Source: a virus
Virus record (IMG/VR): IMGVR_UViG_3300007345_000237
Location: 1-25,855 of that record
Length of the DNA: 25,855 nt
Strand: one strand, 5' to 3'
Positions 1-25,855 of this stretch are shown here, one piece after another; position 1 is the first letter of the stretch, and every line of letters begins with the position of its first letter. The position numbers were made by a program, and so were the translations under genes. The notes beneath the pieces were generated by a model. It was not told where the DNA came from and ran no database searches. It saw nothing but the letters and a program-made list of their open reading frames with translations.

Positions 1-10
1 AATTAAAGAA

Positions 11-1666
11 ATGGCAAGCAGCGTAAAAATAATCGATAGTTGGCAACAAGTAGGCATAGTGCCACGTTCTAACAACTTTAGAAGCACCTGCCCTAATTGC
101 TCAGAAAGCCGAAAAAACAAAAAGCAAAAGTGTTTATCTATACACGGCAACGTAGGACATTGCCATAATTGCAAAACAAGCTACATTATAAGTGATTCAG
201 ACCGTTCAAAAGACTATGCAAAGGTAAGTATAGACAACAGCCGATTTGGAGAGCGTACAGCGCAATATTTAGAAAGTCGCGGAATATCGAGAGATACAGC
301 AGTTTTATACGGTTGCTATGAAACCGACAAAGGATGGTTAGGATTTCCACAATACTACTTAGGCAAGATTGTAAATGTTAAAGCGCGAAACATTGAAAAG
401 AAAGACTTTAGACTGATTCCAAATGCAATGCTATCTTTTTTCGGGTTTAATCTTATCGATGGAAGCGAAACAGATATTTACATTACAGAAGGGGAAATTG
501 ATGCACTGACAATAAAAGAAGCAACGGGGCAAGCAGCTTTAAGCATACCAAATGGAGCAAGAAACATAGGCTTTCTTGATGATGTTTGGGATATGATTAA
601 ACACGCTGAGAACTTCCATATTTTCGGTGATGCTGATGCCGATGGTATTGAGTTTAGAGATGAAATTAGCAAGCGGTTAGGGCGTGATAAATGCTACTAT
701 TATGAATATCCTGAAGATTGCAAAGATGTAAACGATGTACTTTTAAAGTATGGTAAGGAAAAAGTACAAGAGATATTAAGCACACCTTCACAATATCCAA
801 TAAGGGGCATCTTAGATACAAGCCATTTAATTGAAGATGTTTACAAGCAATTTTTAAACGGATATCCTGAAACATACAAAACAGGTCATGAAAATTTTGA
901 TAAACATTATAGCACGGCAAAAGGGCAAGTTACAACGGTTACAGGAGTGCCCGGTCATGGAAAGTCTGAATTTGTTGATGAGATTGTTTACAAGCTGTTT
1001 TGCAATTACAACTTAACAACTTTTTACATAAGTTCAGAAAAACCACCAAAAGACCATTACAGGCAAGTAATTGAAAAGGTAGCTAAAAAGAAAATGCACA
1101 CTTTTAAAGGTGAGCAGTTAATGAATGAAAACGAGTTTCAAGATTCGTACAAAAAAACAAACGGATACTTTTTCTTTTACGACCCTGTACAAATGGAAGC
1201 GAAAATAGATGACATTATTGAAGCAGCTAAACAAATTCAAAGGCGATACGGATTAGATTTAGTTGTTATTGACCCTTGGAACTGTTTGGAAGATGTAAGA
1301 CCTTCAAATGTTAGCGAAACCGAATGGGTGAGTCAAGTTTACGCCAAATTAACAAAGTTTGCTAAGATTAGAGATTTGCACATATTTTTAATTGCCCACC
1401 CTAAAAAGATGCAGACAAAAGAAGGTCAACCCGATGTACCTACATTGTACGATATAAGCGGTTCAGCGCATTTCTACAATAAGACAGATAATGGAATTAC
1501 TGTTTACAGGAATGCGGGCGATGGAGTGGAAATATTCATACAAAAAATACGTTTTCAGGAATACGTAGGTAAGCCAAGCTTTAAGCCTTGTGTATTTGTT
1601 TATGAACGCAATACAAGAGTTTATAAGGAGAATGAAGTGTTAACCAATACAGACTTTGAATTTTGA
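11..1666 (+). CDS. Phage primase-helicase (Twinkle / T7 gp4 type)
   Basis: A 551-aa replicative protein that should both unwind DNA and prime synthesis at the phage fork. Visible domains in order: an N-terminal zinc ribbon with Cys27, Cys30, Cys51 and Cys54; a TOPRIM core with the EGE.DALT motif at about 160-166 and GDADADG at 206-212; then a RecA-like hexameric helicase with Walker A GVPGHGKS at 312-319 and a hydrophobic Walker B strand ending in Asp421. FLIAHPKK and the ISGSAHFYNKTD segment near the C-terminus match the DnaB/Twinkle H3-H4 region. The length is normal for the family. The frame stays open upstream to the window edge, so the start could lie before position 11, but ATG 11 keeps the whole zinc ribbon. 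It overlaps the next small ORF at its stop codon. Whether primer synthesis is active cannot be told from sequence alone. Confidence 0.93.
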   Translation: MASSVKIIDSWQQVGIVPRSNNFRSTCPNCSESRKNKKQKCLSIHGNVGHCHNCKTSYIISDSDRSKDYAKVSIDNSRFGERTAQYLESRGISRDTAVLYGCYETDKGWLGFPQYYLGKIVNVKARNIEKKDFRLIPNAMLSFFGFNLIDGSETDIYITEGEIDALTIKEATGQAALSIPNGARNIGFLDDVWDMIKHAENFHIFGDADADGIEFRDEISKRLGRDKCYYYEYPEDCKDVNDVLLKYGKEKVQEILSTPSQYPIRGILDTSHLIEDVYKQFLNGYPETYKTGHENFDKHYSTAKGQVTTVTGVPGHGKSEFVDEIVYKLFCNYNLTTFYISSEKPPKDHYRQVIEKVAKKKMHTFKGEQLMNENEFQDSYKKTNGYFFFYDPVQMEAKIDDIIEAAKQIQRRYGLDLVVIDPWNCLEDVRPSNVSETEWVSQVYAKLTKFAKIRDLHIFLIAHPKKMQTKEGQPDVPTLYDISGSAHFYNKTDNGITVYRNAGDGVEIFIQKIRFQEYVGKPSFKPCVFVYERNTRVYKENEVLTNTDFEF

Positions 1667-1830
1667 AATGCCCTGCGATAATATGGGTATTTGACAGTAA
1701 AACAGGCGAGTATGTTTGTTGGATATGTAAAGCACGATTTAAAAATATGAAGGTAAGCGGCTCACCTTTTGAAAAAGATTTAAAGAAATACTGCAATTCG
1801 TCGAAGGCTGTTAAAGGTTCATCGAAATAA
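1663..1830 (+). CDS. Small Cys-rich protein, TTG start (putative zinc-binding)
   Basis: A 55-aa ORF with no ATG. It opens with TTG inside the TTTTGA that also holds the primase-helicase stop, so translation would be coupled. The predicted peptide begins (M)KCPAIIWVFDSKTGEYVC and carries a CWIC pair, suggesting a small zinc finger with Cys3, Cys19, Cys22 and perhaps Cys44. The C-terminal third is rich in Lys and Ser. Its last codons contain the two TCGAA boxes of the next promoter (1800-1826), so gene end and operator overlap. A closely linked small zinc protein next to a primase could be a replication accessory, but that is inference. The main doubt is the non-ATG start. Confidence 0.45.
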   Translation: MKCPAIIWVFDSKTGEYVCWICKARFKNMKVSGSPFEKDLKKYCNSSKAVKGSSK

Positions 1831-1862
1831 AATATTTGCAATAGTTGGAAGTAGTAGTTTTG
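1800..1862 (+). promoter_or_regulatory. Promoter P0 with paired TCGAA boxes
   Basis: TTCGTCGAA (GTCGAA at 1800) and TTCATCGAA (ATCGAA at 1821) are direct repeats 21 bp apart. The -7 box TAGTTTTG at 1855-1862 fits Bacteroidota TAnnTTTG and starts 34 bp after the second box, the same geometry as the other copies at 3178, 3757, 9739 and 10999. No good -33 TTTG lies at the usual spacing; the nearest is at 1835-1838. AATATTTG at 1831-1838 is an alternative -7 box with poorer spacing. It should drive the gene at 1884, whose ATG is 22 bp from the end of the box. Confidence 0.6.
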
Positions 1863-1883
1863 GTTTTTACAACAGTTTTGGAC

Positions 1884-2165
1884 ATGGAGAGTAATTTAAC
1901 GGATTTGAAAAGTAAACAAATGGAAAAGAAACAAGAGATATTACAACTATTTAATGAAGTCGGGGTAAAAACTCATAGCGATGCATGGGATAAGGTAATA
2001 GAAGAAGAAGATTGGGATATGATAGCAGATGAGATAGTGAAATTATTCTCTATGTCTGATGTTGTAGGGCAAGGCGAACAGTTTTATTGCAAGAAAGGAA
2101 CTTGCAATGAAGAAGAACAGTGTAATCATTGCTGGAATATTGAAAACCCGCCAAATGTTGTCTAG
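1884..2165 (+). CDS. Small acidic protein of unknown function, C-terminal Cys cluster
   Basis: A 93-aa protein that I do not recognise. The N-terminal two thirds is acidic and probably helical (for example VIEEEDWDMIADEIVKLF). The C-terminus has four cysteines in about 17 residues (FYCKKGTCNEEEQCNHCW), a plausible metal site. An upstream TTG at 1845 would extend the frame but falls inside the promoter, upstream of the -7 box. ATG 1884 lies 22 bp after the -7 box, as in two other copies of this promoter, so I prefer it. An internal ATG at 1920, preceded by an A-rich AAAGTAAACAA stretch, is an alternative start giving 81 aa. It stands alone behind its own promoter and ends in a small hairpin, which suggests independent expression. 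Confidence 0.65.
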   Translation: MESNLTDLKSKQMEKKQEILQLFNEVGVKTHSDAWDKVIEEEDWDMIADEIVKLFSMSDVVGQGEQFYCKKGTCNEEEQCNHCWNIENPPNVV

Positions 2166-2184
2166 CAATAAAATTGCCTACAAC
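2157..2184. other. Hairpin at end of small gene (weak terminator candidate)
   Basis: GTTGT and GCAAT on the left arm can pair with ATTGC and ACAAC on the right, with an AAA loop and a small internal bulge. It spans the TAG stop of the preceding gene. No T-run follows, so it is a poor intrinsic terminator; it may be a processing or mRNA-protecting structure. Confidence 0.25.
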
Positions 2185-2230
2185 AGATAATATACAAACC
2201 TAAACATCGTATTAACTACTTATGAATTAG

Positions 2231-2238
2231 TAATTTTG
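2231..2238 (+). promoter_or_regulatory. Possible -7 box for the lysis genes
   Basis: TAATTTTG fits TAnnTTTG exactly and lies only 4 bp before the amidase ATG, so a transcript from it would be nearly leaderless. No convincing -33 element or TCGAA box pair is at the expected distance. The preceding 60 bp has no gene. Confidence 0.3.
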
Positions 2239-2242
2239 CTAA

Positions 2243-2647
2243 ATGAGAGCGATTAACAAAATAGTTATTCATTGTAGCGCAAGTCATCAAAACGTAGATG
2301 TAGACGACATTAGAAGATGGCACGTAAATGAACGTAAGTGGAGCGATATAGGCTATCATTATGTAATTACTTCTGATGGTGATGTACAAGAAGGTAGACC
2401 AATGTATAAAGCAGGGGCGCACGTTGCAGGGCATAACCATGATTCAATAGGGATATGTTGGGTAGGTGGTTATAAGGGAGTTGATAATAGAACAGATGCG
2501 CAAAAATTGGCTATGCGTGAGTTAGTGATGCGTTTAATAGTTGAATTTGACATTGAGCCAAATAACGTCTTAGGTCATTGTGATTTTGAAGGAGTTACAA
2601 AGACTTGCCCTAACTTTGATGTTCAAAATTGGTTTTTTAATGAGTAG
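2243..2647 (+). CDS. N-acetylmuramoyl-L-alanine amidase (endolysin, PGRP / T7 lysozyme type)
   Basis: A 134-aa single-domain endolysin of the Amidase_2 family that cleaves the bond between N-acetylmuramic acid and the L-alanine of the stem peptide. Zinc ligands are visible as His10 (IVIHCSAS), His112 (GHCDF) and Cys122 (KTCPNFD). The catalytic Tyr38 (IGYHYVI) and Lys120 match the T7 lysozyme pattern. Length is close to the T7 protein, with no cell-wall-binding extension, as expected for a phage of a Gram-negative host. There is no signal peptide, so export depends on the holin, whose ATG overlaps this gene's stop (AATGAGTAG). A dual role in transcription inhibition, as in T7, cannot be judged. 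Confidence 0.93.
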   Translation: MRAINKIVIHCSASHQNVDVDDIRRWHVNERKWSDIGYHYVITSDGDVQEGRPMYKAGAHVAGHNHDSIGICWVGGYKGVDNRTDAQKLAMRELVMRLIVEFDIEPNNVLGHCDFEGVTKTCPNFDVQNWFFNE

Positions 2648-3059
2648 TGTTAAAGACTTAATAAAAGGATTCACCCCACAAGGAATAGCCGAAGGTTTAA
2701 TTGGTAAAGTTGCAGATGGTGCGAAAGACGTTATTACCAACGTTCAAGACAACCGAATGACAATCGAACAAGGATTGCAGGAAATTGAAAAGATAAAGAT
2801 ACAAGCGCAACAAGACGGTAACAAAGAAATTACAGCACGTTGGCAAAGTGATATGAAGAGCGATAGTTGGCTTTCTAAGAACGTTAGACCGCTTGTATTA
2901 ATGTACATGGTGTTTTGTACTACTCTGTTGGTTTTCATTGATGCAGGGGTAATATCTTTCGATGTAAAGAGCAATTGGATTGATTTATTGCAATTGGTGT
3001 TAATGACCGTTATAGCGGCTTATTTTGGTGGTAGGTCTTATGAGAAAACAAAGTCTTAG
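2640..3059 (+). CDS. Holin, 3TM / GTA-type family
   Basis: A 139-aa inner-membrane protein that should form the lysis lesion releasing the amidase. The N-terminal half is amphipathic and charged (residues 1-75), followed by SDSWLSKNVRPLVLMYM, a signature seen in holin-of-3TMs proteins. Hydrophobic segments are at about 82-103 and 113-131, and the end has the FGGRSYEK motif. ATG 2640 overlaps the amidase stop. A longer reading from 2580 would place about 20 extra residues over the amidase coding region and is unlikely. Directly downstream, and overlapping its last 20 bases, is another small ORF. No recognisable spanin gene follows. Confidence 0.88.
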   Translation: MSSVKDLIKGFTPQGIAEGLIGKVADGAKDVITNVQDNRMTIEQGLQEIEKIKIQAQQDGNKEITARWQSDMKSDSWLSKNVRPLVLMYMVFCTTLLVFIDAGVISFDVKSNWIDLLQLVLMTVIAAYFGGRSYEKTKS

Positions 3060-3195
3060 CATCGAATACAAAAGCCCTTACTACTACATCTTTAAGCGAA
3101 TAGACAACTATAAAAAGCCTAAAGAGTTGTGGAAATCGAAAAATCTTAATGAGATTAACATCAAGTTTAAGCAGTTCATCGAAGCAAAGGCTTAG
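3040..3195 (+). CDS. Small basic protein overlapping the holin end
   Basis: A 51-aa ORF starting ATG at 3040 inside the last codons of the holin and reading in another frame. The product is Lys- and Tyr-rich (SPYYYIFKRIDNYKKPKELW), has no membrane segment and no cysteine, and ends with KQFIEAKA. The stop overlap with the holin suggests translational coupling in the lysis transcript. It is not an evident spanin: there is no lipobox or TM. Its 3' end carries the first ATCGAA box of promoter P1. I do not recognise the family. Confidence 0.55.
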   Translation: MRKQSLSIEYKSPYYYIFKRIDNYKKPKELWKSKNLNEINIKFKQFIEAKA

Positions 3196-3240
3196 TTTAT
3201 CGAAATAAGTTTGAAGCTTTTAAATCTTGTCTTACATTTG
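3178..3240 (+). promoter_or_regulatory. Promoter P1 with paired ATCGAA boxes
   Basis: TTCATCGAA (ATCGAA at 3178) and TTTATCGAA (ATCGAA at 3199), 21 bp apart, precede TACATTTG at 3233-3240, a full match to TAnnTTTG. A TTTG at 3210-3213 lies 19 bp upstream of the -7 box, so this copy also has a proper -33 element. The leader that follows (ATTTATCAAAAACAAACAACG) is shared with other copies and ends 22 bp later at the ATG at 3262. Confidence 0.72.
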
Positions 3241-3261
3241 ATTTATCAAAAACAAACAACG

Positions 3262-3402
3262 ATGAGACTTACAACACAAAAAATCAAACAAATATTAAGA
3301 TTAATTGAACAAGGAGAAAGCTACGATTTAATAGCCTATAAATTTGACAAAGAAGTAAGGGATATAAAAAGAGTAGAGCGTAGATACATTTTAACTAAGT
3401 AA
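3262..3402 (+). CDS. 46-aa helix-turn-helix-like protein, candidate regulator
   Basis: A tiny basic protein. Residues 7-36 (KIKQILRLIEQGESYDLIAY and on) have the spacing of a homeodomain-like or sigma-region-4-like helix-turn-helix: a first helix, a Gly turn, then SYDLIAYKFDKEVRDIKRVE. A longer reading from a TTG at 3211 would run through the -7 box and leader, so ATG 3262 is preferred. It is the only gene between promoter P1 and an intrinsic terminator. Because its own promoter carries the box pair, autoregulation and control of the other box-bearing promoters are possible. That is inference; the HTH is judged by eye. Confidence 0.68.
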   Translation: MRLTTQKIKQILRLIEQGESYDLIAYKFDKEVRDIKRVERRYILTK

Positions 3403-3448
3403 TTAATTAACCCTTTAAATAACCTTAAAACCTTTAATGCTTGTGCAG

Positions 3449-3482
3449 CCACCTTTTAGAAAAAGTCCGAAAGGTGGTTTTT
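3449..3482 (+). terminator. Intrinsic terminator after the HTH gene
   Basis: CCACCTTT (3449-3456) pairs with AAAGGTGG (3470-3477), followed by a five-T run. It ends 8 bp before the next ATG at 3490, so that gene depends on read-through or an unseen start. Confidence 0.85.
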
Positions 3483-3489
3483 AAAACCT

Positions 3490-3768
3490 ATGAAAACCTT
3501 ACACCACCATAGCCACTTAGCACCCGAAGAAATCCAAAACATTAAGGATACTATCGAGTTTTGCCGAGCTAACACAATGCGCAGAGTTAGCGTGTTAGGT
3601 TATGCGCAGATTAATTGCCCTTTGGCTTATGCCGAATACTTTAAAAGGCGTAACCCTTTTAAATCATTGCACGAATACTTTAATATGATTTGGGGTTATG
3701 AAACTAAATACTACTACGATTTAAAACAGTGTTTTAACTACCGAGAAAAGCAACTCATCGAAAATTAA
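3490..3768 (+). CDS. 92-aa protein of unknown function
   Basis: An unrecognised basic, aromatic-rich protein. It opens with MKTLHHHSHLAPEEIQNIKD, has a probable helical centre and a Tyr/Phe-rich C-terminal half (SLHEYFNMIWGYETKYYYDL). No membrane segment, signal or clear metal site is seen apart from the N-terminal His run. It starts 8 bp downstream of a strong terminator and has no TAnnTTTG box in between, so expression may be set by termination efficiency (attenuation-like). Its last codons carry the first ATCGAA box of promoter P2. Confidence 0.7.
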   Translation: MKTLHHHSHLAPEEIQNIKDTIEFCRANTMRRVSVLGYAQINCPLAYAEYFKRRNPFKSLHEYFNMIWGYETKYYYDLKQCFNYREKQLIEN

Positions 3769-3820
3769 AAGCACTTCATCGAAATTGGGGTAAAGTAGGG
3801 TAAAACGTGCTTTATATTTG
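3757..3820 (+). promoter_or_regulatory. Promoter P2 with paired ATCGAA boxes
   Basis: CTCATCGAA (ATCGAA at 3757) and TTCATCGAA (ATCGAA at 3778), 21 bp apart, precede TATATTTG at 3813-3820. The second box starts 35 bp before the -7 box. There is no -33 TTTG at 19-21 bp; the nearest TTG (3785-3787) is 25 bp away. The leader AACTATCAAAAACAAACAAAG ends at the ATG at 3842. Confidence 0.75.
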
Positions 3821-3841
3821 AACTATCAAAAACAAACAAAG

Positions 3842-4015
3842 ATGACAATTTCAGAAGTTTATACTAAAAAAGGCGAGTTTTATCACACATTCGGCACTCC
3901 CGAAACTGCCAAATGGAAAGCAGAAAATATACATGGGCATAAAGTAGAATGGGTAAAAGAGTGTAAAAGTACATTTAAGCAGATAAAAGAGTACAATCTA
4001 CCATTTATTTATTAA
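3842..4015 (+). CDS. 57-aa protein of unknown function
   Basis: A small basic protein starting MTISEVYTKKGEFYHTFGTP, probably a short beta-sheet plus helix. The pattern resembles small phage proteins that bind nucleic acid, but nothing diagnostic is present. A TTG-initiated form from 3818 would include the conserved leader (NYQKQTK) and is an artefact of the leader sequence. It is the first gene behind promoter P2 and is followed 41 bp later by the next small gene. Confidence 0.65.
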   Translation: MTISEVYTKKGEFYHTFGTPETAKWKAENIHGHKVEWVKECKSTFKQIKEYNLPFIY

Positions 4016-4022
4016 CCTACGC

Positions 4023-4030
4023 TATGTTTA
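4023..4030 (+). promoter_or_regulatory. Weak -7-like box with shared A-rich leader
   Basis: TATGTTTA matches TAnnTTTG except for the last base and is followed by AAACAAACAAAAAGTAAAAAAATG, the same type of leader as in the box-bearing promoters. No TCGAA boxes are present, so it may be a degenerate copy or simply a translation leader. Confidence 0.3.
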
Positions 4031-4056
4031 AGTTGAAACAAACAAAAAGTAAAAAA

Positions 4057-4254
4057 ATGAAAACAAAAACAACTAAAATAGTAAAAGGCAAGTATATTCA
4101 TAATAACACACAATACTATTTATTAAAAGAAGGCTCAGATTGGTTAGCTGTAAATGAATGTACAGGAGAGTTGTATTTTACAGCTAATAGTTTAAAACAA
4201 TTAATAAAAATGTGTGATAACGAATATGAATTGTTATCATGTGATTTAAACTAA
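4057..4254 (+). CDS. 65-aa protein of unknown function
   Basis: A small protein starting MKTKTTKIVKGKYIHNNTQY, Lys-rich at the N-terminus and more acidic at the C-terminus, with two cysteines near the end and one in the centre. The visible pattern is beta-rich (YYLLKEGSDWLAVNECTGEL). The reading from ATG 4024 would add eleven residues made of leader sequence; ATG 4057 after AAAAAAA matches the leader layout of neighbouring cassettes. It lies within the P2 transcript, upstream of the terminator at 4409. I do not recognise it. Confidence 0.62.
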   Translation: MKTKTTKIVKGKYIHNNTQYYLLKEGSDWLAVNECTGELYFTANSLKQLIKMCDNEYELLSCDLN

Positions 4255-4260
4255 TTACTC

Positions 4261-4377
4261 ATGAAAAAATGGCAAGAATATATCTTAAACAAAGTACAAA
4301 AGCATGATGTAAAGTGTAAGTGTTTCTTTTGTGTTGAAAACAAGAAGTTAGCGCAAAAATATGATAATGTCAAGTGA
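4261..4377 (+). CDS. 38-aa Cys-rich miniprotein
   Basis: A very short ORF, ATG at 4261, 6 bp after the previous stop. The peptide begins MKKWQEYILNKVQKHDVKCK and contains a CKCFFC cluster, suggesting half of a zinc site. Tight spacing and the matching direction support a third gene in the P2 mini-operon. Length alone makes this uncertain. Confidence 0.45.
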   Translation: MKKWQEYILNKVQKHDVKCKCFFCVENKKLAQKYDNVK

Positions 4378-4408
4378 TTAGTACGTTTTCATCATATGTT
4401 TTGTTTGT

Positions 4409-4445
4409 GCCCTGTACGTTGATGGTGTGCAGGGCTTTTTTTTAT
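4409..4445 (+). terminator. Intrinsic terminator upstream of the terminase genes
   Basis: GCCCTGTAC (4409-4417) pairs with GTGCAGGGC (4427-4435) with one wobble and a 9-nt loop, followed by a run of nine Ts and then ATTTT. It closes the small-gene block, and the terminase promoter box starts within 16 bp of the stem. Confidence 0.88.
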
Positions 4446-4450
4446 TTTGT

Positions 4451-4458
4451 TACCTTTG
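4451..4458 (+). promoter_or_regulatory. -7 box of the terminase operon
   Basis: TACCTTTG is a full match to TAnnTTTG. The following leader has tandem ATTA units (AATTAATTAATTAATC). No -33 TTG at the usual distance is seen because the terminator stem occupies that place, and no TCGAA box pair is present, so it is likely a different promoter class from P0-P4. Confidence 0.5.
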
Positions 4459-4491
4459 AATTAATTAATTAATCTATATTAATTCTAAATA

Positions 4492-4764
4492 GTGCTCGAC
4501 GGTCGAAAAAATAACGGTGGACATTCCACAAAAGGTAAAGCAGGGCGAAAGCCTAAGATTGACGAAATCAAGAAAATAGAAATGATGGACTCCATAGCTT
4601 CACCTGAAGAAGTATGGGCGGAGCTTTGGAAGGTGTGCAAAAAAGGAAATACAAACGCTTTGCAAACTTGGGTCAACCATAGATTCGGTAAACCTAAAGA
4701 GCAAAAGGATATTACAACCAACGGAGAAAACATAAGCATACCTGCAATAACATTTGTTGATTAA
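4492..4764 (+). CDS. terS: Terminase small subunit (GTG start)
   Basis: A 90-aa DNA-recognition subunit of the packaging motor. The N-terminus is basic and Gly-rich (HSTKGKAGRKPKIDEIKK), followed by a helical part (SPEEVWAELWKVCKKGNTNALQ) and the typical RFGKPKEQ segment before a variable tail. This matches small subunits common in Bacteroidota phages. The frame has a stop just upstream and no ATG before residue 30, so GTG 4492 is the only start that retains the domain. Its stop overlaps the start of the large subunit, as expected for a TerS-TerL pair. Confidence 0.8.
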   Translation: MLDGRKNNGGHSTKGKAGRKPKIDEIKKIEMMDSIASPEEVWAELWKVCKKGNTNALQTWVNHRFGKPKEQKDITTNGENISIPAITFVD

Positions 4765-5962
4765 TAAGAAATATCAAGAGCTATTTAGGCACGATTCACG
4801 TTACTATATTGTAACAGGTGGCAGGGGTTCATCAAAGAGTTTTTCTGTTACTGTTTATTTAGTTGATTTACTCTTAAGACATAAAGGGCACAAAGTGCTA
4901 TTTACTCGATACACATTAACAGCGGCAAACAAATCAATTATTCCTGAGTTTATTGAAAAGATTGAGCTTTTAAACGCTTTACCTTTTTTCACCATAACGC
5001 AAAACGAAATCAAATGCACCTTAACAGGTAGCTCAATAATATTTGCAGGGATTAAGACAAGTTCAGGTAATCAAACAGCAAACTTAAAGTCATTGCAAGG
5101 GGTTAGCATTTGGGTCTTAGAAGAAGCAGAAGAGTTAATTGACGAATCAATATTTGATAAGATAAATTTATCTGTAAGGCAAAAAGGGGTTCAAAACAAA
5201 GTAATTCTTATTCTTAACCCTACAACAAAAGAGCATTTTATTTATAAGCGATTCTTTGAAGATATGAACGTTCAAGCTGGGTACAATGGCACGAAAGACA
5301 ACACGACATACATACATACCACTTACCTTGATAACGTGGCTAATTTAGATGAATCCTTTTTAAAAGATGTTGAGCGTATCAAAAAAACAAGACCACAAAA
5401 ATATAAGCATCAAATACTCGGTGGATGGTTAGACCGTGCAGAAGGTGTGGTTTTCGATAATTGGAGCATTGACGAAACATTTCCACAACATCTACCTGTT
5501 AGTTATGGGCAAGACTTTGGATTCTCAAATGACCCAACGGTATTAGTTAAAGTTGCAATTGAAAAAGATACTATCTATGTTCAATCTATCTACGGTAAAA
5601 CAGGGTTAAGCACAAAGGATATTTACGAGCTAAACAAAGCCGAAACAAAAGACAAATATTTAATTATTGCGGATAGTGCAGAGCCAAGATTGATACATGA
5701 ACTTAGGCGAATGGGCAACAATATAAAAGAGTGCATTAAGGGTAAAGATTCAATTGTAACAGGCATAAAAAATATGCAAGATTATCACATCAAGGTAATT
5801 AACTCACCTGAGATAATTAAAGAGCTTAATAATTACGCATGGCACGATAAAAAAAGCAATGTACCTATTGATGCTTACAACCACTACATAGATGCGATTA
5901 GATACTGTGTAGGTGACTTGTTAAGAAAGCAAAGGGGTGGTTCTCATTTCATTGGTAAATAA
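4754..5962 (+). CDS. terL: Terminase large subunit (ATPase-nuclease)
   Basis: A 402-aa packaging motor. The ATPase domain shows Walker A GGRGSSKS (22-29), a Walker B strand ending in VLEEAEE with Glu123-Glu124, and the coupling motif LNPTT (154-158). The C-terminal RNase H-like nuclease has acidic residues Asp254 (QDFGFSND), Asp307 (IADSAE) and Asp380 (NHYIDAIRYC). Length is normal for PBSX-type large terminases. Initiation is at TTG 4754 or TTG 4757 in CATTTGTTGATTAA, overlapping the TerS stop; there is no nearby ATG, so translation must be coupled. It is followed by a separate promoter for the glycosyltransferases. Confidence 0.95.
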   Translation: MLINKKYQELFRHDSRYYIVTGGRGSSKSFSVTVYLVDLLLRHKGHKVLFTRYTLTAANKSIIPEFIEKIELLNALPFFTITQNEIKCTLTGSSIIFAGIKTSSGNQTANLKSLQGVSIWVLEEAEELIDESIFDKINLSVRQKGVQNKVILILNPTTKEHFIYKRFFEDMNVQAGYNGTKDNTTYIHTTYLDNVANLDESFLKDVERIKKTRPQKYKHQILGGWLDRAEGVVFDNWSIDETFPQHLPVSYGQDFGFSNDPTVLVKVAIEKDTIYVQSIYGKTGLSTKDIYELNKAETKDKYLIIADSAEPRLIHELRRMGNNIKECIKGKDSIVTGIKNMQDYHIKVINSPEIIKELNNYAWHDKKSNVPIDAYNHYIDAIRYCVGDLLRKQRGGSHFIGK

Positions 5963-5967
5963 ATTTA

Positions 5968-5990
5968 TATCTTTGTTATAATTAAAGGAG
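5968..5990 (+). promoter_or_regulatory. Promoter and SD-like site for the glycosyltransferase operon
   Basis: TATCTTTG at 5968-5975 matches TAnnTTTG. TTATAATT follows, then AAAGGAG at 5984-5990, one base before the ATG. The stretch TTTGTTATAATT is identical to that in the minus-strand promoter near 20845, so these two may form a second promoter class. The SD-like sequence is unusual among the A-rich leaders of this window and is very close to the start. Confidence 0.5.
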
Positions 5991-5991
5991 T

Positions 5992-7383
5992 ATGAGTCAA
6001 GTAAAGAAGCTAAAACAAGAGCCAAAAAAGATTCTTATCTATGGTGACTTTCCAAGTGTGCCGACAGGATTTGCAACCGTTACCCGCAACTTAGGGCAAG
6101 CGTTACACAAAAAAGGCTACATTGTAGACCAAGTAGGGATTAACCTAAACGAAGGTGATTTGGTCAAAGTGCCACATTTACGCTATTATCGCGCCGCAAG
6201 GTCTAACCGTGACCAAGATACCTTTGGTAGGCAAACGTTGTTAAATGCTATTAATGGCATGAAAGGCACAACGGATAAATTCTTTAATGATTACGACTAT
6301 GTATTTTTATTGCAAGACCCTTTTATCGTTGATGGCTTAGGTGAAAAGCTAAAGCAAATGCAAGCGCAAAGAAAGCAAGCAGGGGCAAAGGTTTTTAAAA
6401 CAATCTATTACATACCTATTGACGGTGAGCAATATGATAAATGGCTCATTAACTTAAATAACTTTGATTTAGTAATACCATTCAGCCAATACGGCAAACA
6501 ACAGATTTTAGATACTGTTAATGAGTTGATTGAGTATTACGATGAGTTTAATAGCCACGTTGATAATCAATATCTTTTAGAAAAATACAATCCACAAGAC
6601 TTTGAAAAGCAAAAGCATAATGTCATACAAAGAATTAGCCAACTTCGCGCGGTGGGTGAGAAGGCAAGCACGTACACTCCTGTTTATCACGGAAGCGATA
6701 CTAAGGTCTTTAAACCAATTCTACCGAAAGAGATAGAAGAGTTTAAAGAGAAGCTATTTCAAGAGAATAAAGATAAGTTTATAATCGGATGTGTTAACCG
6801 TAACCAACCGCGAAAAGATATTCCAAGAGTAGTTGAGATATTTAACAATTACAGGAAGCAAAACAAAGAAGCTTTCTTATACCTTCACATGGATGCTAAC
6901 GATGCAATGGGGTTAGACCTTAGAGCGTTGTGTAATGGCTTTGGAATGATTGAAGGTAGAGATTACGCTTGCATGAATACTTATGGTCTTGATTGGTCTA
7001 AGGTAAGCCCCGAAATGCTTAATTTGATTTATAATTCTTTAGATGTAATGTTAACGGCAACACTCGGCGAAGGGTGGGGGCTAACAATTACCGAAGCAAT
7101 GGCGGCATATTGCCCTGTATTAGCTCCAAAGAATACAACCATACCTGAGATACTCGGCGAAGGTCGCGGGTTCCTCTATGAGCTTGACAAGGACTATAAC
7201 ACGCATACTAAAGGAGATTTTACAAGGCGTAGGCATAGGGGCAACATAGAGAGTGCTTGTTTTTGGCTAAATGAGATTTATGTTAATGGTGCTGAGAGCG
7301 AATGTGAGAAAGCATTAGAGTGGGTGCAACAACACACATGGAGCATTGAGATGAGTAAAATGATAAAGCTGATTGAAGAATGA
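5992..7383 (+). CDS. Glycosyltransferase, GT-B fold, family 4-like
   Basis: A 463-aa enzyme expected to transfer a sugar from a nucleotide donor. The N-terminal Rossmann domain shows the acceptor-side loop SVPTGFATVTRNL (22-34). The C-terminal domain has a strand-loop CVNRNQPRKDIPR and the GT4 EX7E motif with Glu360 and Glu368 in GEGWGLTITEAMA, followed by TIPEIL. A long helical insertion (about 170-225) is visible between the halves. No signal or membrane segment, so it works in the cytoplasm. It is the first of three overlapping glycosyltransferase genes placed between terminase and tail genes, and its own promoter suggests independent timing. Acceptor (virion protein, host glycan or DNA) is unknown. 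Confidence 0.88.
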   Translation: MSQVKKLKQEPKKILIYGDFPSVPTGFATVTRNLGQALHKKGYIVDQVGINLNEGDLVKVPHLRYYRAARSNRDQDTFGRQTLLNAINGMKGTTDKFFNDYDYVFLLQDPFIVDGLGEKLKQMQAQRKQAGAKVFKTIYYIPIDGEQYDKWLINLNNFDLVIPFSQYGKQQILDTVNELIEYYDEFNSHVDNQYLLEKYNPQDFEKQKHNVIQRISQLRAVGEKASTYTPVYHGSDTKVFKPILPKEIEEFKEKLFQENKDKFIIGCVNRNQPRKDIPRVVEIFNNYRKQNKEAFLYLHMDANDAMGLDLRALCNGFGMIEGRDYACMNTYGLDWSKVSPEMLNLIYNSLDVMLTATLGEGWGLTITEAMAAYCPVLAPKNTTIPEILGEGRGFLYELDKDYNTHTKGDFTRRRHRGNIESACFWLNEIYVNGAESECEKALEWVQQHTWSIEMSKMIKLIEE

Positions 7384-8024
7384 TAGCGATACCTGTTTAT
7401 GTACGTGAGAAAAAGAATTATGAGTTGCTTGAGAAGTGTGTTAATAGTTGCCCTACACCACCTGACGGCTTTATAAATGCTTTTGATTTAGAAGATGAAA
7501 AGCTTTATAAGTTGTTTGGTAAAACTCGATTTACTGAGCGTGATGTAAATTCAGTTGCGGGAGCGTGGAACGATGCAATTTCAATGGCTGATAGGTTAAT
7601 GGATGGTTATTGTATTATAGCAAATCAAGACATACAATTCCCCAATATTACAGAGCTAAAGAATGCATCTATAAAACACGGCATTGCAGCAGCCAAAACA
7701 AAAGACGGCCAACCTGACTTTGCCCTATTCGCCGTTAACCCTGAGTTTATAAAAGAGAAGTTTGGCACATTAAGACCATTTGACGAAGGTTTTGAAGGTG
7801 CTTATTTTGAAGATAATGACTTTCGTTATCAATGCAAACTTAAAGGCATTAACATTGAGTTGGTTGATTTAGACTTTCAGCATTATGGTAGCGGTGTGTT
7901 AAAGCATGATAAAGAAGCAGCCAAAGAAAACGAACAACGGTTCAGAAAGAACCATATAAGGTACATTAATAAATGGGGTGGTATTCGTGGAGCAGAAACA
8001 TTTAAAACACCGTTTAATAAATGA
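7380..8024 (+). CDS. Glycosyltransferase-like protein, GT-A / family 2-like
   Basis: A 214-aa protein with a short GT-A layout: N-terminal strand MIAIPVYVRE, a NQD triplet at 82-84 (IIANQDIQFPN) where the family has DXD, and a C-terminal EDNDFRYQCKLKG at 144-156 resembling the ED-acid catalytic base region of GT2 enzymes, then a histidine in FQHYGSG. The lack of a true DXD makes metal binding uncertain, so activity could be altered. ATGA overlaps join it to the genes on both sides, implying coupled synthesis with the other two glycosyltransferases. Confidence 0.72.
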   Translation: MIAIPVYVREKKNYELLEKCVNSCPTPPDGFINAFDLEDEKLYKLFGKTRFTERDVNSVAGAWNDAISMADRLMDGYCIIANQDIQFPNITELKNASIKHGIAAAKTKDGQPDFALFAVNPEFIKEKFGTLRPFDEGFEGAYFEDNDFRYQCKLKGINIELVDLDFQHYGSGVLKHDKEAAKENEQRFRKNHIRYINKWGGIRGAETFKTPFNK

Positions 8025-8677
8025 TTTACGTAATAACACGAACCAACAACAGACCTGCTAAGTTTCAGGTGTGCGCTGAATCGGTGCAAGCTCAATCAAC
8101 AGAATGTGAGCATATTACTATTAGTGAGAATGTGTTGCCTACTTACCTTGAAAATGTGCAAGGCATTACAAGCGTAACGCTCAACAAATCAGACTTTGAA
8201 CACTACAACCAATACTTAGATTGGGCACTTGAAAACATAGGCAAAGAAGGTGATTACTTCGCATTTCTTGATGATGACGATTTTTATACTTCACCCAATA
8301 GCCTTAAAATTGCAATGGAGCAAGGTAGCGGTCATGATTTGATATTGTGGCGTGTTAATGCTTCTAACAATGTAATAGTACCAAGGTTAGACAGCTTTGA
8401 AAAACAGGAAGTAAAGTTTGGTGATATTAGTGGAATAGGTTTCTTAGTTCGTAAAAGTTCGTTTACTTCTGCAAAGTTTGGCAATAAGTTAGGCGGTGAT
8501 TACAACTTTTTAAAAGATGCTGTTAAGGAGTGCAAGCGTGTTAAGTGGGTTAATAAGGTGCTAAGTAGCGTTAATCCATTGTTTAGTTACGGTGCAGGCA
8601 ATGAGCAAGATGCACCAATTGAAAAAGTAAGAGAAGGTTATCAAAGAGCAATAAAACATTTATCAATATGGATTTAA
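8021..8677 (+). CDS. Glycosyltransferase, family 2-like (GT-A)
   Basis: A 218-aa protein starting with the GT2-type strand MIYVITRTNNRP, which in these enzymes opens the nucleotide-binding fold. A clear acidic DDDD cluster at 84-87 (AFLDDDDFYTS) supplies the DXD metal site. GIGFLVRKSSF and GGDYNFLKDAV probably form the acceptor side and catalytic acid region. It is shorter than typical GT2 enzymes and has no membrane helix. The gene overlaps its neighbours by ATGA on the left and 10 bp on the right, making it the last enzyme of the block. Confidence 0.8.
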   Translation: MIYVITRTNNRPAKFQVCAESVQAQSTECEHITISENVLPTYLENVQGITSVTLNKSDFEHYNQYLDWALENIGKEGDYFAFLDDDDFYTSPNSLKIAMEQGSGHDLILWRVNASNNVIVPRLDSFEKQEVKFGDISGIGFLVRKSSFTSAKFGNKLGGDYNFLKDAVKECKRVKWVNKVLSSVNPLFSYGAGNEQDAPIEKVREGYQRAIKHLSIWI

Positions 8678-8964
8678 CAGAATTAAGCCAATTAAGCGTT
8701 CCTGAGCTACGCAAAAGGGCAGAAGTAAAAGCTTTGCCTAATTACCATGCTTTAAAGCGTACTGAGATAATTAGAGAGCTAAGAAAAAAGTATGAGCCTA
8801 AGCTAACAAAGGAAGATGTATTGAGCCAATTAAAAAGCTCTCATAGGTTGCTTTGTCAAATAGTAGATGCAAGGCAAAGAGAAGGTAAAGGCTCAAGCAC
8901 TTACAAGGGTATTCGAGAGCAATTAAGAGCGTTAATTAATAAGGCTGATAAGATTGTTGAGTAG
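8668..8964 (+). CDS. Small protein with SAP / Rho-N-like N-terminal domain
   Basis: A 98-aa protein whose first 45 residues (LSVPELRKRAEVKALPNYHA, then KRTEIIRELRKKY) follow the pattern of SAP or Rho N-terminal helix-extended-loop-helix domains, which often bind nucleic acid. The rest is a basic helical tail (LRALINKADKIVE). Such proteins occur in Bacteroidota phage structural regions with unclear roles. It overlaps the glycosyltransferase upstream by 10 bp and the frameshifting gene downstream, so it sits in the same transcript. Confidence 0.65.
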   Translation: MDLTELSQLSVPELRKRAEVKALPNYHALKRTEIIRELRKKYEPKLTKEDVLSQLKSSHRLLCQIVDARQREGKGSSTYKGIREQLRALINKADKIVE

Positions 8965-9601
8965 TAGTTACATATTCGAAGGTTGGCAGTCTATAACGCT
9001 TAGACAGTTTAACACATTAACCCAACAAATACAACACTTAGAAGGTGACGAATTGGTATTTAAATTATGCTCAATTCTATTTGATGTTCACGAAACCTAT
9101 TTAAAAAAGTCGCAACCTTATTTGAAATTAAAGGAGTTTGCTACAAAGGTTTTAGATACGTTTGAAAGTTTACCTAAAAAGCAAAAATTAAATGAGATTA
9201 ACGGCTATCGTTTGCCGAAAATGATTAAACGGCTTGATGGTAGCTGGTGGAGTGATGCCACATTTGAGCAGGTGCAAGCGGTTATGAGTGAAACGCAAAG
9301 AATACAGGAAGCAACTGACAAAAGCGCAAAGCTCAATTTAGAAGGCTTTGCCTTGATGTGTGCTACATTGTTTCAAAAGAAGGGGGAAATAGTAACAGAT
9401 GAAATAATACTACAAAGAGAGCGTGAATGGCTTGAAGTGGATATGTTTACCATTTGGCAGGCTTTTTTTTTGCTTCAAAAATGGCAACGGATTACGCTGA
9501 GAGATTTAAAGCTTTATTCAAAGGTCGTAGCAATATGGCTAAAATGGCTAAACTTAGTAGAGAAGCTCAAAGGGAAGTTCAAGAGAAGCAAAACAGAATG
9601 A
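8954..9601 (+). CDS. Probable tail assembly chaperone, zero-frame product
   Basis: A 215-aa zero-frame ORF starting at TTG 8954 or TTG 8957 in ATTGTTGAGTAG, overlapping the previous stop. The opening (WQSITLRQFNTLTQQIQHL) and the following helical layout resemble tail chaperones, which bind the tape measure during tail tube assembly. At codon 170 the sequence enters GC-T9-GC (T run at 9463-9471), where T TTT TTT is an ideal slippery heptamer. Past it the zero-frame peptide becomes basic and Leu/Trp-rich with codon use unlike the phage, while the -1 frame looks normal. So the first 172 residues are surely coding; the last 43 are the unshifted end. Unlike most chaperone genes it is far from the tape measure. 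Confidence 0.6.
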   Translation: MLSSSYIFEGWQSITLRQFNTLTQQIQHLEGDELVFKLCSILFDVHETYLKKSQPYLKLKEFATKVLDTFESLPKKQKLNEINGYRLPKMIKRLDGSWWSDATFEQVQAVMSETQRIQEATDKSAKLNLEGFALMCATLFQKKGEIVTDEIILQREREWLEVDMFTIWQAFFLLQKWQRITLRDLKLYSKVVAIWLKWLNLVEKLKGKFKRSKTE

Positions 9602-9735
9602 TGCGTTTTGGCTTTTGGTATGGGGCGTTAATGGAATTAAGCCAAAGTGGTATATTCGGAACAATGGATAAGGTATTGAAAACAAATGCTATTGATGCCT
9701 TAACAGCTTTGTTTTACATCAAAGAAAAAGAGTAG
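9469..9735 (+). CDS. -1 frame extension of the tail chaperone (frameshift product)
   Basis: Reading in the -1 frame from the T9 run gives 88 further residues beginning FASKMATDYAERFKALFKG and ending IDALTALFYIKEKE, so the shifted fusion would have 260 aa. Codons here look like those of the rest of the phage (many GCT, AAA, GAA, AGC), and the frame continues 134 bp beyond the zero-frame stop. This is the G/GT arrangement of lambda-type tails. An internal ATG at 9481 could instead start a separate 84-aa protein, or a single-T error in the homopolymer could make the split artificial: ten Ts would fuse the two frames directly. Confidence 0.62.
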   Translation, partial: FASKMATDYAERFKALFKGRSNMAKMAKLSREAQREVQEKQNRMMRFGFWYGALMELSQSGIFGTMDKVLKTNAIDALTALFYIKEKE

Positions 9736-9738
9736 TTT

Positions 9739-9801
9739 ATCGAAGCTTTGGCGTAGTTTGTCTAAAATAGTTTAGTAGTTTGGTTTGGTGTAATACATTT
9801 G
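9739..9801 (+). promoter_or_regulatory. Promoter P3 with one intact and one degenerate box
   Basis: TTTATCGAA (ATCGAA at 9739) is followed 21 bp later by TTTGTCTAA (9757-9765), a decayed copy, and then TACATTTG at 9794-9801. The degenerate box starts 34 bp before the -7 box, as at P0 and P1. A TTTA at 9771-9774 is the only -33 candidate. The leader AATCATCAAACAAACAAAAAAAC and so on runs to the ATG at 9831. Confidence 0.65.
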
Positions 9802-9830
9802 AATCATCAAACAAACAAAAAAACAAAAAG

Positions 9831-10058
9831 ATGAAAAGAGTAAAAAAACCAACAACAAAACAAGAGCAAGCTTTAAGAAGTGTAAAACAAACAGAAGAGT
9901 TTTTAGATGCGGTTATGAATCATTATTTAAACCCAAATAAAGAATCATTCGATTTGACTCACTTGTATAATAAAGCTTTAGAATTAAAGAAGAACTTAAA
10001 TAGAGATTATGTATATGTTACAGTAACAAAAGAAATGGAAAAAGATTTATTCGAATAA
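9831..10058 (+). CDS. 75-aa protein of unknown function (cassette gene)
   Basis: A small basic, mostly helical protein starting MKRVKKPTTKQEQALRSVKQ, with a second helical half (LYNKALELKKNLNRDYVYVT). No recognisable motif. An extended reading from a TTG at 9780 would translate the promoter and leader and is rejected. It is the only gene between promoter P3 and the terminator at 10106, forming a self-contained expression cassette inserted between the tail chaperone and a glycosyltransferase. Confidence 0.68.
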   Translation: MKRVKKPTTKQEQALRSVKQTEEFLDAVMNHYLNPNKESFDLTHLYNKALELKKNLNRDYVYVTVTKEMEKDLFE

Positions 10059-10086
10059 TCAATAAGTATTTAAGTAATCTAAAATA

Positions 10087-10103
10087 TTTTTCTTCATAGC
10101 TAC
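10087..10103 (+). repeat. 17-nt pre-terminator repeat, copy 1
   Basis: TTTTTCTTCATAGCTAC, identical to the copy at 11322-11338. Both lie in the 3' untranslated part of a cassette transcript, 2-4 bp before the terminator stem. Confidence 0.85.
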
Positions 10104-10105
10104 CT

Positions 10106-10137
10106 AAGCCCCTATTAATTAAAGTAGGGGCTTTTTA
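10106..10137 (+). terminator. Intrinsic terminator of cassette P3
   Basis: AAGCCCCTA (10106-10114) pairs perfectly with TAGGGGCTT (10125-10133) around a 10-nt loop, then a T-run. It separates the cassette from the GT9-like gene. Confidence 0.9.
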
Positions 10138-10139
10138 AT

Positions 10140-10147
10140 TAACTTCG
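10140..10147 (+). promoter_or_regulatory. Possible -7 box for the GT9-like gene
   Basis: TAACTTCG differs from TAnnTTTG by one base and sits directly after a terminator, 53 bp before the ATG at 10201. The intervening 50 bp has only a 23-codon ORF (from 10152), probably not a gene, and ends in an A-run before the ATG. Confidence 0.3.
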
Positions 10148-10200
10148 CATCATGCCCAACCTAAAAACAAAGCAAGCAGTCGCGAGTAACAATAAAAAAA

Positions 10201-10932
10201 ATGTGGATACATCAAATACATAATTTTGGATTAGGTAATTTTATAAACTGCACAGCAGTTATTAAACGTTTAGCACAAATTAAAGAGCATCCTATTGATG
10301 TTTATTTTGATTTGCCTTTTGTAAGGGATTGTTTTAAAGATTGCGAGTTTATTAATACATTAGATAAAAAACTAAATACAAAGCCATTATTTACAAGTGG
10401 TTTAACCAATACAAGCCATAACAATAAGCCCGACTATCAATATATTTTTGAACAAGTCACGGGCGAAAAATGGAACGGTCAAAGATGCTATATTGACGAG
10501 CCTAAAGGTTACGACATACCAAAAGTGCCTTATGTAGTTTTTGTTCATGGCTCAGGTAATGAATCAAGGCAATACTTAGATACAAAAGAAGTTGATTCAG
10601 CTACATTGCTAAATGCTGTTAAGGTTTGTAAGAAAAAGAACTTTGAAATAGTATTTACAGGCAGTATAAACGACTTACAGCGTAACACATGGTTACAACC
10701 TTATGCAAAGGGAATTGGCAACGTTAAACACGCTTTATCTTTGCTTAGTGGTGCAAGTTTGGTAATAGGTAATGATACAGGGTTAATCCATGCAGCGGGG
10801 GCAATGAATAAAAAGATGTTTGTGTTTTGGAAGAATACGCAGTTGCCGCGTTGTATGAATAGCGGGTTAGATTGTACCTACTTAATGCAAAGCGAATGGC
10901 ATAGAGTCAACGATTTAATATTAAGTTTGTAG
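10201..10932 (+). CDS. Glycosyltransferase, family 9 (heptosyltransferase)-like
   Basis: A 243-aa GT-B protein. The N-terminal motif FGLGNFINCTAVIKRLAQ resembles the Gly-rich acceptor loop of ADP-heptose:LPS heptosyltransferases. The C-terminal half shows VFVHGSGNESRQ and the family signature GNDTGLIHAAGAM (190-202), followed by VFWKNTQLPR. It is about 100 residues shorter than cellular heptosyltransferases, mainly in the N-terminal domain, as often seen in phage versions. There are terminators on both sides, so it is a single-gene unit, unlike the three overlapping glycosyltransferases upstream. It could act on LPS core-like sugars or virion glycans; the donor is unknown. Confidence 0.82.
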   Translation: MWIHQIHNFGLGNFINCTAVIKRLAQIKEHPIDVYFDLPFVRDCFKDCEFINTLDKKLNTKPLFTSGLTNTSHNNKPDYQYIFEQVTGEKWNGQRCYIDEPKGYDIPKVPYVVFVHGSGNESRQYLDTKEVDSATLLNAVKVCKKKNFEIVFTGSINDLQRNTWLQPYAKGIGNVKHALSLLSGASLVIGNDTGLIHAAGAMNKKMFVFWKNTQLPRCMNSGLDCTYLMQSEWHRVNDLILSL

Positions 10933-10965
10933 TTCTTTAGTTTTGATGTTTGTTTGATTTGATTT

Positions 10966-10992
10966 AAGCCCTGTTTAACGACAGGGCTTTTT
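10966..10992 (+). terminator. Intrinsic terminator after the GT9-like gene
   Basis: AAGCCCTGT (10966-10974) pairs with ACAGGGCTT (10981-10989) around a 6-nt loop, followed by Ts. The first ATCGAA box of P4 begins 7 bp later. Confidence 0.9.
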
Positions 10993-10998
10993 AATTCA

Positions 10999-11061
10999 TC
11001 GAAGATTTAGTTTAGTTCATCGAAATGATTGATTTAGTAGGGTTAAGGCGTTTTATATTTG
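10999..11061 (+). promoter_or_regulatory. Promoter P4 with paired ATCGAA boxes
   Basis: Two perfect TTCATCGAA boxes (ATCGAA at 10999 and 11019, 20 bp apart) precede TATATTTG at 11054-11061. The second box starts 35 bp before the -7 box. The nearest -33 TTG (11029-11031) is 22 bp away. The leader AATTATCAAAAACAAACAAACAAAAAA ends at the ATG at 11089. Confidence 0.78.
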
Positions 11062-11088
11062 AATTATCAAAAACAAACAAACAAAAAA

Positions 11089-11316
11089 ATGAACTCAAGA
11101 ATTACAAAAAAAGTTGAATCTACAAAAAGAGTTGAATCTACAAAAGTTGACCATTTATTCTTTTACATTGAAGATATCTTTAAGGGCGAAGTATTACATC
11201 AACGTTTATATGTTAAAGAAGATAATGGCGAGTACACTTCGGCTGCTCAGTCTTACACGACATATAAAAACGAGCAAGGATATAGGAGAGCAATAAAACG
11301 AGCGCAAAACAACTAA
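11089..11316 (+). CDS. 75-aa protein with an N-terminal tandem repeat (cassette gene)
   Basis: A small basic protein of unknown function. Near the N-terminus the hexapeptide VESTKR/V is repeated, encoded by two GTTGAATCTACAAAA copies at 11113-11127 and 11131-11145, 18 bp apart. The remainder (FFYIEDIFKGEVLHQRLYVK, then a basic C-terminus) looks beta then helical. The TTG-initiated extension from 11059 is leader sequence. It is the only gene between P4 and the terminator at 11343, and is the same length as the P3 cassette product but without evident sequence similarity. Confidence 0.68.
   Translation: MNSRITKKVESTKRVESTKVDHLFFYIEDIFKGEVLHQRLYVKEDNGEYTSAAQSYTTYKNEQGYRRAIKRAQNN
11113..11145 (+). 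repeat. Tandem 18-bp repeat, two copies, in frame
   Basis: GTTGAATCTACAAAA occurs twice with an 18-bp period, adding one extra six-residue unit to the protein. The copies are identical over 15 bp, so the duplication looks recent. Confidence 0.85.
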
Positions 11317-11321
11317 AAACT

Positions 11322-11338
11322 TTTTTCTTCATAGCTAC
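11322..11338 (+). repeat. 17-nt pre-terminator repeat, copy 2
   Basis: TTTTTCTTCATAGCTAC, identical to 10087-10103, here 5 bp after the stop codon and 4 bp before the terminator stem. Confidence 0.85.
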
Positions 11339-11342
11339 ACGG

Positions 11343-11373
11343 AGCCTGTACTTTAATTAGTACGGGCTTTTTT
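11343..11373 (+). terminator. Intrinsic terminator of cassette P4
   Basis: AGCCTGTAC (11343-11351) pairs with GTACGGGCT (11360-11368) with one wobble around an 8-nt loop, followed by a T-run. It closes the P4 cassette before the tail genes. Confidence 0.88.
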
Positions 11374-11376
11374 AGT

Positions 11377-11386
11377 ATATTTCGTA
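11377..11386 (+). promoter_or_regulatory. Possible promoter box ATATTTCGTA for the tail operon
   Basis: ATATTTCGTA is identical to 20867-20876, upstream of the protease gene; both sites are at the head of a structural gene run and 4-10 bp before the start codon. It resembles a -7 box with C for T near its end. A start is needed here because a strong terminator lies just upstream. Confidence 0.35.
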
Positions 11387-11396
11387 AAAATGCAAC

Positions 11397-11612
11397 ATGA
11401 CAACTCAAGAGCTAAAAGCCATTCTAAATAAAATAGAAAACGCTGAGAGAGTGTTAAATGGAATAGATACCGTTTCAGATTTCAATTTCTTTAAATTAGT
11501 TAGTCAAGCACCCTTAGAAGGCACATCAAGCGCAATACCTGAAATGAAGCAAAGCGTAAAAGATAGCCTTAATACATACGTTACCAATTTAAAAGCTTTT
11601 ATTAATGCTTAG
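11397..11612 (+). CDS. 71-aa protein of unknown function at the head of the tail operon
   Basis: A small helical protein starting MTTQELKAILNKIENAERVL. Its size, the helical pattern and its place just before two tail-completion-like genes suggest a minor structural or assembly role, but nothing diagnostic is visible. It overlaps the next gene by 8 bp (ATGCTTAG), the same overlap geometry as the following junction. Transcription probably starts at the box near 11377. Confidence 0.68.
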   Translation: MTTQELKAILNKIENAERVLNGIDTVSDFNFFKLVSQAPLEGTSSAIPEMKQSVKDSLNTYVTNLKAFINA

Positions 11613-12042
11613 TAATATAGTTAGTGCAATAGAAACAGCTTGCACCGAACTAAGCAAGGAGTTTTTGTTTGGTACAATAGCAGAAGATTTAAACAAACCT
11701 TCAAATGCTTATAGCGAGTTAGTGTTCTTGCAAATACCTTTTAGCGGTCAAGCATCTGAGAGCTTGTTAAGGCATGGTAGCGGTGATATTGGTTACACCT
11801 TAGACTTATACGTTTTAGAGAAGTACAACGATGCACAACGCCAAACAACAACAAAACAAGCGGCATGGGATACGGCAATGAATACGCTTATAAGTGTGGT
11901 TAATACAGCTTGCACAAATGATAGAAACTTGCAAAGGTCAATAGTTGGGCAACAATCGCACAACGAAATATTAAGGTTTGGCAATAGCCAATACATAAGC
12001 GTTAGAATGACTTTAAACTTTACCAACTATTGGAAATGCTAA
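11605..12042 (+). CDS. Putative tail completion / terminator protein
   Basis: A 145-aa protein with the alternating helix-strand layout of tail terminator and neck proteins: an N-terminal helix (MLSNIVSAIETACTELSKEF), a strand with LVFLQIPFSG, a GYTLDLYVLEKYND strand, a long central helix, and a C-terminal strand YISVRMTLNFTNYW. It precedes an HK97-gp10-like gene, which is the standard neighbour of tail completion proteins. The assignment comes from position and shape rather than a motif. Confidence 0.5.
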   Translation: MLSNIVSAIETACTELSKEFLFGTIAEDLNKPSNAYSELVFLQIPFSGQASESLLRHGSGDIGYTLDLYVLEKYNDAQRQTTTKQAAWDTAMNTLISVVNTACTNDRNLQRSIVGQQSHNEILRFGNSQYISVRMTLNFTNYWKC

Positions 12043-12506
12043 GTAAAATTAATTACATAGCAGATAATTTAGTTAAAGAGCTGCAAAGGGAATTCATAGA
12101 GCAGGGGCACAATGCAAGCGGTCGCGGTGTTGCATCTATTAGGCAAGAATCAGAGCTTAATGGTAGAGATTTAAACGTTAAGATATTTGGTCTTGATTAC
12201 TTGCAATATGTGAATGATGGTAGGAAGGCAGGAAGTATGCCACCTGTTGATGCTATAAGAGAATGGGTAGAAATTAAAGGCATAGCAAGCGGCAAAGAAG
12301 CAGATAGCGCAGCGTGGGCAATCGCAACAGCAATTAAGCGAGAAGGAAGCCCAACACAAGGAGCTTATCAATATACCAACAATGGGCGAAGAACCGAGTT
12401 TATTGAGCATACAATGAATGAACACTTGCAAAGGATAATAAGCCAAATTAGAACGGCTTTAATGGCAATATACAGAGAAGAACTAATTAAAGCAGTAGTA
12501 GCATAA
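12036..12506 (+). CDS. HK97 gp10-like / virion morphogenesis protein
   Basis: A 156-aa protein of the head-tail joining and tail completion type. It has the amphipathic N-terminal helix, the ASGRGVASIR segment (family members have TG-L-SI), YLQYVNDGRKAG followed by the MPPVDAIREWV motif, AAWAIATAIKREGSP and a C-terminal helix. This order is typical of HK97-gp10-like proteins. ATG 12036 overlaps the previous stop in ATGCTAAG; the TTG two codons upstream is less likely. TAATG links it to the next gene. Confidence 0.65.
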   Translation: MLSKINYIADNLVKELQREFIEQGHNASGRGVASIRQESELNGRDLNVKIFGLDYLQYVNDGRKAGSMPPVDAIREWVEIKGIASGKEADSAAWAIATAIKREGSPTQGAYQYTNNGRRTEFIEHTMNEHLQRIISQIRTALMAIYREELIKAVVA

Positions 12507-13678
12507 TGGCACTTACAAGCATAACAACTCCATCGGATTACGATATTGCATATAGACCTGTATTATTTGAAGTAGAAACAAGCGTGGTCGATTTAGAAGC
12601 GGTTGAATTTAGCTTATACGATAACACAACGAGCGACCTAATAAACAGCATAACGGTTCAGGCTAAGTTTGGGGATACTGACAACTTTCAGGTTGATATG
12701 CGAACTTTTATCCAAGATTATCTAAGGGCAGATATTGATATTATCACACCTAACCAAACACATTTTAACAGCGGTCTTTCAATAAGAGATTTTTACATCA
12801 CAGCAACCGAAAAGATACTTACAAGTTCAGGTACTTTTAATGATGGGGATACCTTAACAAGTAGCGGTTATTGGATTGTAAACGCTGCGTTAAATGTAGG
12901 TGATAGTGGTTTGGTTGCAACCGAACATTTTACTACAATAAGCGGCACTAAAATATTGACCGATAAGCCAACGTTTGAAATAAGGGAAGGTGAAAGCGAG
13001 TTTATCAGTCTTTACAACAATGAAGAGAATGTAAAGGTAACAGTAGTTACAACAGATACAGCGGGGATAATGGCAACGGGTGTAGTTAATAGCCTTACAT
13101 TAGGTAACCAAACTTGCTATTTAGGTATTGGATACACCAATATAAATGCACTAACATTAAATACAGGTACGCAACCTTTGATAGATAGTGATACAGAAAG
13201 CTATACAGTACAATTTGAAACAGTTACAGCGGAAACGGTGTTTGAGCAAATAAGCGTAAACATTGACAAAGGTTATAGAATAAGCCCTATTAGATTTGTA
13301 TTTCAAAACAATTACGGTGCTTTAGATTTCTTTACCTGTTATGCGTTTAAAGAGCAATCAATTGATATTGAAAGTAGTATTTCGCAAAGACCTTTAGTGG
13401 ATTATGAGTCTATTACAAGTTACGGTAAGTTTAGACCAAACACAAGCATGAGTACACGCTTTAGGGTAGGTACTCAAAACATTTCAATAGATGAGTTAAA
13501 TTGGCTAAAACAGTTGTTTAGTAGTGCGGGTGTATGGGTGCAAGAAGGTTTACAATATAGACCTATTGTATTGCTTACAGATTCTTTATTGATTGAAAGC
13601 AACATACAAGGCAATGAAGTATTTAATGTTCAATTTGAGTATGAATTAGCAAACGCATTAAGAAGGCAAAAAGGATAA
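12506..13678 (+). CDS. Tail structural protein, probable distal tail / baseplate
   Basis: A 390-aa protein with strong beta-strand character, few charged helices and frequent Ser-Gly turns (SSGTF, SSGYW, ISGTK), lying between tail completion proteins and a giant tail protein. The C-terminal third (DFFTCYAFKEQSIDIESSIS, then RFRVGTQNISIDELNWLKQL) alternates strands and short helices like tail-hub or distal-tail domains. I recognise no named family. It is joined by TAATG overlaps at both ends, implying a fixed ratio with its neighbours. Alternatives are a tail tube or a receptor-binding subunit. Confidence 0.6.
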   Translation: MALTSITTPSDYDIAYRPVLFEVETSVVDLEAVEFSLYDNTTSDLINSITVQAKFGDTDNFQVDMRTFIQDYLRADIDIITPNQTHFNSGLSIRDFYITATEKILTSSGTFNDGDTLTSSGYWIVNAALNVGDSGLVATEHFTTISGTKILTDKPTFEIREGESEFISLYNNEENVKVTVVTTDTAGIMATGVVNSLTLGNQTCYLGIGYTNINALTLNTGTQPLIDSDTESYTVQFETVTAETVFEQISVNIDKGYRISPIRFVFQNNYGALDFFTCYAFKEQSIDIESSISQRPLVDYESITSYGKFRPNTSMSTRFRVGTQNISIDELNWLKQLFSSAGVWVQEGLQYRPIVLLTDSLLIESNIQGNEVFNVQFEYELANALRRQKG

Positions 13679-16600
13679 TGAGTAGAGCTTTAGATTTTCA
13701 AATAAGATACGGTAACGCCGATGAGTTGGATAATTATGACCCTATGGGTGATGTTTATGACAATCAAAATGATATTGGTGGAATTCAAAATTTAATATTT
13801 GAAACACCTTCTTTTGACGAAACAAGTGAGCAGACTTATTTGATTGATGAAATAGGGTCTAGTAGAGAAAGTCGGGCGAATAAATGTTTATATTTTGACG
13901 ATACAAACAGCAGTATTGTCGAAGCTCAAATAATAGATTTAACTGACAGCTCTCTATATGAGCCAAATCAAATTATGGTTGATGTTTGGATTTATCCTTT
14001 GGATATTGCAAACAATAAAGAGAGAATATTTTCACTTAGTTCATTTAAAGGTTCAAATTTTAAAGTAACAGCTCTAACAGAGTTTAATCAAATTTATATA
14101 TACTATTCTAATGTGTTTAATTTCGCAAGGTATAGCTTATCCCCTATAACAGACAATCAATGGCATAGATTAACATTCTACTTTGATTATAACCAATCTA
14201 ATATAGATGATGGCTTGAAATTCTTTATTAACGGCGTTAAACAAACATCAAATCTTAGTAGTAAAACATCATCGGCTAATGATAGAATACAGGTAATACA
14301 GATTGGCAATGGGTGGAATAGTGGTCAATCCAATAGACCATTTTACGGATACATTAAAGATGTAAAGGTTGTTGTAAATAACGAGTTTACCGATTTAAAT
14401 CTTTCATCGGCTAATTTTGGAACTGATTATTTAGCTTATTTCCCGCTAGAAGATGGAGCAGGTCAAACAGCAATAAATACGATAAAGCCTAACGCTCTAT
14501 TTACATTTGATAATAGCGGAGCAATAACTCAAAGCGGTGCATGGTCAACAGTTAGTGATTATGATGGATTTTCGTATAGTGATTTTTTTGGGGGTAAGTT
14601 TACAGAAAACGGCGAGTTTTACGATTACGCGGGCACTAACGCTGTAACACTTGGAGCTTTTGCACCTGCTATTTTAAGCGATAATAGCACAATTAACTTA
14701 TATGATGGTAACGGTAATAACATTGTAAACAATGACCGAAAGAGTATCAAAAGGAACAGTTATAGGCGGAACAATAAAGGAGCTTATTTTGAAACAAACA
14801 GCTACTTAACACCTGTTATTGGGTCAATATCGGGGTCAACGATAACCGATACATTTGGTACGTCTGAATGGGTCGTAAGCGGTAATAGCATTGCGTGTAC
14901 GGCTTCGGGTTCATGTCATGGCATTAGGCTTGACAGCGGAGCTATTTACACGATGTCAGAAGGTTATTTTGGTAATGGTTCACAATATATTTACGATGCA
15001 AGTTCGGCGAGTGGAATTAACCTAACAATAAGCGGACAAACACCCGCTCAAACATGGCAACTTGCAACGGGGCAGACTGATTATGGTTATGATTGGCTTG
15101 CGGTTTATGGTGGTTCTAGATTTAGAAACGTTGATAGTGCTAATGATATATTTATTCCTAACGTGGTTAATACTGACAATGTGCCGACTGATAGCTTGCT
15201 TCCTAGCGGGCACACCTTGCTAAGTCATAGGTCGGCGGGAAAGTATGTGCCTAATACATCTACTTGGTTGTTAGCTAGTGGATTTAGAAATATACCACAA
15301 GATTATTTGAATATTCACCCGCAATTCGGTAATTACGAAATTTATTCAACTGAATTAAACGAACATCAGTTTGGTACAACATCATTTACAGAAGCAAGCG
15401 GACATTACGCGAGGCAACAGAGCAATTTATGGAATAGGGTTGTAATGTATCCCGCGAGATTGTCATCAGCTGCGAATACTTTGGTAGATTTTAACGCTCA
15501 AGGGATTGAGAATGTAGTAGGTTTGACGTTTAAGGTAACAGATGTTCACAACCTAAATCAAGTTAACGCGAGCTATTCTAAGAAATTTAGACTACCTGCA
15601 ACGCAAAGAAATAATGACTTATTTGATTATGTTTATGACCCTAATAGCGCGGATTTTAGCACATTAAAAGAGCCTAAAGATTGCGAGATAATAAGCAATG
15701 GAATTGAAATACTAAGGGGAAAAGGGCAAGTAGAAAAGACCTTTAAAAAAGATATTGCAACTGGCTATGACATGACCGTAATAGGTGATAATTACAATGT
15801 TTATACTGCATTAGATGACATAATGGTAAGCGGTTTAGACTTTGGCACATTTACCTTATCACAGGCTAATGTAGAAGATTCTTGGAATTATACGGCAGCA
15901 AGTGGAAATGTAGTATTTGCTCCTATTGATTGGGGCAACAAGAACTTTAACTCTTTTGATTTAGCAGATATTACACCGAGCTTTTTTATCAAAAACATAC
16001 TTCAAAAAGGTTTTGCAAGTGCAGGAATAGGTTACGAAAGCGAGTGGCTTGATAGTGATTATGCAAGTAGATTGGTAATGCCGTTTAATGGCTTTTGGTC
16101 GCTAAGTGATGCTGATTATGCAACGGTTAGCGGATACGCTTTATTTGAAGCTGAAGATGCAAGTTTAGCTATTACTGCAAGCGGTGTAAGCACAAAGGTT
16201 TATTTACCAATAACAGAAACAACTGCAAACCCTAACTATACTGCAAGCGGCGGTTATGTAGCAGCTAACCCTGCTAAAATGAAAATAAAGTTTGGCTTTG
16301 ATGATTTGACCTATGACAATGCCAATATAGATGCCTTAGCGAGTGGCAAAGTAGGAGCTGCCTTGTTCGGTTGCACATTTGGTATTGAAATGAATGGTCA
16401 AGATATAGCGGAACAAACAATAGGCGGCGAAGCTCTTGAGATAGATACAAGTAACATAGCAACTCAAGGGGGTGATGTTATAAGAGTTTATTTTAAAGGG
16501 ATTGAAGATGTCACTTTAACAAATGCCTATTTTAAAAGTGAGATAAGGCGAGATATTACAGAAGATTTAACACTTACATTAAGCGAATATGTGCCTGTAA

Positions 16601-18159
16601 GTAAAGATGGATTAACCGTATTTGATGTGTTTAAGGGTATAGCTGATATTTTCAACATCATTGCATACTATGACCCTTTTGCTAAGTTGTTAAAGTTTGA
16701 GCCTTACAATGACTTTTACAACGGTGAATTAAATTGGAGCGAAAAATGGAATCAAACGCAAGAAGCGCAAAACACCTATTTAGGTGATAATTTAAACAGG
16801 GAAATATTACACAAGTATAAGGATGATGAAACCGACTTTAAATTAACAAAGTTTGGTAATCAGAATGAAGATATTGAGCCTTATGGAAGTTACTTGTTAG
16901 AGCTACCAAGAAACTACAAGAAAGGTAGAAAGACAGTTGAAAACCATTTATTTGCCGCAACGGTTGATTATGATTTAAGTCAATTTGGGTTAAGCATTCC
17001 AAACATTCAATGGAATACAAAGGATGGCACTCAATACAGCGGCGGTCGTAGTGGCATGATACCTACTAACAGGATGCTTTACTATGAAGGTAAGAATGCA
17101 GGGGGTAACTTTAAAATGAATGTAGGTGCAGGCTTTCAATATAGCGTTCAAGAATACGCATACTTGCCGAGATTAGTATTTAGGGCAAGGAGTGGGGATG
17201 CTTGGCAAAGTTTGGCAATGGATACTTTTGATGGTAAAAATGGAGCTTTTAGAACTTATTTCGAGCCAAAATATAGAAATATTTGGAATGGTATTACTTC
17301 AATCTATTGGCTTAACTTGAATGAGCGTGACATAGCTTTAAGACCATTGGATAAAAAGATTTACTTAGATGGCGCATGGTGGTTAATCAATCAGATTATA
17401 GACTTTAACCCGCTAAATGATGAGCCAACACAAGTAGAATTAATTAAGTTGGTTAATTACACTTTTGATATACCTGCAAATAATACGCCTTGGATTGACA
17501 TTATAAGTGGCAAGAAGTTTGACCCTGTAACACATAAGCCAAATAATGATTTACCGAGTAACGGTGGCTTTGATGTGACGCAGGTAAGCGGTGAAAATAT
17601 TAAACCTGTTGATGATGATTATTACGGAGTTGGTTTTGGGCAAGGTAATCAAGCACCTAATAAATCCAACAGCGTTCAATTTGGCGAAGGTTTGAAAACG
17701 TATTGGAGCAATCAATACCAATTTGGCAAGTATAACGAAACTAATTCTAATGCTTTATTTCAAGTAGGTGGTGGCACTTCTGCAAGTGGAAGAGCAACGG
17801 CTTTTGAAGTAGTAAGAGAACAAGGTCAATTTAGCTTAAATGTGGGCGGTGATAGGGTTATTAATGACGGTTGGCATATAACTACATCAGGAGTTAAAAG
17901 AAGCTCTTACAAGCAACTTACAGGAAGCGGAACTTTAGCGGGTGATGGCACATTAACTATTTACCCAACACACGATGCGACAAGTAGCGGAACGGCTATT
18001 TTTAATGAGATAACATTTGCAAGTGCAATGGTTATTAATTTAAACGGTGGCGGTGGTAATGCTGATTTGCATTTTAACACATTAAGCACATCACAAATAG
18101 ATATTTATGCAACGAGTTCTCATGCTTACGACATTATTTATAAAATAGAAGGTAATTAA
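13678..18159 (+). CDS. Giant tail protein with LamG-like domain (tail tip / receptor-binding)
   Basis: A 1493-aa protein, the largest in the window. Residues about 60-255 form a LamG/concanavalin-like jellyroll: a strand around MVDVWIYPLD, QWHRLTFYFDY, a FFINGVKQ strand and a final GYIKDVKVV. Such domains bind carbohydrates and are common in phage receptor-binding proteins. The middle (about 620-1250), with KKFRLPATQRNNDLFDYVYD, resembles baseplate or tail-hub components that anchor the protein. The C-terminus (about 1350-1493) contains NALFQVGGGTSASGRATAFEV, typical of tail-fibre tips, and ends in a beta-rich cap. Ser codon use differs in the LamG part. It is likely the host-contact protein, possibly combining hub and fibre in one chain. 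Confidence 0.72.
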   Translation: MSRALDFQIRYGNADELDNYDPMGDVYDNQNDIGGIQNLIFETPSFDETSEQTYLIDEIGSSRESRANKCLYFDDTNSSIVEAQIIDLTDSSLYEPNQIMVDVWIYPLDIANNKERIFSLSSFKGSNFKVTALTEFNQIYIYYSNVFNFARYSLSPITDNQWHRLTFYFDYNQSNIDDGLKFFINGVKQTSNLSSKTSSANDRIQVIQIGNGWNSGQSNRPFYGYIKDVKVVVNNEFTDLNLSSANFGTDYLAYFPLEDGAGQTAINTIKPNALFTFDNSGAITQSGAWSTVSDYDGFSYSDFFGGKFTENGEFYDYAGTNAVTLGAFAPAILSDNSTINLYDGNGNNIVNNDRKSIKRNSYRRNNKGAYFETNSYLTPVIGSISGSTITDTFGTSEWVVSGNSIACTASGSCHGIRLDSGAIYTMSEGYFGNGSQYIYDASSASGINLTISGQTPAQTWQLATGQTDYGYDWLAVYGGSRFRNVDSANDIFIPNVVNTDNVPTDSLLPSGHTLLSHRSAGKYVPNTSTWLLASGFRNIPQDYLNIHPQFGNYEIYSTELNEHQFGTTSFTEASGHYARQQSNLWNRVVMYPARLSSAANTLVDFNAQGIENVVGLTFKVTDVHNLNQVNASYSKKFRLPATQRNNDLFDYVYDPNSADFSTLKEPKDCEIISNGIEILRGKGQVEKTFKKDIATGYDMTVIGDNYNVYTALDDIMVSGLDFGTFTLSQANVEDSWNYTAASGNVVFAPIDWGNKNFNSFDLADITPSFFIKNILQKGFASAGIGYESEWLDSDYASRLVMPFNGFWSLSDADYATVSGYALFEAEDASLAITASGVSTKVYLPITETTANPNYTASGGYVAANPAKMKIKFGFDDLTYDNANIDALASGKVGAALFGCTFGIEMNGQDIAEQTIGGEALEIDTSNIATQGGDVIRVYFKGIEDVTLTNAYFKSEIRRDITEDLTLTLSEYVPVSKDGLTVFDVFKGIADIFNIIAYYDPFAKLLKFEPYNDFYNGELNWSEKWNQTQEAQNTYLGDNLNREILHKYKDDETDFKLTKFGNQNEDIEPYGSYLLELPRNYKKGRKTVENHLFAATVDYDLSQFGLSIPNIQWNTKDGTQYSGGRSGMIPTNRMLYYEGKNAGGNFKMNVGAGFQYSVQEYAYLPRLVFRARSGDAWQSLAMDTFDGKNGAFRTYFEPKYRNIWNGITSIYWLNLNERDIALRPLDKKIYLDGAWWLINQIIDFNPLNDEPTQVELIKLVNYTFDIPANNTPWIDIISGKKFDPVTHKPNNDLPSNGGFDVTQVSGENIKPVDDDYYGVGFGQGNQAPNKSNSVQFGEGLKTYWSNQYQFGKYNETNSNALFQVGGGTSASGRATAFEVVREQGQFSLNVGGDRVINDGWHITTSGVKRSSYKQLTGSGTLAGDGTLTIYPTHDATSSGTAIFNEITFASAMVINLNGGGGNADLHFNTLSTSQIDIYATSSHAYDIIYKIEGN

Positions 18160-18160
18160 G

Positions 18161-20308
18161 ATGGCAACAGAAAAGATAATATTCGAGTTTGATGTAAAGG
18201 GCGGTGATGCTGCATTAAAAGAAGCGGCTGCTTTAAACGTTAGAATTAGGCAAAACAAAGAATCTATTAAAGAGCTTTCACAAGCCTATGAAGAAAACGC
18301 TGTCGAAATAACTAAGTTGCAACAAGAGAATAAAGAACTTGCAACGAGTCAGAGAGCATTATCGAAAAGCGCAAGTGCTGTTGAAGGCAGTTATGATTCT
18401 CTAAGTGCTGAAATGGCTCAATTAAAAAGACAGCAAAAGCAGATAAACATAACAACTAAAGAAGGGCAAAAAGAGTATGAAAGGTATGGCAAAAGAATAA
18501 ACGATATAAACAGTAGGCTCAAGAAGTTAGATGCAACTAACGGTGTACATACTCGTAATGTAGGAAATTATCAATTAGCTTTAAAAGATGCAGCAGGTCA
18601 ACTTAACATTATGGGAGTTAATGTTGGTCAAGTGACAACGCAATTTACTCAAGCATCTCGAGCAGTTCAAGCTACAACAGGGGCAATAGGTGGAGCTAAC
18701 AAAATGCTAAAATTGTTAAGATTTGCTATAATTGCAACGGGTATAGGGGCTTTAGTTATAGCGTTAGCATCAGTAGTTAGTTATTTTAGTCGCACAAGGG
18801 AAGGCGGTGAAACAATTAGAGTGCTATTTAAACAAATAGGGCAAGTTGTAAATGTTTTAATTGAAAGGTTAACCATTGCAGGTAAAGCAATCTTTGATTT
18901 TTTTAGGGGAGATTGGAAAGGTGCAGTTGAAGGATTAACAGATGCGTTTAAAGGCATGGGAGATGAATTGGAAAGAGAAGTAGCATTAATAGGTGAGCTT
19001 GAAAGAAGGGCAATTAAATTAGAAAAAGCGCAAATATTATTGAACGCTCAACGAGCAAACACAAAGAGAGCAATTAAAGATTTACAATTATTAGCAGAGC
19101 AAGAAAATAAAACATTAGGTCAAAGAATAAATGCGATTGAAAAAGCTATTGATTTACAAAAAGGGCTTAACGCTTTGGAGATTCAAACGCAAAAACAAAA
19201 GATTCAAAACATATTAGGTGAAGTCGAAGGGCGTGAGAAATTAAACTTTGTATTGCAACAATTAGATGAAGGATTCACAACTTTAGATGAAGCAGCGGCA
19301 AAAGCTAATGTTTTAATAGACCAAATCGGATTAGACCCAAGCACGGTAGATGATTTAAAAGAATTAGTTGATGAATACATACGATTTAATGATGTTCAAA
19401 GTGACGCTTTAAAGTTAGAAAGAACCTTAACGACAAAACTCAATGAGCTACAAAACAAGAGAGAAGCAACTGCCAAAAAAAGCGGTGTTGCGGGTGTAAT
19501 AAAGAGAAGAACAGTTGCTATAAGTGAAGAGTTAGCAATAACAGAAGAATTAACAGAAGCTACAATTGAAAGAGAAGCCGTAACAGTTGAGGCTTATAAC
19601 AACATGAACAGAGCAGCAATAGATTATGAAGTTACTTTGTTAAAGTTGGGTAGAGTTGGCGCACAATCATTTGAAGGTATCGCATTAGCAGTTGGTGAGA
19701 TGGTGGGTAGTGGAGCAACAAGTATTGAAAACTTTAAAAAGATACTACTTTTAGGATTGCTTGATACTTTGCAAGGTATGATACCTGTACTAAGCGCACA
19801 GATAACAGGTATTTCATTAGCTCAACCTGATGCAGTTGCAACATTTGGAGCGAGTGCAGTAGCAAGGGTAGCAGCATTAAATGCTTTGTTAATTGGTGCG
19901 GTGCAAGGTGCAAAGGCTTATGTTACATCACAATTCGCTCAAGGTGGTCTTACAGAAGGTGGAATGTTTGAAGGTGCAAGTCATGCAAACGGTGGTGTTA
20001 AGTTTAAAGTAGGGGGCAGAATACACGAAGCAGAAGGGGGCGAAGCAATTATTAATAAAAGGAGTACATCAATGTTTAAGCCGATATTGTCAGCAATCAA
20101 TCAAGCGGGTGGCGGTAAGAAGTTTGAAACAGGTGGAGTAACAAGCTTTGTACCTTCAATGAGTGGTATAATGAATAAACAGTTAGAGAGCGAGCAATTA
20201 AAGGCTATTGAAATGGCAATGATGCAACAAAAAACAGTCTTGCAAATACCTGTAACAACGGCAATGCAAAACGGAATTAACACAGTAGAAGTAAATAGCA
20301 CATTATGA
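18161..20308 (+). CDS. Tape measure protein
   Basis: A 715-aa tail length ruler. The N-terminus (about 20-125) is a long coiled coil rich in Glu, Lys and Gln. A hydrophobic stretch with IIATGIGALVIALASVVSYF lies at about 189-209, and further helices with hydrophobic patches follow near 530-570. The C-terminal part is Gly-rich (FAQGGLTEGGMFEGASHANG, then GGRIHEAEGGEAIINKRSTS), a pattern common in tape measures of Bacteroidota phages. At about 0.15 nm per residue the tail would be near 107 nm. It starts 1 bp after the giant tail protein's stop, and no chaperone gene lies directly upstream as would be usual. Confidence 0.9.
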   Translation: MATEKIIFEFDVKGGDAALKEAAALNVRIRQNKESIKELSQAYEENAVEITKLQQENKELATSQRALSKSASAVEGSYDSLSAEMAQLKRQQKQINITTKEGQKEYERYGKRINDINSRLKKLDATNGVHTRNVGNYQLALKDAAGQLNIMGVNVGQVTTQFTQASRAVQATTGAIGGANKMLKLLRFAIIATGIGALVIALASVVSYFSRTREGGETIRVLFKQIGQVVNVLIERLTIAGKAIFDFFRGDWKGAVEGLTDAFKGMGDELEREVALIGELERRAIKLEKAQILLNAQRANTKRAIKDLQLLAEQENKTLGQRINAIEKAIDLQKGLNALEIQTQKQKIQNILGEVEGREKLNFVLQQLDEGFTTLDEAAAKANVLIDQIGLDPSTVDDLKELVDEYIRFNDVQSDALKLERTLTTKLNELQNKREATAKKSGVAGVIKRRTVAISEELAITEELTEATIEREAVTVEAYNNMNRAAIDYEVTLLKLGRVGAQSFEGIALAVGEMVGSGATSIENFKKILLLGLLDTLQGMIPVLSAQITGISLAQPDAVATFGASAVARVAALNALLIGAVQGAKAYVTSQFAQGGLTEGGMFEGASHANGGVKFKVGGRIHEAEGGEAIINKRSTSMFKPILSAINQAGGGKKFETGGVTSFVPSMSGIMNKQLESEQLKAIEMAMMQQKTVLQIPVTTAMQNGINTVEVNSTL

Positions 20309-20547
20309 TTTTAAGCGATAGGGAGTTAAATTACTTTGTAAGCCTGACAGGTAAATTAGATATTCATGCTTTATATGAAGCAGGGTATCTTAATGAAAAA
20401 GCAGTTAGAAACCACCTAATAAGAGAAGAATATTATAGGCTTTTGAGAAGTATGCGAAGCGGTGATGCAGTTGCAAAGTTGGCTAATGATAAGAACCTAA
20501 GCGAAATTATGGTGCATAAGATAATAGCCAACGGGAAGCACTCTTGA
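20305..20547 (+). CDS. 80-aa protein, HTH-like C-terminus
   Basis: A small protein overlapping the tape measure stop by ATGA. The C-terminal part (DAVAKLANDKNLSEIMVHKI) has the spacing of a helix-turn-helix recognition pair, and the N-terminal half looks helical with an RNHLIREEYYRLLRSM stretch. It could be a DNA-binding regulator or merely a small structural helper; I do not recognise the family. Its 3' end overlaps the convergent minus-strand gene by 51 bp, so the two messages are antisense there. Confidence 0.65.
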   Translation: MILSDRELNYFVSLTGKLDIHALYEAGYLNEKAVRNHLIREEYYRLLRSMRSGDAVAKLANDKNLSEIMVHKIIANGKHS

Positions 20548-20835
20548 TATTAAAAGAGCTACTAAATAGATGTAAGAGTTGATACGTTCATGTTTTATTT
20601 CATCTTGATTTAATTGCCTGTAAAGTTCATTATTTTGCATACCATCATGATGAAATACCATTACATAAGTTCGGGTAAAACAGATGTAAGCGTTAATAAG
20701 CATCACAAGGCTACCTAATGGAATAAAGCAAAGTAAAAAAGCCCCTGCTATTGTAATTGTTCTATTCTCTCTTCCTACCTTTTCAGTCTTTGCATCTGAT
20801 AGGTCAATACCTTGTTTGCTAATTACCGTTTTCAT
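20497..20835 (-). CDS. Small membrane protein, only minus-strand gene
   Basis: A 112-aa protein with two hydrophobic segments, about 27-52 (AGAFLLCFIPLGSLVMLINA) and 86-106 (SYIYLVALLISRVLPVGYYL), and a charged loop between them. The start at 20835 follows a minus-strand TAACTTTG box, so it has its own promoter. It interrupts the late operon in antisense and overlaps the previous gene's 3' end. Such isolated membrane genes often turn out to be prophage-expressed morons (for example superinfection exclusion), but no motif confirms that. If translated, the two TMs suggest inner-membrane location. Confidence 0.6.
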   Translation of the reverse strand: MKTVISKQGIDLSDAKTEKVGRENRTITIAGAFLLCFIPLGSLVMLINAYICFTRTYVMVFHHDGMQNNELYRQLNQDEIKHERINSYIYLVALLISRVLPVGYYLMHHNFA

Positions 20836-20838
20836 AAA

Positions 20839-20855
20839 TTATAACAAAGTTATAA
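20839..20855. promoter_or_regulatory. 17-bp palindrome over the minus-strand -7 box
   Basis: TTATAAC-AAA-GTTATAA is a perfect 7-bp inverted repeat. It contains the minus-strand box TAACTTTG (complement of 20845-20852), 9 bp before that gene's ATG. It looks like an operator for a dimeric repressor, or a symmetric start region between divergent genes. TTTGTTATAATT on the minus strand is identical to the glycosyltransferase promoter near 5972. Confidence 0.5.
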
Positions 20856-20866
20856 AAAGGTGTTGC

Positions 20867-20876
20867 ATATTTCGTA
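20867..20876 (+). promoter_or_regulatory. Possible promoter box ATATTTCGTA of the head operon
   Basis: Identical to 11377-11386. It lies 3 bp before the protease ATG, so a transcript from it would be nearly leaderless. A plus-strand start is needed here because the preceding gene is antisense, unless transcription reads through from the tail operon. Confidence 0.3.
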
Positions 20877-20879
20877 TGT

Positions 20880-21944
20880 ATGCAAAACTATTTAATCAAA
20901 AACGAAGCATCGAACGAACTCACTTTAAGAGTTCACGGTGAAATAGATGAGCTTGGAGCTTACTTTGGGGGCACGAGTGCCGAGATGGTTATTGCTGAAA
21001 TTGAAGAAGCACAACCAAAATCAATCAAGGTTAGTATAAATAGTGGTGGCGGTTCTGTATTTGAAGGGCTTGTTATTTACAACTACTTAAAAGATTTTAA
21101 AGGGAGCGTAAAGGTTGAAATTGATGGATTAGCAGCAAGCATGGCAAGCGTTATCGCTCAAGCAGGTTCTACCATTACAATGAAAGAAGGTAGTCTAATG
21201 ATGATTCACGACCCTTTAACCGTTGCAATGGGTAATGCTGACGAAATGCGAAAGGTCGCGGATATGCTTGATAAGGTTGGCGGTTCGTTGGCTGATATTT
21301 ATGTAAGCAATAACAAGAAAGGTAAAAGCAAGGAAGAGATTCTAAGCTTAATGAATGCTACTACTTGGATGGATGCAAAGGAAACAGTTGAAATGGGGTT
21401 TGCATCAAGATATAGAGAAGGTAAAAAGAACGTAAGCAATGAGAGCATTATGAAGCTTGCAGCACGTTTTAACCCACCTAAAGAAGTGCTTAATACATTA
21501 AATAATAATAAATTGGAAAGTAAATCATTCGTAGAACAAATGAGAGATTTCTTTGGACTAAGCAATAAAAGCGAAGTAGAAGCAATCAAGAATGAGATTA
21601 CTGAGCCTGTAAAGGCTGAGTATGAAGCCAAGTTGCAGGCAGAGCGAGAAGCTAAAGCCCAACTTGAAGCGGAAAGAGAAGAGCTTTTGAAAAACAAAGC
21701 TGAAGAGTTGGAAGCATTAAAAGCTAAAAACGCAGAGTTGCAAGAAACAATAAAAAACAATGGTGCGCCTGTTGTTGCGGTAAGCGATGATAAAGGCACA
21801 TCAGACGAAGAGCAAGTTGTAATGACTGAAAAACAAAAATTAGAAGCATCTTTACTTGGTGGCTTTAGTGATTCAAAAAAGAAAGAATACGAAGCAGTAA
21901 GTGCAAGAGCGCAAAAAATCGCACAATACAAAAACAAAAAATAA
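20880..21944 (+). CDS. Head maturation protease (ClpP-like) fused to scaffold-like domain
   Basis: A 354-aa protein. The first 190 residues are a ClpP/S14-type serine protease: INSGGGSVFEGLVIYNYL, catalytic Ser87 in DGLAASMAS, His110 in MMIHDP and probably Asp165 in TTWMDAKETV. It would cleave the scaffold and trim capsid proteins during head maturation. The C-terminal part (about 215-354) is a highly charged coiled coil (KAEYEAKLQAEREAKAQLEA) ending in a Lys-rich tail, as expected for an internal scaffold. No separate scaffold gene precedes the capsid gene, so the fusion likely provides it. It begins the head gene block directly after the antisense gene. Confidence 0.9.
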   Translation: MQNYLIKNEASNELTLRVHGEIDELGAYFGGTSAEMVIAEIEEAQPKSIKVSINSGGGSVFEGLVIYNYLKDFKGSVKVEIDGLAASMASVIAQAGSTITMKEGSLMMIHDPLTVAMGNADEMRKVADMLDKVGGSLADIYVSNNKKGKSKEEILSLMNATTWMDAKETVEMGFASRYREGKKNVSNESIMKLAARFNPPKEVLNTLNNNKLESKSFVEQMRDFFGLSNKSEVEAIKNEITEPVKAEYEAKLQAEREAKAQLEAEREELLKNKAEELEALKAKNAELQETIKNNGAPVVAVSDDKGTSDEEQVVMTEKQKLEASLLGGFSDSKKKEYEAVSARAQKIAQYKNKK

Positions 21945-21950
21945 GCAGCA

Positions 21951-22967
21951 ATGGCAAACGCAGCATCAGTATCATTTAGCCATAGTTTCGCAGGTGACGA
22001 ACTATTGGAAATTTACGTAAACAAGTACGTAACCAGCACTCATAACATTGCTGTTACTACTTACGACAATGTTAAGTACAAACTTAACTTATACGATTCA
22101 ACAGGTTTTAACGATGTGTTAAAGCGTGGAAATAGCGCGGGTTTTACAACTTCAGGAGCTATTACAATAACTGACAACACTTTAGAAGTAAAAGAAATTA
22201 AATCAGAAGGTGAGCAAGCATGGACAACTTTTAGCACTAACGCATGGAGCGCAGTATTGGGCAACGGTGTTGGTAGAGCTGATTTAAGCGGAACTCCTTT
22301 AGCTGATTTCTTAATTTCTGAATTTGTAGATAAAACCATTGACAACATGATTTCATGTGATTGGTTTGGTGTTTACGCATCAGGTGTTGATGTGTTCGGT
22401 TCTTATGATGGGTTGTTTTTAGATATGCTTTACAATGGCAACGGTGGTAACATCACTAAGACAACTATTAGCGGATATACAACAGGTAGCGCACTTAACA
22501 CAGATGCAGCTATTGACACTATCTTACCTTCCATGTATGACGATTCAGATATTACCCTACGTGGTAGAAACAAAGCTGATTTAAGATACTTGGTAAGCCC
22601 TACCATTTACCAAAACTACGAAGCATCACTCCGTAATCTTGGTACTGAAATGGCTAACATGATGGTATTAGATGGCATGAATACACTTGCATTTAATGGT
22701 ATCCCTGTTATTCAAGTATTAGAGTGGGAAAGAGATTTAGCCAATGCAGACAATCCACTAAGCACTCTTTTAACTGTTAGCGGTAACCACTTAGGACTTT
22801 TAACAACTCAAGACAACTTGGTAATTGGTACTGATTATGGTGTTGATTCTACAAGCCTTGAAACTTGGTACAACATAGACGAACAAAAGTTGAGAATGAG
22901 AACTCAAACCGTTCGTGGTGCGAAGGTTAGAACTCCAAAATTAATTTCTTTAGCTTACTTCTTTTAA
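21951..22967 (+). CDS. Major capsid protein (HK97 fold)
   Basis: A 338-aa shell protein directly after the protease-scaffold fusion, the expected place. The N-terminal 50 residues contain SFSHSFAGDELLEIYVNKY; there is a central SALNTDAAIDTILPSMYDDS segment and the C-terminal region has GNHLGLLTTQDNLVIGTDYG and then LRMRTQTVRGAKVRTPKLIS, a common ending of Bacteroidota phage capsid proteins. Length fits a compact HK97-fold protein. No N-terminal delta domain is visible, which agrees with scaffolding being supplied by the upstream fusion. Several xSG turns (TSGAI, ASGVD, ISGYT) are noted. Confidence 0.88.
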   Translation: MANAASVSFSHSFAGDELLEIYVNKYVTSTHNIAVTTYDNVKYKLNLYDSTGFNDVLKRGNSAGFTTSGAITITDNTLEVKEIKSEGEQAWTTFSTNAWSAVLGNGVGRADLSGTPLADFLISEFVDKTIDNMISCDWFGVYASGVDVFGSYDGLFLDMLYNGNGGNITKTTISGYTTGSALNTDAAIDTILPSMYDDSDITLRGRNKADLRYLVSPTIYQNYEASLRNLGTEMANMMVLDGMNTLAFNGIPVIQVLEWERDLANADNPLSTLLTVSGNHLGLLTTQDNLVIGTDYGVDSTSLETWYNIDEQKLRMRTQTVRGAKVRTPKLISLAYFF

Positions 22968-22977
22968 TATCTGAATT

Positions 22978-23505
22978 ATGGCAATAGCAGCAATAACAAC
23001 TAACTGTAACGACAAAGGCGCATTCGGTGGCGTTCAAAAGATTTATTTTGCAACTGCTTCGGGTGTTGCAGATTCAGCTTTTACCCGTGCAGGTGGTCAA
23101 ATTACGTCTGCTACCATTTCAGGTACATTTGTTGAGATTCAAACTGATGATGAACAAATAACATGGGAAGTAGCAGCAGAAGAAGAGAACGGAACTTTTG
23201 TTGATGTTCACACATTTACCGTACCTGTCCCAAATCTAACCACAGCGATAAGAAACCAAATCGAAGAGTATAAGAATACTTGTGAATTGGTAGCCTTGTT
23301 AAAGGATAACGGTGACCCAAATAACGGCACACCTAATAATCGTTGGTGGATGGTTGGAACATACGCGAAACGTAGAGTAAGACTTACAGGAATTGCAATA
23401 GCAACAGGTCAAGCACTTGGAGATGCTAAGATGGCAACCTTAACTTTTACTTGTCGTGATATTGTTAGCGCATTTGAATATACAGGTGCTAACCCTGAGA
23501 GTTAA
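22978..23505 (+). CDS. Probable major tail tube protein
   Basis: A 175-aa beta-rich protein 10 bp after the capsid gene. The layout (ITSATISGTFVEIQTDDEQI, then NGTFVDVHTFTVPVPNLTTA, a helix NQIEEYKNTCELVALLKDN, and ATLTFTCRDIVSAFEYTG) fits tail tube proteins: strands with one central helix and a C-terminal sheet. Being the second gene behind a strong capsid position suggests high expression, as needed for tube subunits. It is, however, separated from the tape measure, so a head decoration protein or a capsid stabiliser is an alternative. Confidence 0.55.
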   Translation: MAIAAITTNCNDKGAFGGVQKIYFATASGVADSAFTRAGGQITSATISGTFVEIQTDDEQITWEVAAEEENGTFVDVHTFTVPVPNLTTAIRNQIEEYKNTCELVALLKDNGDPNNGTPNNRWWMVGTYAKRRVRLTGIAIATGQALGDAKMATLTFTCRDIVSAFEYTGANPES

Positions 23506-23529
23506 TACTCCTTATACCCAATAAAACCG

Positions 23530-23565
23530 AAAGGGTGAGTGTTGTTATTCGCTCACCCTTTTTTA
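23530..23565 (+). terminator. Strong intrinsic terminator after the capsid/tube genes
   Basis: A 12-bp stem, AAAGGGTGAGTG (23530-23541) with CGCTCACCCTTT (23550-23561) including one wobble, an 8-nt loop and a following T-run. It limits read-through into the portal gene, which needs far fewer copies than the capsid protein. No new promoter box is evident in the 7 bp before the next ATG. Confidence 0.92.
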
Positions 23566-23571
23566 TTAGAT

Positions 23572-23733
23572 ATGGCAATCAAATATAAATACAGACCAAA
23601 AAAAGGATGTGGCGGTATGACTTATTATGGTCAATTTAAACGCACGTTATCGCTTTGCAGTCAAAAGCAATTGAAAGTTATCTTTGAAGAAGGAAATAAA
23701 TTTGTAGAGAGATATGAAGCTAATCCTAAGTAA
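23572..23733 (+). CDS. 53-aa basic protein upstream of the portal
   Basis: A small, strongly basic protein starting MAIKYKYRPKKGCGGMTYYG, with a helical C-terminal half (KQLKVIFEEGNKFVERYEAN). The reading from 23539 would start within the terminator stem and is rejected. It overlaps the portal gene by 20 bp, so it is likely translated together with it. I do not recognise it; a small minor structural or DNA-binding role is possible. Confidence 0.62.
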   Translation: MAIKYKYRPKKGCGGMTYYGQFKRTLSLCSQKQLKVIFEEGNKFVERYEANPK

Positions 23734-25039
23734 TAGCAAGGTAGATGTTTACAACCTTTCTTATGGTCAAACTGATTTAGGCGGTCAGGTAACAACACAA
23801 CCACAAGAAGCTCCACATAAGCAAGATGCTAAAGATTGGGTTTTGTGTTATCCTGAGAATGGTAAATACAACAACCTTTACTTAGAGCAATTAGCACTTA
23901 GAGCATTGCGCTCAACAACTCATGCCGATTGTTTAAATAAGCGGTTAAACTTCTTTTTAGGCAAAGGAATTACCACAGAAGATGAATCGTGGTTAAATAC
24001 ACATAGCGAGTTAAATGCATATGGTGAGAGTTTGCAAGATTTGGTAAGCAAGGATTTTAAAGATACCGATTGGGCAGGAAACAGCTATATTGAAATAGTA
24101 AAGATAAGTCAAAACGAATATCAATTTTACCATAGAACTCCGCAAGGTTTTAGAGCTTCTAAAAAAGTTCAAATGGAAAAAACTAAAGGTTATTGGTATA
24201 GTGGGGATTGGACAAAGTACAACACAGACCCTAAGTATTATCAACCTATCTTTTACCCTTCTTTTCCAAACTTTAGTATAGTCAAAAACATAGACGGCAC
24301 GGAACAACCCTACGAAAGGTCAATTGCTCATTTTAAAAGCTACGACCCGCGAAGTCAATTCTATGGCAGACCACATTATGTAAGTGCTATTAATGATATT
24401 GACATTGAATATAGAATTAGCAAGTATAATTTAGATGAATTTGATAATGGCTTTCGTGCGGATATGGTAATGACTGTATTTAAAAACGTAAAAGACCAAA
24501 AGGAATTTGAAGAAGCTAAGAACGAAATAAAAGACCAACATACAGGCGAAGGCAATAACGGTGGATTTATTATTGAAACTGTTGACCCAATAGATGGGAA
24601 GCCTGCTGTTTTGCAAAGAGTTGATAGAACTACAGATGGTCAATTTCATGCAGAAAGCGAAAGAGCTGAAAGAAATATACTAAAGGCTCACAACATGACT
24701 AAGAGCCTTGCAAGTATCACAACTAACGGTCAATTAGGAAGCAATCAACAACTTATAACAGAGTGGGAACTATTTGAAGCAACTGAAAGTATACCATTTC
24801 GACAAGCTAAATTTAGATGGTATAATTATCTATTTGAGCGAACTATTGGCGCACCTAACGAGCCTTTTAAGATACCTACAATACCACCTGTAAGTAAGGT
24901 TGATGGTATTGACCCTAAGTTGGTATTAGGAATTAAGGAGCAAAGAGAAGAGTTAGGGCAGCCGCGAGAAATGGCAGAAGATGACGAACTTTTAAAAACA
25001 ACAAATGGCACTAATAACAGCGGCGCAAGTAATCAGTAA
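23714..25039 (+). CDS. Portal protein
   Basis: A 441-aa protein of the phage portal family (PBSX/P2-type), forming the dodecameric ring through which DNA enters. Visible signs: LRALRSTTHADCLNKRLNFF at the start of the crown region, WAGNSYIEIVK, the conserved YGRPHYVSAINDIDIEYRI segment, a long helix up to IGAPNEPFKIPTIPP, and a Gly/Asn-rich tail (TNGTNNSGASNQ). Length is typical. It lies after the capsid and tube genes and is separated from terminase by about 18 kb, unlike the usual TerL-portal order. It overlaps the following connector gene by 35 bp. Confidence 0.85.
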   Translation: MKLILSNSKVDVYNLSYGQTDLGGQVTTQPQEAPHKQDAKDWVLCYPENGKYNNLYLEQLALRALRSTTHADCLNKRLNFFLGKGITTEDESWLNTHSELNAYGESLQDLVSKDFKDTDWAGNSYIEIVKISQNEYQFYHRTPQGFRASKKVQMEKTKGYWYSGDWTKYNTDPKYYQPIFYPSFPNFSIVKNIDGTEQPYERSIAHFKSYDPRSQFYGRPHYVSAINDIDIEYRISKYNLDEFDNGFRADMVMTVFKNVKDQKEFEEAKNEIKDQHTGEGNNGGFIIETVDPIDGKPAVLQRVDRTTDGQFHAESERAERNILKAHNMTKSLASITTNGQLGSNQQLITEWELFEATESIPFRQAKFRWYNYLFERTIGAPNEPFKIPTIPPVSKVDGIDPKLVLGIKEQREELGQPREMAEDDELLKTTNGTNNSGASNQ

Positions 25040-25529
25040 TTTACCTATTCATCAAGGATTAGATGAAGCTTTTGTAACGCCACTAATTGAAGCGGTGCAA
25101 TTGCAACAACTTAGCCCCGTAATGACAAGCGGGTATTATGATGATGTGGTGGCGAGTGGTTGGATGAGTGACGGCACTATTAATATTAGTGGGTATAATG
25201 CAACTACAAGCGGGGTATTGAATACCTTGTTAGCGAGTGGTGTTAAGCCTTTCTTGTATTGGAGCATAGGAGTTAGCGCACTTGAAGAGATAGCCTATCA
25301 AGTAGGTAATGCAGGTATTGTCAACTTTAACCCACAACAAGGGCAAAGCGAAGATAAGGCAATACAAAGGCGCATTATGCAATGGCAAGGCTATAAGAAT
25401 ACTTACGAGAATTGGATTAAACAGTACATAATTGATAGAGCAGACCAAAGTGGTTTTGAAGGTTACGCTAACGGTGGCGTAAGTATAAGCGGTGGAAATA
25501 GTTCTTATAATCTCTTAGGAATGGTTTAA
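25005..25529 (+). CDS. Head-tail connector / adaptor protein
   Basis: A 174-aa protein right after the portal. The N-terminal helix with LITAAQVISNLPIHQGLDEA and the later helices (VSALEEIAYQVGNAGIVNF, IMQWQGYKNTYENWIKQYII) follow the gp6/gp15-type adaptor pattern of head-tail connectors found next to portals. The loops are full of xSG units (TSGYY, ASGWM, ISGYN, TSGVL, ASGVK), seven SG pairs in total. It overlaps the portal by 35 bp and the next gene by one base (TAATG). Confidence 0.68.
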   Translation: MALITAAQVISNLPIHQGLDEAFVTPLIEAVQLQQLSPVMTSGYYDDVVASGWMSDGTINISGYNATTSGVLNTLLASGVKPFLYWSIGVSALEEIAYQVGNAGIVNFNPQQGQSEDKAIQRRIMQWQGYKNTYENWIKQYIIDRADQSGFEGYANGGVSISGGNSSYNLLGMV

Positions 25530-25744
25530 TGAAGTTATCACAGATTATTAGTTTAAAGGCTCAGTTAGCAGATGAATTAAAAGATGTAGGGGTCGGTAGT
25601 GTAGGTGCTAATGTTATATACTTTAGCACACAAGATATTATTAATAGCATCTTAGGATTTCTGTTAAGCGTATGTAGTGCAATAGCTTTAACGGCTGTTT
25701 CTTTTTTTGTAAGAAAGTATTTAAAGCGGAAATTTGGTGATTAA
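25529..25744 (+). CDS. Small single-TM membrane protein
   Basis: A 71-aa protein with one hydrophobic segment at about 38-61 (INSILGFLLSVCSAIALTAV) and a very basic C-terminus (VRKYLKRKFGD), predicting an N-out or N-periplasmic arrangement with the positive tail in the cytoplasm. The N-terminal helix is amphipathic. It could be a second holin-like or membrane-targeting protein, or an injection-related protein; no motif decides. It ends the connector transcript: the next gene has its own promoter. Confidence 0.6.
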   Translation: MKLSQIISLKAQLADELKDVGVGSVGANVIYFSTQDIINSILGFLLSVCSAIALTAVSFFVRKYLKRKFGD

Positions 25745-25764
25745 TCTTTAATATGCGGCTATTT

Positions 25765-25807
25765 GTCGAATTATTGATTTTTATAGTATCACATTTAGTT
25801 TATTTTG
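25765..25807 (+). promoter_or_regulatory. Promoter P5, single-box relative of P0-P4
   Basis: TTTGTCGAA (GTCGAA at 25765) is followed 35 bp later by TTATTTTG at 25800-25807, one base off TAnnTTTG. The following bases GAACTA agree with the P2 leader, and the ATG is 23 bp after the box, the distance seen at P0, P1 and P2. No second box is found 21 bp upstream. Confidence 0.5.
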
Positions 25808-25829
25808 AACTAACTATAAATAAATACCT

Positions 25830-25855
25830 ATGCCGATTTTACAAAAAGGCGAAAT
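25830..25855 (+). CDS. Start of next gene (truncated by window edge)
   Basis: ATG at 25830 opens a frame reading MPILQKGE to the end of the window. It lies 23 bp after the -7-like box of P5. Only eight residues are visible, so no function can be given. Confidence 0.5.

Follow-up and report, generated by a model that had tools for sequence, protein, structure and literature searches.

Promoter units and cassettes in the window

The window analysed here is the whole 25,855-nt stretch of the virus record IMGVR_UViG_3300007345_000237. It contains five complete copies of a unit with the pattern TTYRTCGAA-N12-TTYRTCGAA-N28/29-TAnnTTTG, each standing ahead of small open reading frames (ORFs). The features, all on the plus strand, are as follows.

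1797..1862, +, unit 1 (class 0): boxes 1797-1805 (TTCGTCGAA) and 1818-1826 (TTCATCGAA), -7 box TAGTTTTG at 1855-1862
1884..2165, +, 93-residue ORF behind unit 1, function not assigned
3175..3240, +, unit 2 (class 1): boxes 3175-3183 and 3196-3204, -7 box TACATTTG at 3233-3240
3262..3402, +, 46-residue ORF behind unit 2
3447..3484, +, terminator hairpin with T tail, end of cassette 2 (fold -15.1 kcal/mol, z = -4.2)
3754..3820, +, unit 3 (class 2): boxes 3754-3762 (CTCATCGAA) and 3775-3783 (TTCATCGAA), -7 box TATATTTG at 3813-3820
3842..4377, +, three small ORFs behind unit 3 (3842-4015, 4024-4254, 4261-4377)
4409..4443, +, terminator, end of cassette 3 (-16.6 kcal/mol, z = -4.5)
9736..9801, +, unit 4 (class 3): boxes 9736-9744 (TTTATCGAA) and 9757-9765 (TTTGTCTAA), -7 box TACATTTG at 9794-9801
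9831..10058, +, 75-residue ORF behind unit 4
10106..10136, +, terminator, end of cassette 4 (z = -3.4)
10966..10992, +, terminator of the preceding gene, directly 5' of unit 5 (z = -6.4)
10995..11061, +, unit 5 (class 4): boxes 10995-11003 and 11016-11024, -7 box TATATTTG at 11054-11061
11089..11316, +, 75-residue ORF behind unit 5
11341..11373, +, terminator, end of cassette 5 (z = -5.3)
25762..25807, +, possible sixth site with a single box (tentative): TTTGTCGAA at 25762-25770, TTATTTTG at 25800-25807

The preliminary description had reported five dispersed units with paired boxes and TAnnTTTG, and all of them were found 1 bp or less from the places given there; the box spacing, described as 20-21 bp, is exactly 21 bp in all five. 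TAnnTTTG begins 37-38 bp after the start of the second box and 28-29 bp after its end. Two of the ten boxes have one mismatch (at 3754 in unit 3 and at 9757 in unit 4). The first box of unit 2 overlaps the final codons of the upstream ORF (KQFIEAKA), and an AAAGCAC/GTGCTTT dyad encloses the second box of unit 3. The candidate single-box site at 25762, which has the 38-bp distance seen in the units, stands 5' of an ORF starting at 25832; judged by position alone, this ORF may be the metallophosphoesterase gene F59 of related phages.

A strong terminator hairpin closes four of the five cassettes; after the 93-residue ORF of cassette 1 none was found (fold z = -0.56). The cassettes show the moron trait of an own promoter and terminator amid core genes, with variation among relatives. 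Among the proteins examined, none was recognised as an integrase.

When near-match pairs with spacings from 10 to 44 bp were collected in the window, all six were at 21 bp; the sixth, TTCATCTAA on the inverse strand (19262/19283), lies within a coding region and is without a -7 box. In 1000 dinucleotide shuffles of the window, the mean number of pairs at 21 bp was 0.005, and no complete unit arose, compared with the five observed. Chance is excluded as the origin of the window units.

The consensus over 31 units is gcAaTTcATCGAA for box 1 and taGTTcaTCGAA for box 2, and conservation is strongest at the boxes, the -7 box and the leader; units of class 10, with a single box 6 bp 5' of TATCTTTG, were excluded from this motif set. 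As had been described, the -33 element is poor: a TTG at a spacing of 18-22 bp is present in two of the five window copies and, counting all distinct copies, in 10 of 38. The box centres estimated earlier near -45 and -66 fit a TAnnTTTG box at -12 to -5, the position that it covers in Flavobacterium (PMC9723704). The proposed TTC-N3-GAA half-symmetry of the box is not supported, since position 3 (C) is variable in the 31 units and the G paired with it by symmetry hardly ever changes. A half-palindromic box read by a dimer was rejected as the first choice on this unequal conservation of symmetry partners, and the box is an asymmetric direct repeat. A general stem-loop around box 2 was looked for and seen in some classes only: strong hairpins occur at the units of classes 7, 8 and 9 (z from -3.6 to -7.3), class 2 has a dyad, and most classes lack such structures.

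Recurrence and probable gene exchange among related phages

The preliminary description had called for a scan of related genomes, and the unit was found dozens of times in 17 further IMG/VR records of related phages, with up to about 10 in one record. The units in the phage records are all on the sense strand, each pointing into a downstream gene; these genes are mostly ORFs of 40-100 residues with almost no match to known families. The earlier view of a dispersed set of activator-type promoters ahead of tiny genes is supported, and the enrichment exceeds chance by far and extends over related genomes. In a scan without the requirement for a distal box, 26 phage units were obtained (L005-L028, L035), and the distal box 21 bp upstream was an exact TCGAA in 24 of them and AACGAA in two. 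Several matches of the pattern scans, namely L006, L008, L016, L022, L024, L029, L030 and L031-L041 except L035, appear to be chance occurrences in the coding sequence of unrelated contigs.

The phage records, of about 26-28 kb, are fragments, and between them, records G006 and G009 seem to account for the gene content. They have a PBSX-type terminase, for which the best cultured relative is Nonlabens phage P12024L at 52% identity. That phage, the closest by terminase, has a single TTN[AG]TC pair at 21 bp, without TCGAA ends, and megablast of the window against INPHARED gave no match.

The units, of about 80 bp, are 74-99% identical between phages, and the sequence downstream is at background. 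In classes 3, 8, 9 and 15, both flanks are unrelated between the phages sharing the unit; unit 4 (class 3), for example, recurs at 86-93% identity in G003, G004, G006, G008 and G009 with unrelated flanks on both sides. Unrelated genes stand behind the class 1 promoter (unit 2) in G006/G008 and in G012, and a different gene stands behind the class 4 promoter (unit 5) in G009/G010/G013. Class 0 (unit 1) is also present in G007, with a degraded copy in G012. These comparisons suggest that the units are docking sites for exchangeable genes and that the exchange may proceed by recombination. That the units are points at which different genes are exchanged had escaped the earlier reader.

Conservation amid unrelated flanks would also be expected if the pairs were structural or recombination repeats only, that is, exchange sites with no transcriptional role. 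We regard this as hardly credible, because the conservation is centred on the boxes, the -7 box and the leader, and every unit is directed into a gene.

Likely LytTR-type sites in Bacteroidota chromosomes

LytTR sites have the consensus [TA][AC][CA]GTTN[AG][TG], and the consensus of the phage boxes in the 31 units resembles this core and the AlgR sequence CCGTTC[GA]TC. LytTR regulators bind 9-bp direct repeats with 12-bp spacing just 5' of promoters (PMC6193735, PMC2766830), and each of the five window units, like dozens of related ones, has two direct repeats of about 9 bp with a spacer of about 12 bp. The AlgR sites CCGTTCGTC and CCGTTCATC (PMC4064291) share GTTC[AG]TC with the phage boxes. 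Although the preliminary description knew of no phage regulator with this site, the LytTR type provides a precedent: it shares the 9-bp direct repeat, the 12-bp spacer, the GTT-C-A/G-T core and the promoter distance, and in Bacteroidota chromosomes the same pairs stand beside LytTR genes.

In 395 genomes of Bacteroidota, the presumed host phylum, we found 65 exact box pairs, compared with 27 for the reversed pattern. A LytTR domain lies within 4 kb of 11 of the 61 chromosomal sites fetched, several times at 1.1-1.2 kb, at the start of a kinase-regulator operon; about 0.6-1.7 such sites are expected from LytTR counts, and controls gave 0 of 20. Fisher's test of 11/61 against 0/20 alone gives p = 0.057, and the comparison with LytTR gene density is the stronger test. 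Proteins adjoining the chromosomal sites were confirmed as LytTR regulator or His_kinase; loci of the Arcicella and Psychroflexus type (L057, L055) are examples of kinase-regulator operons with the pair. The other 50 of the 61 sites are more than 4 kb from any LytTR gene, and many of them are probably chance matches.

In 40 LytTR neighbourhoods picked without the motif, the 21-bp distance has six intergenic TTN[AG]TC pairs, compared with 0.86 for the average distance; the count was restricted to intergenic pairs because coding sequence has a 3-bp periodicity. TCGAA alone was rejected as a LytTR motif, since the 21-bp peak in these unselected neighbourhoods comes from TTN[AG]TC only; Bacteroidota LytTR sites thus do not generally share the TCGAA 3' half. 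Of 21 LytTR-linked chromosomal sites, nine have their -7 box 27-29 bp past box 2 (0.21 per offset elsewhere), compared with 28-29 bp in the phages; six of these nine had been picked without regard to that spacing. LytTR-type response regulators (AgrA/AlgR class) are the most likely proteins to bind the boxes.

An alternative possibility could be that the boxes are sites of a phage-encoded HTH regulator, acting as an activator or as a stoperator-like dispersed repressor. Phage proteins usually run phage regulons, and two candidates are encoded in the replication operon, F19 (HTH_3, 1.7e-9, in five records) and the winged-helix F34 (HTH_39, 4.5e-11, in four records); a class 9 unit precedes the genes F9-F19-F33-F34. 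However, Cro/C1-type proteins normally read palindromes and the boxes are asymmetric direct repeats, and the same pairs at the same distance from the -7 box adjoin LytTR genes in bacterial chromosomes. We consider this alternative unlikely.

With LytTR-type recognition as the preferred reading, the regulator itself is probably the host's, because PF04397 (the LytTR domain) had no match at E <= 10 in 18 phage records, which are fragments. A phage-encoded LytTR protein in a region missing from these fragments would still account for the boxes, and PHROG phrog_8810, which matches a full LytTR response regulator, indicates that some phages carry one. Yet the 18 records without PF04397 appear jointly to cover the replication, lysis, packaging, head and tail modules, and we think such a gene improbable. 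Sampled host genomes have at most about seven exact pairs, usually none or one, and a single phage genome has more; the main user could thus be a regulator of the phage itself. The same excess would fit decoys, with which the phage would titrate out a LytTR regulator of the host, leaving the promoters as by-products. This is very improbable, as decoys have no need of a fixed place 28-29 bp 5' of a -7 box and ahead of start codons.

Possible control by the host and precedents

The best explanation as a whole, which we consider likely, is that a host LytTR regulator on the paired boxes drives exchangeable phage genes. Each unit would be a sigma-A promoter (TAnnTTTG) in which a bound activator, rather than a repressor, replaces the missing -33 element. 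Two LytTR-domain molecules would sit side by side on the boxes, two helical turns apart, with the centre of the proximal one near -45. They would most likely belong to a LytTR response regulator of the host that its cognate sensor kinase phosphorylates, because the phage records are without a LytTR domain and host LytTR kinase-regulator operons have the same promoter architecture. About 10 promoters per phage might fire together upon activation of the host pathway, leading to expression of small exchangeable accessory genes, and the conserved 80-bp promoter could supply homology for swapping these genes, sometimes whole modules, between phages. In this family of uncultured Bacteroidota phages, the LytTR-like build of the promoters suggests that a host signalling system turns on phage accessory genes. 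For the more specific picture of a phage-wide regulon of about 10 uniform promoters under a host LytTR signal-response system, with the promoter as the standard docking site for swapping small accessory genes, we see somewhat better than an even chance.

If this is true, a whole set of phage accessory genes is expressed according to the signalling state of the host, and the control element is also an exchange point, where any newly arrived gene comes under the host pathway immediately. The unit offers a search pattern for accessory genes of Bacteroidota phages, whose small proteins are nearly all unannotated. It also yields a candidate Bacteroidota LytTR motif and geometry (TTNRTC..., 21-bp period, 27-29 bp to TAnnTTTG) that is testable in cultured strains.

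Mycobacteriophage stoperators are repressor sites, and start-associated sequences are start-linked sites. Like the phage boxes, both are many short oriented sites dispersed in a phage genome beside small genes; they differ in sequence, in paired geometry and in the presumed regulator.

LytTR promoters (AgrA, AlgR, SilA, HdrR/BrsR and the Bacteroides LRS operons) share with the phage units 9-bp direct repeats with a 12-bp spacer, a GTT-N-[AG]-T core, and a fixed site just 5' of a promoter with a poor -35/-33 element. In contrast, the phage units sit in phage genomes, about 10 per genome, without a LytTR gene, and the conserved CGAA 3' half of their boxes is outside the classical consensus; the Bacteroides LRS repeats are 11 bp with an 11-bp spacer (PMC6193735). 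Searches of the literature with the box letters returned unrelated primers only, no paper combining LytTR, Bacteroidetes and direct repeats was obtained, and no LytTR-controlled phage regulon was found in the literature searched.

Cyanophage genes under the host PhoBR two-component system (PMC10976474, which refers to Zeng and Chisholm 2012) offer another parallel, in that control of phage genes by a response regulator of the host has been proposed or shown. There the regulator is of a different family, the OmpR-type PhoB, the hosts are other ones, and the Pho boxes are scattered and irregular, unlike the uniform phage unit. T4-type PeSLs (Arbiol 2010 and Comeau 2014, as cited in PMC4503421) are repeated promoter units, some overlapping terminator hairpins, with gene shuffling between related phages. 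The present phages are not T4-like, their promoter bears putative activator sites, and hairpin overlap is clear in classes 7, 8 and 9 only. The PeSL trait of location at gene-exchange points between related phages is seen in the units.

Paired-box promoters in the window and in related phages

The preliminary description claimed five promoters with paired boxes 20-21 bp apart. All five were found in the window with the layout TTYRTCGAA, 12 bp, TTYRTCGAA, 28-29 bp, TAnnTTTG (the -7 box), and the distance between boxes is exactly 21 bp in each of them.

1797: start of unit 1 (class 0)
3175: start of unit 2 (class 1)
3754: start of unit 3 (class 2)
9736: start of unit 4 (class 3)
10995: start of unit 5 (class 4)
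25762: candidate sixth site, with a single box whose spacing to a weak -7 box is that of the five units

The motif is not a random occurrence, as 1000 dinucleotide shuffles contained no complete unit. The -33 element is indeed poor, with TTG at an 18-22 bp spacer in only 10 of 38 copies, and the genes behind the units are as tiny as claimed (38-93 residues in the window). Among 20 such genes across the family, two had a weak PHROG match and two a weak, biologically implausible Pfam match. A strong terminator hairpin was found at the end of cassettes (a unit with the genes behind it) 2 to 5 of the window and not at the end of cassette 1; the promoters of classes 7, 8 and 9 overlap a terminator-like hairpin. 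Box 1 often lies within the final codons of the upstream gene (window 3175-3195 and 3754-3768; also in relatives), and thus unrelated proteins end in KQFIE, KQLIE or QFIE, the same DNA serving as C-terminal coding sequence and regulatory site.

Units recur in related IMG/VR phage records, the proposed place to scan. An exact-geometry scan of IMG/VR found 26 stretches, about 19 of them in such records. A second scan, whose pattern was limited to proximal box, -7 box and ATCAAA leader, yielded 26 phage units from records of the window phage's family; 21 bp upstream, 24 of them carry the distal TCGAA exactly and two carry AACGAA. A relaxed search of 18 records gave dozens of units in 18 sequence classes, with a maximum of about ten per record (G009), and 31 distinct units gave the consensus GCAaTTcATCGAAg...taGTTcaTCGAAAtaA...TActTTTGaatcATCAAACAAA. 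In some units (classes 5, 11 and 12; record G010 at 25018) TAnnTTTAC replaces TAnnTTTGA with the ATCAAAC leader unchanged. Two box pairs of similar promoter geometry also occur in IMG/VR 3300017989_000265, a record of different base composition (GC 0.47) that probably represents a separate phage lineage.

Comparison with LytTR-type sites on Bacteroidota chromosomes

The sites of regulators with the LytTR domain are 9-bp direct repeats, 12 bp from one another, that lie directly upstream of promoters (PMC6193735, PMC2766830); AlgR recognises CCGTTCGTC and CCGTTCATC (PMC4064291). The phage boxes agree with such sites in spacing and core. Four tests were made on Bacteroidota chromosomes. First, 395 genomes contained 65 exact pairs versus 27 for the reversed pattern (22 versus 2 in 15 genomes selected for having a unit). 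Second, a LytTR domain lay within 4 kb at 11 of 61 fetched sites and at none of 20 control sites, where about 0.6 (4.6 LytTR genes per random genome) or 1.7 (13 per genome, selected set) flanked sites were expected; the E-values and counts depend on our own LytTR model, made from 20 PF04397 matches. Many of the 61 sites are probably chance matches. Several LytTR-flanked pairs precede the regulator by 1.1-1.2 kb, which is where a kinase-regulator operon has its promoter. Pfam identified LytTR, Response_reg and His_kinase among the neighbours of three loci (L057, L050 and L062) and a LiaF-type gene at L055. A LytTR gene lies 2.3 kb downstream of the L055 site.

Third, 40 LytTR neighbourhoods picked irrespective of the motif contained six intergenic TTN[AG]TC pairs at 21 bp versus a mean of 0.86 per distance; one of the six (L259) is also followed by TATTTTTG at a distance of exactly 28 bp. 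Fourth, a -7-like box was found 27-29 bp past box 2 at 9 of 21 LytTR-linked sites versus 0.21 per offset elsewhere, this spacing being part of the selection pattern for three of the nine and not for the other six. In the phage units this spacing is 28-29 bp. The phage promoters are thus laid out like LytTR-linked host promoters.

A Niabella ginsengisoli locus (L083, G027:C5:70067-79034) carries six exact pairs in 9 kb, several with near-identical spacers. Three consecutive boxes at 21-bp spacing occur there and in phage record G006 (L097/L098, near 1678-1699), resembling the triple LytTR operators of CoxC and RcoM (PMC11347149).

Candidate regulator and direction of control

A PF04397 search (E up to 10) found no LytTR domain in the 18 phage records; G006 and G009 jointly appear to span the replication, lysis, packaging, head and tail genes. 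The main rivals as box-binding regulator are the HTH_3 protein F19 and the HTH_39 protein F34, which the phages encode. Host promoters look like those of the phages and the boxes are asymmetric, and for these reasons we prefer a host regulator as the predicted binder. Some phages do have a LytTR response regulator, to judge by the match between PHROG phrog_8810 and a full-length protein of this kind.

The poor -33 element and the unit geometry suggest that control through the boxes would be activation. In class 10 (G009, G010, G012, G005) a lone TTCATCGAA box stands at the end of the F34 gene, only 6 bp before TATCTTTG, a position that would suit repression rather than activation.

The box had been described as one without a known phage regulator. 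In spacing and core it fits the LytTR type of site; no LytTR-controlled phage regulon was found in the part of the literature searched. Since the host PhoBR system controls cyanophage genes (PMC10976474), phage use of a host two-component system is already known.

Units as joints between genes, and the identity of the phage

In relatives, one promoter class stands before differing genes, and one gene may follow differing classes (MNNTLT... and MKLIES... each follow classes 3 and 5). Units are 74-99% identical between relatives, the next 110-260 bases are at aligner background (about 0.46-0.72), and in some pairs of classes 3, 8, 9 and 15 both flanks are at background. The unit is thus a conserved joint linking exchangeable parts, and we infer gene exchange by homologous recombination at it. 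In its effect the unit resembles the PeSLs of T4-type phages (cited in PMC4503421).

The window covers its record, a linear fragment of 25,855 bases, end to end. One strand carries primase-helicase, amidase, holin, terminase, three genes of a glycosyltransferase stretch, tail, protease, capsid and portal-type genes, part of them assigned from position and size. The terminase is nearest to that of Nonlabens phage P12024L (52% identity), which indicates a Bacteroidota phage. The three neighbouring genes at 5992-8677, between terminase and unit 4, include two matching PHROG glycosyltransferase/moron families and a third without a PHROG match; relatives with the other virion type have a portal there instead. 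The only long reverse-strand ORF retained by gene calling (20497-20835, minus) is kept in G010 and has no PHROG match. In an Ekhidna MAG contig (L051), a unit lies between phage genes akin to F4 (44%) and F12 (48%); this relative of the window phage, binned with Ekhidna, hints at the host group.
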